NCBI GenBank assembly: GCA_027486675.1
Contig: JAIXOQ010000026.1
Span: forward strand, 1-49,909
Source: Pseudomonadota bacterium
GTDB lineage: Bacteria > Bdellovibrionota > UBA1018 > CAIMNF01
Length of the DNA stretch: 49,909 nucleotides
Direction of reading: 5' to 3'
The notes beneath the pieces are model-generated. The model worked only from the letters and a program-made list of their open reading frames with translations. It ran no database searches and was not told where the DNA came from. Made by a program: the position numbers and the translations under genes. Positions 1-49,909 of this stretch are shown one piece after another; the stretch's first letter is position 1, and each line of letters starts with the position of its first letter.

Positions 1-119
1 AAATAGCCGAAGCGGTGGCATCCGATAATGGATTGACTGTAAAAGGTACGCTGCCCGATATTCGTTTTGACCGTATCACACAGCACCGTGAGAGCGACTT
101 AAAGTTTCTCAAGCGGATT
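1..119. repeat. Direct terminal repeat, left copy (assembly overlap of a circle)
   Basis: These 119 bases are identical to 49791-49909. The repeat lies inside a coding region and its reading frame continues correctly across it. This is what a k-mer assembler leaves at the ends of a circular contig, rather than a biological terminal repeat. The genome is therefore circular or circularly permuted with a unique length of 49,790 bp. Confidence 0.95.
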
Positions 120-785
120 GGCTACGACTACGGTGTATTGTTTTCTGTACGTGGCAAAAACTTGGTATTCACGACCATTTACGACATCGAAGATAAAGGC
201 CATGCGTTGGAGATTGATAGGCTAGACCTCACATCCTACAGCCTCAAGGATAAGTCGGTTAATACGTTTAAGGATGCGGTTGTTTCCTATCATAATCCAA
301 AAAGCAAGACTGTTGTAAAAGTCCCATATGCACTGCCTGCAACAAAAGTGGACTTTAAAAACAACCTCGACAACTACAGCTATTCGCAAATAGCATCTGG
401 CGATACGAAGGTGATACACAGCAAAGCCGAAAACAAGCAGCAAGCGGAATTGAAAGCAAAAGCAGCCCTACACCGTGCCAACAGCTCGCAACAGGACGGC
501 TCAATCACCATGCAGGGCAATCCTATAATGGTTGCAGGCAACAACTTCCTACTGACGGGAATAGGCGCATTGGCCGGCAAGTGGCATATATCCGAAAGCA
601 CCCACAAGGTAAGCAAGGATAGCGGCTACGTGACCGAATGCGCCATCAAGCGAGTAACCAAGGGAGCATCTAAGGCAAGCACGAAACGAGGCAAAGCAGC
701 CGTTGCCGACAAACGTACTCCGCAGTCTGTTTTGGTGGAAAAGAAAACCAATTCAGACGGGTACAGTTACACACAAATCAAATAA
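3..785 (+). CDS. D: Late control/tail protein D, C-terminal part (5' part at 49424-49909)
   Basis: This is the continuation of the gene that starts at 49424. Joined across the circle it codes for 383 aa. P2 gpD-family proteins form the baseplate hub that connects the tail tube to the gpV spike. The family is recognised by its length and by motifs such as RITQHRESDLKFLKRIGYDY, typical of gpD/VgrG-type hub proteins. The position, immediately after tail protein X and before the gpV spike gene, is the classical P2 order X-D-V. Residues 1 onward of this fragment begin in frame at base 3. A GTG at 15 is an internal codon, not the start. The next gene begins 10 bp downstream. Confidence 0.88.
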   Translation: MAEAVASDNGLTVKGTLPDIRFDRITQHRESDLKFLKRIGYDYGVLFSVRGKNLVFTTIYDIEDKGHALEIDRLDLTSYSLKDKSVNTFKDAVVSYHNPKSKTVVKVPYALPATKVDFKNNLDNYSYSQIASGDTKVIHSKAENKQQAELKAKAALHRANSSQQDGSITMQGNPIMVAGNNFLLTGIGALAGKWHISESTHKVSKDSGYVTECAIKRVTKGASKASTKRGKAAVADKRTPQSVLVEKKTNSDGYSYTQIK

Positions 786-794
786 CTTTGAAGC

Positions 795-1421
795 ATGCTA
801 AAGTTCGGAATAATCACGGGTGTAGATGCGGCAGCAGGCAAGGTGCGTGTGCATTTTGACGATGATGATATAGTCAGTGATTGGCTACCCGTGACTGTGA
901 AAAATGCGCTCAAAAATAAGGACAGTTTTCCGCTTGACGTGAAAGAACACGTTGCATGCCTCATGGATGAGCACTGCGAAAACGGTGTTTGCCTTGGTGC
1001 TATCTATTCCAAAGACGTGAAGCCAACGGGCGGTAACAAAGACAAGTGGCGCAAGGTGTTTGAAGATGGAACGGTGCTTGAATATGACCGCTCCGCTCAC
1101 AAGCTCACCGTTGATGCCAAAGGGACAGTTGATGTGAAGGCAACGGGAGCAGTTAGCGTTGATACCAATGCGGCGGCTACCGTCAAGGCTACAGCGGTAA
1201 CACTCGATGCTCCAACAGTTACCTGCACGGGAGCACTTACGGCTGCTAGCATATCAACATCTGGTGGTGGCGACATCACAGCAGCAGGTAAGATAACCGC
1301 TACAGGCGACATCAAAACAACGGGTGGCGATGTTGAGCAAAAGGACAGCATCAAGCTTGGCACACACAAACATTTAGGCGTTACACCGGGCGGTGGAACA
1401 ACCGCATTACCAACACCGTAA
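795..1421 (+). CDS. V: Baseplate spike protein V (gpV/gp45-like)
   Basis: This 208-aa protein forms the membrane-piercing spike at the tip of a contractile tail. The N-terminal part (about 1-75) resembles the OB fold of gpV-type proteins and includes GIITGVDAAAGKVRVHFDDD. Residues about 95-185 are a monotonous Val/Thr/Ala/Gly-rich stretch with a repeated short period, as expected for a triple beta-helix. The C-terminus has THKHLG followed by a Gly/Pro/Thr tail. The HxH pair is the metal-binding apex motif known from P2 gpV. It follows gpD and precedes gpW by 2 bp, as in P2. The start is ATG at 795. Confidence 0.9.
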   Translation: MLKFGIITGVDAAAGKVRVHFDDDDIVSDWLPVTVKNALKNKDSFPLDVKEHVACLMDEHCENGVCLGAIYSKDVKPTGGNKDKWRKVFEDGTVLEYDRSAHKLTVDAKGTVDVKATGAVSVDTNAAATVKATAVTLDAPTVTCTGALTAASISTSGGGDITAAGKITATGDIKTTGGDVEQKDSIKLGTHKHLGVTPGGGTTALPTP

Positions 1422-1423
1422 TT

Positions 1424-1861
1424 ATGGCACAGCTAACAGACATCAAATCGGCCAATTGGCAGCTAGGACTATCGGGCTTCGGCTCGATAGCTGAGGGCAT
1501 AGACGATATACGCCAATGCTTGGGGCTTATCATCACCACGAGCAAGGGCAGCGATCCGTTGCGACCTGAGTTCGGCACGGAGATATACAAGAAAATAGAC
1601 AAGCCCGTGATAAAGGCAGCCCCCGAAATAGTTTCGGAGATACTGACGGGAGTACAGTTGTACGAACCTCGTGTGAAGATAACGAGGTTGGTATATGCTA
1701 TTACGGGGGAGGTAATTAACTTCGATATGTATTTGCAGGTGATAGCTAACGGGCAGAATGTGCAAGTGCTATTCAATATCGACAAGGTTGTTTCCAAGAT
1801 AGCCGAAACCAATACAGACGGTAGAGCGTTTGGCAGAGGATTTAGTTTTGCATTCTCATAA
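1424..1861 (+). CDS. W: Baseplate wedge protein W (gp25-like)
   Basis: This 145-aa protein is of the GPW/gp25 family, a baseplate wedge component that initiates sheath assembly. The family signature is the central SDPLRPEFGTEIYKKID segment (about 41-58), matching the conserved G(T/S)xPLRPxFGsxl pattern of gp25-like proteins, followed by the helical EIVSEIL and a strand-rich C-terminal half. It sits directly downstream of V with a 2-bp gap, as expected for the D-V-W order. Confidence 0.9.
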   Translation: MAQLTDIKSANWQLGLSGFGSIAEGIDDIRQCLGLIITTSKGSDPLRPEFGTEIYKKIDKPVIKAAPEIVSEILTGVQLYEPRVKITRLVYAITGEVINFDMYLQVIANGQNVQVLFNIDKVVSKIAETNTDGRAFGRGFSFAFS

Positions 1862-1872
1862 TCAATAATACT

Positions 1873-3783
1873 ATGGCACTTACCAACAATCAGATAAACG
1901 AGCTAATCGCTTACAACCTGCCGAATAACAATCAGCAGCTCATTAGCCCTGCGAAGGTGCGTGAGGTGTTGTTGGCAATGCAGGCATTCTCCGACGACAA
2001 CATTTACGTGCCAAACGAAACGTTGCAGTCGGTAACCGATAGGGGAGCTGCCACCAACAAAACGCTCACCGTTGCCGGCATGAGCATTGGCAACAGTGGG
2101 TTCTTCGCTACCGTAGGCGCAGCCACATTGGCGGCCAACCGTAGCATCTTGCTGCCAAACGAAAACGGCACTTTGCTGACAAACAACAGTGCGCTCGATG
2201 CCACTAAGGTATCGGGAGTGCTCGACCCTGCCAACATTCCGCTGATGTACAGCGGTGTGCAGGTGGTGAGTAGTGGCGGCATTGCCGACCTTACAGCACC
2301 TCAGCAAGCGCAGATAACCCGTGGAGCTATCGTCACCACTACGGACGGTAGGCGATGGACGTACACGGGCACGGGAAGCAAGACGAGCGAGGCTTCATAC
2401 ATCCTCGTTGCGGACGTGACACCCGAATGGAGTGTGATAGCCAATAAGCCGTCCACGTTCACGCCATCGGCACACGTTCACGACTGGGCGGATATCACCA
2501 CCGGCAAGCCAACTACAGCGGCAGGCTACGGCATATCTGATGCGGTGGTGACGAGCGGCAGCTACTCGAACCCATCTTGGCTTACCGGCTTGGCATGGTC
2601 GAAATTGTCGGGCGTTCCATCCACATTCACCCCATCGGCTCACAGCCATGCATGGAGCGATATCACATCGGGAGTGCCCACCACACTTGCAGGCTACGGC
2701 ATTTCAGATGGGGTAAGCACTAGCAGCAGTTACAGCAACCCAACGTGGTTGACTACGCTCGCATGGAGCAAGATTACGGGCGTACCTGCCACGTTTCCAC
2801 CGTCGGCACATACGCATGCATGGAGTGACATCACATCGGGGCTGCCTACAACGCTCGCAGGCTACGGCATCACCAATGGCGTGCCTACGACCCGAACCAT
2901 CACCATCAACGGCACTACATTCGATTTAAGTGCGGATAGGAGTTGGACGGTTAGCGGTGGTGGTACTCCCGGAGGTAGCACGGGGCAGGTACAGTACAAT
3001 AGTAGTGGGAGCTTTGCGGGCAGCAGCACGTTTACATTCTCCCCTGCACTAACTGTTGCGGCAAGCACTACGGGAGCAGCTACATCATTAACGCCTGCGC
3101 TTACGGCAGGTGGCAACTCGGCTATAATGATAGGGCTCGATATTGCCCCAACGTTTACGGCAGGAGGTTTTACGAACCTGCAAAACTACACGTTGCGAGC
3201 AACGGGAGTTGTAAGGTTCAACCGTGATGCTACAAGTACGCTCGGTACTAATGCCCAAACATCTGCCAATTTGCTGATTGCAAGCAATTCATTTGGCGGG
3301 GCGCTTGCGTTCTCCCACTACTCTAATGGTGGTGCAGAAATGCAGTCGTATGTCAATAGCGGTTCTAATATTGGCGGCTTCATTGCCATGCAGCGGCAGG
3401 GTGGTAATGTACTTGTCGGAACGATTACAGATAACTCCTTCAAGTTACAGGTGCAGGGCGATACGCAATCGTCAGCATCGGCTAATGGTGCGTTGTCGGT
3501 GCTGCAAACATGGAACACAACGGGCAGCCCTACGGCATTCTTGCTCAACGTGACCAACACTGCATCAGGGGCAGCGGCTAACCTCATGGACTTGCAGGTT
3601 GGCGGCACATCGCAGTTCAAGGTAAGCAAAGCAGGAGCTATTACAACGGCTTCGCCATCAGGCGCACAGGCTACATGGAAGCTCGGCAGGTACATCACAG
3701 TATCGTCAGTTTCACTAGTTTCTACCCGTTGCGTAATGGTAGAGATTGATGGAGGCGTGTACTATCTTGGTGTGGTGAACTAA
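1873..3783 (+). CDS. Long tail-fibre-like protein with three 56-residue repeats
   Basis: This 636-aa protein is probably a trimeric tail fibre or fibre-like decoration used in host recognition. Residues about 1-190 are an unrepeated N-terminal part suited for baseplate attachment. Residues about 195-360 hold three tandem units, each containing an SAHxHxWxDIT motif followed by GYGIxxxV. The rest is rich in Gly, Ser, Thr and Ala (GGGTPGGSTGQVQYN onward) and looks like a beta-structured shaft. No chaperone domain is evident at the C-terminus, which ends in a short hydrophobic segment. Its place between W and J is unusual: in P2 these two genes are adjacent and the fibre gene follows I. Confidence 0.75.
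   Translation: MALTNNQINELIAYNLPNNNQQLISPAKVREVLLAMQAFSDDNIYVPNETLQSVTDRGAATNKTLTVAGMSIGNSGFFATVGAATLAANRSILLPNENGTLLTNNSALDATKVSGVLDPANIPLMYSGVQVVSSGGIADLTAPQQAQITRGAIVTTTDGRRWTYTGTGSKTSEASYILVADVTPEWSVIANKPSTFTPSAHVHDWADITTGKPTTAAGYGISDAVVTSGSYSNPSWLTGLAWSKLSGVPSTFTPSAHSHAWSDITSGVPTTLAGYGISDGVSTSSSYSNPTWLTTLAWSKITGVPATFPPSAHTHAWSDITSGLPTTLAGYGITNGVPTTRTITINGTTFDLSADRSWTVSGGGTPGGSTGQVQYNSSGSFAGSSTFTFSPALTVAASTTGAATSLTPALTAGGNSAIMIGLDIAPTFTAGGFTNLQNYTLRATGVVRFNRDATSTLGTNAQTSANLLIASNSFGGALAFSHYSNGGAEMQSYVNSGSNIGGFIAMQRQGGNVLVGTITDNSFKLQVQGDTQSSASANGALSVLQTWNTTGSPTAFLLNVTNTASGAAANLMDLQVGGTSQFKVSKAGAITTASPSGAQATWKLGRYITVSSVSLVSTRCVMVEIDGGVYYLGVVN
2455..2958 (+). repeat. Three tandem 168-bp units within the fibre gene
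   Basis: Copies begin near 2455, 2623 and 2791, giving an exact 168-bp (56-codon) period. Each encodes TFxPSAHxHxWxDIT near its start and a GYGI segment about 30 residues later. The units have diverged in sequence (the third has FPPS instead of FTPS) but keep length. HxH motifs in trimeric fibres often bind metal ions, and this array would place three such sites along the fibre. Confidence 0.8.
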
Positions 3784-3821
3784 TACACGTATATTTGAAC
3801 AACCATAAACGGAAACACAAC

Positions 3822-4121
3822 ATGAAAACATTGAATTTTGACTTCAACCTTTTGGGGCTTGACGGCAAACCCCTTATTCCTGCGGCACATGCAGGGCAAT
3901 TTCTTGGAAGCGCACTAGCTAACAGCAGCAAGGGCGATGTGCTCAAGCTATTCGGATGGAGCGTAGAGCTATACAAGAAACGACCTATTCAAGTGGACAA
4001 GTCAGATGAGAAACTGCTCAAAGAGTTCATTGAAAACAATGAGCAAATGACTATCCTTGCCAAAGCGCAACTGCTCGAAGCATTTGAAACACCCGTTTCT
4101 TACCCAACCCTACCCGAATAA
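3822..4121 (+). CDS. Small conserved phage protein, function unknown
   Basis: This 99-aa protein starts MKTLNFDFNLLGLDGKPL. A TTG at 3795 would lengthen it by nine residues, but the ATG at 3822, preceded by the A-rich ACACAAC, is more credible. The protein has a short N-terminal strand region, then ALANSSKGDVLKLFGWSVEL and a helical acidic C-terminal half. I recall proteins of this general shape in tail regions of phages of Bacteroidota, possibly as assembly factors, but no function can be assigned. It lies between the fibre gene and baseplate gene J, with a 3-bp gap to J. Confidence 0.7.
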   Translation: MKTLNFDFNLLGLDGKPLIPAAHAGQFLGSALANSSKGDVLKLFGWSVELYKKRPIQVDKSDEKLLKEFIENNEQMTILAKAQLLEAFETPVSYPTLPE

Positions 4122-4124
4122 CCA

Positions 4125-5234
4125 ATGGCACTACCTACACCTAATTTTATCAATCGTAACCCCGACCAAATCGTTAGGGAGATGATTGCCGACTACGAGC
4201 AGCGAGTTGGTAAGAAATTGCAGCCTGCACAGGTAGAGCGATTGCTTATCAACTCCCTTGCATATCGGGAGCTATTGCTGCGTAATCAAGTGCAGGAAGC
4301 AGCGTTGCAGAACCTTGTTTCCTTTGCCGTTGCGCCAATGCTTGACTACCTAGGCGACTTATTGGGCGTTGCTCGACTGCCTGCAAGTAGCGCAGGAACG
4401 ACGCTCCAATTCACACTCATTGAAGGCCATGCAGACCTTACCATACCGGCAGGTTTGCGTGTGGCAACGACTGATGGAAGGGCGGTGTTTATCACGGCTC
4501 AAGACGTGTTCGTTGCGGAGGAAGATACCACCGCCACCGTTGATGCGGATTGCGATACCGTAGGCAGGATTGGGAACGGCTACGACACGGGAACGGTGAC
4601 CACTATCCTCGACCCACAGCCCTATCTTGTGTCGGCTACCAACACCACCGTAACGGGTGGCGGTGCTGATGATGAAACGGACGAGGAATTGCGGGAGCGT
4701 ATCAAGCTCGCACCGTCCGCATTCTCAACAGCCGGCAGCCGTGGAGCGTACAAGTTCCATGCGAAGAGTGCGCACCCGTCCATTGTGGATGTGGAGGTAA
4801 CATCCCCCATTCCCGGCACGGTGAACATCTATCCGCTAGTAGACGGGGGAGTGGAAACGCCATCAGAGGTGCTTAGTGCCGTGTTTGTAGCATGCTCCGC
4901 TGAGAAGGTGCGACCACTCACAGACACGGTAGAAGTGATCACCCCGACCAAGATAGACTACGCCATTGTTGTAGACCTTACCTTGTATTCGGGTGCCGAT
5001 AGCGACAGCACCGTAGCAGTGGCTACAGCGCAACTTACGGATTTTGTGAACGCCAAGAAGAACCTACTTGGTGGCGATATTATCATTACGCAGATAGTTG
5101 AGCGATCATTGATACAGGGTAGGGTGTACGATGTGGCCGTTACTTCGCCATCTTCCGACCTAATCATTGATGGCAGTCAATTTGGTAACTGCACATCTAT
5201 CACAGTAAACGTAACCGGTTATAACAATGGCTAA
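4125..5234 (+). CDS. J: Baseplate assembly protein J
   Basis: This 369-aa protein belongs to the baseplate J/gp47 family, which forms the outer wedge of contractile-tail baseplates. The diagnostic central region is seen: TIPAGLRVATTDGRAVFITA (about 107-126), then GGGADDETDEELRERI (about 178-193), where the family has GGxDxEsDeelRxRi, followed by GSRGAYKFHAKSAHPSIVDV. The start is ATG at 4125. The end overlaps the start of gene I by 8 bp, the same arrangement as P2 J-I. Confidence 0.92.
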   Translation: MALPTPNFINRNPDQIVREMIADYEQRVGKKLQPAQVERLLINSLAYRELLLRNQVQEAALQNLVSFAVAPMLDYLGDLLGVARLPASSAGTTLQFTLIEGHADLTIPAGLRVATTDGRAVFITAQDVFVAEEDTTATVDADCDTVGRIGNGYDTGTVTTILDPQPYLVSATNTTVTGGGADDETDEELRERIKLAPSAFSTAGSRGAYKFHAKSAHPSIVDVEVTSPIPGTVNIYPLVDGGVETPSEVLSAVFVACSAEKVRPLTDTVEVITPTKIDYAIVVDLTLYSGADSDSTVAVATAQLTDFVNAKKNLLGGDIIITQIVERSLIQGRVYDVAVTSPSSDLIIDGSQFGNCTSITVNVTGYNNG

Positions 5235-5895
5235 TAGCGTACTTGCAGATAGCATTCAAGAAATACCGCACATAGATGCATTTGAGCAGCTATGGGCTAC
5301 TCGATTGAATGCCATCGAGATAGACCAAGTACTTGTGTACATCATTGATACGGTGACAGCCGAAGCACTGCCATACTTAGCGGAGCAGTTCGACGTTGCA
5401 GGGTATAAGGGCTATAAGCTAGCCACCACCGAAGCCGACAAAAGGCGGATCATCAAGCAGGCTATCGAGCTCAAGCGGTACATGGGTACTGTGTGGGCAG
5501 TCAAGCAGGCGATGGTTGCCGTAGGCTATGGCGATGCAGAGCTGATTGAAGGTGTGGACGAAGGAACGCCCGATATTGATTGGGCGAAGTTCCGTGTGGT
5601 TGCCGACCTTGGCGAAGGCAAGGGGCTAAACTCCGAAACAGCCTCCGAGCTCGCAGGGCTTATCAATGAGTACAAGAACGTTCGCTCATGGCTGCTTGAC
5701 GTATCGTTCAAGCTTGATGGCTTGCAAGACCAATTGCCGCCACTCAATGACGATGCGCTAAGGTTTGATTATTATCAACCCGACATCGTGGAAGACTTAG
5801 GGTGGAAGTCACGGTTTCACGATGGCACATATCTGCGCAATGGTGCTATCAACTACAACGATGGAAACGACATTCTGAAAATTCAAATTCTTTAA
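5227..5895 (+). CDS. I: Tail protein I (baseplate)
   Basis: This 222-aa protein is of the P2 gpI tail family. Features include the early segment PHIDAFEQLWATRLNAIEID, the central TTEADKRRIIKQAIELKRYMGT (about 71-92; the family has a conserved kr.lik.ai..hr..GT), and an acidic C-terminal half. The gene overlaps J by 8 bp and is followed after 1 bp by a fibre-related gene. P2 gpI acts with gpJ at the baseplate rim where fibres attach. Confidence 0.88.
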   Translation: MANSVLADSIQEIPHIDAFEQLWATRLNAIEIDQVLVYIIDTVTAEALPYLAEQFDVAGYKGYKLATTEADKRRIIKQAIELKRYMGTVWAVKQAMVAVGYGDAELIEGVDEGTPDIDWAKFRVVADLGEGKGLNSETASELAGLINEYKNVRSWLLDVSFKLDGLQDQLPPLNDDALRFDYYQPDIVEDLGWKSRFHDGTYLRNGAINYNDGNDILKIQIL

Positions 5896-5896
5896 A

Positions 5897-6334
5897 ATGA
5901 ACGATCAAATAAACATGTTTGGCATCTTCCGTATGAAGATGTATTGTGTACATACTGGTGCGCTGTTGAAAGACTACAGCGACTTTAATCTCATTGTAAA
6001 CAATGGCCGCACAGCCATTACACGTTTGCTTGGTGGTGATGCTGCTAATCGTTCGCTGACGAAAATCAGTTTTGGCACAAACAACACTGCCCCTACGGCT
6101 ACAGATACAGCGATTACTAGCCCGTTCACTAAGTCACTTGGAACGGTAAGTTATCCAAGCATCAGTTCTGTGAAGTACGAGTGGACATTGGAAGCAAACG
6201 AAGCAAACGGCAAGGCCATTACCGAATTTGGCCTGCTGTGTAACGACAATACGTTGTTTGCTCGCAAAACCCGTGAAGCCATCAATAAGAATAGCGATAT
6301 TCGCTTGGTTGGCAGTTGGGAAATCACATTCTAA
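5897..6334 (+). CDS. Tail-fibre/collar-associated protein
   Basis: This 145-aa protein is probably a fibre-attachment or short fibre component. The segment ANGKAITEFGLLCNDNTLFARKTR resembles the conserved (A)ItEiGLfd.dg.LfA signature seen in N-terminal domains of phage tail-collar fibre proteins, and GSWEITF forms the C-terminus. The N-terminal half has LIVNNGRTAITRLLGG. It lies between I and the collar-domain protein, in the fibre slot of P2-like phages, so it probably mediates fibre attachment. The exact role is inferred from position. Confidence 0.6.
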   Translation: MNDQINMFGIFRMKMYCVHTGALLKDYSDFNLIVNNGRTAITRLLGGDAANRSLTKISFGTNNTAPTATDTAITSPFTKSLGTVSYPSISSVKYEWTLEANEANGKAITEFGLLCNDNTLFARKTREAINKNSDIRLVGSWEITF

Positions 6335-6393
6335 AACCCTCGAATTCGGGGGAATTAAACCTCTCGAATTCGACACCTTTAAAATAAGTAATC

Positions 6394-7521
6394 ATGGCAA
6401 ATCAGCCCGAAGTTTCAGAGTTCACATCAGGCATCTATCAGCTAGAGCCAACCGACCCCGTACAAGGTGGTGAGGGTGGCATTGATAACCTGCCATTGAA
6501 GCAGCTCGCTAACCGTACACGTTGGCTATATGACCGTGTATCAGACCTCTTTGTAAAACAGTTCTATGCGCTGACGGGTGCAACTACCCTAACTACGGGT
6601 GATGCCGGCAATGCGTATGTTCTGTTCAACGCATCCGTGTACACCGTCACTTTGCCGGCACCTAACCTATTTGCACAGGGCAAGGGGTTTCTGTTCATTC
6701 ACGGTGGCGATGCGAATGCGCCTTACAAGATATTCTGCCCATCGGCAAACATCCGCACGGGTTACGGTGGTTTCAATACCGTATCGCTCAAGCCCCTGCA
6801 GCAATTTTGGGTGCTCTCTACCAGCACAGGTTGGCAAGTAGTTGGACAAGACACATGGCAGGACGTTGGAGCTATTCAAGCATTCTCACGCACTACAGCA
6901 CCGCTAGGGTGGTTGGCATGTGATGGCGGGCTATGCTCGCAGTCTGTATTCCCCGATTTGTACAGCATTATTGGCACTATGTACGGAGTTGGTGGAGGTA
7001 GCACATTTCGACTGCCCGACCTACGAGGCGAGTTCCTACGTGGTTGGGATAATGGACGAGGCATTGACACACCATCGCTAGTGTTCACGGGCGTATCTAT
7101 ACCGTTTGAGTCAGGGACTACCGTAGGCTTTACGCTTACCAATCTTTCGTCAACTGCCGAACTATTTGTTGGCATGAGTGTATCGGGTAGTGGCGTTGCT
7201 CCCGGTGCGAAGATTGCTGCAATTGTTGACTCAACGACTGTGCAGTTGGACTTGCGGAACACCATCTCCACAAGCAATGCAACGGTAACATTCACCGTTC
7301 GGCAGGTGGGTAGTTGGCAGAAGGCATCAGGTATTAACGGGCATGTTGGTTCTGCCCCTTGGGCAAATAGTCAGTTAGCCATCACAGTTGGCGATATTGA
7401 CGATACCGAAAACTATTCAATTACCGGAAAGGACACTACCAACACAGGTAGTAGCCAATCGCACAGGCGTTACCGGGTAAGACCCAGGAACGTTGCGATG
7501 TTGTATTGTATCAAATTCTAA
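6394..7521 (+). CDS. Phage tail collar domain protein with an inserted segment
   Basis: This 375-aa protein begins with a ~50-residue segment common to phage fibre proteins (NLPLKQLANRTRWLYDRV). The collar domain starts near residue 158 (IQAFSRTTAPLGWLACDGGL) and has the hallmark FRLPDLRGEFLRGWDNGRGID. In typical collar proteins GRGxD is soon followed by GSWQ. Here about 80 residues rich in Thr, Ser and Val are inserted before VGSWQKASGINGHVG. The C-terminus RRYRVRPRNVAMLYCIKF is the usual collar end. It probably forms a receptor-binding short fibre. The preceding 59 bp contain two CTCGAATTCG copies. Confidence 0.85.
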   Translation: MANQPEVSEFTSGIYQLEPTDPVQGGEGGIDNLPLKQLANRTRWLYDRVSDLFVKQFYALTGATTLTTGDAGNAYVLFNASVYTVTLPAPNLFAQGKGFLFIHGGDANAPYKIFCPSANIRTGYGGFNTVSLKPLQQFWVLSTSTGWQVVGQDTWQDVGAIQAFSRTTAPLGWLACDGGLCSQSVFPDLYSIIGTMYGVGGGSTFRLPDLRGEFLRGWDNGRGIDTPSLVFTGVSIPFESGTTVGFTLTNLSSTAELFVGMSVSGSGVAPGAKIAAIVDSTTVQLDLRNTISTSNATVTFTVRQVGSWQKASGINGHVGSAPWANSQLAITVGDIDDTENYSITGKDTTNTGSSQSHRRYRVRPRNVAMLYCIKF

Positions 7522-7533
7522 ATAGGGAAAGCT

Positions 7534-7998
7534 ATGCTTACTACTGCACAACTCATTTCCAAATACGGTACTCCCAATGACGAGGGGACATATTTGGTTT
7601 CTATTGACCTTCCGTATCCAATGCGCCTTTCGTGGGACTTGAATACCAAAGTCACCAAAATTCGCTGCCATCGGTTGGTGGCAGATAAGCTCAAAGCCGT
7701 GTTTACAGACCTGCTAGCGCACTACGGCTATCAGCAGATTGTAGCTCTTGGCATTGACCTCTTTGGAGGATGCTTCAACTTTCGTAAGATGCGAGGCGGG
7801 AACGATTACAGCCGCCATTCGTGGGGCGTAGCTATTGACCTAGACCCCGACAGAAATATGCTCAAAGAAACAAGCCGTACAGCTCGTTTTGCACGACCAG
7901 AATACAAACCCATGATTGATATTTTCTACAAGCACGGGTTTGTATCGCTAGGCGTAGAGAAGAACTACGATTGGATGCACTTCGAGATTGGCAGCTAA
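7534..7998 (+). CDS. Endolysin, M15-family peptidase (VanY/Ply500-like)
   Basis: This 154-aa peptidoglycan peptidase probably cleaves stem-peptide cross-links during lysis. M15 metallopeptidase motifs are complete: [12 protein letters not shown] (His95 and Asp102 as zinc ligands) and DWMHFE (Asp146, and His149 as third ligand). There is no signal peptide, so export would depend on a holin. Unusually, it sits at the end of the tail operon, 12 bp after the collar gene, while the holin-like and spanin-like genes are near 26.4-27.4 kb. The gene is followed by a factor-independent terminator at 8031. Confidence 0.9.
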
Positions 7999-8030
7999 AC
8001 TCTTTTTTTTCGTGTGTGGTTTTAGGGTTA

Positions 8031-8058
8031 CCCTCGCATCAGCGGGGGTTTCTCTTTT
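8031..8058 (+). terminator. Terminator of the tail/endolysin operon
   Basis: The stem CCCTCGC (8031-8037) pairs with GCGGGGG (8042-8048), with loop ATCA, and is followed by TTTCTCTTTT. The hairpin overlaps the last codons of the converging integrase gene, whose stop codon is at 8039-8041. It ends plus-strand late transcription before it reads antisense through the integrase. Confidence 0.75.
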
Positions 8059-8956
8059 CTATGGCCACCTCAAACCACTTCGACCACTTCAACATGGCAG
8101 CCCTTTTTTCGGGCAGATAGTCGTATCGGTCATAGTGCTTGCTCGACACGTCACCATCAGAATGGTTTTGCAATCGGTCACGCTCTTGCTTGGGGATGCC
8201 GATTTGCCCTGCTAACGTTTTCCATGTGCGCCGCAAATCCCGTGGCGTGAAATGCTCCACATCGTTTTGGGCGCAGAACCTACCGACCACCACCCTCAAC
8301 GTGTGGTCACGTAGCGGCAGATACAGCCCTCGTTCATCAGGCTCAATGCGGTGCAAAATCTCCGCTGCCTGAATGTTGATTGGAATAACGTGCGGTCTGC
8401 CGGGCTTTGTGGTTGGCCACTCGATTGTCATGTGCCGCCAATTCACCATGCTCCGATGGATGCGGCATATTTCCTCCACCCGTTGCCCCGTAGCGGCAAT
8501 CATCTGCAATGCCTTGTAGGCGAGTGGGTTGATGTTTCGATTGGGGTTCTTCTCCCCTCCTCCCTGCTCCAACCATGCCCAAAACTTTTGCAGCTCCTCT
8601 ACGGTGAGCCACCGTTCCCCTGCTACTTTGGGTTCGGACTTGATGTTTGCCGCAGGGTTGTGGGTGATGCCGTACTTTGCCGAAACGGTGCTGCGATAAT
8701 CGTTTTGGGCTTCCAATACCCAACCGTAGGCGGCTCGAACATAGCAGCGCATGTGGTCTGCCATGCTTGCCTTGCCTTGGGAGTAAACAGGGCGAATGGC
8801 TTCAACGATGTCGGATGCCGTCACCTTGTTTGCCGGCTTGCTCCCGATGGCAGCGGCTACCCTTGCGAGCGTTTTGCGCACATCCTCTGCGCTGCGTTTC
8901 TGTTGCGATTTTAGCGCATCGGCATAGTCGTTGAATAAATCCACTAGCTGCGCCAT
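8039..8956 (-). CDS. int: Tyrosine integrase, core-binding and catalytic domains
   Basis: This 305-aa frame holds the core-binding (SAM-like) and catalytic domains of a phage tyrosine recombinase. Catalytic features are present: Arg in AATGQRVEEICR, FTPRDLRRTWKT (the usual His of box II is Arg), an NHSDGDVSSKHYDRYDYL segment with the nucleophilic Tyr in HYDRY, and KRAAMLKWSKWF after it. The ATG at 8956 falls exactly where the core-binding domain begins (MAQLVDLFNDYADAL). The N-terminal arm-binding domain lies upstream in the same frame at 8981-9265, separated by one TAG. It may be translated separately, by readthrough, or be part of a broken gene. The catalytic domain shows no decay. Confidence 0.85.
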   Translation of the reverse strand: MAQLVDLFNDYADALKSQQKRSAEDVRKTLARVAAAIGSKPANKVTASDIVEAIRPVYSQGKASMADHMRCYVRAAYGWVLEAQNDYRSTVSAKYGITHNPAANIKSEPKVAGERWLTVEELQKFWAWLEQGGGEKNPNRNINPLAYKALQMIAATGQRVEEICRIHRSMVNWRHMTIEWPTTKPGRPHVIPINIQAAEILHRIEPDERGLYLPLRDHTLRVVVGRFCAQNDVEHFTPRDLRRTWKTLAGQIGIPKQERDRLQNHSDGDVSSKHYDRYDYLPEKRAAMLKWSKWFEVAIEKRNPR

Positions 8957-8980
8957 TTCGGGCTGCTGCTGCGAACGCCA

Positions 8981-9265
8981 CTAGCCGTTTCGATATTCCT
9001 CCCGTGCATCCTGCAATGACAGGTCGGGGAAGTTGCCCAACTTCGTCAGGCGTTTGCGCCCATTCTCAAACCGTTGCGCATACCATTCGGCCATAGAGGG
9101 GCGAACCATCAGAACGAGCCGACCCGAACCCCTGCGCCCTCCATCGCTAAGTATCTGAATGTGCTGTGATTTGACTGCCTTCCTGATAGCAGCGTCAGTA
9201 AGCATGGCGGTACCATCTCCGTTGCTAGCGGTAACTGCTGTTGGTTGGGGCTTCGTTTTGCCCAT
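8981..9265 (-). CDS. int: Integrase N-terminal arm-binding domain, ended by in-frame TAG
   Basis: This 94-aa frame matches the N-terminal DNA-binding domain (DUF4102 type) of long phage integrases: LTDAAIRKAVKSQHIQILSDGG, then LVLMVRPSMAEWYAQRFENG and KRLTKLGNFPDLSLQDARE. The frame stops at TAG (8981-8983). Without that codon it would continue through nine residues (WRSQQQPEM) into the catalytic domain with no shift, making a 408-aa protein, the normal family size. ATG at 9265 is the likely start; a TTG precedes it. Confidence 0.75.
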   Translation of the reverse strand: MGKTKPQPTAVTASNGDGTAMLTDAAIRKAVKSQHIQILSDGGRRGSGRLVLMVRPSMAEWYAQRFENGRKRLTKLGNFPDLSLQDAREEYRNG

Positions 9266-9433
9266 CAACAGCTTGTCACGGACTGCTACGGTCTAGGCCG
9301 ATAATTCAGTGATATCAGGCACTTGGCCATGACAACCCGTGAACATCGGTGATGGTAGGAATTGGTAGCGGACAAGTCAAGAGCCATTGAAATGATTTGC
9401 GAAATTGGGTGCTGCTTGCAGTTGCGCTACCGG

Positions 9434-9460
9434 TAAAAAAAATCCCCGCCGAAGCGGGGA
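9434..9460 (-). terminator. Terminator of the minus-strand xis-recT-recE operon
   Basis: Read on the minus strand, TCCCCGC (9460-9454) pairs with GCGGGGA (9449-9443) around a TTCG tetraloop, and eight T residues follow (9442-9435). It lies 42 bp after the excisionase-like gene. The integrase is therefore probably transcribed from its own signal in 9266-9433. That interval contains no gene that I can see and could also hold the phage attachment site, but no clear core repeat was found. Confidence 0.85.
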
Positions 9461-9501
9461 GTTGGTCGGTTAGACTGAGCGGAATAACCGACGGGAGGAA
9501 C

Positions 9502-9708
9502 TTATTTGCGGTATTTGGAGGTGCTAGCCACCGTCCGGTTTTTTTCCCACTCTACGAGGTCATTGAGTGGGTACAGAATGCGTCCACCTACTTTTGTGAA
9601 CGGGGGTGAAATTCCGGCACTTCTCCAATTAGCGAGTGTGCGAACATTTACCCTCCCTTGGTACCGTTCGACTACTTCGTGTGGTGTGAGAAACAATCTA
9701 TCCCCCAT
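9502..9708 (-). CDS. Excisionase-like HTH protein (AlpA/HTH_17 type)
   Basis: This 68-aa protein has a MerR/AlpA-like winged helix-turn-helix: LTPHEVVERYQGRVNVRTLANWRSAGISPP followed by the wing FTKVGGRILYPLNDLVEWE, the usual arrangement of excisionase-family DNA-binding proteins. Proteins of this type bend attachment-site DNA or regulate the integrase. Its position next to the integrase fits a recombination directionality factor. It follows the RecT gene with a 1-bp gap and is the last gene before the minus-strand terminator. Confidence 0.8.
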   Translation of the reverse strand: MGDRLFLTPHEVVERYQGRVNVRTLANWRSAGISPPFTKVGGRILYPLNDLVEWEKNRTVASTSKYRK

Positions 9709-9709
9709 G

Positions 9710-10495
9710 TCACACTAGCTCTTCGTTTTCAGATGTTTCTTCGGTGCTAGCTTCGTTCGTGTCTACATAATTCACATCCTCTACCTGCACATTCTGTACC
9801 GGCGCAGTTACAGGTGTAGATGTAATGACCTGATTGATTCTTTCAACGGGGGAATTTGACTGAGTTTGTGAACCGTGTACGTCAATCACTTCTTCCGTAG
9901 TCTGCATACCCATCATTATTTCAGGGCAATACAACCTACCAAAAAAAGCAGCCGACCGATAACGAAGCATCAAATCAGGCATCGTAGGCCACTTGCTATC
10001 GCTCTTGGTGTACCATCCCTCTAGCACTGCCATTTCGATAGAAACCCACGGTCCTTCAATTGGCTTGCCCGACTTCGTAGCAGTTACAGCCCTGCAAGCT
10101 ATGTCTTGCACCTGTATTGTGCCGGTTTCTTTCTTCCGATTGTTGGCTGCTTTGCTGCCCGTCCAATACGAATACTGAACGTTCTTTTTACCCCTATCCT
10201 GAATTTCAAAGGTCAAGGGTTGGAAACGCCCGCAACTGTTGATGGATGCAATGATGTAAGGGCTACTCCAAGATGGACGACCTTGGATAACGTTGAGGTT
10301 CTGCATCACCATTAGTGGTGAAGCTCCCACCCGATTAGCCATTTCGAGAGCAACAAGCGTGTTGCTCAGATTGTTTTGGTACTCTGCCGGCACCAATGTA
10401 GAAGAGCAGAGAGCCTTAGCAATCCGCTGCGCATGGTCGAAGCTAGTAGCGTTATCGAATACGCCTTGGTTGTGTTTCACGACTTCATTGTTCAT
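9710..10495 (-). CDS. recT: RecT-like single-strand annealing recombinase
   Basis: This 261-aa protein is a probable ssDNA annealase that pairs with the upstream exonuclease for homologous recombination. The region ALEMANRVGASPLMVMQNLNVIQGRPSW is typical of a RecT-like group, as is the later ACRAVTATKSGKPIEGPWVSIEMA-type segment and MPDLMLRYRSAAFFGRLYCPEI near residue 185. The C-terminal tail is acidic and low complexity. An upstream extension of the frame overlaps the RecE gene, so ATG at 10495 is chosen. It lies 34 bp after the exonuclease gene on the same strand. Confidence 0.75.
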   Translation of the reverse strand: MNNEVVKHNQGVFDNATSFDHAQRIAKALCSSTLVPAEYQNNLSNTLVALEMANRVGASPLMVMQNLNVIQGRPSWSSPYIIASINSCGRFQPLTFEIQDRGKKNVQYSYWTGSKAANNRKKETGTIQVQDIACRAVTATKSGKPIEGPWVSIEMAVLEGWYTKSDSKWPTMPDLMLRYRSAAFFGRLYCPEIMMGMQTTEEVIDVHGSQTQSNSPVERINQVITSTPVTAPVQNVQVEDVNYVDTNEASTEETSENEELV

Positions 10496-10529
10496 GTTGT
10501 GTGTGTTTTTATGTGAGTGAATGAATGAC

Positions 10530-11387
10530 TTACGAACGCATCCACGATGGACGCTGAATAGGCTGCACTTGTGTGCTATATCCCGGCCACTGATTGCGGG
10601 CTTTGCATTCCAAGTAAGTAAGCAGGTTGCCACGGTAGGCAACACGCCCATCCATGATGTCCTCTGCTGTGGCGTAGTAGACAGCTACGGCGTATGGCGG
10701 CTCTTTCTCCACTGCGATGAACGCAATGCCATCCCAAGGAGTGCCCTCAATGGCTGCTAGGCCATCGAGTATGAGCGCAGCTTGCACATGGTAGCGGTAG
10801 TTGAAGAACGAACGCCCAAACGCTGCGGGGCTTGCATCGTCGGTGGTCTTTACATCCGTTACCCAACGGATGGATGGATTGAGGAAGTCAGGACGGATTT
10901 TGCAAGGGGCTTGGGTAGTTGGTTCGTTGAAGAAGAACGACTGCTCACGATAGCCCTCGTTGAGTAGATAGGCTGCTCCGGGATGGCTCCATACTGCGTC
11001 ACGCATACGGATGCAGTGTTTGAATTGGTCTGCCGTGAGCATTTCTTTGCCGGCATTGAAGCGTTCCTGTACTGCAAGCCACTCTTTGTATCGTGATGTA
11101 GCTCGTGGCTTTGCTCCTTCAATCTCTTCGCAGATTTTCGCATCGTCGATTGACCAATACTGCGACTTGAAAAGCTCCGGTTCGAGGATGGCGGCATGAA
11201 CAGCCGAACCCAATGCAAGTGCGGGGGTTGGCTCTTTCCGCTCCCGTTCAGGATCGAGATACCTAGCATAATAGTGCGCAGGGCTTTGGCTTATCTCGTC
11301 AAGCCCTGACTTGCTGATGTGGGTGGTGTTGGCGTGGTAGTCCTCATTCGTCATGAGGGATGCGCCGGGATAGGTTTGATTCGTCAT
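10530..11387 (-). CDS. recE: RecE-like exonuclease VIII (PDDEXK family)
   Basis: This 285-aa protein resembles the C-terminal nuclease domain of exodeoxyribonuclease VIII, a 5'-3' exonuclease that creates ssDNA for RecT. Visible family features include SGLDEISQSPAHYYARYL near the N-terminus, PALALGSAVHAAILEPELF (about 54-72), and the catalytic RPDFL...WVTDVKTTDDA (Asp then Asp-x-Lys of the PDDEXK core), followed by YHVQAALILDGL. It is the first gene of the minus-strand operon driven from the divergent promoter region at 11388-11463, and it is partnered by RecT downstream. Confidence 0.85.
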   Translation of the reverse strand: MTNQTYPGASLMTNEDYHANTTHISKSGLDEISQSPAHYYARYLDPERERKEPTPALALGSAVHAAILEPELFKSQYWSIDDAKICEEIEGAKPRATSRYKEWLAVQERFNAGKEMLTADQFKHCIRMRDAVWSHPGAAYLLNEGYREQSFFFNEPTTQAPCKIRPDFLNPSIRWVTDVKTTDDASPAAFGRSFFNYRYHVQAALILDGLAAIEGTPWDGIAFIAVEKEPPYAVAVYYATAEDIMDGRVAYRGNLLTYLECKARNQWPGYSTQVQPIQRPSWMRS

Positions 11388-11463
11388 GCTGTAAAAATTT
11401 TCTCAAAATTAAGGGAAAAGCAATTATATTTGCTGTAAAATTACTCAAATTTCATCAAAAATC
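11388..11463. promoter_or_regulatory. Divergent promoter/operator region
   Basis: This 76-bp gap separates the minus-strand recombination operon from the plus-strand early operon. On the plus strand TATATTTG fits the Bacteroidota -7 consensus TAnnTTTG. On the minus strand there is TAATTTTAC preceded by TTTGA, resembling three plus-strand early promoters. The dyad GTAA-N2-TTAC lies at 11435-11444, between the two starts. The adjacent 63-aa HTH protein is the natural candidate to bind it. This arrangement looks like a lysogeny/lytic switch, but no true CI-sized repressor is visible. Confidence 0.6.
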
Positions 11464-11655
11464 ATGGAAAACACTCTAACTACACTGAAAATCGAGTGCG
11501 TAAAAGCTGGTACCAATCTAACCCAGTTATGCAAAAAGGCGGGCATCAGTCGCACGACTATTGACCGTTGGGAAAAGGAATTACCCAAGTCATTGAAAGT
11601 ATTAGACGCTTTGCGTTTAGCCCTTGAAGAAATTAAAACAGAGAAAAGCGCATGA
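11464..11655 (+). CDS. Small HTH regulator (Cro/XRE-like)
   Basis: This 63-aa protein has a central helix-turn-helix, LTQLCKKAGISRTTIDRWEKE (about 19-39), of XRE/Cro type. It has no dimerisation or cleavage domain, so it is closer to Cro than to CI. It is divergently placed against the RecE operon across a 76-bp regulatory region and overlaps the helicase start by 4 bp (ATGA), so the two are translationally coupled. I infer that it controls the divergent promoters and perhaps other sites with the same dyad. Confidence 0.75.
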   Translation: MENTLTTLKIECVKAGTNLTQLCKKAGISRTTIDRWEKELPKSLKVLDALRLALEEIKTEKSA

Positions 11656-13061
11656 TTACCCTAAGACCGTATCAGGCGGATGCGGTTATGGGCGTAAGAA
11701 ATAGCTATGTTGCCGGCAATAGGGCACCTCTATTGGTACTTCCAACGGGGGGCGGGAAAACTATTGTCTTTAGCCACATATCTGCGACCACCGCATCCCG
11801 TGGCAAGAAAGCCATCATCCTCGTTCACCGTATCGAGCTGCTGCGGCAGACGTTCGAGAAGCTGCAATGGGCAGGCGTTCGGACGGGTATCGTCAACCCG
11901 CATTACACACCCGACATCACAGCACCGGTACAAGTGGCGAGCGTTCAAACGCTAGCCCGTAGGCTGCCGTTTTTGAAACAGTTCAACCCCGACCTGATAG
12001 TGATAGACGAAGCGCATCACGGCACTGCCGGCACATGGCGTACCTGCGTTAATGCCGTGCCTACAGCTCGTGTGTTGGGGGTGACTGCTACTCCCTGCCG
12101 TGGCGATGGCAAAGGGTTGGGAGTGCAGGCAGGCGGCATCTTTGATGACATTGTACAAGGTCCGACTGTGAAAGACCTTATTGCAATGGGCTACCTCGTG
12201 CAGCCGGTAGTGTATGCCCCTACGCAGCGGCTCGATTTTTCCGACATCACCATCACCAAAGGCGACTACGACAAGCACGAGCTGCAGCTAAGGGTAGATA
12301 AGCCAACCATCACGGGCGATGCCGTATCGCACTATCGGAAGTTGGCGCACGGAAGCCCTGCCGTGGTGTTCTGCATATCCATCGAGCATGCCGAACACGT
12401 AGCAGCCGAATTCAGAGCCGCAGGGTATCGAGCGTATGCCGTTGATGGCTCAATGGAGGACTACGAGCGCAAGCGCATCCTTAGCGGGTTGGGCAATGGG
12501 CAAGTGGATGTGGTTTGCTCCTGCGACCTCATATCGGAGGGTACGGACATTCCGGCAATCGGAGCCGCCATACTTTTGCGACCAACCCAATCTACCGGAC
12601 TTTTCCTACAACAAGTCGGGAGAGCGTTGCGACCATGCGAGGGTAAGGAACGGGCGATCATTCTCGACCACGTAGGCAACTGCCTGACGCACGGCATGCC
12701 GGAGGATGACAGAGAGTGGACGTTGGATGGAGAAGAAAAGCGGAAACGGGGAGAAAAGAAAGAACCGAAGCTACCCGTGAAGCAGTGCCCGAAGTGCTAC
12801 GCCATGCACCATCCTGCTCCCGTATGCCCAACGTGTGGGCATGTGTACGAGTTGGACATTCGAGAGGTCAAAACAGTTGATGGAGAGCTGCAACAGGTAA
12901 CGCCAGAAGGAGCCCTGCAAATATCGAAGCAGAAGCGCAAGGAGGTGGCAGCCGCCAAAAGTTTTGAAGAGCTATTCCGTATCGAAAAAGAGCGTGGATA
13001 TAAGCCGGGTTGGGCAAAGCACGTCTATGCAGCTCGTAACGGGAAAGCAATGGGGATATAA
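11652..13061 (+). CDS. SF2 DNA helicase (DEAH type, UvsW/RadD-like) with zinc ribbon
   Basis: This 469-aa superfamily-2 helicase has Walker A PTGGGKT (31-37), DEAH (119-122), TATP (145-148) and motif VI QQVGRALR (320-327). The C-terminal part has a four-cysteine zinc ribbon, CPKC (379-382) and CPTC (392-395). Such phage enzymes remodel forks or recombination intermediates. Its place next to RecE/RecT and just before the replication genes supports a role in recombination-dependent replication or repair. The start ATG overlaps the HTH gene stop. Confidence 0.9.
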   Translation: MITLRPYQADAVMGVRNSYVAGNRAPLLVLPTGGGKTIVFSHISATTASRGKKAIILVHRIELLRQTFEKLQWAGVRTGIVNPHYTPDITAPVQVASVQTLARRLPFLKQFNPDLIVIDEAHHGTAGTWRTCVNAVPTARVLGVTATPCRGDGKGLGVQAGGIFDDIVQGPTVKDLIAMGYLVQPVVYAPTQRLDFSDITITKGDYDKHELQLRVDKPTITGDAVSHYRKLAHGSPAVVFCISIEHAEHVAAEFRAAGYRAYAVDGSMEDYERKRILSGLGNGQVDVVCSCDLISEGTDIPAIGAAILLRPTQSTGLFLQQVGRALRPCEGKERAIILDHVGNCLTHGMPEDDREWTLDGEEKRKRGEKKEPKLPVKQCPKCYAMHHPAPVCPTCGHVYELDIREVKTVDGELQQVTPEGALQISKQKRKEVAAAKSFEELFRIEKERGYKPGWAKHVYAARNGKAMGI

Positions 13062-13063
13062 AA

Positions 13064-13121
13064 ATATTTGGCAGTTTGCAAAATTTGCGTAATTTTACCC
13101 CGAAAATTAAAAACAACAGAT
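13064..13121 (+). promoter_or_regulatory. Early promoter with GTAA-N2-TTAC dyad
   Basis: TTTG at 13067-13070 and TAATTTTA at 13090-13097 are separated by 19 bp, which is the spacing of Bacteroidota -33/-7 elements. The dyad GTAATTTTAC is at 13089-13098. The stretch ATTTGCGTAATTTTAC is shared with the promoters at 18161 and 24446. The leader (AAAACAACxGATATG) is nearly identical to that of the 24483 gene. Confidence 0.65.
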
Positions 13122-13496
13122 ATGAAACACACCCCCGCACCGTGGAGAGTACACAGAACGCAAGATTTGATCGCCATATTTGATAGCGAAGGCAAACAAA
13201 TAGCAAGCTTGTCTTTTAGCCGTCTATTCGAGCAAAGGGATTTTAACGCCCAACGCATAGTTGATTGCGTGAACGCACTTGATGGCATTGAGTTACCAAC
13301 CAATGGTATCCTTAGCAAAGAGAATGCCCACATTTACATTGGACGGCAAGTAGCTGTTTATAGCAGCATCACTCTCCGTTGGAGGCATGGCAAACTAAAT
13401 GCGTTTACCTATAGTGAGTTTATGCGAGGCAGCAGGGATTTTGCCAAGTTATCTGTAATCACTCACAATCAAATACCTGTAAGATATGGAAAGTAA
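13122..13496 (+). CDS. TPxPW-family phage protein 1, unknown function
   Basis: This 124-aa protein begins MKHTPAPWRVHRTQDLIAIFD and contains AQRIVDCVNALDGI. The same pattern (TPxPW near the start, then a residue pair RIV-x-CVNA-x-x-G) occurs in two further genes here (13486 and 18806). Proteins starting HTPxPWxV are common in phage early regions and have no established activity. ATG at 13122 is chosen because it follows the promoter leader. It is the first gene after promoter 13064, and its last 11 bp overlap the next gene. Confidence 0.7.
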   Translation: MKHTPAPWRVHRTQDLIAIFDSEGKQIASLSFSRLFEQRDFNAQRIVDCVNALDGIELPTNGILSKENAHIYIGRQVAVYSSITLRWRHGKLNAFTYSEFMRGSRDFAKLSVITHNQIPVRYGK

Positions 13497-14139
13497 ACAT
13501 ACCCCAACACCGTGGCGAGTAGGCCGAAAATCGCAGCGGTCAATTCTAAGTACTGACGGCATCACACATATTGCGCAGGCATTACCAAACCACGAAGCCG
13601 ACGCAGTTCGTATTGTCGATTGCGTAAACGCTTGCGAAGGGCAGAACCTAATGGATGTGGAGTGCGCAACGGCTCACAAGCAGGCCGTTTTTGTTTGGGA
13701 AACAGAAATGATGAAAGCCATCGGAGAGGATGGCGTTGGCTCGGTTTCAACAGCCATTGCGGAGTTGAAGCAGCAGCGTGACGAGCTACAACGTTGGAAG
13801 AATGAAGCACTAGCTACATTCAATCCGATATTCGATTTTGAGCATCCCAATATGAAGCTAGGCGAAAGCAAAGTAGAATTCATTTTAGCTCTAGCGAAGC
13901 AGCGTGACGCATACGTAGCGCAAGACAAAGAAATCCGAACACTGATTGATGCTGATGAAAACGAAAGCACCTACGACGAAGTTGCTCGATTGAAGGCGCA
14001 ATACGATAAGCTATCCGCTATCGGCAAAAGCCATATAGACAAGGACCTTGAGCGCATTTGCAAACTTAGTGCCGCACTCACCGAAGCAGCCAAGCTACTA
14101 GACGAATGCCAAAATACATATTTTCAAAGCCTTAAATAA
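13486..14139 (+). CDS. TPxPW-family phage protein 2 with coiled-coil extension
   Basis: This 217-aa protein has an N-terminal HTPTPWRVGRKS...AVRIVDCVNACEG module (1-52) paralogous to the preceding gene, then a long charged helical region (ELKQQRDELQRW, about 88-99; ARLKAQYDKLSAIG, about 168-181) likely to form coiled coil. It overlaps the upstream gene by 11 bp. Function unknown. The duplication of a short module with different C-terminal extensions suggests a shared binding domain coupled to different effectors. Confidence 0.7.
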   Translation: MESKHTPTPWRVGRKSQRSILSTDGITHIAQALPNHEADAVRIVDCVNACEGQNLMDVECATAHKQAVFVWETEMMKAIGEDGVGSVSTAIAELKQQRDELQRWKNEALATFNPIFDFEHPNMKLGESKVEFILALAKQRDAYVAQDKEIRTLIDADENESTYDEVARLKAQYDKLSAIGKSHIDKDLERICKLSAALTEAAKLLDECQNTYFQSLK

Positions 14140-14147
14140 CTTGTAAC

Positions 14148-14531
14148 ATGAATATCGAAGTAAACAAATCGTACCGCATCAAAGCGGGAATGTACCATCA
14201 CGGATTTGCAACGGGTGAAATAGTGACGGTGCTTGAAAGGCACAATGAAACCTGCGTTGCTAGCAATGGCGTAATCAACGAAATAGTATTGGCGAGCGAA
14301 CTACAACCAATAGTGGAAGTTATACCGCATCCGCAGCAACGCCCCGAAACCGAAGGATTGCCTACATGGTGCGACCTAGTGCAGCACGAACGCCATACAT
14401 TACTAGGTGAGCTAGTAGATGCGATGATATACAGCGGCAAGGCTGTGCTAGAAGTGCAGCAGCTCGTTGAGAAGTTCAAGACAGCCGGGTATGTGCGCTC
14501 GGTGATATTTCCTGACAAAGAAAATCAGTAG
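14148..14531 (+). CDS. Hypothetical early protein
   Basis: This 127-aa protein is not recognised. The N-terminal half is strand-rich (KSYRIKAGMYHHGFATGEIVTVLER) and resembles a small beta-barrel, and the C-terminal half is helical (GELVDAMIYSGKAVLEVQQLVEKFK). It is in the early operon between two other unknown genes, with a 1-bp gap to the next. Confidence 0.6.
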   Translation: MNIEVNKSYRIKAGMYHHGFATGEIVTVLERHNETCVASNGVINEIVLASELQPIVEVIPHPQQRPETEGLPTWCDLVQHERHTLLGELVDAMIYSGKAVLEVQQLVEKFKTAGYVRSVIFPDKENQ

Positions 14532-14532
14532 T

Positions 14533-14808
14533 ATGAAAATTCAGATAAACCACAAATTCAACGAGGCACTTGAGATTAACGACAAACGGGCTTGCGTCCA
14601 ATACAACTATTCATCGCCATCTAGTAAGCAGTACGACTTTCTGTATTGGATACACTATTTTAATGCCGTAGAAGATGCTAACAGAAATCCTTTCGCAGTA
14701 GCTATTCTGCATTGCAGACCTGCCACCAAGCCACTTGCCGAACGGTTGGCGCATCTGCCAAACCACATGGAAATTATTGCATCACTTCGCAAAAACCCCA
14801 CAGTATGA
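14533..14808 (+). CDS. Hypothetical early protein
   Basis: This 91-aa protein is of unknown function. It has an aromatic-rich central part (KQYDFLYWIHYFNAVED) and ends HMEIIASLRKNPTV. The stop codon overlaps the start of a short membrane-peptide gene (ATGA), so the two are likely to be coupled in translation. Confidence 0.55.
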   Translation: MKIQINHKFNEALEINDKRACVQYNYSSPSSKQYDFLYWIHYFNAVEDANRNPFAVAILHCRPATKPLAERLAHLPNHMEIIASLRKNPTV

Positions 14809-14891
14809 AACCCCAACCCAAGGACATAACACCTACCACATTCATCGTAGCTATGGCGATACTGTTGTGGCTCGCCCACTTTGCGCAATAA
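14805..14891 (+). CDS. Short single-span membrane peptide (28 aa)
   Basis: A short frame begins with an ATG overlapping the previous stop and encodes a 28-residue peptide with a hydrophilic start (MKPQPKDITPTT) and a hydrophobic segment FIVAMAILLWLAHFA. Translational coupling and the good membrane span support it being real, but its length leaves doubt. It ends 19 bp before the nuclease gene. Confidence 0.4.
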   Translation: MKPQPKDITPTTFIVAMAILLWLAHFAQ

Positions 14892-14910
14892 ATGTGACTA
14901 TATTCGCTCC

Positions 14911-15297
14911 ATGAGCGAAACAAAACAAACAATGCCGGCAATTCAGTTGGCAATCGGAAAACACAAGCCCAACGTCAGAGTGTTCCGCAATAACACCGGC
15001 ATGGCTTGGCAAGGGCAGTCTGTGAAAAAGGGCTCCCTTCTTATCATCCAAAATCCTCGTCCCCTCCATGCGGGACTCTGCGAAGGTTCATCCGACCTCA
15101 TAGGGTGGGCATCAGTGGAGATCACTCCCGACATGGTTGGGCGCAAAATAGCTATCTTCACAGCCATCGAAGTGAAGACAGCCACAGGGCGTTCTTCCCC
15201 CGAACAGCGCAACTTCATTCAGCAGGTGCAACAGGCGGGAGGGATAGCCGGCATAGCCCGAAACGAGGAAGACGCTATATCGATGCTCAATCAGTAG
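14911..15297 (+). CDS. VRR-NUC domain nuclease
   Basis: This 128-aa protein is a stand-alone VRR-NUC nuclease of the PDDEXK fold, a family proposed to act as a Holliday-junction or flap nuclease in phages. The motifs are GSSDLIGW (catalytic Asp), [19 protein letters not shown] (the E-x-K core with following S-x-E-Q) and [21 protein letters not shown], the family's conserved C-terminal segment. ATG at 14911 is preceded by TATATTCG, a weak -7-like box. The primase-helicase follows after 16 bp. Confidence 0.88.
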
Positions 15298-15313
15298 AAA
15301 AACAAAATCAGCC

Positions 15314-18073
15314 ATGGGAATCAACTTTGGAGAATTAAAGCAGAGAAACGATATTGTTGATGTAGTCGAGCCGTATGTAAAGCTCGCAAAGAATGGCAGC
15401 GAATATGTTGGCTTATGCCCATTCCACGAAGAAAAAACACCATCCTTGCAGGTCAACCCTCGCAAGCAAATATTCAAATGCTTTGGCTGCGGGAAAGGTG
15501 GCGATGTATTTGACTTTCTCATGGCGTACGGGAAAACACTTCCCGAAGCCGTTGCTATTTTGGAAGGCAATGCAGCACTTATTCCCGACTTCGAGAAAAA
15601 GAAAGCTCGGCAGAAACAATCCCGTGTGGATTGGAAGCCGTTGCAGCCCCAACACCCTGCATCCGTGTTCACTCATTACCGACACGGAGAGCCATCACGC
15701 ACATGGGCTTATCGCAATCCCGATGGCTCAATTCTTGGCTACGTGTGCCGGTTCGACCTTGCCGATGGGAAGAAAGAGGTTCTCCCCTATTCCTATTGCA
15801 CCGATGGCAACCGCTACGAATGGCGATGGCAGGGGTTGGATGTTCCCCGACCTCTATACAATCTGCACCTGCTAGCGCAATTCCCCGACAAGACAGTGAT
15901 TATCGTTGAGGGGGAGAAGTGCGCCGATGCCGTAAACGAGCAGATGGATAAAGCCATTGCCGTATGTTGGATTGGTGGCTCGAAAGGCATCAAGAATGCC
16001 GATTGGCAGCCGCTATTGGGGCGCAAGATTATCTATTGGGCGGATAACCACACACAGGACCGTTACGGAGAAAAGCACCCCAAAGCGGGAGAGCTGAAGC
16101 CATTCCACGAACAGGATGGGAATGCGGCAATGCTCGCTATTGATGCCATCCTGAAAGACCATTGCTCAACACGTAAGTGGCTCAATGTGCCGGCAGAGAT
16201 GCCGCACAAATGGGATGCTGCCGACAAAGAGTGGCAACCGGGCGAGATGAAGAAATTCATTCGAGAAAGCCTGATTGAAGTGCCACCGATACCGATGGCA
16301 GAACCCGAACCGATGCCGGAGCTGCCACCATCACCACCACCGATGGAGGAGCATGAAGGAAAATCGGAATTCCCAATTTATCATGCTGACCAATCCCCTC
16401 CCCCACCTCCGCCCAACATGGAAGAGGACGAGAACGAGCTAAGTCAACATAACCCGTACTTCAAGTTTCTAGGCTACTTCAACGATAGCGGCAGACCAAC
16501 ACACTGTTTCTATCCGTTGGGGAACAAGCTAATTGTAAAGCTCAACACTTCGCAAATGACAGTAAGTTCCCTAATGGACTTAGCCCCATTGGCATATTGG
16601 GAACATAACTTTCCCAACAAGGGAAAAGCCAAATTCGATGTTGATGCAGCGACCAATTGGCTATCGGCAACATCACAAGCGGCAGGGATATTTTCGAGCA
16701 AACGTGCCCGTGGCCGTGGTGCATGGTTCGATGATGGGCGCACCGTTCTCCATGCAGGTAGCCACCTTGTGGTGGATGGGCAGCAGTTACCCCTAGGCAA
16801 GCTAACTACCAACTACATCTACGAGGTGGGTGAGCCGTTGGGTTTTCCCGAACGCAAACCTTTGCCGGCTTCGGAAGCATCGAAGCTGCTAGAGGTGACG
16901 AAGCTCGTGAATTGGGAAAGGGAAGTGAACGCCTACCTGCTAGCCGGGTGGTGTGTGATTGCGCCCATTTGCGGAGCGTTGAAGTGGCGACCTCACATTT
17001 GGATAACCGGTGCCGCTAGCAGCGGTAAGAGTTGGGTGTTCAAGGAGATCATTCGCAGGCTGCTAGGCGATACGGCTTTTGCCGTGCAAGGCGAAACGAC
17101 TGAATCAGGGCTACGGCAGTGGCTTGGGCATGATGCCTTACCGGTTGTGTTTGATGAAGCCGAAGCGGAAGACAAGCGCAGTCAAGAGCGCATCCAAACC
17201 GTTCTAAACCTGATGCGGGCTGCATCCTCTGACGATGGCGGCAAGATGGCCAAAGGCTCTGCTGCCGGCAATGCCGTGACATACAGCATACGTAGCTGTT
17301 TTGCGTTCGCATCCATTGGGGTGAGCCTAAGCCAACAGAGTGACCGTTCACGGGTGACCATTCTCGGGGTGAAGAAGCTCAAAGACGACGACCCCGTGCG
17401 CATCGAGCGATGGGACAAGCTGCAGAAGCTTCATAACGACCTAATCACGGACGATTATGTGGAAAGGATGCAGGCTCGAACCCTGACTATGGTTCCTATC
17501 ATCATCAAGAATGCAGCCACGTTTGCCAATGCAGCGAAGAACGTAATCGGTGCGCAAAGAGCAGGTGACCAATTAGGGGCAATCCTCGCAGGTGCATACT
17601 CGCTATTCAGCAGCAAGTTGATAACCTATGAAGAAGCAGTGATGTGGGTGAAAGATAAGGATTGGAACGAAGAGAAAGGGCTAGAAAGCACCCGTGACGA
17701 GTACGTGCTGTTTAGTTACCTGATGGAGCAGATTACCCGTGTGGAAGCCAACGGAACGGGCTACGAGCGCACCATTGGCGAACTGATACTCGCTGCTTCC
17801 CTCGATAAGCAGGACGAGTACATAGGAAACGAAACAGCCCAAAACAGACTGAGGCGTTTGGGCTTCAAAATAGACAGTACCGGATTTATGTACATTAGCA
17901 ATCGTTCTGCGAGCATTAGTAAGATGCTCAACGGTACTCCGTGGGAAAAGAACCACAGCCGGACGCTGATGCGCATAGAGGGTTCTGTTTCGATTGAAAG
18001 CACTACATTTGCAGCAGGGATAAAGGGAAGAGCCGTAGCGTTACCGATACGACTACTTACCGGCAAGCCATAA
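15314..18073 (+). CDS. Primase-helicase (CHC2 zinc finger, Toprim-like, P-loop ATPase)
   Basis: This 919-aa replication protein has a DnaG-type CHC2 zinc finger at the N-terminus (Cys35, His38, Cys56, Cys59 in [10 protein letters not shown] and [13 protein letters not shown]), a Toprim-like region near 190-240 ([15 protein letters not shown], then IIYWADNH), a Pro/Glu-rich linker near 330-380, and a C-terminal P-loop ATPase with Walker [12 protein letters not shown] (about 564-574) and Walker [12 protein letters not shown] (about 607-617). It probably primes and unwinds the phage genome. It is the largest early gene and ends just before a terminator. No DNA polymerase is found in the window. 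Confidence 0.88.
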
Positions 18074-18099
18074 CTTTTTTCTCATGCTGATTGATTGAA

Positions 18100-18134
18100 G
18101 CCCGACCTATTTCTATGGGTTGGGCATTTTTTTT
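18100..18134 (+). terminator. Terminator after the primase-helicase gene
   Basis: GCCCGACC (18100-18107) pairs with GGTTGGGC (18118-18125), with one G-U pair, and is followed by T8 (18127-18134). It ends the 11.4-18.1 kb transcript just before the next promoter. Confidence 0.85.
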
Positions 18135-18135
18135 G

Positions 18136-18180
18136 AAAAATATTTTGCAGTTTAAAATATTTGCGTAATTTTACACCGTA
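18136..18180 (+). promoter_or_regulatory. Early promoter with GTAA-N2-TTAC dyad
   Basis: TTTG at 18144-18147 and TAATTTTA at 18166-18173 are separated by 18 bp. The dyad GTAATTTTAC is at 18165-18174. The shared core ATTTGCGTAATTTTACACCG is identical to that of the promoter at 24446-24465. It follows a terminator directly, as expected for a fresh transcription start. Confidence 0.65.
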
Positions 18181-18226
18181 TTTGAAACGAAACAACGAGC
18201 AGCCTCTCGTAAAACGGCAAAACAAC

Positions 18227-18760
18227 ATGAAACAGTACTTTGTAAAAGCAACAGCATCTTGGAAAGACAGCAGCAGACGCAGTGGTGGTTATTTCACCTA
18301 TTCTGACGTGGTAAAAGAAAACGCCTTAATCGTTATCGAAGGCAACACAGCCATCATCTACAGCACACCCATTGCCGCAGGTTACGTTGTTTCTGACGTA
18401 AAAAAATTGACCGGCAAGTACTTCTCCTTCTCAGGTAAAGAAGTGAAAGAAGCCACATTCAACAAACATTTTAAGGCACGCCAAGAACAAGCTATGCGCT
18501 TGAAGGTAGAATGTGAAGCGAAACAAAAGCAAGCAGCACAGGAGCAAAAAGCAGCAATTGATAAAAAGTATGCAGCCATCAAAGCTGTAGCTGACAGCAT
18601 AGTGATTGATGAACAGTGGCTCAAAGAAAAGGCCGATGCAATGACACTGAGAAGTGCTGAGAAGTCGAGAGCATTTACAGCAGCCTTTAAAGGCTTGTTG
18701 GCTAGAAACGGCAAGGAGCAGCGCATTGATTATTTCTTCGAGGTAATGAGAATTTTATAA
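18227..18760 (+). CDS. Hypothetical early protein with charged coiled coil
   Basis: This 177-aa protein starts MKQYFVKATASWKDSSRRSGG. Residues about 85-115 are Lys/Gln/Ala-rich (RLKVECEAKQKQAAQEQKAA) and probably helical coiled coil. The upstream frame extension lies inside the promoter leader, so ATG at 18227 is preferred. It is the first gene of the 18.2-24.4 kb transcript. No function is recognised. Confidence 0.65.
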   Translation: MKQYFVKATASWKDSSRRSGGYFTYSDVVKENALIVIEGNTAIIYSTPIAAGYVVSDVKKLTGKYFSFSGKEVKEATFNKHFKARQEQAMRLKVECEAKQKQAAQEQKAAIDKKYAAIKAVADSIVIDEQWLKEKADAMTLRSAEKSRAFTAAFKGLLARNGKEQRIDYFFEVMRIL

Positions 18761-18772
18761 ATTATTCACCAC

Positions 18773-18791
18773 GGGCGGTGCAATGCCGCCC
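18773..18791 (+). promoter_or_regulatory. Intercistronic hairpin upstream of the 18806 gene
   Basis: GGGCGG pairs with CCGCCC around loop TGCAATG. No T-run follows, so it is not a canonical terminator. A related but defective copy (ATTCACC then GGGGCGGCAATGCC) precedes the gene at 24768. It is probably a processing or translation-control element. Confidence 0.5.
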
Positions 18792-18805
18792 ATAAATTCT
18801 AATAT

Positions 18806-19141
18806 ATGAACCTACCATCCACACCCACCCCTTGGAAAATGGTCAAAAGTTTTGTCCATGATGATTTGTTTGCAATTGACTGCGAAGACACAACGCTACC
18901 ATACGTTGCCGATTATTTGGAAGAGAAAGATGCAGAACGCATCATCGAGTGTGTTCACGCTTTTGAAGGCGTAGAAGACCCTGCCGAATTCATGGCAACA
19001 CTCAAGAAATATCAGTTCGACCAAGTGCCATCATTGGTAGCACGGTTGGAGAAATTGGAAGCGGCACTCAAGCACATTGTAGCCGATAGCAACGAGCATC
19101 CGTATATTCAGAAACTTGCTGAGGAAGCACTTAAATCGTAA
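18806..19141 (+). CDS. TPxPW-family phage protein 3
   Basis: This 111-aa protein starts MNLPSTPTPWKMVKSF and has AERIIECVHAFEGVE, the same two-part signature as the proteins at 13122 and 13486, followed by a helical C-terminal region (VARLEKLEAALKHIV). Function unknown. The presence of three paralogues under two related promoters suggests a shared early role. Confidence 0.7.
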   Translation: MNLPSTPTPWKMVKSFVHDDLFAIDCEDTTLPYVADYLEEKDAERIIECVHAFEGVEDPAEFMATLKKYQFDQVPSLVARLEKLEAALKHIVADSNEHPYIQKLAEEALKS

Positions 19142-19144
19142 GCA

Positions 19145-19360
19145 ATGCCACGAGTAGCCAAATACGTGCAGATAACAGCAACATCCAAAGTGTACTCCTG
19201 CGAATTGAAAGTAAAGGAACGTCAAGCGCCAACAGTGCTGCGTAGGATACGCAGGTGTTTTCTAAAGGCAAACATCAACGTAACTACGGCTTGGAATGGG
19301 CGCAGAATAATAGACACGCAAGGCAACAGCAAGCTGAGCGTAACAATCGAACGGTTATAA
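19145..19360 (+). CDS. Hypothetical small basic protein
   Basis: This 71-aa protein is rich in Arg and Lys (VLRRIRRCFLKANINV) and strand-like. It could bind nucleic acid, but nothing diagnostic is seen. It follows the previous gene after 3 bp. Confidence 0.5.
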   Translation: MPRVAKYVQITATSKVYSCELKVKERQAPTVLRRIRRCFLKANINVTTAWNGRRIIDTQGNSKLSVTIERL

Positions 19361-19370
19361 CTACCAAAGT

Positions 19371-19601
19371 ATGATAGACAAAATAGTAATCACCCTAGCA
19401 GAAACAGGATTTGTAAATGTGAATATTGGCGATGTTCATTTTATGCACACCGACAATACAAGTGACGTGTTGAGAAATGTAGCAGCAGCCATACCTAAGT
19501 TGGCTTACTTCCCAAAAAGTCCACATGACCTTTCCAAGCCAATTACCTACGAAGAATTTAAAAAAAGCCAACAAAAAAAGAATGGCGAAAAAAAAGTATA
19601 G
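19371..19601 (+). CDS. Hypothetical small protein
   Basis: This 76-aa protein has an N-terminal part with alternating hydrophobic residues (IDKIVITLAETGFVNVNIGD) and a Lys-rich C-terminus. It overlaps the next frame by 20 bp. No function recognised. Confidence 0.5.
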   Translation: MIDKIVITLAETGFVNVNIGDVHFMHTDNTSDVLRNVAAAIPKLAYFPKSPHDLSKPITYEEFKKSQQKKNGEKKV

Positions 19602-19806
19602 CAAAGACAACATCTTGCAGTGGAGTGAAGCCGACTTTAATGAAGTCAAAATAGCTATGTGCAAGGTTCGATTTGAAAACAGCATACCTCTAACGCCAAG
19701 CCTGATGAAAACTTGGTGTTCCTTAGACGACAACGAAAAATATCCATTTCTAAAAACAACAGACTATGAACAAGCAACAGTACGCCAAAGCAGCCAAGCT
19801 AGATAA
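19582..19806 (+). CDS. Hypothetical small basic protein
   Basis: Read from ATG at 19582 this 74-aa protein begins MAKKKYSKDNILQWSEADF. An upstream ATG at 19525 lies well inside the preceding gene and is less likely. It overlaps both neighbours, as other small early genes here do. Unknown function. Confidence 0.45.
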   Translation: MAKKKYSKDNILQWSEADFNEVKIAMCKVRFENSIPLTPSLMKTWCSLDDNEKYPFLKTTDYEQATVRQSSQAR

Positions 19807-20023
19807 AGCCATCGAAGCTAAGAAAGCAGAGCTTCGCTTATTTCAGAACGGCAAAATAACAGCATTGTCCGTTCGATTATTCAACGAAGAAAAGACCATA
19901 TACGAGGATAGGCAGTACACAACCAATCTACCATGTGCGAAGCTTAAAGGTGCAATGCTGGAGCAGCTAACAACGCAACTGCAATCACTCGAATATCAGT
20001 ACGAGCAACTATTTACTGAGTAG
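19766..20023 (+). CDS. Hypothetical small helical protein
   Basis: This 85-aa protein is predicted largely helical with heptad-like spacing (AKLDKAIEAKKAELRLF; QLTTQLQSLEYQYEQLF). It overlaps the preceding frame by 41 bp. Its stop is directly followed by the structured RNA element at 20024. Confidence 0.5.
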   Translation: MNKQQYAKAAKLDKAIEAKKAELRLFQNGKITALSVRLFNEEKTIYEDRQYTTNLPCAKLKGAMLEQLTTQLQSLEYQYEQLFTE

Positions 20024-20127
20024 CTACCGATAGCGGGAATATTTGTGGAGAGCTTCTGAAACCCCGCTCAATAAAACAGTTTGAAAACGCTCCCCGATAG
20101 CACCAATTGCGGTGCATACGTCGGTAG
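20024..20127 (+). ncRNA. Structured RNA element, predicted three-way junction
   Basis: In the 143-bp gap before the 20167 gene, CTACCGA (20024-20030) pairs with TCGGTAG (20121-20127), enclosing AGCGGG/CCCGCT (20032-20037 with 20063-20068) and GCACC/GGTGC (20100-20104 with 20111-20115). Together these form a closed multi-stem RNA. It includes ACCGATAGCGGGAA, close to the short element found twice near 23.8-24.1 kb. It could be a leader regulating the downstream genes, a processed ncRNA or a decoy; no known riboswitch class is recognised. Confidence 0.45.
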
Positions 20128-20166
20128 GGCGGACGTTCAATATTTTATCATCTAAAAAACAACAAC

Positions 20167-20484
20167 ATGGCACTAAAACCAAAATTCAGCACTACCGTTG
20201 GTAGCCTCATTCCAAAATTAGTAGAGGATGACTCAACTGTTACAATTCCAATGGCTCACTTTATTGAGCTAATCAAGGCTCACGAGGCAATAGGTAAGCG
20301 CAAACCGTTAGTCATCAAAGATGGCATTGCATTCGTTGAGGAAGACATGAACGAAGTTCATCAGCAGTGCCTTCAATCAGCACTAGACCGTAACAAAAAC
20401 CTATCAGCAGAGCTAGACAGGCTATTACAGGAAAACTTTGCACTACGAGATAGAACGCTTTGGCAGCGCATTATCAACAAATAA
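20167..20484 (+). CDS. Hypothetical protein with C-terminal coiled coil
   Basis: This 105-aa protein has an N-terminal region of mixed structure (TVTIPMAHFIELIKAHEAIG) and a C-terminal helix with leucine heptads (NKNLSAELDRLLQENFALRD). It is downstream of the structured RNA element. Function unknown. Confidence 0.6.
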   Translation: MALKPKFSTTVGSLIPKLVEDDSTVTIPMAHFIELIKAHEAIGKRKPLVIKDGIAFVEEDMNEVHQQCLQSALDRNKNLSAELDRLLQENFALRDRTLWQRIINK

Positions 20485-20508
20485 TTTTTCACCATAAATC
20501 ACAACAAC

Positions 20509-21648
20509 ATGGCAACAGCTAAGAAACCACCTATCGTTACAGAACAGACTACGGAGCTGAGCACTCCCACAGTTGAGCAAGTTACCTCACTCGCCATTCA
20601 ATCGTATGGCATCACAGACAAAACGATTGCCGAACTGAAACAAGACTACGGCAAACTCACTATTGCAGGCGTAGAAGACAAGGAAACCTACGCCACAGCC
20701 AATTCCGCTATTGGCCGTATCCGCTCCATGCGCACAGGCATCGAAGCCAAGCGCAAGGAAATCAAAGAACCTTTCCTACGTGCAGGGCAAGCGATTGATG
20801 CCGAAGCCAAACGCCTGACTGCGGAAATTCAACCGATTGAAGAACACCTGAAGTCGCAGGTGCTCGCTATTGACCAAGAAGCGGAGCGCAGGCGCAAGGC
20901 AGAGGAAATCCGCAGGGTAAAACTACTCACCGATGCAGGGTTCACCCTGCTAGGGCAAAACTACGTTGCCGGCAATGTGGTGGTGCATTGGGATGATGTG
21001 ACCCAATACACAGAGGCGCAATTGCAGGAAACCATTGCCGCAGGTGTGGCAGCATTGGAAGCCATCAATCAGGAACAGGAACGCCAACGGTTGGCAGCAG
21101 AGGAAGCCCAACGCAAGCAAAAGGAGCTCGCAGACTTGGAAGCGCAGCTCGAAGCTAAGCGCAGGGAGTTGGCAGCGATGCAGCAGCCGACACCCGAACA
21201 GGTGGTTTTGAAATCGAGAGCAATCGGTATGACCGAAGCGGTACCGGATTGGATGGATAGCGGTGGCAATGGCAGCCACCTACCTACGCCACCTGCTACA
21301 GCCTACGGAGACCCTCGCAATTGGGATAGCAACAACGTGTACCCCGAACCTGCCAACAACCTGCCACGGTATCAGGCACCACCACCACCACCTGCTCAAC
21401 CACTACCTGCCGAGCATTTCCCTGCCTACCGTCATCATCACGGTTTTGCAGCACAGAACGAAGCAGCAGCAGGTGTAGCAGCAGCACAGACCGTTGTGGC
21501 CAACGTCGGAGCAGCAACCACCAAATCGGCTTACTTCATGGACGGTTGGGAAGCGTGCAAGAACCGTATCATTAAAGTGTTCATCGAAGATGCTACCCCA
21601 CGTAAGCGTGCTGAGTGGGTGGAGATATTCAAAAACTTGAAACCATAA
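20509..21648 (+). CDS. DUF1351-like coiled-coil phage protein
   Basis: This 379-aa protein has a long helical N-terminal half with the pattern IRSMRTGIEAKRKEIKEPFL (about 65-84) and AEIQPIEEHLKSQVLAI (about 105-121). This spacing of charged helices is typical of phage proteins of the DUF1351 type, often found beside SSB or recombination genes. A Gln/Glu-rich coiled coil follows (about 185-225), then a Pro-rich linker (PPPPPAQPLP) and a compact C-terminus (FMDGWEACKNRIIKVF). A role in early DNA metabolism is inferred only from position. Confidence 0.6.
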   Translation: MATAKKPPIVTEQTTELSTPTVEQVTSLAIQSYGITDKTIAELKQDYGKLTIAGVEDKETYATANSAIGRIRSMRTGIEAKRKEIKEPFLRAGQAIDAEAKRLTAEIQPIEEHLKSQVLAIDQEAERRRKAEEIRRVKLLTDAGFTLLGQNYVAGNVVVHWDDVTQYTEAQLQETIAAGVAALEAINQEQERQRLAAEEAQRKQKELADLEAQLEAKRRELAAMQQPTPEQVVLKSRAIGMTEAVPDWMDSGGNGSHLPTPPATAYGDPRNWDSNNVYPEPANNLPRYQAPPPPPAQPLPAEHFPAYRHHHGFAAQNEAAAGVAAAQTVVANVGAATTKSAYFMDGWEACKNRIIKVFIEDATPRKRAEWVEIFKNLKP

Positions 21649-21660
21649 CCACAAACCCCG

Positions 21661-21680
21661 TGCCGGCGGGTAATCCGGCA
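21661..21680 (+). promoter_or_regulatory. Intercistronic hairpin upstream of the 21691 gene
   Basis: TGCCGG pairs with CCGGCA around loop CGGGTAAT, ending 10 bp before the ATG. There is no T-run. It is one of several stem-loops placed just before early start codons and could control translation or RNA processing. Confidence 0.5.
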
Positions 21681-21690
21681 TCTTTCAATC

Positions 21691-22257
21691 ATGAGCTTAG
21701 GACTATTTAAATCGAAACTGCACCTTGCCGTTTCCAATGACGACCTCAGACCCGCACTGCAACACATCGCATTCATAAAAGGCTATGTGTACGTGACGGA
21801 TGCTCTCATAGCCATACGGCAATCACTCGCATGGATGGACTTCTCACCCGAAGAAATAGCCATCATGAACGGCAAATTCCTGACTGCCGAAGCCTACGAA
21901 TTAGCATTGAAGGCAAGTGCTATCGAAGTAACCGAAGATGGGTTGGACGTTCGTTTGGCAACAAAAAAGCGCCAACGGATATTCATCAGTTGGGCAGAAC
22001 TTTCCGAACGCTACCCCGATGTGGAGAGCGTCTTACGCAAGTCAGTTGATAAAAGCAACGTACCTACAGAGCCACGCTATACCACTCAGGTAGGGCTACA
22101 CCCTAAAACTTTATCTAGGCTACTGAACTCAATGGACTTCGAAGAAACGGCAGTATTCGACATCAGAAAGCCGAACGATGCTGTTGTAGTGACTGCTACA
22201 GCCATTGAAACGGAAAACCAACTGGCAATCATCATGCCGACATTACTCAATCCATAA
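21691..22257 (+). CDS. Putative beta-clamp-like (DnaN-fold) protein
   Basis: This 188-aa protein contains DLRPALQHIAFIKGYVYVTDALIAI, which resembles the start of sliding-clamp domains (RPaLq.V.f.dG.lvaTDg..L). The remainder includes VTEDGLDVRLATKK and a C-terminal ETAVFDIRKPNDAVVVTATA, compatible with clamp-like beta strands. It would be about one or two clamp domains, so it may assemble as a higher oligomer or only mimic the fold. It sits amid replication genes and precedes the ParB-like gene by 10 bp. Confidence 0.5.
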   Translation: MSLGLFKSKLHLAVSNDDLRPALQHIAFIKGYVYVTDALIAIRQSLAWMDFSPEEIAIMNGKFLTAEAYELALKASAIEVTEDGLDVRLATKKRQRIFISWAELSERYPDVESVLRKSVDKSNVPTEPRYTTQVGLHPKTLSRLLNSMDFEETAVFDIRKPNDAVVVTATAIETENQLAIIMPTLLNP

Positions 22258-22267
22258 TCAATCAACC

Positions 22268-23764
22268 ATGGCAAAATCAAAACCACAAACACTGCCCCCA
22301 ACCCAAAATGCAGCACTTCGCTCGCTATCCGTGCTTGAAGTTTCTCCATCGGCAAATAACCCACGCAAACAATTCAACGATGCCGACCTTGCCGACCTAG
22401 CCGCATCGGTGGCGAAGGTGGGCATCATGCAGCCCATTCTCGTGCGACCCGATGCCGACGGCTACGAGATTGTATGCGGTGAACGACGCTACCGTGCAGC
22501 CGTTCTAGCAGGGCTTACAGAAGTGCCCTGCATCGTGCGCACACTCACCGATGACGAAGCCTTTCACATCGCCATCACGGAGAACCTACAGCGGAAAGAC
22601 ATCAACCCAATGGAAGAGAGCGATGCATTCTTTCAGCTCACCAAGCGAGGCAAGACCTCAGCAGCCAAGATAGCCGACATGCTAGGCGTTGGCGAAAAGT
22701 ATGTTTACGACCGTTTGGCCTTGCAGCGATGCATACCCGTAGTACAGGAACAGATACGAAGTGGAAGCCTGCCAATCACACACGGTAAGCAGTTTGCACG
22801 CCTTACGTTTGACGACCAACAGCAACTATACGACCAATGCGCATCTAAGGCAGGTGGCATCACACTAACGGACATCAAGCGGAATATCGAAAACACGTTT
22901 GAGCGCAACTTGGAAGAAGCTCCGTTCAACATCAAGAACCCTAGCCTCTACGAGCAAGCAGGTGCATGTACGAACTGCCCAAAACGTTCGGGATGCAACG
23001 CACTTCTGTTTGACGATGTGCAGAGCAAGGATGTTTGTTTTGATGCGGATTGCTATGCCAAGAAGGTGGAGCTGCATATTGCGAGCATAAAAGCACAGCT
23101 ACTTGCGGAAGGTAAAATAGTTCACGAGGTAACCGCAGCGCACCATAGCGATACCTACATGGGTACAAAAATGTTTGTTGTAGCTGAAAACGGCGATACT
23201 CCTGATGCATATGGCATCGTTATGGATACCTACTCGTGGAGCAGTTGGAAGATTGGCGAAGTTCTTCCCATCAATATGCGGAGTATTGCAACCCCTGCTA
23301 TCAGTAGTACAGAGGGTAGCTCAACACAAGACAGACCGCCACGTATTGACCATGATGAGGCGTTTACTCACATTGCAGCCAAAGCGGTGCTAGATAAATT
23401 CAAAGATGATCCGTTTAAGATATCGTCAAGGGAGCTAGTAAAGCAGTTAATTGTCGGTACTATGTACAACAAGCTAACTTACGAGATGCTTAAACTGGTA
23501 TTCGAGCATTTGGGATGGGAAATAGTAGGAATGGGCAACAATATCGACGCCATAGACTACAAGGCCACCATCTCCATTGCCTACGACAATATGCAGGTAG
23601 GGCAGAGTTATCTACTAGACCTCACAGCGGTGCTTGACTTGCTCGAAACATACGATTGGGTAGAGGAAGAAGCAGACCGTAAATTTGAAGCCACCAAGCA
23701 TTTGGGTATAGACTTAGAGGCACTCCGAACCGAATACCAAACCAAACACAATCACAAATTCTAA
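22268..23764 (+). CDS. ParB/RepB/Spo0J-family protein
   Basis: This 498-aa protein has an N-terminal ParB-like domain: VSPSANNPRKQFNDADLADL, GIMQPILVRP, then GERRYRAAVLAGL, ENLQRKDINPMEESDAF and an HTH region KIADMLGVGEKYVYDRLAL. A cysteine cluster, CTNCPKRSGC and CFDADCYAKK, follows near 235-275 and probably binds zinc. The long C-terminus (about 300-498) is unrecognised. ParB-like proteins can be partition proteins, CTP switches or nucleases; no ParA is found nearby, so partition by a ParA partner is not supported. ATG at 22268 is preferred over upstream in-frame starts inside the clamp-like gene. Confidence 0.85.
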   Translation: MAKSKPQTLPPTQNAALRSLSVLEVSPSANNPRKQFNDADLADLAASVAKVGIMQPILVRPDADGYEIVCGERRYRAAVLAGLTEVPCIVRTLTDDEAFHIAITENLQRKDINPMEESDAFFQLTKRGKTSAAKIADMLGVGEKYVYDRLALQRCIPVVQEQIRSGSLPITHGKQFARLTFDDQQQLYDQCASKAGGITLTDIKRNIENTFERNLEEAPFNIKNPSLYEQAGACTNCPKRSGCNALLFDDVQSKDVCFDADCYAKKVELHIASIKAQLLAEGKIVHEVTAAHHSDTYMGTKMFVVAENGDTPDAYGIVMDTYSWSSWKIGEVLPINMRSIATPAISSTEGSSTQDRPPRIDHDEAFTHIAAKAVLDKFKDDPFKISSRELVKQLIVGTMYNKLTYEMLKLVFEHLGWEIVGMGNNIDAIDYKATISIAYDNMQVGQSYLLDLTAVLDLLETYDWVEEEADRKFEATKHLGIDLEALRTEYQTKHNHKF

Positions 23765-23768
23765 ACAT

Positions 23769-23789
23769 CGGGCACCGTAACGATAGCGG
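23769..23789 (+). repeat. Short intercistronic element, copy 1 (ACCGTAACGATAGCGG)
   Basis: The core ACCGTAACGATAGCGG lies 6 bp before the ATG at 23796. A second copy at 24129-24149 matches at 20 of 21 positions and lies 6 bp before the ATG at 24156. The element is small and GC-rich, with a possible CCG/CGG stem. Being placed at the same distance from two start codons suggests a translational signal. Confidence 0.65.
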
Positions 23790-23795
23790 TTTCAA

Positions 23796-24119
23796 ATGGT
23801 AAAATCACGGAGCTATACGCTCAAAACAGATAACGGCAGATGGTTAGGTCAAGTAGTGCTTACATCGGATGGCATGTTCGCTTCTGTAACAGACTATGGC
23901 AATCTTTCATTTGCATGGAGAAGCTATGGAGAGGGCGACTTTCGACAGTTCCTTGCTAGCATTAGCACTGATTATTTTGGCGGAAAAATGTACCAAGGCT
24001 TGGCGTACATTACTTTCGGAAAGAAAATCGAAAAAGCTTGCGACCGATTTGCAGAGGAAATTCTGCCGGCACTACAGAAGGCATTGAAACAAGAGCTTGA
24101 ACAAAACATAGAATTCTAA
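23796..24119 (+). CDS. Hypothetical early protein
   Basis: This 107-aa protein starts MVKSRSYTLKTDNGRWLGQV and has an aromatic-rich middle (FAWRSYGEGDFRQFLASI) and a helical acidic C-terminus. I recognise no motif, though the strand/loop pattern is typical of small phage early proteins. It follows the conserved 21-bp element. Confidence 0.55.
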   Translation: MVKSRSYTLKTDNGRWLGQVVLTSDGMFASVTDYGNLSFAWRSYGEGDFRQFLASISTDYFGGKMYQGLAYITFGKKIEKACDRFAEEILPALQKALKQELEQNIEF

Positions 24120-24128
24120 ACCAACAAA

Positions 24129-24149
24129 CGGGTACCGTAACGATAGCGG
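24129..24149 (+). repeat. Short intercistronic element, copy 2
   Basis: This is the second copy of the element at 23769-23789, differing by one base. It lies 6 bp before the ATG of the 24156 gene. Confidence 0.65.
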
Positions 24150-24155
24150 GAAATT

Positions 24156-24380
24156 ATGAGTACAGGAAGAGTAGCTGCAATAGGCAGAATTCTAGCAGCG
24201 ATATTCGCAGCACAGCCAACAGAGTCAGCCAAATTGAAAGAGCGTTACGGCTCACCACAAGAGCTAATGGGCTTACAATCTAGCCTGTTGCTCAACAGTG
24301 CAGGCCCTATGCCACACAGACTGCCAAACCAACGGCAGCGCAGGAAACTGCACAGACAAGTGCCACAGCTACGCAAGTAA
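24156..24380 (+). CDS. Hypothetical small basic protein
   Basis: This 74-aa protein has a hydrophobic N-terminal segment (AAIGRILAAIFAAQ) and a very basic C-terminus (LPNQRQRRKLHRQVPQLRK). It is the last gene before a terminator. The function is unknown. Confidence 0.5.
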   Translation: MSTGRVAAIGRILAAIFAAQPTESAKLKERYGSPQELMGLQSSLLLNSAGPMPHRLPNQRQRRKLHRQVPQLRK

Positions 24381-24386
24381 TAAAAT

Positions 24387-24419
24387 ACCCCACTCCTAAA
24401 AAAAGTGGGGTTATTTTTT
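24387..24419 (+). terminator. Terminator of the 18.2-24.4 kb early transcript
   Basis: ACCCCACT (24387-24394) pairs with AGTGGGGT (24404-24411) and is followed by TATTTTTT. It is directly followed by the next early promoter. Confidence 0.88.
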
Positions 24420-24482
24420 GAATTTATTTGGCTCGAATGTGCAAATTTGCGTAATTTTACACCGAATTTTAAAACAACCGAT
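24420..24482 (+). promoter_or_regulatory. Early promoter with GTAA-N2-TTAC dyad
   Basis: TTTG (24427-24430) and TAATTTTA (24452-24459) are separated by 21 bp. The dyad GTAATTTTAC is at 24451-24460. The -7 region is identical to that at 18161-18180, and the leader AAAACAACCGATATG nearly matches that of the 13122 gene. Confidence 0.65.
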
Positions 24483-24728
24483 ATGAAAAAGCTCACTCGC
24501 CAACAGGCAATCCATTGGACAACATTACTTATCAACAGCATCACCCATGAAGATGCAAAATCGCTGCTATTTGGGCTCGTAGGTTCGCCATCCATTGAAG
24601 GCGTCAACAGATGGCTATGGTCGAAAGGTATCGGAGGTTGGTACTACGACATAGATACCAATACTTTCTGCAACGAAGCAGCCCTCAGAGGTATTATAGA
24701 AAAGGCATTGTCAACCGAACAAAACTAA
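24483..24728 (+). CDS. Hypothetical early protein
   Basis: This 81-aa protein starts MKKLTRQQAIHWTTLLINS and has aromatic residues in the middle (WLWSKGIGGWYYDID). Not recognised. The ATG is set by the promoter leader. Confidence 0.6.
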   Translation: MKKLTRQQAIHWTTLLINSITHEDAKSLLFGLVGSPSIEGVNRWLWSKGIGGWYYDIDTNTFCNEAALRGIIEKALSTEQN

Positions 24729-24767
24729 TCATTCACCGGGGCGGCAATGCCTCACTAAACAACCTAT

Positions 24768-25280
24768 ATGGACGACAACAAAATACTCGACCTAGCGAAA
24801 AAACTCAAAGCCCTAGCTGACCAAGGAGTGGATGGGGAAAAGGAGAATGCCGCAGCGATGCTCCAACGACTGATGGAGAAACATGGCATCACACTCGAAA
24901 GCATCAGCGATGAAGTGAAGCGCAAACGCTACTTTGACATCAAGACCACTCAACAGAAGTTTTTTCAACAGGTAGCATCAAGCGTCATTGGTGGCGGCTT
25001 TAGTTACTTCGTATCGCCTACTAGCAAACGCAGGATAGGCATAGAGCTGACCGATGCACAGTACATTGAGATAGATGCCAAATTCGAGTTCTATATCAAA
25101 GCTTACGAAAAGGACCTTGATATATTCTATCGGGCATTTATCCATCGCAACAGACTAACGGCAAAGCCAACAGAAAACGACACCCGACCCGGACATAAGA
25201 TGTCGGAAGACGACCTGAAAGTGCTCGAAATGATGCGAGCAATGAACAAACACGAATTTCAGAAACGCTTATCCAACTAA
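24768..25280 (+). CDS. DUF2786-containing protein
   Basis: This 170-aa protein has an N-terminal DUF2786-like segment: KILDLAKKLKALADQGVDGE, ENAAAMLQRLMEKHGITLESI (about 6-46), the family pattern being K(i)..LLala....epEA..A...A..Lm.k.gi. The rest is mixed with KMSEDDLKVLEMMRAM near the end. The family is common in phages and its biochemical role is not established. It precedes the methylase-like gene by 4 bp. Confidence 0.7.
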   Translation: MDDNKILDLAKKLKALADQGVDGEKENAAAMLQRLMEKHGITLESISDEVKRKRYFDIKTTQQKFFQQVASSVIGGGFSYFVSPTSKRRIGIELTDAQYIEIDAKFEFYIKAYEKDLDIFYRAFIHRNRLTAKPTENDTRPGHKMSEDDLKVLEMMRAMNKHEFQKRLSN

Positions 25281-25284
25281 TCGT

Positions 25285-26124
25285 ATGGCTTCCAAAAAAA
25301 CAACCGAACCACCCAAACGGGCATTCATTAAGACACTAGAACAGATAGCCCACCGGCACCACATCACCCAAGTGTTTGACGACTTCATGGAGATAGCTAT
25401 CTGCGCTCTTTCGCTTGGTAGGATGGAGGAGCGATACTTCGAGCTAATCAAACGCTACAGCCGTGACGAGCTGACCAAGTTCCAAGAATGCTTTGCCCAT
25501 ATGTTCAGCGAATACGATAGAGCTGCGCAAGACGGTGGGTGGGATGATATGTTGGGCATTTACTTCGAGGAAATAGGTAGCCTATCAGGCAAGCAAGCAA
25601 TGGGGCAGTTCTTCACGCCTAAGTGCATCTGCGACTTGATGGCTCAGCTCAACCACGACCCCAAGAGCCCCGTGCCAAATGGCACTACTGTAGCCGATCA
25701 CGCAGCCGGCAGCTCTCGAAACCTCATAGCTCATGCCCGACTGCATCCGCAGAACCGTTGGAACTCGTTCTATCATGCCTACGACCTTGACCGCAGGTGT
25801 GTGAACATGAGTGTGCTCAACATGGTAATGTACGGCATGAAGGGCGTAGCCATCCACATGAACACCCTCTCACTAGAGGTGTACTCAGGATATCGGGTAT
25901 ATCTTCCCGAAACGGGCTTAGGCATCACCCGACTGACAGAGCAACAATGTTGGGCATACATGACGGAACGAAGGGAGCAAGAAGCGACGATTTCCAAAAT
26001 GGAAACAACCACAGACGGAAACGAATGCCCCTCTGTGGCAGCACCCGACCAACCCAAGGTAATCACTATCCCCGATTACAAATCACTTCTTGGTAACCCA
26101 TTATTTCAACAATCATTATTTTAG
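25285..26124 (+). CDS. N-6 adenine methylase-like protein lacking a visible NPPY motif
   Basis: This 279-aa protein resembles the HsdM-type N6-adenine methylase core. GQFFTP is at 107-112, and motif I, normally D-P-A-A-G-S-G, reads DHAAGSS (138-144), followed by AYDLDRRCVNMSVLNMVMYG (165-184), which matches the family. The catalytic NPP(F/Y) tetrapeptide that should follow near 200-230 is absent: the region reads MNTLSLEVYSGYRVYLP. The protein also ends early. It may bind SAM without methylating, or act as an anti-restriction or regulatory protein. Confidence 0.75.
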   Translation: MASKKTTEPPKRAFIKTLEQIAHRHHITQVFDDFMEIAICALSLGRMEERYFELIKRYSRDELTKFQECFAHMFSEYDRAAQDGGWDDMLGIYFEEIGSLSGKQAMGQFFTPKCICDLMAQLNHDPKSPVPNGTTVADHAAGSSRNLIAHARLHPQNRWNSFYHAYDLDRRCVNMSVLNMVMYGMKGVAIHMNTLSLEVYSGYRVYLPETGLGITRLTEQQCWAYMTERREQEATISKMETTTDGNECPSVAAPDQPKVITIPDYKSLLGNPLFQQSLF

Positions 26125-26128
26125 CACC

Positions 26129-26338
26129 ATGAAACAGAAAAAACAGTTCTGCATCCCCGAAGCAGAAGACAAGATGCAGCATACACCACATTACGAGCGT
26201 TCTATACCATTACAGCGGGATAGAATACACGTCGATTGGGATGCTTTTTACAAACAGGACTATAAGCACTCCGAGATGGCATACCCAACTAAGGGGGGCG
26301 TAGGCACACACAAGCTACCCGCTACACGACCTCACTAG
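26129..26338 (+). CDS. Hypothetical small protein
   Basis: This 69-aa hydrophilic protein starts MKQKKQFCIPEAEDKMQH. It is not recognised. It ends just before the inverted repeat at 26363 that separates the early genes from the lysis genes. Confidence 0.5.
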   Translation: MKQKKQFCIPEAEDKMQHTPHYERSIPLQRDRIHVDWDAFYKQDYKHSEMAYPTKGGVGTHKLPATRPH

Positions 26339-26362
26339 AGGTCACCAAAAACACATTATGTA

Positions 26363-26413
26363 ATTGGCAGATTATCGCTACATTTGAGCGAACAATCTGC
26401 CAATTTTCATTTT
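26363..26413 (+). promoter_or_regulatory. Inverted repeat with embedded -7 box before the lysis genes
   Basis: AATTGGCAGATT (26363-26374) is a perfect 12-bp inverted repeat of AATCTGCCAATT (26395-26406). An inner CGCT/AGCG pair (26377-26380, 26388-26391) closes on the loop, and the TACATTTG spanning 26380-26387 fits the TAnnTTTG -7 consensus. The RNA hairpin followed by TTTTCATTTT could also terminate the upstream operon. The ATG of the first lysis gene is 7 bp past the repeat. It is either a terminator or an operator over a lysis promoter, or both. Confidence 0.55.
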
Positions 26414-26683
26414 ATGAGCAATCCCAACAACGAACGTCGTTCCATTACGCCCGGCGAACTACTTACCGCATCCATAGTGGTAGTAGGTGCCGTACTTTCA
26501 TTTTGGATAAGTACAAGCACTCGCCTTACTGCACTAGAAATCCGAATAGGTGTGCAGGAGGAAACCAACAAGCAAGTGAATAACAAACTCGACAAGCTGC
26601 AAGACGGCATCAATGAAATCAAAGTGACGCTGCAGAACAAACAAGACAGACCGACCATTGGTGGCACGGGAAACCTCAAGTAA
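26414..26683 (+). CDS. Membrane protein with coiled coil (lysis-associated)
   Basis: This 89-aa protein has an N-terminal soluble stretch, one transmembrane segment (LLTASIVVVGAVLSFWIS, about 15-32) and a C-terminal coiled coil (EIRIGVQEETNKQVNNKLDK). This resembles the XhlA/spanin-like or pinholin-associated small proteins found next to holins. It is the first gene of the putative lysis module. ATG at 26414 is preferred. Confidence 0.6.
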   Translation: MSNPNNERRSITPGELLTASIVVVGAVLSFWISTSTRLTALEIRIGVQEETNKQVNNKLDKLQDGINEIKVTLQNKQDRPTIGGTGNLK

Positions 26684-26699
26684 CCAAACCCTTAATAAT

Positions 26700-26891
26700 A
26701 TGTTCAAGCTATCTAACCTAACCAAGCCCACGCCAAAGTTTTGGAAGCGGCTCGGTAATGCGCTGTTCGCTGTGTCTACGGGCTGTACTATACCGGCCAT
26801 TCTTACCGACAACCAAGTGCTCGCCTACATTATCTTCGGGCTTGGTGCTCTTGGAAAATTCATTACCTCACTCACATCCGATGAAGAATGA
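26700..26891 (+). CDS. Putative holin
   Basis: This 63-aa protein has a basic N-terminus and two hydrophobic stretches (LGNALFAVSTGCTIPAIL and LAYIIFGLGALGKFITSL) with a short charged C-tail. This size and topology suit a small holin that permeabilises the inner membrane so the M15 endolysin can reach the wall. It is between a membrane/coiled-coil gene and the lipoprotein gene, which it overlaps by 4 bp (ATGA). Confidence 0.6.
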   Translation: MFKLSNLTKPTPKFWKRLGNALFAVSTGCTIPAILTDNQVLAYIIFGLGALGKFITSLTSDEE

Positions 26892-27415
26892 AACACCTAC
26901 TCATTTCCGCATGCATCGCCATAGTTACTGTAGGCTGCGCATCGCATAAGAAACTCGTTACAGAAACGCATTCCGCTACCGATAGCGTGGCGAAGTCCGC
27001 ACATCTAAGGGTAACCACTCGCACCATTGACACGGTGGCAAAATCGAAACCTGACAGCCTCAGAGCTGCGTTTGCCATCACGGGCTATGTTCCCCCATCA
27101 CTTCCAACCATTGCCGGCAAACCATTCGAGCAATGGACCTTTGCGAGTGGTGCTCTAACTGTGACGGCTACGCTCGACAAAGCCACGGGCAAAGTTGACC
27201 TGCAGGCGAACACCAAACCACAGGAAGTGCCGGTACAGCTCCACGAAATGACCGTTGAAGCCGATACGCGCGAAACGACCAAGAAAACGGAAGCAGACGA
27301 CTATCACAAAGCAGTAGAGCCGAAAACGAACTGGACGTGGAAAGGAGTTGCAATAACTCTATCGCTGCTGCTGCTTGCAATCATCATTTATTTGGTGAAA
27401 CGATTTTTTCCGTAA
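26888..27415 (+). CDS. Unimolecular spanin (u-spanin)-like lipoprotein
   Basis: This 175-aa protein has a lipoprotein signal (MKHLLISACIAIVTVGC) with the lipobox cysteine at 17, a long hydrophilic middle of about 130 residues, and a C-terminal transmembrane segment (GVAITLSLLLLAIIIYLV). A lipid anchor at one end and an inner-membrane span at the other is the defining layout of u-spanins such as phage T1 gp11, which fuse inner and outer membranes during lysis. It overlaps the holin-like gene and ends before two terminators. Confidence 0.65.
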   Translation: MKHLLISACIAIVTVGCASHKKLVTETHSATDSVAKSAHLRVTTRTIDTVAKSKPDSLRAAFAITGYVPPSLPTIAGKPFEQWTFASGALTVTATLDKATGKVDLQANTKPQEVPVQLHEMTVEADTRETTKKTEADDYHKAVEPKTNWTWKGVAITLSLLLLAIIIYLVKRFFP

Positions 27416-27427
27416 TATTGTACTTCA

Positions 27428-27447
27428 AAGCGGTTTCCGCTTCTTTT
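27428..27447 (+). terminator. Terminator 1 after the lysis module
   Basis: AAGCGG (27428-27433) pairs with CCGCTT (27437-27442) around TTT, followed by CTTTT. Confidence 0.6.
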
Positions 27448-27475
27448 CTGCTCATAAGGATTTTTATTTGCGAAG

Positions 27476-27502
27476 AACCCTCCATACGGAGGGTTTTTTG
27501 TT
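27476..27502 (+). terminator. Terminator 2 after the lysis module
   Basis: AACCCTCC (27476-27483) pairs with GGAGGGTT (27488-27495) around ATAC and is followed by TTTTGTTTT. It lies at the end of the convergent minus-strand gene and may stop transcription from that side too, though no long T-run is on the other flank. Confidence 0.85.
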
Positions 27503-27862
27503 TTACACCAAGTCTTCTGCGGGGAATGCCACATCACGAAGCGCATTGACGGACTTCTCGAACACTATCGGGTTCATATCCAACGCTGCCTGCCGTAGCC
27601 GCTTTAGCTCTTCCTCGACCTCGTACACCCTGCCGTATTGTCGATAGGCGGTGACGATAGCCGTGCCATCGCTCTCGTGGACACGTAGCACCAATCCAAC
27701 GTGCTGCCGCTTTTCCCGTGATACGAAATTCCGCACATCCCTGATGTTTTGGTAGTGTTTTCCTTGGACTAGCGTTGCTTGTCCGGTTTGCATGGCCTCT
27801 GCGCATGCTGCCCGTACATGCTGCGCAGTGCCCGGTGTGGGTTTTGCTGTTTTCTCTGCCAT
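27503..27862 (-). CDS. Small protein encoded beside the iteron array; candidate repeat-binding protein
   Basis: This 119-aa protein starts MAEKTAKPTPGTAQHVRAAC. The frame extends upstream into the GATACA array, but the repeats there encode an artificial hydrophobic pattern, so ATG at 27862 is chosen. Residues about 40-60 (IRDVRNFVSREKRQHVGLVL) include a basic helix, and 80-95 (VEEELKRLRQAALDMN) another. I cannot assign a family. The gene is alone on the minus strand with the array directly upstream of its start, so it is probably expressed from within the array and may bind it, as ParR, TubR or Rep proteins do at their own repeats. That function is inferred. Confidence 0.55.
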   Translation of the reverse strand: MAEKTAKPTPGTAQHVRAACAEAMQTGQATLVQGKHYQNIRDVRNFVSREKRQHVGLVLRVHESDGTAIVTAYRQYGRVYEVEEELKRLRQAALDMNPIVFEKSVNALRDVAFPAEDLV

Positions 27863-27863
27863 T

Positions 27864-28103
27864 GATACAAATTTGATACAAAAGTAGATATATTGAACGA
27901 TACAAACGAAGATATATTGTGAGATATACTGCAATTTTAGATACAAATGTGATACAAAGTGAGATACAATGTATGATACAGCCCCGAAAAGATACATTTT
28001 TGATACAAAAAATGATACAAACGTGGATATATCCGAAGATATACAGCCGTGTATCTGCGTTTGTTAGATACATTGTATCGAAATTTGTATACAGATTTGT
28101 ATC
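27864..28103. repeat. Phased GATACA/GATATA iteron array (~12-bp pitch)
   Basis: Hexamers GATACA or GATATA start at 27864, 27875, 27887, 27899, 27911, 27923; then 27940, 27951, 27963, 27975; then 27991, 28002, 28014, 28026, 28038. Inverted copies (TGTATC/TGTATA) start at 28050, 28074, 28086 and 28098, with a direct one at 28067. Spacing is 11-12 bp within blocks and 16-17 bp between blocks. About 20 sites in 240 bp, with the polarity reversing near one end. It is typical of iterons at origins or partition sites. The interval has no credible gene. Confidence 0.9.
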
Positions 28104-28395
28104 TTGATTAGGGCAAAAAACGCCCAAAACGTTGACACGTTGACCATAATTGCTATGAAAATCAGCTACTTAGCTTGTCAACGTTTTTTCGAAGAATATA
28201 TAGACAGATAAACAGGTCTACAAACCGTACATAGACACCTACTACTACTACTACTTATATCTATATATTTTGTTGTTTTGTTGACAATGTGCCTCAAACC
28301 CTTATGCAGCAAGGGTTTGGTATGTCAACAAGCTGTCAACAAGCTGTCAACAAATCAACAAATGGCTATTCGGCAATAATGGGCTACATTTGGGC
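28104..28395. repeat. Second repeat set (TGTCAAC) with A/T-rich spacer; possible origin
   Basis: TGTCAAC or its complement GTTGACA occurs at 28131, 28176, 28280, 28323, 28334 and 28345, with partial copies at 28139 (GTTGAC) and near 28355. The three at 28323-28351 are spaced 11 bp. AAAACGTTGACA (from 28127) and TGTCAACGTTTT (from 28176) are inverted repeats. Between the sets are a CTA-triplet run (28240-28255) and A/T-rich DNA (28250-28280). CAAACCCTT and AAGGGTTTG (28294-28319) form a 9-bp stem. No gene is seen. Two repeat families beside an A/T-rich patch is the usual look of a replication origin. Confidence 0.7.
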
Positions 28396-29070
28396 ATGCA
28401 AACAAAAATTAAAATCGAAGGATTGAATAAACTACGGCAATGGGCTGACCACGTAGATAAAAACACCAAAATTGGCGTACAAATGGCAATAAACGATTCT
28501 CTTAGGTTTGGGCGAACTCGCATCAGAGAAGATATTGCAAAAGAGTATAACGTCAAACTCGGAAGGTTATATGCATCAGACCGTAAAAAAGGGCTGCATG
28601 TTAAACCTGCCTACTACAATAATTTGCAAGGAACAATAACAGCAGGAAATATGCCTGTAGGGCTTTCCGGGTTTAATGGTAATAGGTTAGCCGTGGAAAC
28701 AACAGGCTATAACATATCGTTCGCATCTTCTATTAAAACTCGAAAAATGCGCGTACAGCGTAAGGCAATACGGAAAGCTGGTGGTATTAGCGTTGAAATT
28801 AAAAAGGGTAGAAGGGATGTAATTCGCTCCGCATTCAAAATTCCAAAATATGGAAGTTTAGTGTTTGCTAGGGGAAACTATTCTGCATTTGGCTTTTTGT
28901 GGAGACATAGACGAGTAAATACAACAGGTCAGGATAAGCCTATTGAAGTGTTAAATTCCACGTCAGTAGCAACAATGGCATTGAACAAGCACACTGTACT
29001 TCGTTACTTTTTACCCATCCATAGAAAATATGAGCAAGAACTACAACGACAACTCAAGCGGTTGTTGTAA
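28396..29070 (+). CDS. Minor tail protein Z (GpZ)-like protein
   Basis: This 224-aa protein resembles the prophage minor tail protein Z/tail-completion family: a helical N-terminal part with MAINDSLRFGRTRIREDIAKEY (family pattern: a..A.N.ta...r...r.i...y.v), then strand-rich segments and a C-terminal HTVLRYFLPIHRKYEQELQRQL. It is far from the tail operon and visibly more A/T-rich than its neighbours, suggesting separate acquisition. ATG at 28396 is chosen over TTG at 28390. A -7-like TACATTTG lies only 3 bp upstream, so a leaderless transcript is possible. Confidence 0.6.
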   Translation: MQTKIKIEGLNKLRQWADHVDKNTKIGVQMAINDSLRFGRTRIREDIAKEYNVKLGRLYASDRKKGLHVKPAYYNNLQGTITAGNMPVGLSGFNGNRLAVETTGYNISFASSIKTRKMRVQRKAIRKAGGISVEIKKGRRDVIRSAFKIPKYGSLVFARGNYSAFGFLWRHRRVNTTGQDKPIEVLNSTSVATMALNKHTVLRYFLPIHRKYEQELQRQLKRLL

Positions 29071-29333
29071 TCAATCGTCATTTGTTTGTATCATGTCGGG
29101 AAATTGTCCAATAATGGGACATGTATGGGAAGTTTTTCCCACAATGGGATTGACTAGGTTCTTTCTAGGGCAAACTACTGCGGGGGCGAACACCCGCAAA
29201 TCTTCGCCACTCGGAGAGTTTTTTCAAAGTTACAAGGGTGCTGATTTTGAGTTACTGCCGCAATCATCCAATTTCACGCCTGATAACGGGAAACTGCATG
29301 AGCTGAACGCCATTGTTGCCTACCTTTGGCGGC
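29071..29333 (+). other. Intergenic region with several small hairpins, no gene
   Basis: The segment holds short inverted repeats: GTCC/GGAC around 29107-29120, TGGGAA/TTCCCA near 29127-29142, and GCGGG/CCCGC near 29181-29198, then CTCGGAGAG followed by T6 near 29212-29226, which could terminate transcription of the GpZ-like gene. A frame crossing the region (29030-29410) overlaps both neighbours and has no protein-like character. Confidence 0.45.
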
Positions 29334-30038
29334 ATGAAAAACGACATCAAACTTCACTATTGGCCACTCGAACGACTGCGCCATTATGCCGGCAATGCAC
29401 GCAAGCATGACGAGCGCAACGTTGAGGAAATAGCCGCAAGCATCAGCCGCTTTGGGTTCGTGAACCCCGTGTTGGTTGATGCAGATGGCGAAATCATTGC
29501 CGGGCATGGTCGCGCACTAGCAGCGGAGTTTTTGAAGCTCTCAAAAGTGCCGGTGATTGTGCTGAACGACCTGAGCGAAGCAGAGAAACGCGCGCTTCGC
29601 CTTGCGGACAATCGCATCGCTGAAAAGTCCACATGGGACAATGATGCCGTTCAGGCAGAGCTTCGCGCACTCCGTGAATTAGATGCAAGCACAGAGGGCT
29701 TGGGTTGGTCGGATGCGGAGCTTGAAAACATGCTCCGTGAAGCCGAGAGCATTTTGCCCGATGATCCTTACGAGCCACCGCAGCGCACCATCGTAAGCGA
29801 GCGCAGCGATAGAGCCGACAGCAACAACGACAACGACACGGACGAAAAGCCGCTGCGACCTGCAGAGCCGAAGTCCTCTGATGATGATTATTCGCTGTTC
29901 GAGCTAGTCATGCTCCATGAAAACAAGGTTCGCCTTGTCGAAGTCCTAAGTCAGATTAGGGCGGATAAGCTATACGACAAATTGGAAGACGCACTCATGC
30001 ACATGGTTCGTCACTATACGGGGGAGCCGAATGCGTAA
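29334..30038 (+). CDS. ParB-like nuclease-domain protein
   Basis: This 234-aa protein has an N-terminal ParB/Srx-fold domain: YAGNARKHDERNVEEIAASI, RFGFVNPVLVDADGEIIAGHGRALAA (about 40-65), then LRLADNRIAEKSTWDNDAV. The rest is charged and probably disordered (about 150-190) with a helical C-terminus. Such domains, alone or fused to methylases, are common in phage DNA-modification loci. The 3' end overlaps the cupin gene by 8 bp, so it opens a tightly packed five-gene cassette ending at 33122. Confidence 0.85.
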   Translation: MKNDIKLHYWPLERLRHYAGNARKHDERNVEEIAASISRFGFVNPVLVDADGEIIAGHGRALAAEFLKLSKVPVIVLNDLSEAEKRALRLADNRIAEKSTWDNDAVQAELRALRELDASTEGLGWSDAELENMLREAESILPDDPYEPPQRTIVSERSDRADSNNDNDTDEKPLRPAEPKSSDDDYSLFELVMLHENKVRLVEVLSQIRADKLYDKLEDALMHMVRHYTGEPNA

Positions 30039-30750
30039 TCCTTCCTTTAGCCGGTTCGGGTTTGACGGCACACTGTTCCACGACAACGACATTACCGTGT
30101 ACGGTATCCGTGGCCACAACCACGTACCGATGCAGGGTGGCGCATGGTTCGTGTACGTGCATTCCGGCATCGTGCAAGCCCGTGGCGACATTGTGCTGAC
30201 TGCCGGCATGTACGGGGTGGTGAATTGGGGCAACATCGTTGTGTTGGAACACAGCGAAGTGCTGCTAGTCCACCACTCAAAACATCAGGCCTTGCACACC
30301 TTTGGCGGTCCCATCGAGGAACGGGGACGGCTTGCCTACATCGATGGCTGTACCGATACGCAGCTCTTGCCGCCTGTTCGCAAGGGTGACCCCTGCCTAA
30401 ACCACCTGCACTTCCCTATCGACATCAACCAAACGCAGCACACCCACCCATCCATCAGGGTTGGCATTGTGGCTCGTGGCTATGGAGAGTGCGTCACACC
30501 CTTTGGCAATGCCGAACTTCGGGAGGGTGACATCTTCCTCATTCATCCCGAAGACGGGAGCAAGGCTCTAGGGGTGGATGGTCAGCAGCACTTGGTTGGT
30601 ACCCACTCGTTCAGGACACGGTACCGGCAGATGGATGTGGTCGCATTCCACCCTGACAGCGAAGTCGGTCCTACTGACGAGCTGCATCAGATGAAAGTTG
30701 CCACCATCATCAACGGCATCAGCGCAAGCGACATGGAGCTGCGCCGGTGA
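30031..30750 (+). CDS. Bicupin-like protein
   Basis: This 239-aa protein is likely to contain one or two cupin barrels. The second is clearer: HLHFPIDINQTQHTHPSIRV (about 125-144), GYGECVTPFGNAELREGDIFL, with the His-x-His and later Glu/His spacing of metal-binding cupins, and HSFRTRYRQMDVVAFHPDSE near the end. The first half (HNHVPMQGGAWFVYVHSGIV) has a similar strand rhythm. Cupins range from enzymes to sensors. It is coupled by overlap to the ParB-like gene upstream and to the PAPS-reductase-like gene downstream, so it is probably part of the same pathway. Confidence 0.7.
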   Translation: MRNPSFSRFGFDGTLFHDNDITVYGIRGHNHVPMQGGAWFVYVHSGIVQARGDIVLTAGMYGVVNWGNIVVLEHSEVLLVHHSKHQALHTFGGPIEERGRLAYIDGCTDTQLLPPVRKGDPCLNHLHFPIDINQTQHTHPSIRVGIVARGYGECVTPFGNAELREGDIFLIHPEDGSKALGVDGQQHLVGTHSFRTRYRQMDVVAFHPDSEVGPTDELHQMKVATIINGISASDMELRR

Positions 30751-31448
30751 GGATAAAGACCGTTGGCCATGCCTACGACCTGAAAGACAAGACCGATGAA
30801 GCTCGTGCAATCCTTGACGAGTTTCTGCCAACGGTGAAGTCACCACTAATCGCATTCAGTGGCGGCAAGGATAGCATCGTGTTGTCACACATGCTTGCCA
30901 CGTACTATGGGGTAAAAGATGCAATCTGCGCCAACTCCTACTGGTTTGCTCGAACTGATGCGGAAATACGCACTAAGGTTGTGCCGGCACTTGGAATCCA
31001 TGTTACTTATTGGGACCGGTTGGGAGCCTATTGGATATTCAAACGGGAGAATCGTAAGTATATATGGCCTACGGATACTAGAACTTTCGGGCAATTCTAC
31101 GCCCTCTGCCAACAGTCCACAGTCAAGCGACATGCGCTTGGCAGCGGTAATGATGCTGTGCTGTATGGACGACGGAAGCAGGAAAATGTTGTGCCTGCTC
31201 CAACCTATCGAACACGAGACGGACTACACAACTGTTTCCCACTAATCAGTTGGCGGCACGAACATATTTGGACGTACATCAGGCGTCACGAGCTGCCGTA
31301 TCCATCCATCTACGAGTACGAGCTTGGCTCAAAGGAAGGCTGTACATCGTGGAACATGATTGATCCGCGGATGTACAAACAGACACCTTCCGAGCTGATT
31401 GAAGAGTTTTGCCCGACTACATGGAACAAGATTAGGGATAGGCTGTGA
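30747..31448 (+). CDS. PAPS reductase/DndC-like PP-loop ATPase
   Basis: This 233-aa protein is an adenylating PP-loop enzyme of the phosphoadenosine phosphosulfate reductase family. SGGKDS is at 38-43, followed by the family's later motifs, including LISWRHEHIWTYIRRHELPY. Relatives activate sulfate or transfer sulfur to nucleic acids (CysH, DndC). It starts at GTG, overlapping the cupin stop (GTGA), and overlaps the next gene by 4 bp in the same way. Substrate unknown. Confidence 0.85.
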   Translation: MRIKTVGHAYDLKDKTDEARAILDEFLPTVKSPLIAFSGGKDSIVLSHMLATYYGVKDAICANSYWFARTDAEIRTKVVPALGIHVTYWDRLGAYWIFKRENRKYIWPTDTRTFGQFYALCQQSTVKRHALGSGNDAVLYGRRKQENVVPAPTYRTRDGLHNCFPLISWRHEHIWTYIRRHELPYPSIYEYELGSKEGCTSWNMIDPRMYKQTPSELIEEFCPTTWNKIRDRL

Positions 31449-32626
31449 GGCGACAACTCCGGCAGAAGTCGTTCACCGGGCAGGACGTGTACTCGGCATC
31501 CTTGGAGCGAGTGCGCTACCTGTACAAACGGTTCGACCACGTAATCATTTCTTTTTCCGGCGGCAAAGACAGCACCGTTGTTTTGAACATCACAATAGAG
31601 GTTGCCCGTGACCTTAATCGTCTACCTGTTCGTGCGATATTTGTCGATGAAGAAGTCATCGACCCCTACACGATAGAATACGTGAGCCGGGTTCGTGAGC
31701 TGCCCGAAGTGCAGTTGGATTGGTACTGCTTGCCGGTCAAACACCGTAACGCCTGTAGCACCGAACAGCCGTATTGGTACTGTTGGAACCCCGAAGAACG
31801 CCACCTTTGGGTTCGGGAGCCACCACCGTGGGCAATCATGGAGCATCCCGAACTAGAGCTAGGCGAAAGCTACCAACAGTGGATGCCCCGCATATTCCCC
31901 AACAGCATGGGGAGTGTTGCTTTGCTCACCGGCATCAGGACGCAGGAAAGCCTAAGACGGTTTCAGGTCATTGCCGGCAAACGGAATGATCCTTACATCA
32001 AGACACGAGCCATTGCGCACAACTGCTACAACACGCATCCAATATACGATTGGAGTACGGAAGACGTATGGAAGTATGTTCAGGTAAAGAGCCTAGACTA
32101 CAACCGATGCTATGACGTGTTCAACCATACGGATATGCACGGAAAATTGCTGCAGCAGCGAGTTTGCCAACCTTTCGGAGAAGAACCACTGCGCAAGCTC
32201 CATGTGTACGCAGAATGTTTTCCCGAAATGTGGGCGAAGATGCTAGGGCGTGTAAAGGGCGTGAACACGGCGTTCCGATATGCGAATACGGAACTGTATT
32301 TGAGCGGCACAAAGCCCGATGGCATCAGTTGGGAGGACTATTGCCACCAACGAGTGCTTGACTACACCGATGAAGCCATCCGCAAAAAGGTGGAAGGCAA
32401 CATTCAAGCCCTTATCCGTAGGCATTACCGCAAAACAGATGACCCCATAGACGATGCAATTGCCCACCCCGTAAGTGGTTGCAGTTGGCGTTTCCTATCG
32501 AAAATCGCTGTAAAAGGCGATTTGAAGAACAGAACCCAAAACAAGATGCTCAACGAAGCGATGAACCGTTGCAAGCAGTTGGGCATCACCACTGATGAAG
32601 CGAAGGAGCTATACGGACGTGCGTAA
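31445..32626 (+). CDS. ibrA: IbrA-like PAPS reductase-family protein (DUF3440)
   Basis: This 393-aa protein is a second PP-loop enzyme with SGGKDS at 38-43. NTHPIYDWSTEDVWKYV (about 198-214) is the typical second motif, and a long C-terminal domain (RKLHVYAECFPEMWAKMLGR onward) fits the DUF3440 extension of IbrA/YbdN. It starts with GTG overlapping the previous stop. IbrA is usually encoded with the ParB-like IbrB, and an IbrB-like gene follows here. IbrAB are known as activators of eib genes in E. coli; the underlying chemistry is not settled. Confidence 0.85.
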   Translation: MRRQLRQKSFTGQDVYSASLERVRYLYKRFDHVIISFSGGKDSTVVLNITIEVARDLNRLPVRAIFVDEEVIDPYTIEYVSRVRELPEVQLDWYCLPVKHRNACSTEQPYWYCWNPEERHLWVREPPPWAIMEHPELELGESYQQWMPRIFPNSMGSVALLTGIRTQESLRRFQVIAGKRNDPYIKTRAIAHNCYNTHPIYDWSTEDVWKYVQVKSLDYNRCYDVFNHTDMHGKLLQQRVCQPFGEEPLRKLHVYAECFPEMWAKMLGRVKGVNTAFRYANTELYLSGTKPDGISWEDYCHQRVLDYTDEAIRKKVEGNIQALIRRHYRKTDDPIDDAIAHPVSGCSWRFLSKIAVKGDLKNRTQNKMLNEAMNRCKQLGITTDEAKELYGRA

Positions 32627-33122
32627 CGCTCAACCTATCGACACAGTTAGGTGGGTACATCGGGACACATTGAAACCCAATCACTACAACCCGAACAGCG
32701 TTCCACCTCCCGAACTCGAACTCCTAGCCATCAGCATCAGGGAAGATGGATGGACACAGCCCATCGTAGTCAATCCCGACATGACCATTATTGATGGCTT
32801 CCATCGGTGGACTGTTAGCGGCCAATTGGAGGTGTACAAGCTTACCGGCGGCATGGTTCCGGTGGTCACTATAACCCCGCTCGATATGAGTAGTCAGATG
32901 ATGGCAACTGTGCGCCACAATAGAGCTAGGGGAATTCACGGCGTATTGAAGATGGCGGACATAGTTGAACGCATGTTGAACAGTGGCGTTCAAGTTTCAG
33001 AGATATGCCGTAAATTGCAGATGGAAACAGAAGAAGTCTATCGACTAGCCAACAGAAAGGGCATTCCTAGAACAGCACTTATCAAGAATGCTGAATGGTC
33101 TGAAAGTTGGGTACCAAAATGA
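32595..33122 (+). CDS. ibrB: IbrB-like ParB-domain protein
   Basis: This 175-aa protein has the ParB/Srx domain with HYNPNSVPPPELELLAISI, EDGWTQPIVVNPDMTIIDGFH (about 53-73), where DGFHRW replaces the GERR motif of true ParB, as in the IbrB/YbdM family. A C-terminal HTH-like region follows (VSEICRKLQMETEEVYRLAN). The longest frame overlaps ibrA by 32 bp; GTG at 32619 would give an 8-bp overlap and fits the GTG usage of the two upstream genes. It closes the cassette 6 bp before the small terminase gene. Confidence 0.82.
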   Translation: MKRRSYTDVRNAQPIDTVRWVHRDTLKPNHYNPNSVPPPELELLAISIREDGWTQPIVVNPDMTIIDGFHRWTVSGQLEVYKLTGGMVPVVTITPLDMSSQMMATVRHNRARGIHGVLKMADIVERMLNSGVQVSEICRKLQMETEEVYRLANRKGIPRTALIKNAEWSESWVPK

Positions 33123-33128
33123 CCGAGT

Positions 33129-33698
33129 ATGAGCAAAAAGCAATCAACTTCAGGAGAAAAGCCTTTATCCGTCAGCGAGTACGCCCGCCGTAAGGGCGTA
33201 AGCCATACATCTGTGTTTCGTGCCATTGATGCCGGCAGATTGGTAAAGGGGTTGGTGGTTCTAGCCAACGGCAAGAAAGGCATCATCGAGAGCATTGCCG
33301 ACAAAGAGTGGGTGGAGAATACGAACACCGATCACCACTTTTCCCGATACAGCGTTCAGGGTGGGAAGAACGCCACCGATATCGACCCCGAAGAAACTAA
33401 GGCGCAGTCACAGAACAGATTGCAGGCTGCCAAACGTGCCAAAGCCATTTTCGATGCCAAGCTAGCCGAGCTAGACTACAAGAAAAAAGCCGGCATATTG
33501 GTCGAGAAGGATAAGGTGTACAAGAAGCTGTACGAGTTTGGGCAGGTATTACAGAGCGAGTTGTTGGCAATTCCCGACAAAGTAATAGACGAGCTGCTTG
33601 CTACCGACAACAGGAATGAAGCAGTAGCGAAGTTGTACGACGAGATAGCGGGCGTATTGGAACGACTTACGAAGTACGACAATGCCGAGGTAGTTTAA
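33129..33698 (+). CDS. Small terminase subunit
   Basis: This 189-aa protein has an N-terminal winged/HTH region (SVSEYARRKGVSHTSVFRAIDAG) followed by a helical region (AKAIFDAKLAELDYKKKAGILVEKDKVYKKL), the pattern of Nu1/DUF1441-type small terminases. It would recognise the packaging site (probably cos, since the large subunit is lambda-like). It is 2.3 kb upstream of the large subunit with RNA genes and SSB between, which is unusual. Confidence 0.78.
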   Translation: MSKKQSTSGEKPLSVSEYARRKGVSHTSVFRAIDAGRLVKGLVVLANGKKGIIESIADKEWVENTNTDHHFSRYSVQGGKNATDIDPEETKAQSQNRLQAAKRAKAIFDAKLAELDYKKKAGILVEKDKVYKKLYEFGQVLQSELLAIPDKVIDELLATDNRNEAVAKLYDEIAGVLERLTKYDNAEVV

Positions 33699-33705
33699 AA
33701 TTCGG

Positions 33706-33765
33706 GTAAAAATTACGCAAAAATATTTTTTTGGTATTCAAAAATGTGTATTTTTGCTCTGTATT
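33706..33765 (+). promoter_or_regulatory. Promoter/operator of the tRNA-like cluster
   Basis: The perfect -7 box TATTTTTG (33749-33756) has a TTTG at 33730-33733, 15 bp upstream, closer than usual. Just before it is GTAA-N3-TTAC (33706-33716). On the minus strand that region reads TTTTTGCGTAATTTTTACC, matching the core of the three early promoters but facing the other way, so it may be an operator here. It follows the small terminase stop by 7 bp. Confidence 0.6.
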
Positions 33766-33811
33766 CATATCGATAGGTTTTCCTGCCGTGTTTCCACACG
33801 GGAGGATATTT

Positions 33812-33876
33812 GGAGAGAAGTTCAACTGTTTGAGAGTTGATTATTGGTAAAAGTGGTTCGATTCCACCTCTCTCCG
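33812..33876 (+). tRNA. tRNA-Ser-like RNA lacking one arm
   Basis: The acceptor stem GGAGAGA/TCTCTCC (33812-33818, 33869-33875) is perfect and with G73 resembles bacterial tRNA-Ser. The T arm is GTGG-TTCGATT-CCAC. Only one further hairpin exists (CAACT/AGTTG with the 7-nt loop GTTTGAG), so the RNA is 65 nt with no separate D arm. The loop could present TTG, or TGA if read one base later. A hairpin (CCTGCCGTG/CACGGGAGG) lies just upstream at 33782-33804. It is either a reduced tRNA or a tRNA-like decoy. Confidence 0.5.
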
Positions 33877-34001
33877 CGCAAAAGACCAACACGAGAAAGG
33901 CGTGGGCTAAAACGAACAGTGTTTTTGCAAGCGGCACGACAGTAACCCACACCCCTGCAAAGGGGCGTTGCAATGGCTGACAGCCGGAAAGACGGCAACA
34001 T

Positions 34002-34114
34002 GGGGCAAGGGTTCGAACTTAGTAGTGAAACAAACAAGCTGCCGGTACGTAACGGTGCAGAGCATGTCAGTAGCTATGTTTAAGGTTTGGGCGGGTTCGA
34101 CTCCCGCAGCTCCG
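34002..34114 (+). ncRNA. tmRNA-like tRNA-Ala-like RNA without a clear tag frame
   Basis: The 3' end has a perfect T arm GCGGG-TTCGACT-CCCGC and AGCTCC, as in tmRNA. The 5' end GGGGC (34002) pairs with GCTCC (34109-34113), with G-U at the third pair, the alanine identity mark. The 5' side has GGGTTCGAAC, resembling the GGxTTCGAC of tmRNA. GAACTTAG and TAAGGTTT can pair as a P2-like helix, enclosing about 60 nt with a CTGCCG/CGGTGCAG hairpin. It is far shorter than a normal tmRNA and no ALAA-type tag is seen. The preceding 33880-34000 has further stems (GTGGG/CCCAC, CCCC/GGGG, GGCT/AGCC), so the RNA may be longer. Confidence 0.4.
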
Positions 34115-34220
34115 CAACCTTTTTTATGCGAAGCAGGCCGAAGCGAAGACGTTCAGTGTTCGGCAAAATTCTGAATTGCGCTTGACGGGTGGCGACCCGT
34201 GACAGTTGGAACGACAACGG

Positions 34221-34290
34221 AAGGAAGTAGCTCAGTTGGTTAGAGCCGTGGGTTGCCACGAGGTCACGGGTTCGATGCCCGTCTTCTTTT
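34221..34290 (+). tRNA. tRNA-like RNA with a shortened anticodon arm
   Basis: The acceptor AAGGAAG/CTTCTTT, D arm GCTC-AGTTGGTTA-GAGC and T arm ACGGG-TTCGATG-CCCGT are all normal. Between D and T arms are 24 nt instead of the usual 28. The stem CGTGG/CCACG (34247-34251, 34256-34260) encloses only GTTG, so there is no 7-nt anticodon loop. TGCC within it hints at descent from a Gly (GCC) tRNA. It cannot decode in the normal way. Confidence 0.55.
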
Positions 34291-34295
34291 CAAAT

Positions 34296-34406
34296 GCAGT
34301 TGTGGCGGAATTGATAGACGCTCATGTTAGGGGTTAAATAACCCACGCTGAAACAATGCTCCATGAATGTAGACGTACAATGCAGGCTCGAAACCTGCCA
34401 ACTGCA
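34296..34406 (+). tRNA. tRNA-Leu-like RNA with a 28-nt insertion in the anticodon loop
   Basis: A perfect acceptor GCAGTTG/CAACTGC, A73, a Leu-type D arm (GCGGAATTGATAGACGC), a class II variable arm (TGTA-GACG-TACA) and T arm GCAGG-CTCGAAA-CCTGC mark a tRNA-Leu. The anticodon stem TCATG/CATGA (34322-34326, 34362-34366) encloses 35 nt rather than 7. The insertion contains the hairpin GGGTT-AAAT-AACCC. TTAA within it is compatible with a UAA anticodon. The insertion is too short for a group I intron. Confidence 0.6.
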
Positions 34407-34474
34407 CTAAACTATTTTTTAACCCGACGGAGAAACGGCAAGGAAATAGTATCCCGATGGAATATCGGCACATC

Positions 34475-34550
34475 ACCCGGAACGTGGCAGAAATCTTAAC
34501 GGGATAACGTTTCGTTATACCCTTGTACAAGTAGCCTGCCGGGTATTTTT
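34475..34550 (+). terminator. Structured RNA/terminator ending the tRNA-like cluster
   Basis: ACCCGG (34475-34480) pairs with CCGGGT (34539-34544), which is followed by ATTTTT. GGCAG/CTGCC can extend or compete with this helix, and GGGATAACG-TTT-CGTTATACCC forms an inner hairpin (34501-34522). CCGAT/ATCGG forms another at 34454-34468. It ends 23 bp before the next gene. It may simply terminate the RNA operon, or be a further structured RNA. Confidence 0.5.
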
Positions 34551-34572
34551 CAAGTCAACAAAAACCACAAAT

Positions 34573-34845
34573 ATGAAATCATGGATTTTTATTGCCATAG
34601 CTGTTGTTATATGGTTATGGTCATTGCACATCAAAGTACAGTTTAAGCCGTTTAGTGTATCGTTTGTCAATTGGAGAGAAGCCCTAGGAATTGTCCTTGT
34701 TGTGATTGGGGTTCATTTTATGAAAGAGGACTACGGCAGGGAGAAATACAGTAAAGGCTTTGACGTAGGAGCAGATTTTGTTTTGCAAACAATCAAAAGC
34801 AAGCTCGACAGTACCAATAATTCTCAACCACAAACACCACAATAA
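34573..34845 (+). CDS. Small membrane protein
   Basis: This 90-aa protein has an N-terminal transmembrane segment (WIFIAIAVVIWLWSLHI, about 3-19) and a second hydrophobic stretch (ALGIVLVVIGVHFM, about 38-51), then a soluble tail (GFDVGADFVLQTIKSKLD). Function is unknown; proximity to SSB gives no clear hint. It ends 1 bp before the SSB start. Confidence 0.6.
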   Translation: MKSWIFIAIAVVIWLWSLHIKVQFKPFSVSFVNWREALGIVLVVIGVHFMKEDYGREKYSKGFDVGADFVLQTIKSKLDSTNNSQPQTPQ

Positions 34846-34846
34846 C

Positions 34847-35347
34847 ATGGCACTCAATCGTTATCAGTTTACAGGAAACATCGGCAAAGACGCCGAAGTC
34901 CGAACCCTTGAGAATGGCTCTATCGCAATCGGCTTTACTGTTGCGGTATCGGAGAAATACAAAGACCGTCAAGGCAACGAACAGACAACCACCACATGGG
35001 TGAATTGCACCCGTTGGGTAGTTGCAGGCGGCAGCACAGCCATTGCACCGTACCTCAAGAAAGGCACGAAGGTACTCGTTGAGGGCAAGCCATTGGCACG
35101 GGCATACAACACCAATTCGGGAGAGGTAGCCGCATCGCTAGAGGTGCGAGTTGATACCATCGAGCTGTTGGGGCAGCCACAGCAGCAAGGCGCAGCAGGG
35201 CAGCAAGCAGCACCGCAACCACAGCCGCAGCCACAAACGCAGCATAGGTCACAAGCACCACAGCCGCAGGTGTACACGCCACAGCACCCAATTACGCAGC
35301 ATCAATGGCCGGCAGCAGTTGGCGCAGACGATGATTTGCCGTTCTAA
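34847..35347 (+). CDS. ssb: Single-stranded DNA-binding protein
   Basis: This 166-aa protein has the SSB OB fold: MALNRYQFTGNIGKDAEVRT, FTVAVSEKYKDRQGNEQTTT and WVNCTRWVVAGGSTAIAPYLKKGTKVLVEG, then a Gln/Pro-rich linker (about 108-155) and the acidic tip DDDLPF, the protein-docking tail conserved in bacterial SSB. ATG at 34847 starts the domain correctly. Unusually it is between the two terminase genes rather than with the early replication genes. A terminator follows at 35365. Confidence 0.93.
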   Translation: MALNRYQFTGNIGKDAEVRTLENGSIAIGFTVAVSEKYKDRQGNEQTTTTWVNCTRWVVAGGSTAIAPYLKKGTKVLVEGKPLARAYNTNSGEVAASLEVRVDTIELLGQPQQQGAAGQQAAPQPQPQPQTQHRSQAPQPQVYTPQHPITQHQWPAAVGADDDLPF

Positions 35348-35364
35348 AACAAACTTCAAAACCA

Positions 35365-35395
35365 AGCGGCAGCACATCACTGCCGCTATTTTAAT
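35365..35395 (+). terminator. Terminator after ssb
   Basis: AGCGGCAG (35365-35372) pairs with CTGCCGCT (35380-35387) around CACATCA and is followed by ATTTTAAT. Confidence 0.75.
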
Positions 35396-35423
35396 ACCCT
35401 AATCACCATCCAAAACCACAAAC

Positions 35424-35825
35424 ATGAAACTGAAAAAGTTCGCCCCCGTAGACACGCACAGAAAAAAGAACACTGTTGCAGCCATTAGCTTGAACGTGAA
35501 AGTAGGCTCAATCAGAATTTCACAAAAGGCGGCAGAATTGCTAGCCATCAAGGAAGACGATTTCATTGAGTTCGCAAAGGATGAAGACACTAACGCTTGG
35601 TTTGTTTGCAAATCTGACACGGGCTTCAAAATCCGCACGAAATCACCAACTGCAAGAGATTCATCAGGCCATGTAATTCAATCAACGCACTTAGTTAGAG
35701 AGATATTCGAGGCTGCCAATTTCGTAGAAACATCAGGCAGATGCATCATTGGTACCGAGCCCGTAGATATTGATGGCGTACAATGGTTTGAAATAATCAC
35801 TCTTTCACTCAAAAAACTACGCTAA
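35424..35825 (+). CDS. Hypothetical protein
   Basis: This 133-aa protein is strand-rich in the middle (TVAAISLNVKVGSIRISQKA, DFIEFAKDEDTNAWFVCKS). The pattern is compatible with an AbrB- or barrel-like fold, but no family is recognised. It overlaps the next gene by one base. Confidence 0.6.
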   Translation: MKLKKFAPVDTHRKKNTVAAISLNVKVGSIRISQKAAELLAIKEDDFIEFAKDEDTNAWFVCKSDTGFKIRTKSPTARDSSGHVIQSTHLVREIFEAANFVETSGRCIIGTEPVDIDGVQWFEIITLSLKKLR

Positions 35826-36031
35826 TGAACCTATCCCCCCTCGAATACGCTCGCAAGGTTGCCGAAATGAGGCGCAACCAAGTACTTTACTTTAGCCGTG
35901 TCCGTAGCCAAACGCAGCTCGAAAAATGTAAGGTGCTAGAGGCGGAGGTAGACCACCTCACAAAACAGTTCTTGGGCGATGTGCCGCAAGAAGAACCAAA
36001 ATCAAAATTTACGCAGACATCTATTTTCTAA
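35825..36031 (+). CDS. Hypothetical small helical protein
   Basis: This 68-aa protein is predicted helical (SPLEYARKVAEMRRNQVLYF; EKCKVLEAEVDHLTKQF). It directly precedes the large terminase (2-bp gap), and may be a terminase accessory protein by position only. Confidence 0.6.
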   Translation: MNLSPLEYARKVAEMRRNQVLYFSRVRSQTQLEKCKVLEAEVDHLTKQFLGDVPQEEPKSKFTQTSIF

Positions 36032-36033
36032 CC

Positions 36034-37872
36034 ATGCAGATTATTAAAGGTTACCTTGACGGGTTGCGCCCTATTCCTCGAATGACGGTATCGGAGTGGT
36101 CTGACCAATTCCGATACCTTTCAAGTGTGGCTGCTGCTGAATCAGGGCTTTGGAAGACTTCCAAGACGCCCTACCTAAAAGAAATTATGGATGCTTTGAG
36201 TGCCTATTCCACCTACCAAAAGGTAGTGTCGAAGAAAGGCGCACAGCTCGGCTTTACCGAAGCCGGCAACAATTGGATTGGTTATATCATTGATGCTGCT
36301 CCCGGTCCTACATTGATGGTGCAGCCAACTGACGACATGGTGAAACGCAACTCCAAAATGCGTATCGACACCATGATTGAAGCTACACCACGGTTACGGC
36401 AGAAAATTGCACCTGCCCGTAATCGGGATAGCAACAACACCATCAACAGCAAGGGCTTTCCCGGTGGCATCCTTGTGATGGCAGGAGCGAACAGTGCTGC
36501 GGGGCTTCGCTCTATGCCGGCACGCAACCTTTTTTTGGATGAAGTGGATAGCTACCCGCAAGACCTTGATGGGGAAGGTTCGCCAATCGACCTTGCCATA
36601 GCTCGTACCCGTACGTATGGGCGGAAAAAAATCTACATCGTTTCCACCCCTACGGTGCAGGGGCATTCCGTTATCGATGCCGAATTTGAGAGTACCGACC
36701 AACGGCATTTCTTCGTGCCTTGTCCCCATTGCGGCTGCTATCAGACGTTGAAGTTCGAGCGGCTACGTTGGCAGAAAGGCAAGCCCGAAACCGTTGCCTA
36801 CTCCTGCGAGCATTGCGAAGAGGCGATACCGCACCGCTACAAGGCGAAGATGCTAGCCAACGGAAGATGGATAGCGACTAAGCCCGAAAACGCCAATCCC
36901 GACACAGTCGGCTTTTTCATAAGCTCTCTGTATTCACCATTTGCCGGCTACACATGGTCGCATATTGCTGCTGACTACGAAGATGCAATAGGCGATACGC
37001 CTAAGATGAAAACGTTTGTCAACACCGTGCTTGGCGAGTGTTGGAAAGAAGAAGGCGAAGCGCCGCCCTACAAAAACCTATACAACCGGAGGGAAGAATA
37101 CCAACCGAACACCCCGAATAAGGATGTTGCATTCATCACAGCAGGGGTGGACGTTCAAAAAGACAGGCTAGAGCTAGAGCTAGTAGGGTGGTGCGAGGGT
37201 AAGCGGGCGTACTCAATCGACTACCGTGTGCTGATGGGTGACACGGCAAAGCTCCCCGTTTGGGACGAGCTTGCAAAGGTCGTTGGGGAACGATGGGTTC
37301 GTGAGGACGGAGCCGAAATGCCATTGCGCATGATGGCAGTAGATACGGGGTACAACACGAGCTACGCATACGACTTCTGCCGCAGGTTCGATGCCACTAG
37401 GGTAGTTCCCGTGAAGGGTTCCGACTCACTCAATCTGCATATTTCCGCACCTCGCCAAATCGACACCTCACGGAGTGGGCGCAAGATTGGAGGAACAAGG
37501 GTGTGGATGGTAGGTTCGTCCATGATAAAGTCAGAGATATACGGATGTTTGCGCCTCGAAAAACAAGAGGACGGAACGCCACCACCCGGCTATTGTCACT
37601 TTCCGCAGTATGACGAGAATTATTTCAAGGGGCTAACCTGCGAAACGTTGCAGTTTCGAGTGGTCAAAGGCTTTCGAAAGTACGAGTGGGTGAAGCCCGA
37701 CCATGCCCGAAACGAGCCATTGGACTGCCGTGTGTATGCGAGAGCTGCTGCTGCAGTAGTTGGGATGGATAGGTTTACTCAACGAGATTGGCAGGACATG
37801 TACAGCTCGTATGTGACTGTTACCAAGACAACGGAAGTAAACAAGAAACGTAGATCATCGTACTGGGACTAG
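36034..37872 (+). CDS. Large terminase subunit (GpA family)
   Basis: This 612-aa protein is of the lambda gpA family, which cuts at cos and packages DNA. The ATPase part has KKGAQLGFTEAGNNW (a variant P-loop region, about 67-81) and Walker B NLFLDEVDSYPQD (about 166-178). A zinc-ribbon-like region CPHCGCY...CEHCEE (about 230-265) follows. The nuclease part begins TAGVDVQKDRLELELVGW (about 369-386) and has VDTGYNTSYAYDFC. The C-terminal acidic/aromatic segment fits the family. The gene is in the late operon before the gpW-like connector and portal. Confidence 0.93.
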   Translation: MQIIKGYLDGLRPIPRMTVSEWSDQFRYLSSVAAAESGLWKTSKTPYLKEIMDALSAYSTYQKVVSKKGAQLGFTEAGNNWIGYIIDAAPGPTLMVQPTDDMVKRNSKMRIDTMIEATPRLRQKIAPARNRDSNNTINSKGFPGGILVMAGANSAAGLRSMPARNLFLDEVDSYPQDLDGEGSPIDLAIARTRTYGRKKIYIVSTPTVQGHSVIDAEFESTDQRHFFVPCPHCGCYQTLKFERLRWQKGKPETVAYSCEHCEEAIPHRYKAKMLANGRWIATKPENANPDTVGFFISSLYSPFAGYTWSHIAADYEDAIGDTPKMKTFVNTVLGECWKEEGEAPPYKNLYNRREEYQPNTPNKDVAFITAGVDVQKDRLELELVGWCEGKRAYSIDYRVLMGDTAKLPVWDELAKVVGERWVREDGAEMPLRMMAVDTGYNTSYAYDFCRRFDATRVVPVKGSDSLNLHISAPRQIDTSRSGRKIGGTRVWMVGSSMIKSEIYGCLRLEKQEDGTPPPGYCHFPQYDENYFKGLTCETLQFRVVKGFRKYEWVKPDHARNEPLDCRVYARAAAAVVGMDRFTQRDWQDMYSSYVTVTKTTEVNKKRRSSYWD

Positions 37873-37874
37873 TT

Positions 37875-38063
37875 ATGAGTGTATCATCAATCAACAAAAA
37901 CAGAGGTGTTGTTACATTCTTTCGTGATGGCAAAATTGTACAGCAGTGTGAGTACGAAAACCGAAACACAAGAAACAACAAGATTGCCTACTTTACCATG
38001 AATACGAGAAATCTACATGGAAAGTTTTGGTACGTAACTAGCCCAAAGACTGTAACTTCGTAA
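37875..38063 (+). CDS. Hypothetical small protein
   Basis: This 62-aa protein is basic and strand-rich (RGVVTFFRDGKIVQQCEYEN). It lies between the large terminase and gpW-like genes with gaps of 2 and 1 bp. Function unknown. Confidence 0.5.
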   Translation: MSVSSINKNRGVVTFFRDGKIVQQCEYENRNTRNNKIAYFTMNTRNLHGKFWYVTSPKTVTS

Positions 38064-38064
38064 C

Positions 38065-38271
38065 ATGACAACGAATTACACCACTGAAAATCTGCAAGCG
38101 TTGGAACAGGCAATTGCGCTTGGAGCCACAGAAGTTTGGTACGGAGATAAGCGCATCGTTTATCGCTCTTTGGGGGAGATGATACGCATTCGTGACCTCA
38201 TGAAGATAGAGTTAGGGCTAGTTACCGGCGCATCAAAAAAGGTTATACCATCTTACAATAAGGGACTATGA
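38065..38271 (+). CDS. Head-tail connector gpW-like protein
   Basis: This 68-aa protein matches lambda gpW in size and pattern: an N-terminal helix ENLQALEQAIALGATEVWYG, then a strand KRIVYRSLGEMIRIRDLMK. In lambda, W sits between terminase A and portal B and closes the filled head; here the same order is found. It overlaps the portal gene by 4 bp. Confidence 0.8.
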   Translation: MTTNYTTENLQALEQAIALGATEVWYGDKRIVYRSLGEMIRIRDLMKIELGLVTGASKKVIPSYNKGL

Positions 38272-39743
38272 GCTTATTCGACAACATAATTGGGGCTATT
38301 AGCCCCAAAACTGCTTTCAAACGTGCCCAATACAGGCACGCTACGAACATGCTGCGCAAGTTTGAAGCAGCCGCTAAAACTAAGCGAACAGAGAGTTGGG
38401 AAGCACGCTCCACCTCTGCCAACAACGAGATACGTTCCGCCATATCGACATTGCGTGACCGTAGCCGTGACCTCGTGCGCAACAATCCATACGCCAAACG
38501 AGCCGTAAAGGGGTTGGCATCGAACATCATCGGTACAGGCATACGACCTTCCCCGATTGATGCAAGCAAGCCCGTAGCGAAGCGCATCAAGGCGCTATGG
38601 AGAGATTGGGCAACCAAAACGAAGTGCGATTGGGACGGTAGGAACAACCTCTACGGGCTGCAAAACCTAGCCGTTCGCACCATCATGGAGAGTGGAGAGG
38701 TTCTAATCATCAGGCGCAAAGTTTCTGATGCATCGCTCCCCCTCCCTATCCAATTGCAGGTGCTAGAGCCTGACTACCTAGACCACACACGGGACGGACT
38801 TGCCGTTGTCGGTGGCGGGGAGATCATTCAGGGCATTGAGGTTGATAAGAACGGCAAGCGGGCAGCCTATTGGCTCTATGAACGCCATCCCGGCGACAAC
38901 CGGTTGTATGGCATGAGTAAGCGAGTGCCGGCAGAGGATGTATTACATATCTACACCGTAGATAGACCGGGGCAAATGCGAGGGTTGCCGGTTGGCATTT
39001 CCGCAATGGTTCGGTTGAAGGACTTCGACGAATATGAAGATGCAGAGTTGTTGAAGAAGAAAATCGACACAGCGTTTGCCGTATTCGTGCAACAGGACAT
39101 CGACAGCACAGGAAAAGGAAACCTCGACCAGTTTGAAAACATCACACCGGGAAGTATTTACAAAGGAAACCCTGGCGAAACTATTACGTTTCCTACGCTG
39201 CCGTCAAGCACCGGTTACGATAGCTATGCAAAGACTATCCTACGAGCCGTTGCAGCGGGCTTTGATGTCACGTACGAGATGCTGACCAATGACCTAAGCA
39301 ATGTGAATTTCAGCTCCGGCAGAATGGGTTGGATTGAGTTCAACCGCATCGTTACGCAGATGCAGGAATTGGTTCTAGTTCCGCAGATGTGCGACCCGAT
39401 TTGGGACTGGTTCATGGATGCGGCAGTGGTGAGCATGCGGCTTCGAGAAACGCAGAAGACATCTGCCACATGGACTGCGCCACGTAGGGAGATGATTGAC
39501 CCCGTGAAAGAAACGCAGGGGATGAGTGACCAAGTGAAGAACGGGTTCACCTCACGGCAAGACGTGGTTCGGCAGTTGGGCAATGATCCTGACGAAGTGA
39601 ATGCAGAAATCAAAGCCGACATCGAAACGTATGTAGATTTAGGTATTAAGCCGGTATGTGACCCCCGATTTGGTGTTCAGGAAAAGACCGCAAGCGAACC
39701 TACCAAACCCAATGCAGGCGGAAATCCGAAACAACCTGCATAG
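38268..39743 (+). CDS. Portal protein (lambda gpB family)
   Basis: This 491-aa protein is a lambda-type portal: DRSRDLVRNNPYAKRAVKGL (about 66-85) is the family's signature region, followed by WRDWATKTKCDWDGRNNLYG, VLEPDYLDHTRDG, and AGFDVTYEMLTNDLSNVNFSS (about 329-349), conserved in lambda portals. It forms the dodecameric ring at one capsid vertex. The start overlaps the gpW-like gene by 4 bp. A promoter-like inverted repeat separates it from the capsid gene. Confidence 0.93.
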   Translation: MSLFDNIIGAISPKTAFKRAQYRHATNMLRKFEAAAKTKRTESWEARSTSANNEIRSAISTLRDRSRDLVRNNPYAKRAVKGLASNIIGTGIRPSPIDASKPVAKRIKALWRDWATKTKCDWDGRNNLYGLQNLAVRTIMESGEVLIIRRKVSDASLPLPIQLQVLEPDYLDHTRDGLAVVGGGEIIQGIEVDKNGKRAAYWLYERHPGDNRLYGMSKRVPAEDVLHIYTVDRPGQMRGLPVGISAMVRLKDFDEYEDAELLKKKIDTAFAVFVQQDIDSTGKGNLDQFENITPGSIYKGNPGETITFPTLPSSTGYDSYAKTILRAVAAGFDVTYEMLTNDLSNVNFSSGRMGWIEFNRIVTQMQELVLVPQMCDPIWDWFMDAAVVSMRLRETQKTSATWTAPRREMIDPVKETQGMSDQVKNGFTSRQDVVRQLGNDPDEVNAEIKADIETYVDLGIKPVCDPRFGVQEKTASEPTKPNAGGNPKQPA

Positions 39744-39768
39744 TTCACTGAAAATATTTTTTCACGAG

Positions 39769-39791
39769 CCGTAAATAGATTATATTTACGG
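39769..39791 (+). promoter_or_regulatory. Promoter-like inverted repeat upstream of the capsid gene
   Basis: CCGTAAAT (39769-39776) and ATTTACGG (39784-39791) are perfect inverted repeats with 7 bp between. The right half includes TATATTTA, near the Bacteroidota -7 consensus. The half-sites contain GTAA and TTAC as in the early dyads, but wider apart. It may be a separate capsid promoter with an operator. Confidence 0.5.
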
Positions 39792-39808
39792 CGTACAAAC
39801 ATACAGAA

Positions 39809-41869
39809 ATGCCAAACATTAGACACCAAATAGGGCAGCAGTTCACTCGTGCAATGATTGACGCAAACAGCGTCAACGTTGAGGAGCGTACCGTTGAAGT
39901 GGTATTCGCCACTGATACGCCCGTACGTATGTACAGTTGGGAGGATGGGCGTGTTGAGGAAGTGCTATCCTTTGAGGATGGGCATGTACGTTGGGAGCGC
40001 ATCAATGCAGGTGCGCCGCTACTCGACAACCATCAGCGATATGGAAGCATTGAAGATACACAGCTAGGCGTTGTGGAAAAGGCTTGGAAGGATGGGAACA
40101 GTGGCCGTGCGAAGTTGCGTTTTGCGCAAGGCGGCAAAGCTGACACCATATTTCAGCGTGTAGTTGACAAGATTATTCGCAACATCAGCGTTGGGTACAA
40201 TGTTTTCACGTATCAGAAAACTGAAAGAGATGGCAAGTTACCGGAATACCGTGCCATTGATTGGGAGCCTTACGAAATCAGTTTCGTTCCCGTTCCTGCG
40301 GACTTCAATTCCGGCGTACGCTCCAACGAAAATGAAGCACTAAACCCTGTGTCCATTATTCACCATCAAATACGTACTCAAATGACAATCGAGCAAAAGA
40401 GAGCCGAGGTTGCTCGGCTCAAAGGCCTCGCTACTCGTTCAGCAGATGAGGATGCACAGCTCCGCCAATTGGAAGCTGACATTCTGCAACATGAACGTGG
40501 TAGCAATACTACTCCCGTGCCTCCTCCGGCTCCTGCTCCTACGCCTGCTGGCGATGGCGAAGCAGCCACAAGAGCCGCCCAAGAAGCGGAGCGCAGGCGT
40601 AGTGCCGACATTCTTGCTGCCGTAAGGACAGCACGTTTGCCGCAGCAGTTTGCCGAAGCCCTAATTGCGAATGGTAGCTCTATCGAGAAAGCTCGTGAGC
40701 TAATCATCGCAGAATGGGCAAAAGGTGACGAAGGGGGAAAACCCGCATCAGGCAACAGAGGAATTACTGTTGGCGCTGATGAAACAGACAAGCGTAGAGC
40801 TGCAATTACAGACGCATTGGTTTTGCGTTCTGCGCAAGTGGAAACAAAGGAATTCAAGCCGGAGCAGATTGCTGCTGCCCGTGAGTTCCGTGGCAAGAGC
40901 TTGTTGGAGCTTGCCAAAGATTGCCTAGTGAGAGCAGGCGAGGATATTAGCAACCTTGATAAGATGGACATTGCCAAGCGTGCAATTACATCCTCAAGCA
41001 GCGACTTCCCCGTATTGCTTGAAGGTACCAACAGACGTGTATTGTTGTCCAATTATTCAGCGGTTGCTGATGTATGGCGTCAATTCTGCACAGTTGGAAG
41101 TGTTGGCGATTTCCGCGAATACAAGCGTCTTAGAATGGGTAGCTTTAGCCGTTTGGACAAAGTGCCTGAAAATGCGGAGTACAAGAACAAGAAAATTCCT
41201 GATGCTGAATTCGAGTCAATCAGTGCAGAAACGTTTGGTAACACCATCAACGTAAGCCGCAAGATGATTGTGAATGACGACCTAAGTGCATTCACTCGTT
41301 TGTCTGCGATGTTGGGACGTGCTGCCGCTCGTAGCATCGAAATTGACGTGTTTGCTTTGTTGGCATCAAACCCAACTATGGAAGACGGCAAACAGTTGTT
41401 CCACACCGACCACGGTAACTTTTTGGGTAGTGGTGGCGTACCAAGCGTTGCACAGTTCGAGGCAATGCGTGTGGCCATGGCACAGCAGAAAGACCCAAGC
41501 GGCAACGACTTCTTAGACATCCGCCCTAGCATTGGGCTATTCCCAATCGGTTTGGGTGGCGAAGCTCGTGTAATCAATGGTTCGCAGTACGATCCTGATG
41601 CAGCTAACAAGTTGCAAAGACCTAACAAGGTTAACGGATTGTTGAGCCAAATCGTTGATACTCCAAGGCTCACTGGAGCTCCTTACTACTTCTTTGCAAA
41701 CCCATCCGAAGAACCAGTGTTCGAGGTTGTCTTCCTTGACGGTGTTCAAACTCCATACATGGAGAGCGAGCAGACCTTCAATGTTGACGGTATGCAGTGG
41801 AAAATCCGTTTGGACTACGGAGTTGGCACCATCGGTTGGAGAGGCGTTATCAAGAACCCCGGAGCATAG
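39809..41869 (+). CDS. Prohead protease/major capsid protein fusion
   Basis: This 686-aa protein joins a prohead protease (about 1-185) to a major capsid protein (about 325-686). The protease has LLDNHQRYGS (His) and IIRNISVGYNVF (Ser), the two catalytic motifs of HK97-type proteases. A Glu/Ala-rich and Pro-rich linker (about 190-320) may be a scaffold segment. The capsid part includes VLLSNYSAVADVWRQFCTVGSV, FGNTINVSRKMIVNDDLSAF and TDHGNFLGSGG. Cleavage should free the capsid protein. Fusions of this kind are known in other phages. A terminator follows at 41889. Confidence 0.9.
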   Translation: MPNIRHQIGQQFTRAMIDANSVNVEERTVEVVFATDTPVRMYSWEDGRVEEVLSFEDGHVRWERINAGAPLLDNHQRYGSIEDTQLGVVEKAWKDGNSGRAKLRFAQGGKADTIFQRVVDKIIRNISVGYNVFTYQKTERDGKLPEYRAIDWEPYEISFVPVPADFNSGVRSNENEALNPVSIIHHQIRTQMTIEQKRAEVARLKGLATRSADEDAQLRQLEADILQHERGSNTTPVPPPAPAPTPAGDGEAATRAAQEAERRRSADILAAVRTARLPQQFAEALIANGSSIEKARELIIAEWAKGDEGGKPASGNRGITVGADETDKRRAAITDALVLRSAQVETKEFKPEQIAAAREFRGKSLLELAKDCLVRAGEDISNLDKMDIAKRAITSSSSDFPVLLEGTNRRVLLSNYSAVADVWRQFCTVGSVGDFREYKRLRMGSFSRLDKVPENAEYKNKKIPDAEFESISAETFGNTINVSRKMIVNDDLSAFTRLSAMLGRAAARSIEIDVFALLASNPTMEDGKQLFHTDHGNFLGSGGVPSVAQFEAMRVAMAQQKDPSGNDFLDIRPSIGLFPIGLGGEARVINGSQYDPDAANKLQRPNKVNGLLSQIVDTPRLTGAPYYFFANPSEEPVFEVVFLDGVQTPYMESEQTFNVDGMQWKIRLDYGVGTIGWRGVIKNPGA

Positions 41870-41888
41870 TGCATCGGCTTAGATATTG

Positions 41889-41912
41889 GGGCTGCGTAAT
41901 GCAGCCCTTTTT
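41889..41912 (+). terminator. Terminator after the capsid gene
   Basis: GGGCTGC (41889-41895) pairs with GCAGCCC (41901-41907) around GTAAT and is followed by TTTTT. Confidence 0.85.
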
Positions 41913-41950
41913 CTGAAACAAAAATTTCTCACGAATAAAACGGTCATACA

Positions 41951-42280
41951 ATGGCACAAAATTACATCCAAGAGGGCGACGTAATGCCTTACGTTGTTCC
42001 TGACGCCACTACAATTGTTAGGGGTGCTGGTGTTTTAGTTGGCGACTTGCTAGGGGTAGCTCTAGGCAATGGTTCTGCCGGCGACACTATTCAGCTTGCG
42101 CTTGAAGGCGTATTCGAAATGCCTAAAGCAGCGGGAGCAATTTCCCAAGGCGCAAAAATTTATTGGAACGCAACCGACAAGAATTTGACTACCACAGCAA
42201 GTGGTAACAAATTGGCAGGTTACGCTTTCGTTGGCGCAGCAAGCGGGGACGCCACTGTTCAGCTAAGACTTCAACTCTAA
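41951..42280 (+). CDS. Capsid cement/decoration protein (DUF2190)
   Basis: This 109-aa protein matches DUF2190: YIQEGDVMPYVVPDATTIVRGAGVLVGD at the start, then GVFEMPKAAGAISQGAKIYWNAT (about 56-78) and AGYAFVGAASGDATVQLRL at the end. Such proteins stabilise capsids downstream of the major capsid gene in many phages. The terminator before it could set its level apart from the capsid protein. Confidence 0.85.
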   Translation: MAQNYIQEGDVMPYVVPDATTIVRGAGVLVGDLLGVALGNGSAGDTIQLALEGVFEMPKAAGAISQGAKIYWNATDKNLTTTASGNKLAGYAFVGAASGDATVQLRLQL

Positions 42281-42283
42281 TCC

Positions 42284-42622
42284 ATGAATAACCTGTTCGA
42301 CCATTTCCAAACCAATGCTCTATCCATCGCCCGCAGGGTGTTTGGCTATGATGCCGTTTGGACGAAATCGACGGGAGGAACAGAGAATGGTCGGGTGCTG
42401 CTCAAAGAACCTACATCAGATTACGAATTGGGAGGGGTGACCTTCACCCCTTTCTGTTCAGTAATGGAGTATCATCAGGGTACTTTCTCAGAGTTATTCA
42501 ATGCTGTTAACAGCAAGCGCAACGAGTCGGTATCGGTGAACGGGGTTGACTACTACGTTCGCACGGTAACGGCAAAGAATGATGGCAAAACATACATCGC
42601 TATAATTGAACGCAAACCATGA
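42284..42622 (+). CDS. Head-tail joining protein
   Basis: This 112-aa protein starts MNNLFDHFQTNALSIARRVFGYDAV and has VNGVDYYVRTVTAKNDGKTYI at the end, the layout of lambda gpFII-like or Gifsy-2-type head-tail joining proteins. Position between the decoration protein and the tail terminator supports this. It overlaps the next gene by 4 bp. Confidence 0.6.
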   Translation: MNNLFDHFQTNALSIARRVFGYDAVWTKSTGGTENGRVLLKEPTSDYELGGVTFTPFCSVMEYHQGTFSELFNAVNSKRNESVSVNGVDYYVRTVTAKNDGKTYIAIIERKP

Positions 42623-43119
42623 ACTACGAGCTACTAGAAACCCAAATTGTCGAAAGACTGCTAGCATATACGCCCAATGGCGTGGTGGTTGTGGCATTCC
42701 CTGAAAACAATGCGGAGTTCGCAAAGCCGTTCATGAGTGCGCACATCAGTGTGTTGTACAAGGGTAGCCACTTCGGGGATGGAGCGAAGAATTGGACACG
42801 TAGCATCGGTCAAACGGTGCAGAACGAGATTGTTCGGTTCGACCTCATTATCCGCAGTCGTTTCCTACGTGGAGCCGATCACGCATGTTTGCCGCTGCTG
42901 AAAACGGTACGCACTGCGCTCGTGGGGTATGTGCCTGACAACTGCGACAAGGTGTATATGACCGGAAGTGAGATGGTATTTCCATCAGACGAACAAGCGG
43001 GCGACATATTTACCTACGTGTGTACGTTCGAGGCTGTTACGCTAGCTGTAGAAGCATTTGACGAGCAGCAAGACCAATTGGCACAAACGCTAGTAAGCGT
43101 TGTATTCGAGGAAAACTAA
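42619..43119 (+). CDS. Tail terminator (Mu gp37-like)
   Basis: This 166-aa protein resembles the Mu Gp37 family: an N-terminal helix MNYELLETQIVERLLAYTP, then AHISVLYKGSHFG, VRFDLIIRSRFLRGADHACLPLLKTVRTALVGY, typical of tail terminator folds. It caps the tail and sets its joining to the head. It precedes the sheath gene by 68 bp, a gap holding a perfect hairpin. Confidence 0.75.
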   Translation: MNYELLETQIVERLLAYTPNGVVVVAFPENNAEFAKPFMSAHISVLYKGSHFGDGAKNWTRSIGQTVQNEIVRFDLIIRSRFLRGADHACLPLLKTVRTALVGYVPDNCDKVYMTGSEMVFPSDEQAGDIFTYVCTFEAVTLAVEAFDEQQDQLAQTLVSVVFEEN

Positions 43120-43148
43120 CGGGTATAAGTAAGCCTCAGCTATACCCG
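43120..43148 (+). promoter_or_regulatory. Perfect hairpin upstream of the sheath gene
   Basis: CGGGTATA (43120-43127) pairs with TATACCCG (43141-43148) around a 13-nt loop. There is no T-run, so it is not a strong terminator. It may protect or process the sheath mRNA or act as an operator. Confidence 0.5.
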
Positions 43149-43187
43149 ACAAAGAGGCAATCATTGTAAACAAATAAAGCTTGTAAC

Positions 43188-44969
43188 ATGGCAGCAAATT
43201 ATCTCCACGGCGTTGAAACGGTAGAGGTTCTGATTGGAGCCAGACCCGTTCAAGTCGTGAAGTCATCCGTAATAGCGTTGGTGGGCACAGCTCCCGAAGG
43301 ACCAGCCAACGAGCTAACGCTTGTGTTGAGCGAGCGTGATGCTGCGCAGTTTGGCGGCAAGATACCGGGCTTCACCATCCCTCAGTCGCTAGATGCGATA
43401 TTCAAACAAGGCCCTGCAACTGTAGTGGTTGTAAATGCCTTTGACAAACTGTTGAACACTACGCAGGTGTTCAATGAAAGTGCCGTTATCACCAACGCAA
43501 AAGCGAAGTTGGTAGATACTCCCGTTGGCGATTTGGTAATTACCAATGCCCCATCGGTAAGCGGCGAAACGAAGGCAACAGCTACGCTTACAGTGACCGA
43601 TAAGGGCACTGACGGCATTACCACCTACGTGTATGCGCAAGACCCGTATTTTGGCTACTTCAAGCTAGCTCAGTACACCAAAATAAGCGGGGACGGTACG
43701 AATGCGGCTGTAGCTACAGCTATCGCAGCGGCCATCAATGCCGGCACATCAGGACACGGCTATTCGGCTTCGGCTTCAAGTGCTGTAGTGACTGTGACTG
43801 CCCGTGCAGGGTTGGGCACATCCATCAATGGCAATTGGCTGTACAGCTATTTCTACGGCACTGGTGGCGTTGTAACTACAGGTGCAAACTTCGCAGGTGG
43901 GGCAGTAGGTTCAGCAACCATCACGACCTATGTGAAGGGCGTAGACTACGACGTAGACACGTTGGGCAATGTGGTATTACTCAGTGGCTCTGCCATCAGC
44001 GAAGGCGCAACGGTAAAGGCATCGTACAAAAAGCTGAATAGCGGTAGCATTACCAACGCGCAGATCATTGGTGATATCAACACTGAGGGTGTTCGTACCG
44101 GCTTGAAGTTATTCGAGCTTACGTATGACACATTCGGGTTCACACCGAAGATTGTTGTTGCTCCGGGCTTTTCGCAGATCACAGCCATTGCCACAGAATT
44201 GCTAGCCGCTGCTGTGAAGTATCGTGCTATTGCTCCGATTGACGCACCCGTAGGCACTACTCTAACGCAAGCCATTGCCGGTAGAGGTCCCGCAGGTACG
44301 GTTGGGGGCTTCAATACCTCGAACAAAAGAGGCGTGTTGTGCTATCCGCAGGCGAAGATTTACGATGCGGCATCTGATAGCAATATCAACTTTCCGTTGT
44401 CTGCATTCTATGCCGGTGTTGTGGCATCTACCGACCTAAGAGAAGGCTATTGGAAATCCCCATCCAATGAGGAAATCCTTGGCATCGTAGGGCTAGAGCG
44501 CACCATTACAAGCGGCATCAACAATGCCAACAGTGAGGCGAACCTGCTCAATGAGAAAGGTATCGTTACGGTGTTCAACAGCTTCGGCACGGGCTTCCGT
44601 ATGTGGGGTAACAGGAATGCATCGTTCCCGACCAACACCGCACCTACGAGCTTCGTAGCTGTTCAGCGTGTAGCGGACATTATTCATGAGAGCGTTGAAT
44701 ATGCGATGATTGATTACATCGACCAACCAATCAATAGAGCCACTATTGATGCAATTTGCGAAACTGTGAATCAATTTATTCGTGTATTGGTAGGACGTGG
44801 CGCAGTTATCGATGGAAGCTGTACCTTCGACAAGTCTAAGAACCCCGACCTAGAAATAGCAGCAGGGCACTTGGTATTTGACTTAGCGTTCCTGCCGCCA
44901 TCGCCAGCAGAACGCATCACGTTCAATAGCTACATTGACACATCATTATTGAAGGCACTCAGCGCATAA
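43188..44969 (+). CDS. FI: Tail sheath protein
   Basis: This 593-aa protein is a contractile tail sheath (P2 gpFI/Mu gpL type). It starts YLHGVETVEVLIGARPVQVVKSSVIALVGTAPEG, the family's conserved N-terminal region, and its C-terminal part has EGYWKSPSNEEILGIVG, GFRMWGNRNASFPTN and DYIDQPINRATIDAI, the conserved sheath core. Residues about 130-270 form an insertion rich in Thr, Gly and Ala, likely a surface domain. It is followed 40 bp later by the tube gene. Confidence 0.93.
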   Translation: MAANYLHGVETVEVLIGARPVQVVKSSVIALVGTAPEGPANELTLVLSERDAAQFGGKIPGFTIPQSLDAIFKQGPATVVVVNAFDKLLNTTQVFNESAVITNAKAKLVDTPVGDLVITNAPSVSGETKATATLTVTDKGTDGITTYVYAQDPYFGYFKLAQYTKISGDGTNAAVATAIAAAINAGTSGHGYSASASSAVVTVTARAGLGTSINGNWLYSYFYGTGGVVTTGANFAGGAVGSATITTYVKGVDYDVDTLGNVVLLSGSAISEGATVKASYKKLNSGSITNAQIIGDINTEGVRTGLKLFELTYDTFGFTPKIVVAPGFSQITAIATELLAAAVKYRAIAPIDAPVGTTLTQAIAGRGPAGTVGGFNTSNKRGVLCYPQAKIYDAASDSNINFPLSAFYAGVVASTDLREGYWKSPSNEEILGIVGLERTITSGINNANSEANLLNEKGIVTVFNSFGTGFRMWGNRNASFPTNTAPTSFVAVQRVADIIHESVEYAMIDYIDQPINRATIDAICETVNQFIRVLVGRGAVIDGSCTFDKSKNPDLEIAAGHLVFDLAFLPPSPAERITFNSYIDTSLLKALSA

Positions 44970-45009
44970 GCGTTGGGTGTTTTCTTCACCAAAATAAAGT
45001 ACTAGCACA

Positions 45010-45531
45010 ATGGCACAAGTATCAGTTAATAGGCTAACCAATGCCAACATCTACATCAACGGCAAGTCGCTGTTGGGTAAAGCTGAGTCGATAGACCTTC
45101 CCGACTTGAAGCACATGCTGAGCGAACACAAAGCAATTGGCATGGTCGGCAAGCTAGAGCTATGGAGCGGCATCGACAAGCTAGAAGCGAAAATCAAATG
45201 GAACAGCTTCTATGCTGATACCTTGAAGAAGGTAGCCAATCCATTTAAGGCGTTGAGCATGCAGGTACGTAGCTCCTTGGAAACGTACAACTCTCAAGGC
45301 CGTGTAGCGCAAGCTCCCGTGGTAGTGTACGTTACAGGCATGAGTAAAAACATGCCGCTTGGGAACTTCAAGCAGCACGACAATGTGGAAGCGGAAACGA
45401 GCTTTTCGGTTACCTACGTGAAGCAGGTAATCAATGGCGAAACGATCCTTGAATTTGACGTTCTAGCCAACATCTTCAAAGTGGATGGCGTGGACATCAT
45501 GGCAGAATACAATGCCAACTTAGGCATTTAA
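45010..45531 (+). CDS. FII: Tail tube protein
   Basis: This 173-aa protein matches the P2 gpFII major tail tube family: NANIYINGKSLLGKAESIDLPDLKH at the start, HKAIGMVGKLELWSGIDKLEAKIKWNS, and the C-terminal NILKVDG-like FDVLANIFKVDGVDIMAEYNANLGI. It forms the inner tube under the sheath. It ends just before a hairpin and the initiator tRNA gene. Confidence 0.92.
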   Translation: MAQVSVNRLTNANIYINGKSLLGKAESIDLPDLKHMLSEHKAIGMVGKLELWSGIDKLEAKIKWNSFYADTLKKVANPFKALSMQVRSSLETYNSQGRVAQAPVVVYVTGMSKNMPLGNFKQHDNVEAETSFSVTYVKQVINGETILEFDVLANIFKVDGVDIMAEYNANLGI

Positions 45532-45538
45532 ACAAATT

Positions 45539-45583
45539 GGCGGCGGTGAGGGTTTGTTGTTTGTGGTTTTCCCTCCCGTCGCC
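45539..45583 (+). terminator. Hairpin between tube gene and initiator tRNA gene
   Basis: GGCGGTGAGGG (from 45539) can pair, with mismatches, with CCCTCCCGTCGCC (45571-45583). No long T-run follows. It may attenuate transcription or provide a processing site for the tRNA. Confidence 0.4.
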
Positions 45584-45589
45584 ATACAT

Positions 45590-45661
45590 CGTGGCGTAGA
45601 GCAGCGGTAGCTCATCGGGCTCATAACCCGAAGGTCGCAGGTTCGAGTCCTGCCGCCGCAA
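45590..45661 (+). tRNA. Initiator tRNA-fMet (CAT)
   Basis: A full cloverleaf is seen: acceptor CGTGGCG/CGCCGCA, D arm GAGC-AGCGGTA-GCTC, anticodon arm TCGGG-CTCATAA-CCCGA with CAT at 45622-45624, variable AGGTC and T arm GCAGG-TTCGAGT-CCTGC, A73. The C1-A72 mismatch and three G-C pairs at the base of the anticodon loop are the bacterial initiator hallmarks. CCA is not encoded. It lies within the tail operon between the tube and chaperone genes, so it would be co-transcribed late. Confidence 0.9.
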
Positions 45662-45694
45662 CTATTTTATCACAACAAACAAGAGGAAAACACA

Positions 45695-45946
45695 ATGAGT
45701 AAAGAAATCAAGCTGCCTTCGGGCGCAGTAGCTATCGTTGGCGAGTTTAAGGGTAAGCACGTTCGTGAAGCGCAGCGTATTGCTGGCGGTGAGTCGGATA
45801 AGTTCTTGTTTGCACTTATTGCCATCACCGGAAGGATTGATGACAAAGAGCTTAACATGGAAGACTTGGACGAAATGGACGGAGCCGATGTACTTACGCT
45901 AATGAACGAGTTTAGCGGAAATTTTTTGTCACCCCAGAAAATCTAA
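45695..45946 (+). CDS. E: Tail assembly chaperone E (0 frame)
   Basis: This 83-aa protein corresponds to P2 gpE. Its sequence includes KLPSGAVAIVGEFKGKHVREAQRIAGG and an acidic middle (EDLDEMDGADVLTLMNEFSG). It helps fold the tape measure protein. A slippery T-TTT-TTG lies at 45922-45928, five codons before its stop, allowing part of the ribosomes to shift into the E' frame (see the next entry). An AGAGGA-like SD sequence lies upstream (near 45682). Confidence 0.85.
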   Translation: MSKEIKLPSGAVAIVGEFKGKHVREAQRIAGGESDKFLFALIAITGRIDDKELNMEDLDEMDGADVLTLMNEFSGNFLSPQKI

Positions 45947-46068
45947 TTTTCTTAGCCCATTTCTCTGGGTGGTCGAAAGATGAACTTATGGAAATGGAGC
46001 TCGCTGAGCTCCATTTTTGGTATATTGAGGCTGAGAAACTATTCAAAAAAATGAACCCCGATGGATAA
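45695..46068 (+). CDS. E': E-E' fusion by programmed -1 frameshift
   Basis: In the zero frame the codons at 45920-45928 are AAT TTT TTG. The run T-TTT-TTG is the same slippery heptamer used by P2 gene E. After a -1 slip, reading continues GTC ACC CCA and yields 46 more residues ending at TAA 46066-46068, including VTPENLIFLAHFSGWSKDEL and AELHFWYIEAEKLFKK. These match the GpE C-terminal pattern (aiFGw..s.l..ms..EL..W...A). The fusion is 124 aa. Its end overlaps the tape measure start by 8 bp, as expected for a tape-measure chaperone. Confidence 0.85.
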
Positions 46069-48061
46069 GTTATTGAAAGTGGCCGTGTTGCTTACGGCTG
46101 TTGACAAAATGAGCAGCGTAATAAAAGGGGCTGTTGGGCAGTCAACAAGCGAGCTGCAGAAGCTATCCGATAAACAAAAGTCGTTGATGCTTGGAGGCAC
46201 GGGCAAGATTGCTGCGGGCTTAGGCATTGTTGCTAGTCTTCGACCTGCTGTTGAGGCATACGCATCATTGGAGGAAGCGCAGACGGGCTTGAAGGTTTCC
46301 CTCATGAGAGAGGGCGGACAAGTAAGCGATGCTATGAAGCAGTACGATGCGTTGGCAAACAAGCTAGGCAATTCGCTGCCGGGCAGCACGGAAACGTTCT
46401 ACAACATGCTTGCCAATCTTAACAAGCAGGGTATATCTAGCAAGGGTGTATTGGGTGGTATTGGCGAAGCTGCGGCAAATGCATCGGTGCTGTGGAAGAT
46501 AAGTGCTGACGATGCTGCCGTGTTCATGGCGAAGATGAGCGATGCCACAAAGACTACAGAAAAGGACTTCGGGGAGCTTACTGATACACTCAATCGGGCA
46601 TTCTTCAAAGGAACAGATACCACTAACCAACTAGGTTTCTTTACAAAACTTGCGCCTGCATTGAAGACTGCGCACTTGGAGGGGCTAGAGGCTGTCAAAG
46701 TATTCACGCCGTTGATGACGTTGCTAGACCAAAAAATGGCAATGAAAGGCGATACGGCCGGTAATGCAGTTGGCAAAATTATCCAAGCAACAGTTGATAG
46801 CGAGAAGGTTGCGAAGGGAAATGCACTAGGAGGTCTTGACCTTGCGTTCCTAAATAAGAATGGGAATTACGCAGGGTTCAAAAATATGTACGAGCAAATT
46901 CAGAAGCTAAATACGCTAAGCGATACTAAGCGTAAGTCTGTTATTAGCACGATTTTTGGTACAGATGTTGAAACGATGCAGGCTCTTGATGTAATAATGC
47001 TTGGTACTAAAGCGTATGATGACGCATCCAAAGCGGCCTCTGAGTTGGCCACAGCGGATCAAATGCTTGCACAGATTAAGAAGACGCTCAACGTATCGCT
47101 CGACAACCTTGGCGGCAACTTTCAGAACCTCAAGGCTATCATTGGCGGTGGCGTAGCTCCTGCAGTGCAGTATTTAGCAGATAGAATTGCAGACTTGACA
47201 GCATGGTTCCAAAGGCTATTTGCCGACAATCCTAAGCTTGGGCAGTTTGTTGGGATGCTTGTTGCCTTATCGGGCACAGCAGTAACTATTGCAGGCGTTG
47301 TGAGTGTAGTTAAAGGATTGACTACTGCCATGCGTATAATGGGAATTGCAGGAAAGCTTGCTATTGGTCCTTGGGGGTGGGCTATTATGTTTGTAATTGT
47401 TGCACTGTCAGCATTATATGCTTATTGGGATGAGATTGTAGAGTTTATTAAAAAAGGCTGCCAATGGATATCTGAAGCGTTTAATAGTGTAATCACATGG
47501 ATAAAAAATAACTGGGGAAAGTTTCTCGTTGGCGTTTTGCTGTTCCCGTTTGTGGGAATTGGAATGCTAATTGTTGCTGCAATTAAGAAGTGGTTTCCCG
47601 ACCTATATAATGCAGGTGCGGAAGTTATCACCGGACTATGGAACGGGATGAAATCTAAGTTCACCGAAATGCTTGATGGCATCAAGAACCTTGGGCACGA
47701 AATCAGCTCCAAGTTCAAGGATGTATTGGGCATCAAGTCACCGTCACGGGTGTTCATGCAGCACGGCATGCACATTTCGCATGGTGCGCTGATAGGCATG
47801 GAGAAAGGCAAATCGCTCGTGCAGAAGGGAGCGCAGGCACTTGGCACAGCCATGATGCCACGGCAAGCGCAAGCCGTCGCCATTCGTTCGGGTGGTGGTG
47901 GCAGAGGTGGCAGTGTTACCGTACAGATGAACATCAATGTGGGCAGCGGTGCTACGGCCGGTGCAGCAAACAGTTTCATCGCAGAGCTGCGCAAAAATAA
48001 GAACGAAATTTCCCGCATTGTCCAAGAAGCAGTGGCGCAACGGGAACGCAGGTCATTTTAA
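46061..48061 (+). CDS. T: Tape measure protein
   Basis: This 666-aa protein sets tail length. The N-terminal part is helical (TAVDKMSSVIKGAVGQSTSE), the middle has NTFYNMLANLNKQGISSKGVL-like segments of the tape measure family, and three hydrophobic stretches lie near 395-465 (LVALSGTAVTIAGVVSVV; GWAIMFVIVALSALYAY) and near 490-510 (FLVGVLLFPFVGIGMLIV). A C-terminal GIKSPSRVFMQHGMHISHGAL is a well-conserved tape measure motif. At about 1 nm per 7 residues it predicts a tail of roughly 100 nm. Confidence 0.9.
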   Translation: MDKLLKVAVLLTAVDKMSSVIKGAVGQSTSELQKLSDKQKSLMLGGTGKIAAGLGIVASLRPAVEAYASLEEAQTGLKVSLMREGGQVSDAMKQYDALANKLGNSLPGSTETFYNMLANLNKQGISSKGVLGGIGEAAANASVLWKISADDAAVFMAKMSDATKTTEKDFGELTDTLNRAFFKGTDTTNQLGFFTKLAPALKTAHLEGLEAVKVFTPLMTLLDQKMAMKGDTAGNAVGKIIQATVDSEKVAKGNALGGLDLAFLNKNGNYAGFKNMYEQIQKLNTLSDTKRKSVISTIFGTDVETMQALDVIMLGTKAYDDASKAASELATADQMLAQIKKTLNVSLDNLGGNFQNLKAIIGGGVAPAVQYLADRIADLTAWFQRLFADNPKLGQFVGMLVALSGTAVTIAGVVSVVKGLTTAMRIMGIAGKLAIGPWGWAIMFVIVALSALYAYWDEIVEFIKKGCQWISEAFNSVITWIKNNWGKFLVGVLLFPFVGIGMLIVAAIKKWFPDLYNAGAEVITGLWNGMKSKFTEMLDGIKNLGHEISSKFKDVLGIKSPSRVFMQHGMHISHGALIGMEKGKSLVQKGAQALGTAMMPRQAQAVAIRSGGGGRGGSVTVQMNINVGSGATAGAANSFIAELRKNKNEISRIVQEAVAQRERRSF

Positions 48062-48078
48062 AACCGTAACTTAGCAGC

Positions 48079-48936
48079 ATGTACGCACAACTTGGAAGCA
48101 TCGTATTTGAGGGGCTACGCAGCCCGACAGAATTTGGCGGCTCACATGCTGCCTCATTGGCTGAACATGCCCGTATTGAGGGCAAGCCACGGCTACAGAA
48201 AACGGGCAATCAGCTACAGACACGCAACCTAAGTCTTACGCTGCATGCCTCTTTCTGTAGCCCTGAGAGCGTGTTTGCGTCACTCGTTGAGGCTTGCGAT
48301 GCATCTACCATCATGCCCTATATTTTGGGCAACGGCATCTACGTTGGCGATTTTGTAATCGAAACGCTCGACCACGACATCATCCATGCCGACCCAATCG
48401 GTAATGTGGTGCACATGGTTGTTTCGGTGAAGCTCAAGGAGAGCTACGACGTAGACCGTGCCGGAAGGTTGGCGCAGCAGGCAAGGCAAGGAGCATATGC
48501 CACCGCTAGTGCAGGAGCGTCACCATTGCGAATAGTGACGCCACCACGGCCATCACTAGGCACTACGGCAGGGCAAGACCTCAAGGACATTCGGTTGGAG
48601 AGCAAGGCGATTGACCTAAACGTGACCAAAGCGAAGGCACAGCCGGGACGATGGGCGACGTTGGGAACTAAAATATCGGCATCGCTCGACAAGATTGAAA
48701 AGAGCAGCCAACAGTTTCAGTCGAAGATTATAGACCCGGCATTGTCACCATTTGCAGGCGAAACAGCACAGGCGTTGTTGGGCGTATATTCGAGTGTACA
48801 AAACATGCGCACAGCGTTACCCATTACCGACATCAACAGCCTGCAAAACTTCAATAATGGGCTGCAAGGCTCGACTAGGTACTTGAACCAAACGAGCACA
48901 GTATTCACCGGCGCATTGGCCACAAGACGGATATAA
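48079..48936 (+). CDS. U: Tail protein U (P2 gpU-like) with C-terminal extension
   Basis: This 285-aa protein has the gpU family region in its first half: MYAQLGSIVFEGLRSPTEFG, HARIEGKPRLQKTGNQLQTRNLSL, and VGDFVIETLDHDIIHADPIGNVVHMVVSVKLKE (about 88-120). P2 gpU is about 160 aa; here 130 further residues follow with helical content and a coiled segment near 200-285. It joins or terminates the tail tube at the baseplate end. It lies between tape measure and X as in P2. Confidence 0.82.
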   Translation: MYAQLGSIVFEGLRSPTEFGGSHAASLAEHARIEGKPRLQKTGNQLQTRNLSLTLHASFCSPESVFASLVEACDASTIMPYILGNGIYVGDFVIETLDHDIIHADPIGNVVHMVVSVKLKESYDVDRAGRLAQQARQGAYATASAGASPLRIVTPPRPSLGTTAGQDLKDIRLESKAIDLNVTKAKAQPGRWATLGTKISASLDKIEKSSQQFQSKIIDPALSPFAGETAQALLGVYSSVQNMRTALPITDINSLQNFNNGLQGSTRYLNQTSTVFTGALATRRI

Positions 48937-48954
48937 TGACATACACCAAATATT

Positions 48955-49185
48955 ATGGAAAACCAAACTACACAACACGAAAACTTACGAAAGCAATTTT
49001 GGGCTAATGCATGGGTAGCAGTAGCGAGCGCAGCTAATTGCGTTGATACGGGCTCCCCAACAAGGTGGGCAGATATTGCATTGAAAGATTTTGACGAGAG
49101 ATTTCCGTTCGTTGAGCCCGCAATGCCAAACAGAGTTACTGAGGTCGATCATTCATCATTCTTTCCTCCAACAACTCACATATAA
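48955..49185 (+). CDS. Hypothetical small protein in the tail operon
   Basis: This 76-aa protein (FWANAWVAVASAANCVDTGSPTRWAD) is not recognised. Its residue pattern (W-a-A-v-A... followed by a DxxLxxFxxRF segment) resembles small phage proteins of unknown function. It overlaps the X gene by one base. Confidence 0.55.
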   Translation: MENQTTQHENLRKQFWANAWVAVASAANCVDTGSPTRWADIALKDFDERFPFVEPAMPNRVTEVDHSSFFPPTTHI

Positions 49186-49436
49186 TGACATACACCGAAC
49201 ACATCACATCAGAGGGCGAGCGGTGGGATACCGTAGCCTACAAAGCATACGGCACAGTTGACGACATCACATTGGAAGACGGCAGCACAGTCAACGCCAT
49301 AGCCCACATACTCACGGCAAATCGAGGGTTTGCGATTATGCCAATCCTTGAGGCAGGGATGCGTTTGCTGATACCGATTATCCCAACGGTTGCCATTGAA
49401 ATAGACACCAACGAATTACCACCATGGAAGCAGTAG
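49185..49436 (+). CDS. X: Tail protein X (LysM-like)
   Basis: This 83-aa protein matches P2 gpX: EGERWDTVAYKAYGTV at the start, then NAIAHILTANRGF, where the family has a LysM-like dxla...yg...l...ileaNp.l, and GMRLLIPI at the end. It contributes to the baseplate hub. Its last 13 bp overlap the start of D, another P2-like arrangement. Confidence 0.85.
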   Translation: MTYTEHITSEGERWDTVAYKAYGTVDDITLEDGSTVNAIAHILTANRGFAIMPILEAGMRLLIPIIPTVAIEIDTNELPPWKQ

Positions 49437-49909
49437 GAACGGCATACATCAAGGTAGAGATAGCCTCTAAGGACGTTACAAGCAGTATCGTTCAATATCT
49501 TGTATCACTAACCTACACCGACAAAGTGCAAGGGGAGAGTGACGAAGTAGAGATAGAGCTTGAAGATACAGACGGCAAATGGCGTGGAGCATGGTACCCC
49601 GACAAGGGCATGGAGCTGAAAGTAAGCATTGGCGATGGTAAGAAGGTTCTACAGTGCGGCACGTTCCAAATTGACGAGATAGAAACAACTTCGCCACCCG
49701 ACATCGTGAAAATAAAGGGCTTGGCGGCAGGTATTACCCATCGGTTGCGGACGAAGAAAGGCAAAGCGCACGAGAAAAAAACGCTCAAGCAAATAGCCGA
49801 AGCGGTGGCATCCGATAATGGATTGACTGTAAAAGGTACGCTGCCCGATATTCGTTTTGACCGTATCACACAGCACCGTGAGAGCGACTTAAAGTTTCTC
49901 AAGCGGATT
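49424..49909 (+). CDS. D: Late control/tail protein D, N-terminal part (continues at 3-785)
   Basis: ATG at 49424 opens the gpD frame, overlapping gene X by 13 bp. The first residues MEAVGTAYIKVEIASKDVT and KWRGAWYPDKGMELKVSIGDGKK are typical of gpD N-termini (the Gly-rich G-x-L-x-V strand region). The frame runs to the window end and, by the 119-bp repeat, joins the frame at base 3 for a total of 383 aa. The hub of the contractile tail baseplate. Confidence 0.88.
   Translation, partial: MEAVGTAYIKVEIASKDVTSSIVQYLVSLTYTDKVQGESDEVEIELEDTDGKWRGAWYPDKGMELKVSIGDGKKVLQCGTFQIDEIETTSPPDIVKIKGLAAGITHRLRTKKGKAHEKKTLKQIAEAVASDNGLTVKGTLPDIRFDRITQHRESDLKFLKRI
49791..49909. repeat. Direct terminal repeat, right copy
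   Basis: Identical to bases 1-119; the base before it (49790) is the true last unique base. See the left copy. Confidence 0.95.

Follow-up and report, generated by a model that had tools for sequence, protein, structure and literature searches.

The 49,909-bp contig analyzed here (the window) is a complete, circular, integrase-bearing genome of a myovirus-type phage, and one 527-bp intergenic region in it (27863–28389) holds two arrays of short sites: a row of GATACA-type hexamers on the left and, directly to its right, two clusters of GTTGAC iterons with an AT-rich tract between them. The first-pass annotation had overlooked the second array. Both arrays, their statistical significance, and the conserved register and layout of the right half are direct observations, and the conserved iteron region is the more general finding and the better supported one. 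Tentatively, we read the whole region as a composite control site—a conserved origin on the right and sites for a neighboring 119-aa protein on the left—at which that protein might regulate its own gene and influence the origin.

The first and last 119 bases of the complete contig are identical (1–119 = 49791–49909), and the genome is therefore a circle of ~49,790 bp, whose arbitrary contig ends split a tail gene. The contig belongs to a 2.7-Mb genome assembly and carries phage head, tail, terminase, integrase, helicase, and primase families. The tyrosine integrase lies at 8039–8956; when the region around it was compared with the other contigs by BLAST, matches were at chance level, with no clear attB, and no integration site was identified. 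A tRNA-Met (CAT) gene is located within the tail module (45590–45662).

The left array (27864–28103, plus strand) comprises 20 exact GATA(C/T)A sites. Three direct blocks contain 15 of them—six sites at 27864–27928, four at 27940–27980, and five at 27991–28043—at a pitch of 11–12 bp, and the rest are of mixed orientation. Successive forward spacings are 11,12,12,12,12 / 17 / 11,12,12 / 16 / 11,12,12,12, so that the 11-bp step is the first spacing in every block. The first-pass annotation had described about 20 sites in 240 bp, blocks of six, four, and five, and gaps of 16–17 bp, exactly as we find them. Its interval of 27503–28103 joins the array to the adjacent gene (27503–27862), and the orientation switch that it reported is a rough one: reverse sites do occur beyond 28026 (at 28028, 28050, 28074, and 28098), but a further forward site lies at 28067.

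Its view that this regularity exceeds chance is borne out by the counts: 20 GATAYA sites were observed against 0.18 expected in the array stretch (Poisson P ~1e-16), and dinucleotide shuffles of this AT-rich stretch (n = 2,000) gave a mean of 1.05 sites and never more than 5. Across the remaining 49.7 kb of the contig there are 35 GATAYA sites, a background level, and the target is therefore local. The array matches itself with peaks at lags 12 and 24, and it holds three copies of 53 nt that are 70–72% identical. Because the blocks are alike over 53 nt at ~70% and each opens with the 11-bp step, comparison of the copies suggests that the array probably grew by block duplication. The hexamer is the sole strongly conserved part of the repeat unit. 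Of all 100-bp windows of the phage, the one of lowest stability starts within the array, at 27866.

Several other descriptions of the array were rejected: a coding repeat, since spacings of 11, 16, and 17 bp break every reading frame; a 45-codon upstream extension of the 119-aa gene, which merely translates the repeats; a simple tandem repeat, given that the sites vary in spacing and outside the hexamer; and an RNA element, Rfam having no match in 25000–30000. A search of the 368-genome phylum set, viral contigs, and genome contigs yielded no comparable array among the matches listed, which were mostly simple GATACA tandems, coding repeats, and smaller clusters. Separately, a phage group comprising L050, L058, L065, L072, L075, L078, and ~20 similar viral loci shares a cluster of ~100 bp, made up of about five GATACACC sites and one inverted site; a gene that looks by eye like a terminase small subunit lies a few hundred bases away.

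As annotated, the array stands beside a lone minus-strand gene (27503–27862), which encodes a basic 119-aa orphan protein (pI 8.8). The array adjoins the start codon: its first site lies 1 base upstream, and the row spans the upstream region of the gene. Codon usage scores this frame best among the six frames of its stretch. No homologs of the protein were found in phages, plasmids, viral contigs, genome contigs, or the 368 phylum genomes, and family libraries returned only weak profile matches without functional meaning. A single-sequence structure model (pLDDT 46.7) places two helices before a beta hairpin and two more at the C terminus. A winged helix would be compatible with this order, at a confidence too low to claim one; structure comparison of this model gave no match with E ≤ 0.001. 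The first-pass proposal that this protein binds the array gains no support from these searches or from the model. No sigma-70 promoter of standard type for the gene was found in the array.

The right half of the intergenic region contains seven GTTGAC sites (28131–28351) against 0.11 expected (P 4.5e-11), at 28131>, 28139>, 28177<, 28280>, 28324<, 28335<, and 28346< (> forward, < reverse). The AT-rich tract between the two clusters (28184–28283) is the third least stable 100-bp window of the phage. To the right follows a neck/tail-completion protein gene (phrog_27; 28390–29070, plus strand), which is the conserved right-hand neighbor of the iterons. Between it and the terminase, 29313–33122 encodes a ParB-like protein, an AraC-type cupin domain, two PAPS-reductase/DndC-like proteins, and another ParB_N protein; this gene set, mostly retained in the related phage record L010, may be a DNA-modification cassette.

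Relatives identified through their terminase, L010 and L012 among them, carry the same element with a different hexamer. GTTTAC sites precede the neck gene in both (11 in L010 and 10 in L012), with the element at 4298–4542 and 7474–7751, respectively. Measured from the first site, the register is +0> +8> +46< +149> +193< +204< +215< in the window, +0> +8> +50< +56< +150> +158> +201< +213< +225< in L010, and +0> +8> +50< +56< +149> +157> +200< +211< in L012; the shared positions (+0, +8, ~+48, +149/150, ~+197, and ~+208) are nearly superimposable. Alignment of the element sets GTTGACACGTTGACC against GTTTACACGTTTACC: one base has changed in concert across the shared iterons (GTTGAC versus GTTTAC), with the spacing nearly kept. 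On this alignment, the changed hexamer and unchanged layout point to a sequence-specific reader that would have changed alongside its sites.

The element extends to cultured Bordetella phages. In PY223 and PBb002, unannotated regions ahead of the neck gene, at 25303–25577 (L311) and 22228–22502 (L312), contain an AT-rich core surrounded by GTTACG sites, and both phages match the window in gene order: helicase, CHC2 primase, small minus-strand genes, iteron/AT-rich region, neck gene, terminase, and Mu-like tail genes. Cluster P values for the equivalents in L010, L012, PY223, and L022 range from 1e-9 to 1e-14, and in L171 the cluster, in a GTTCC form, is weaker (P 4e-4). More distant terminase relatives (L015, L019, L020, L023, and others) showed no convincing iteron clusters at the thresholds used. 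The two small minus-strand genes that adjoin the iteron region in PY223 and PBb002—unannotated in PBb002 but present in its sequence—are not homologous to the 119-aa gene, and the Bordetella phages differ from the window in their iteron, GTTACG, and in lacking the GATACA array. L010 and L012 lack the GATACA array as well; the corresponding place is taken there by a plus-strand gene that is unrelated and includes an HTH-like stretch. Because the array is missing from L010, L012, and the Bordetella phages, all of which have different small genes there, the GATACA array and the 119-aa gene are, by these comparisons, a lineage-specific add-on abutting the conserved iteron element.

In origins of the SaPI/P4 type, an AT-rich tract has a cluster of short iterons on each side. 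Because the right half of the intergenic region matches this anatomy—hexamer-sized sites in two clusters and both orientations, with an AT-rich tract between—we infer that 28131–28351 is probably a phage replication origin; packaging and late-promoter roles for the iteron region are alternatives. In SaPIs, the helicase gene is followed directly by the iterons, which the C-terminal domain of the helicase recognizes (PMC7581432). The candidate reader of the GTTGAC iterons is the 919-aa CHC2 primase-helicase (15314–18073, plus strand), which has 48–49% identity to its counterparts in the L010 and L012 records and 38–41% in the Bordetella phages. A predicted structure of its C terminus (pLDDT 38.8) was too poor for use and was set aside. 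The iteron region is not adjacent to the primase gene in the window, L010, or L012, and in the window the gene ends (18073) ~10 kb away. Adjacency to helicase or primase genes is seen only in L085, L054, and L022, where genes were called by eye: the gap between the cluster and a helicase/primase-like gene is 3 bp in L085 and 13 bp in L054, and the L022 cluster follows a helicase-like gene and precedes a terminase-small-subunit-like gene. Some of these other phages thus resemble SaPIs in having the cluster directly beside a helicase gene; L085 and L054 were retrieved by the GATACA pattern, so that their gene neighbors are independent evidence but their motif is not.

The window has the repeat excess of a SaPI-type origin and, conserved in relatives, its AT-rich tract with a cluster on each side, but not a position directly downstream of an initiator helicase gene, and it also differs in the additional uniform direct repeats of the GATACA row. 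Because the helicase adjacency is absent, we describe the region as working like a SaPI origin rather than as a member of the class. A GC-skew inflection at 28 kb, which the first-pass annotation had proposed as a check, is present only as a local sign change in the window, and the detrended minimum falls at 32.8 kb; the Bordetella relatives show no inflection. The origin role that it had considered for the GATACA array is plausible, although mainly through the neighboring GTTGAC iterons and AT-rich element rather than through the array.

For the region as a whole, the simplest mechanism combines binding, autoregulation, and an effect on the origin by the 119-aa protein. The right half (28131–28351) would serve as a conserved replication origin, probably read by the primase-helicase. 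On the left, the 119-aa protein, whose gene is transcribed divergently, would most likely oligomerize with the GATACA array as its nucleation site. With the first site so close to the start codon and the row extending over the upstream region, binding from the start codon outward would shut off the 119-aa gene, and the resulting protein–DNA filament may affect the firing or handling of the adjacent origin.

The nearest rival to this composite reading is a rather unlikely one: the array would be a plain multisite operator through which the 119-aa regulator controls its own gene, uninvolved in replication or segregation and only incidentally next to the iterons. The position of the sites from the start codon across the upstream region, and the lack of any site excess elsewhere on the contig, are what such an operator would show, but 20 sites in 240 bp are many for a simple operator and the array abuts a conserved cis element. 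An extended form of the composite reading, which we regard as unlikely, would have a second, independent nucleoprotein array and its one-gene, motor-free binder added to the conserved iteron origin as a composite origin/segregation site, with iterons and reader switching specificity together from relative to relative (GTTGAC, GTTTAC, and GTTACG). A centromere-like site for motor-free stabilization of a circular prophage is quite unlikely. Blocks of direct repeats are also found in tubC of TubZR systems, where the repeat pitch is 12 bp. In tubC, two or three such blocks lie upstream of the operon (PMC5016525), and plasmid R388 offers a precedent for stabilization without a motor-like partner: StbA binds 9-bp repeats in two sets of five, with 2 nt between repeats, around the promoter of its own gene at an 11-bp pitch, and stabilizes R388 without StbB (PMC3098194). 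The window shares with these systems three direct-repeat blocks at 11–12-bp pitch that adjoin the gene for a small basic protein, on a circular contig without host flanks or a clear attB match. Against partition, the tyrosine integrase means that the prophage may simply integrate, and neither StbA nor TubR shows a family match to the 119-aa protein. The stbDR repeat, TTGCATCAT, is a different one, arranged in two blocks of five on a plasmid rather than a phage, and the proteins have no family match. The first-pass statement that the window encodes no motor holds for the ParA and tubulin types: ParA ATPases (PF01656 and PF13614) matched only on other contigs, and the tubulin-like GTPase family (PF00091) matched contig C15 only and not the phage contig, C22, which has no tubulin/FtsZ homolog. 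Of the parts of a TubZRC system, the region has direct-repeat blocks upstream of a gene, whose product is a candidate DNA-binding protein, but not the GTPase, and it lacks the ATPase of ParABS systems. ParM (PF06406) also gave no match, in a search in which the control genomes gave none either. As between partition and autoregulation, nothing in the data favors partition.

Two further rivals place another phage protein on the repeats. Very unlikely, in our judgment, is a packaging (pac/cos) site whose repeats would be bound by the terminase small subunit (phrog_57; 33129–33698, plus strand). The intergenic region does stand at the start of the packaging/head module, in a marine phage group a gene judged by eye to resemble terminase small subunits has GATACA-containing clusters a few hundred bases away, and the L054 and L022 clusters lie near such genes. 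The small-subunit gene is, however, ~5 kb away in the window, the L085 and L022 clusters directly follow a helicase-like gene, and the AT-rich core with an iteron cluster on either side resembles an origin. Least probable of all is binding of the array by the ParB-family protein (ParB_N and HTH_ParB domains; 22265–23764, plus strand), which has no ParA partner on the contig, or by the primase-helicase as extra iterons. The presence of the ParB-family gene and the GATACA-cored clusters beside helicase/primase-like genes in L085 and L054 speak for such a binder; the motif in those two records is what retrieved them, and synteny predicts that the primase reads GTTGAC instead.

The putative composite control site, with its conserved right half and added left half, adds a very regular and unusually long direct-repeat array to the known cis elements of phages. 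Among myovirus-type phages with CHC2 primases, cultured Bordetella phages included, the iteron comparison points to origin-like regions with short iterons as a testable family. Within this family, the concerted one-base change across the iterons would constitute a natural experiment in which a DNA-binding protein and its sites shift specificity together.

What the first reader, a model, noticed from the sequence alone, without database searches (positions are those of the whole stretch)
33698..34572. Cluster of tRNA-like RNAs, each with intact acceptor/T arms but a different broken body
Seen: four RNA genes in 600 bp have well-formed acceptor stems and T arms, yet one lacks a D (or anticodon) arm, one has a 4-nt anticodon loop, one has a 28-nt anticodon-loop insertion and one is a short tmRNA-like form. 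They sit behind a promoter with a perfect -7 box and end in a terminator-like structure. Known: phages carry tRNAs to offset codon bias or evade host anticodon nucleases, sometimes with altered anticodon loops. Inference: uniform retention of the ends with varied loss of decoding parts suggests selection for tRNA mimicry (decoys for nucleases, synthetases or modification enzymes, or aminoacyl donors) rather than translation. Random decay is the alternative.
Basis: partly seen in the sequence, partly recalled or inferred. Interest (0 to 1): 0.78.

Follow-up and report, generated by a model that had tools for sequence, protein, structure and literature searches.

The report
Phage array of non-decoding tRNA look-alikes
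A phage carries a hidden block of RNAs that keep the ends and elbow of a tRNA but lack a usable decoding arm; similar blocks, often marked by one small conserved hairpin, recur in phages of many bacteria including E. coli prophages, so they look selected rather than broken, although what they do is unknown.

Summary
Window 33812-34406 holds four tRNA-like RNAs between TerS and SSB/TerL. E3 and E4 reach the Rfam tRNA cut-off in the narrow scan and E1 has perfect tRNA ends. E2 is only weakly tmRNA-like. An ends-only scan finds three of them where shuffles give 0.004.

They are not isolated wreckage. Related phages (TerL 50-65% identical) carry their own odd tRNA-like genes, and so do unrelated Pseudomonas, Xanthomonas and Aeromonas phages and E. 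coli prophages. In two homologous sets the changed anticodon arm is invariant while acceptor or T stems change with compensation (8 of 37 pairs in three Pseudomonas phages; a T-stem pair in E. coli, where annotation calls it a pseudogene).

The window linkers hold a conserved hairpin, UGACAG-YY-GGARAGAC-RR. It lies beside tRNA-like genes far above chance (11 of 32 against 0.6 expected). It occurs in 436 of 5426 E. coli genomes, intergenic wherever listed, and in none of 368 other genomes sampled. It is not in Rfam.

I read the locus as a mobile-element-specific array of non-decoding tRNA-like RNAs. Selection is supported for relatives and inferred for the window. Decoy action is a guess; decay of the window copies is not excluded.

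The parts
33749..33756 (+). Bacteroidota-type -7 box TATTTTTG upstream of the array (putative promoter; no -33 box at consensus spacing)
   Evidence: pattern search; sequence
33812..33876 (+). E1: tRNA-like RNA with intact acceptor and T arm and only one further hairpin (D arm or anticodon arm missing)
   Evidence: ends-only scan; sequence; below Rfam tRNA cut-off
33877..34000 (+). structured linker between E1 and E2, ending in the conserved hairpin
   Evidence: sequence; linker comparison
33978..33999 (+). copy 1 of the conserved hairpin TGACA-GCCG-GAAAGA-CGGC-AAC, just 5' of E2
   Evidence: absent from Rfam
34001..34114 (+). E2: short tmRNA-like/tRNA-like RNA with T arm GCGGG-TTCGACT-CCCGC and a 6-pair acceptor; shares GTAGYGAAACAA...GAGCATGTNAGTAGC with an RNA of phage G058
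   Evidence: cmscan 18.4 bits, below cut-off; pairwise match to G058 element c, 0 of 300 shuffles
34179..34200 (+). 22-nt hairpin segment CGCTTGACGGGTGGCGACCCGT, identical in the TerS-SSB gap of related contig L005
34199..34217 (+). copy 2 of the conserved hairpin, TGACA-GTTG-GAACGA-CAAC, just 5' of E3
   Evidence: hairpin scan; alignment
34221..34290 (+). E3: tRNA with canonical acceptor, D and T arms but a 4-nt anticodon loop; G3:U70 in the acceptor
   Evidence: Rfam tRNA 42.9 bits; ends-only scan
34296..34406 (+). E4: tRNA-Leu-like RNA with long variable arm and a 35-nt anticodon loop (28 nt extra)
   Evidence: Rfam tRNA 32.3 bits; ends-only scan
34407..34572 (+). structured 3' part of the CDS-free region
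   Evidence: sequence; no intrinsic terminator found at its end

Best explanation
This is an unannotated non-coding locus of a temperate tailed phage that makes an array of tRNA-like RNAs no longer able to decode. Each keeps the acceptor and T arms, and usually the D arm, so that the tRNA elbow can form. The anticodon arm is shortened (E3), expanded (E4) or replaced together with the D arm (E1, E2). Structured linkers carrying a mobile-element-specific hairpin, UGACAG-YY-GGARAGAC-RR, separate them. Shown here: the elements, their recurrence in other phages, conservation of altered arms with compensatory changes in two other phage sets, and the association of the hairpin with tRNA-like genes. 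Inferred: the same selection acts on the window copies; the tRNA elbow makes the RNAs stable and handled by host tRNA machinery; the altered arm is the working part, most likely binding or occupying a host factor that acts on tRNAs or ribosomes during infection or lysogeny.
For: Three ends-only hits in the region against 0.004 expected and 72 of 74 assigned stem pairs intact. Relatives G058, G060, G083 and G066 have their own odd tRNA-like genes at other sites. Itty13/Shamal/Haboob homologues: 8 of 37 pairs changed on both sides, 99.1% of cells paired, 0 of 500 shuffles, altered anticodon arm invariant in its stems. E. coli prophage tRNA-Gly 'pseudogene': altered arm identical in the two variants, T-stem pair changed on both sides, encoded CCA kept. 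Hairpin beside tRNA-like genes in 11 of 32 cases, binomial p about 1e-11; hairpin stem covaries; found in 436 of 5426 E. coli genomes, intergenic in those listed, and in none of 368 other genomes sampled. Long CDS-free gaps with the hairpin and/or tRNA-like genes in cultured phages. Linker module of E. coli prophages, P1-like plasmids and epsilon15-like phages folds with 10 of 42 predicted pairs showing double changes.
Against: No homologue of E1-E4 themselves was found, so conservation of these particular RNAs is untested. Several closest relatives have TerS directly next to TerL without any array. Many arrays with the hairpin hold mainly normal tRNAs (Arthrobacter plasmids, L196, L206). About two thirds of hairpin copies have no tRNA-like gene within 350 nt, and some lie in 5' leaders of genes, so the hairpin may have a separate role. 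No expression, processing or aminoacylation data. The covariation tests rest on three sequences or two variants.
Confidence: 0.5

Rival explanations
1. The four window RNAs are ordinary phage tRNA genes in decay: a once functional tRNA cluster lost decoding parts by small deletions and insertions and is no longer used.
For: Phage tRNA clusters turn over quickly. E3 differs from a normal tRNA only by a loop about 3 nt short. Related phages hold quite different tRNA sets. No homologue of E1-E4 was found.
Against: 72 of 74 assigned stem pairs are intact. Four different losses all spare the ends. Altered arms are conserved in two homologous sets elsewhere. The linkers keep a covarying hairpin found in unrelated phages.
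Confidence: 0.22
2. The tRNA-like parts are domains of one large structured phage RNA comparable to GOLLD or ROOL (large phage RNAs found by tRNA islands, which form RNA cages), and the whole transcript, not the single tRNA-like RNAs, is the working molecule.
For: In Itty13/Shamal/Haboob the tRNA-like domain is closed by 12 bp plus about 8 bp of covarying helix. The 4_L372X and phiA005 tRNA-like elements also have extended closing stems. The loci are CDS-free gaps of about 650-1000 nt, often beside terminase genes. GOLLD can hold a tRNA in its linker and ribosomes bind it in pull-downs (PMC12286853).
Against: No GOLLD or ROOL match at E<=10 in the window or at E<=0.1-0.5 in other loci. Window elements and most others have at most 2 pairs beyond the 7-bp acceptor. 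The modules look mosaic, not one conserved fold.
Confidence: 0.13
3. The tRNA-like elements are processing punctuation: minimal RNase P and RNase Z substrates (acceptor plus T arm) that cut a polycistronic precursor and release the linker RNAs, which are the functional part.
For: The acceptor/T arm is the part that RNase P and tRNA 3'-processing enzymes recognise (established knowledge). Linkers of 100-330 nt are structured. A linker module shared by E. coli prophages, P1-like plasmids and epsilon15-like phages is conserved with compensatory changes.
Against: Does not explain why the altered anticodon arm is invariant in the Pseudomonas and E. coli sets, nor the elements locked in longer stems.
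Confidence: 0.09
4. The linkers are self-cleaving HDV-like (theta) ribozymes that mature ordinary phage tRNAs, as known for gut Bacteroidota phages.
For: Theta ribozymes lie next to phage tRNAs, mostly in Bacteroidota phages (PMC10879173); the linkers are structured.
Against: A descriptor search found no HDV-like motif at any tRNA-like 3' end in the window, G060 or G083, and only one chance-like hit in G058. The descriptor had no positive control. No ribozyme family matched in Rfam.
Confidence: 0.03

Closest known systems
Phage tRNAs with anticodon-loop mutations that evade host anticodon nucleases (van den Berg et al. 2023, PMC10264068)
   Same: Phage-encoded tRNAs changed in the anticodon loop; clusters in phage genomes.
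   Different: Those are normal cloverleaves with point changes that are thought to still decode. Here the anticodon arm is shortened, lengthened by roughly 18-110 nt or replaced, and decoding is implausible.
GOLLD and ROOL RNAs (PMC12286853; PMC6582537)
   Same: Large structured phage RNAs of unknown function beside tRNA islands; GOLLD can hold a tRNA or pseudo-tRNA inside.
   Different: No sequence or covariance match. Here several tRNA-like elements per locus, linkers with a different conserved hairpin, mosaic make-up.
Theta ribozyme-tRNA arrays (Kienbeck et al. 2024, PMC10879173)
   Same: Structured RNA elements next to phage tRNAs, notably in Bacteroidota phages.
   Different: Theta ribozymes sit at tRNA 3' ends with an HDV fold; in the window the hairpin lies just 5' of the tRNA-like genes, and no HDV fold was found.
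tmRNA (ssrA)
   Same: E2 and G058 element c share an acceptor/T arm and GYGAAAC...GCATGTNAGTAGC stretches reminiscent of tmRNA ends.
   Different: About 114 nt, no recognisable tag frame or pseudoknots, far below the Rfam cut-off.

Membership tests
tRNA (Rfam RF00005) | Covariance-model score over the curated cut-off | tested here: inconclusive
   E3 42.9 bits and E4 32.3 bits pass (cut-off 29; E4 only in the narrow scan); E1 and E2 do not reach it
tRNA (Rfam RF00005) | 7-nt anticodon loop with U33 and a readable anticodon | tested here: not met
   E3 loop is 4 nt (GTTG); E4 loop is 35 nt; E2 has no anticodon arm; E1 has one hairpin with loop GTTTGAG that may be either arm
tRNA (Rfam RF00005) | Aminoacylation and CCA addition | not testable with these tools
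   CCA not encoded in E1-E4; encoded in G083, FoX1 and E. coli relatives; needs experiment
tmRNA (RF00023) | Score over cut-off, with tag reading frame and pseudoknots | tested here: not met
   E2 18.4 bits against cut-off 47, length about 114 nt; host has a normal tmRNA, 195.6 bits
GOLLD / ROOL | Match to the Rfam covariance models | tested here: not met
   no match in the window at E<=10, in 14 loci at E<=0.1 or in 10 loci at E<=0.5
GOLLD / ROOL | One large fold with long-range pairing, oligomeric cage | not testable with these tools
   needs a deep alignment and structure work
Theta (HDV-like) ribozyme | Double-pseudoknot HDV fold with catalytic C at the tRNA 3' end | tested here: not met
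   descriptor search in the window, G058, G060 and G083; no positive control was run
Anticodon-nuclease-resistant phage tRNA | Intact decoding tRNA altered at a nuclease cleavage site | tested here: not met
   anticodon arms of E2-E4 are not decoding-competent; E1 lacks one arm
Anticodon-nuclease-resistant phage tRNA | Protects translation or absorbs nuclease during infection | not testable with these tools
   needs experiment

The most novel reading that the evidence does not exclude
Phages and some plasmids of several bacterial phyla carry a so far undescribed kind of RNA locus: arrays of selected, non-decoding tRNA-like RNAs, often marked by a mobile-element-restricted hairpin (UGACAG-YY-GGARAGAC-RR). 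Current annotation leaves them as empty gaps or 'pseudogenic tRNA', and hundreds of E. coli prophages have such a locus.
Probability: 0.45. Interest if true: 0.9.

Novelty: new variant of a known kind. Interest (0 to 1): 0.75.

Why it matters
Phage tRNAs that look broken are routinely discarded as pseudogenes. If part of them are conserved non-decoding RNAs, phages run a hidden layer of tRNA mimicry that could bear on tRNA-targeting defences, lysogeny or ribosome control. Because relatives sit in E. coli prophages and P1-like phage-plasmids, the question can be tested in standard laboratory strains, and the hairpin gives a simple handle to find such loci.

Tried and rejected
HDV-like/theta ribozymes in the linkers: descriptor gave no hit in position, and the published motif (PMC10879173) places them at 3' ends. 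GOLLD, ROOL, known ribozymes and riboswitches: no Rfam match. E2 as a true tmRNA: score too low and the model also scores plain tRNAs. Anticodon-loop introns: the loops have no consistent U33/anticodon once the insert is taken out (by eye, folds). Suppressor-tRNA recoding: ORFs end in TAA, TAG and TGA, so no recoded stop. G3:U70 as an alanine signature: in E3, but in E2 and G058 element d it depends on the register, so dropped. Literature search for the hairpin sequence: no paper. Search of relatives through the protein next to the G058/G060 clusters gave few loci. Pattern search for the E2 motif found only G058.

Full report
What is there. The window is contig C22 (49,909 nt) of a 2.7-Mb assembly and reads as a tailed temperate phage: terminase small subunit 33129-33698, single-stranded DNA-binding protein about 34846-35347, terminase large subunit 36034-37872, tail genes and an integrase. 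The CDS-free stretch 33699-34572 holds four tRNA-like elements on the + strand. E1 (33812-33876) has perfect acceptor pairing, a T arm and one further hairpin. E2 (34001-34114) has a T arm, a 6-pair acceptor and a long body. E3 (34221-34290) is a tRNA with a 4-nt anticodon loop. E4 (34296-34406) is tRNA-Leu-like with a 35-nt anticodon loop. Rfam scores E3 at 42.9 bits and, in the narrow scan, E4 at 32.3 bits (cut-off 29); E2 reaches only 18.4 bits with the tmRNA model (cut-off 47), and that model also scores ordinary host tRNAs up to 33 bits. ARAGORN reports none of the four.

More than chance. A scan that asks only for a T arm and an acceptor, with any body, finds E1, E3 and E4 in this stretch; 500 shuffles give 0.004 hits on average. 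Of the stem pairs I assigned, 72 of 74 are standard; I chose the stems by eye, so this leans upward. The promoter claim is weaker: a perfect -7 box lies at 33749, but a -33 box at consensus spacing is missing, and no intrinsic terminator was found at the end of the cluster.

Relatives of this phage. Phages whose large terminase is 50-65% identical were fetched. Several have the small terminase gene directly before the large one with no array. But G058 carries, at another site, a tRNA with a 25-nt anticodon loop, a normal tRNA-Met and two short tmRNA-like RNAs. G060 carries a homologue of the first with an odd anticodon arm plus a normal tRNA-Cys. G083 has a 67-nt and a 118-nt tRNA-like gene. 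G066 has one tRNA whose anticodon arm is a continuous helix of about 12 bp. The G066 gene follows the tail-tube gene, the same place where the window has a normal tRNA-Met. E2 and a G058 RNA share the stretch GTAGYGAAACAA...GAGCATGTNAGTAGC (0 of 300 shuffles).

The hairpin. Comparing linkers showed CAGCCGGAAAGACGGCAAC in the window and a near copy in G083. An exact search for 16 nt of it hit 49 viral contigs. 32 of them extend to CAG in front, the other 17 do not, which separates the real element from chance hits, many of them in coding sequence. Aligned, the element is UGACAG-YY-GGARAGAC-RR with a 4-bp stem in which three pairs change on both sides somewhere (one of 45 rows, L231, is misaligned). 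The window has two copies, 33978-33999 and 34199-34217, each just 5' of a tRNA-like element. Of the 32 copies, 11 have a tRNA-like gene within 350 nt on the same strand, against 0.6 expected (binomial p about 1e-11). In cultured phages it lies in long CDS-free gaps: Xanthomonas FoX1, Pseudomonas Itty13, Aeromonas 4_L372X and phiA005, Vibrio 1.123.O; it also lies in an Acinetobacter plasmid and 5' of tRNA-Lys genes in Arthrobacter-group plasmids. It is in 436 of 5426 complete E. coli genomes, in all listed rows outside annotated genes, in a 1-kb leader after a phage repressor gene in the two that I opened. Among 369 genomes of the assembly's phylum only the window has it. No Rfam family matches it and no paper in the library prints it. 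Some copies sit in coding sequence or in 5' leaders of single genes, so it need not be part of tRNA biology everywhere.

Altered arms are conserved. The 101-nt tRNA-like RNA of Itty13 has homologues in phages Shamal and Haboob. The altered anticodon arm is invariant in its stems. The closing helix is 12 bp, not 7, is followed by another 8 bp, and 8 of 37 pairs changed on both sides in three sequences (99.1% of cells paired, 0 of 500 shuffles). In E. coli prophages of the epsilon15 type a 110-nt tRNA, annotated as pseudogenic tRNA-Gly, exists in two variants about 93% identical. Its lengthened anticodon arm is identical in both, a T-stem pair changed on both sides, and the encoded CCA is kept. 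A linker module upstream of it is shared with the hairpin prophages and with P1-like plasmids, where it lies about 90 nt after tRNA-Ile; RNAalifold finds 10 of 42 pairs with double changes in five sequences. These are small samples, but both sets point away from decay.

Two builds. Most altered-arm RNAs, including E1, E3 and E4, have at most 2 pairs beyond the 7-bp acceptor and could be freed as tRNA-sized RNAs. The Itty13 and 4_L372X/phiA005 ones are locked into longer stems and are better seen as domains of a larger RNA.

Reading. The best-supported account is an array of non-decoding tRNA-like RNAs, set in structured linkers, kept by phages. What is shown: the elements, their recurrence, conservation in two other sets, and the hairpin association. 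What is inferred: that the window copies are under the same selection, that the elbow serves for stability and recognition by host tRNA enzymes, and that the altered arm does the work. Decoy action against tRNA-cutting defences is a plausible use, given that phage tRNAs are known to evade such enzymes (PMC10264068; PMC11555353, abstract), but nothing here tests it.

Compared with the known. Phage tRNAs with anticodon-loop mutations remain cloverleaves. GOLLD and ROOL lie near tRNA islands and GOLLD can contain a tRNA, and ribosomes bind GOLLD (PMC12286853), but no locus here matches their models. Theta ribozymes sit at tRNA 3' ends (PMC10879173); none was found, though my descriptor had no positive control. 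I therefore rate this a new variant of a known kind, phage tRNA loci, with a real chance that it is a separate class.

Limits. No homologue of E1-E4 themselves was found. The assembly around the window may be a wrong bin: host tRNAs encode CCA and the phage's do not, so the host is uncertain. No expression data exist. The tools cannot test charging, processing or function.

Noticed in passing
window 45590-45662: An ordinary tRNA-Met(CAT) with initiator features (C1-A72 mismatch, three G-C pairs in the anticodon stem) sits between the tail-tube gene and the next tail gene; relative G066 has a tRNA with a roughly 12-bp anticodon arm after the same tube gene (L149 1098-1192).
   Followed up: partly
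G000 contigs C10, C23, C18 against C22: Host tmRNA and several host tRNAs encode CCA while the window's tRNA genes do not, and phage relatives include a contig of a Bacteroidota bin (L027); C22 may be wrongly binned.
   Followed up: partly
L218 1902-2023 and L219 2005-2023: In Arthrobacter and Paenarthrobacter plasmids with giant tRNA arrays the hairpin lies right in front of tRNA-Lys genes.
   Followed up: partly
L234 4009, 4058, 4495, 4559, 4732: The E. coli prophage leader repeats the octamer GGAAAGAC five times within about 730 nt; from memory the same octamer lies at 23S rRNA 2056-2063 in the peptidyl-transferase region, perhaps by coincidence.
   Followed up: no
L237 1333-1600: In a P1-like phage-plasmid a covarying RNA module with a UGACA-hairpin lies about 90 nt after tRNA-Ile and before dnaB (ban).
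   Followed up: partly
L217 822-948: Aeromonas phage 4_L372X seems to have a tRNA-like element nested inside another (two T arms within one acceptor), where phiA005 has a 72-nt version.
   Followed up: no
L241 1004-1103: In phage epsilon15 the homologous RNA region is annotated as an RNase III mRNA-processing site, between the portal and terminase genes.
   Followed up: no
window 29313-33119: Two PAPS-reductase-like proteins (one with DUF3440) between two ParB-like proteins, next to the terminase small subunit.
   Followed up: no
L005 1145-1166 and window 34179-34200: A 22-nt hairpin is identical in the TerS-SSB gaps of two phages whose gaps otherwise differ.
   Followed up: partly
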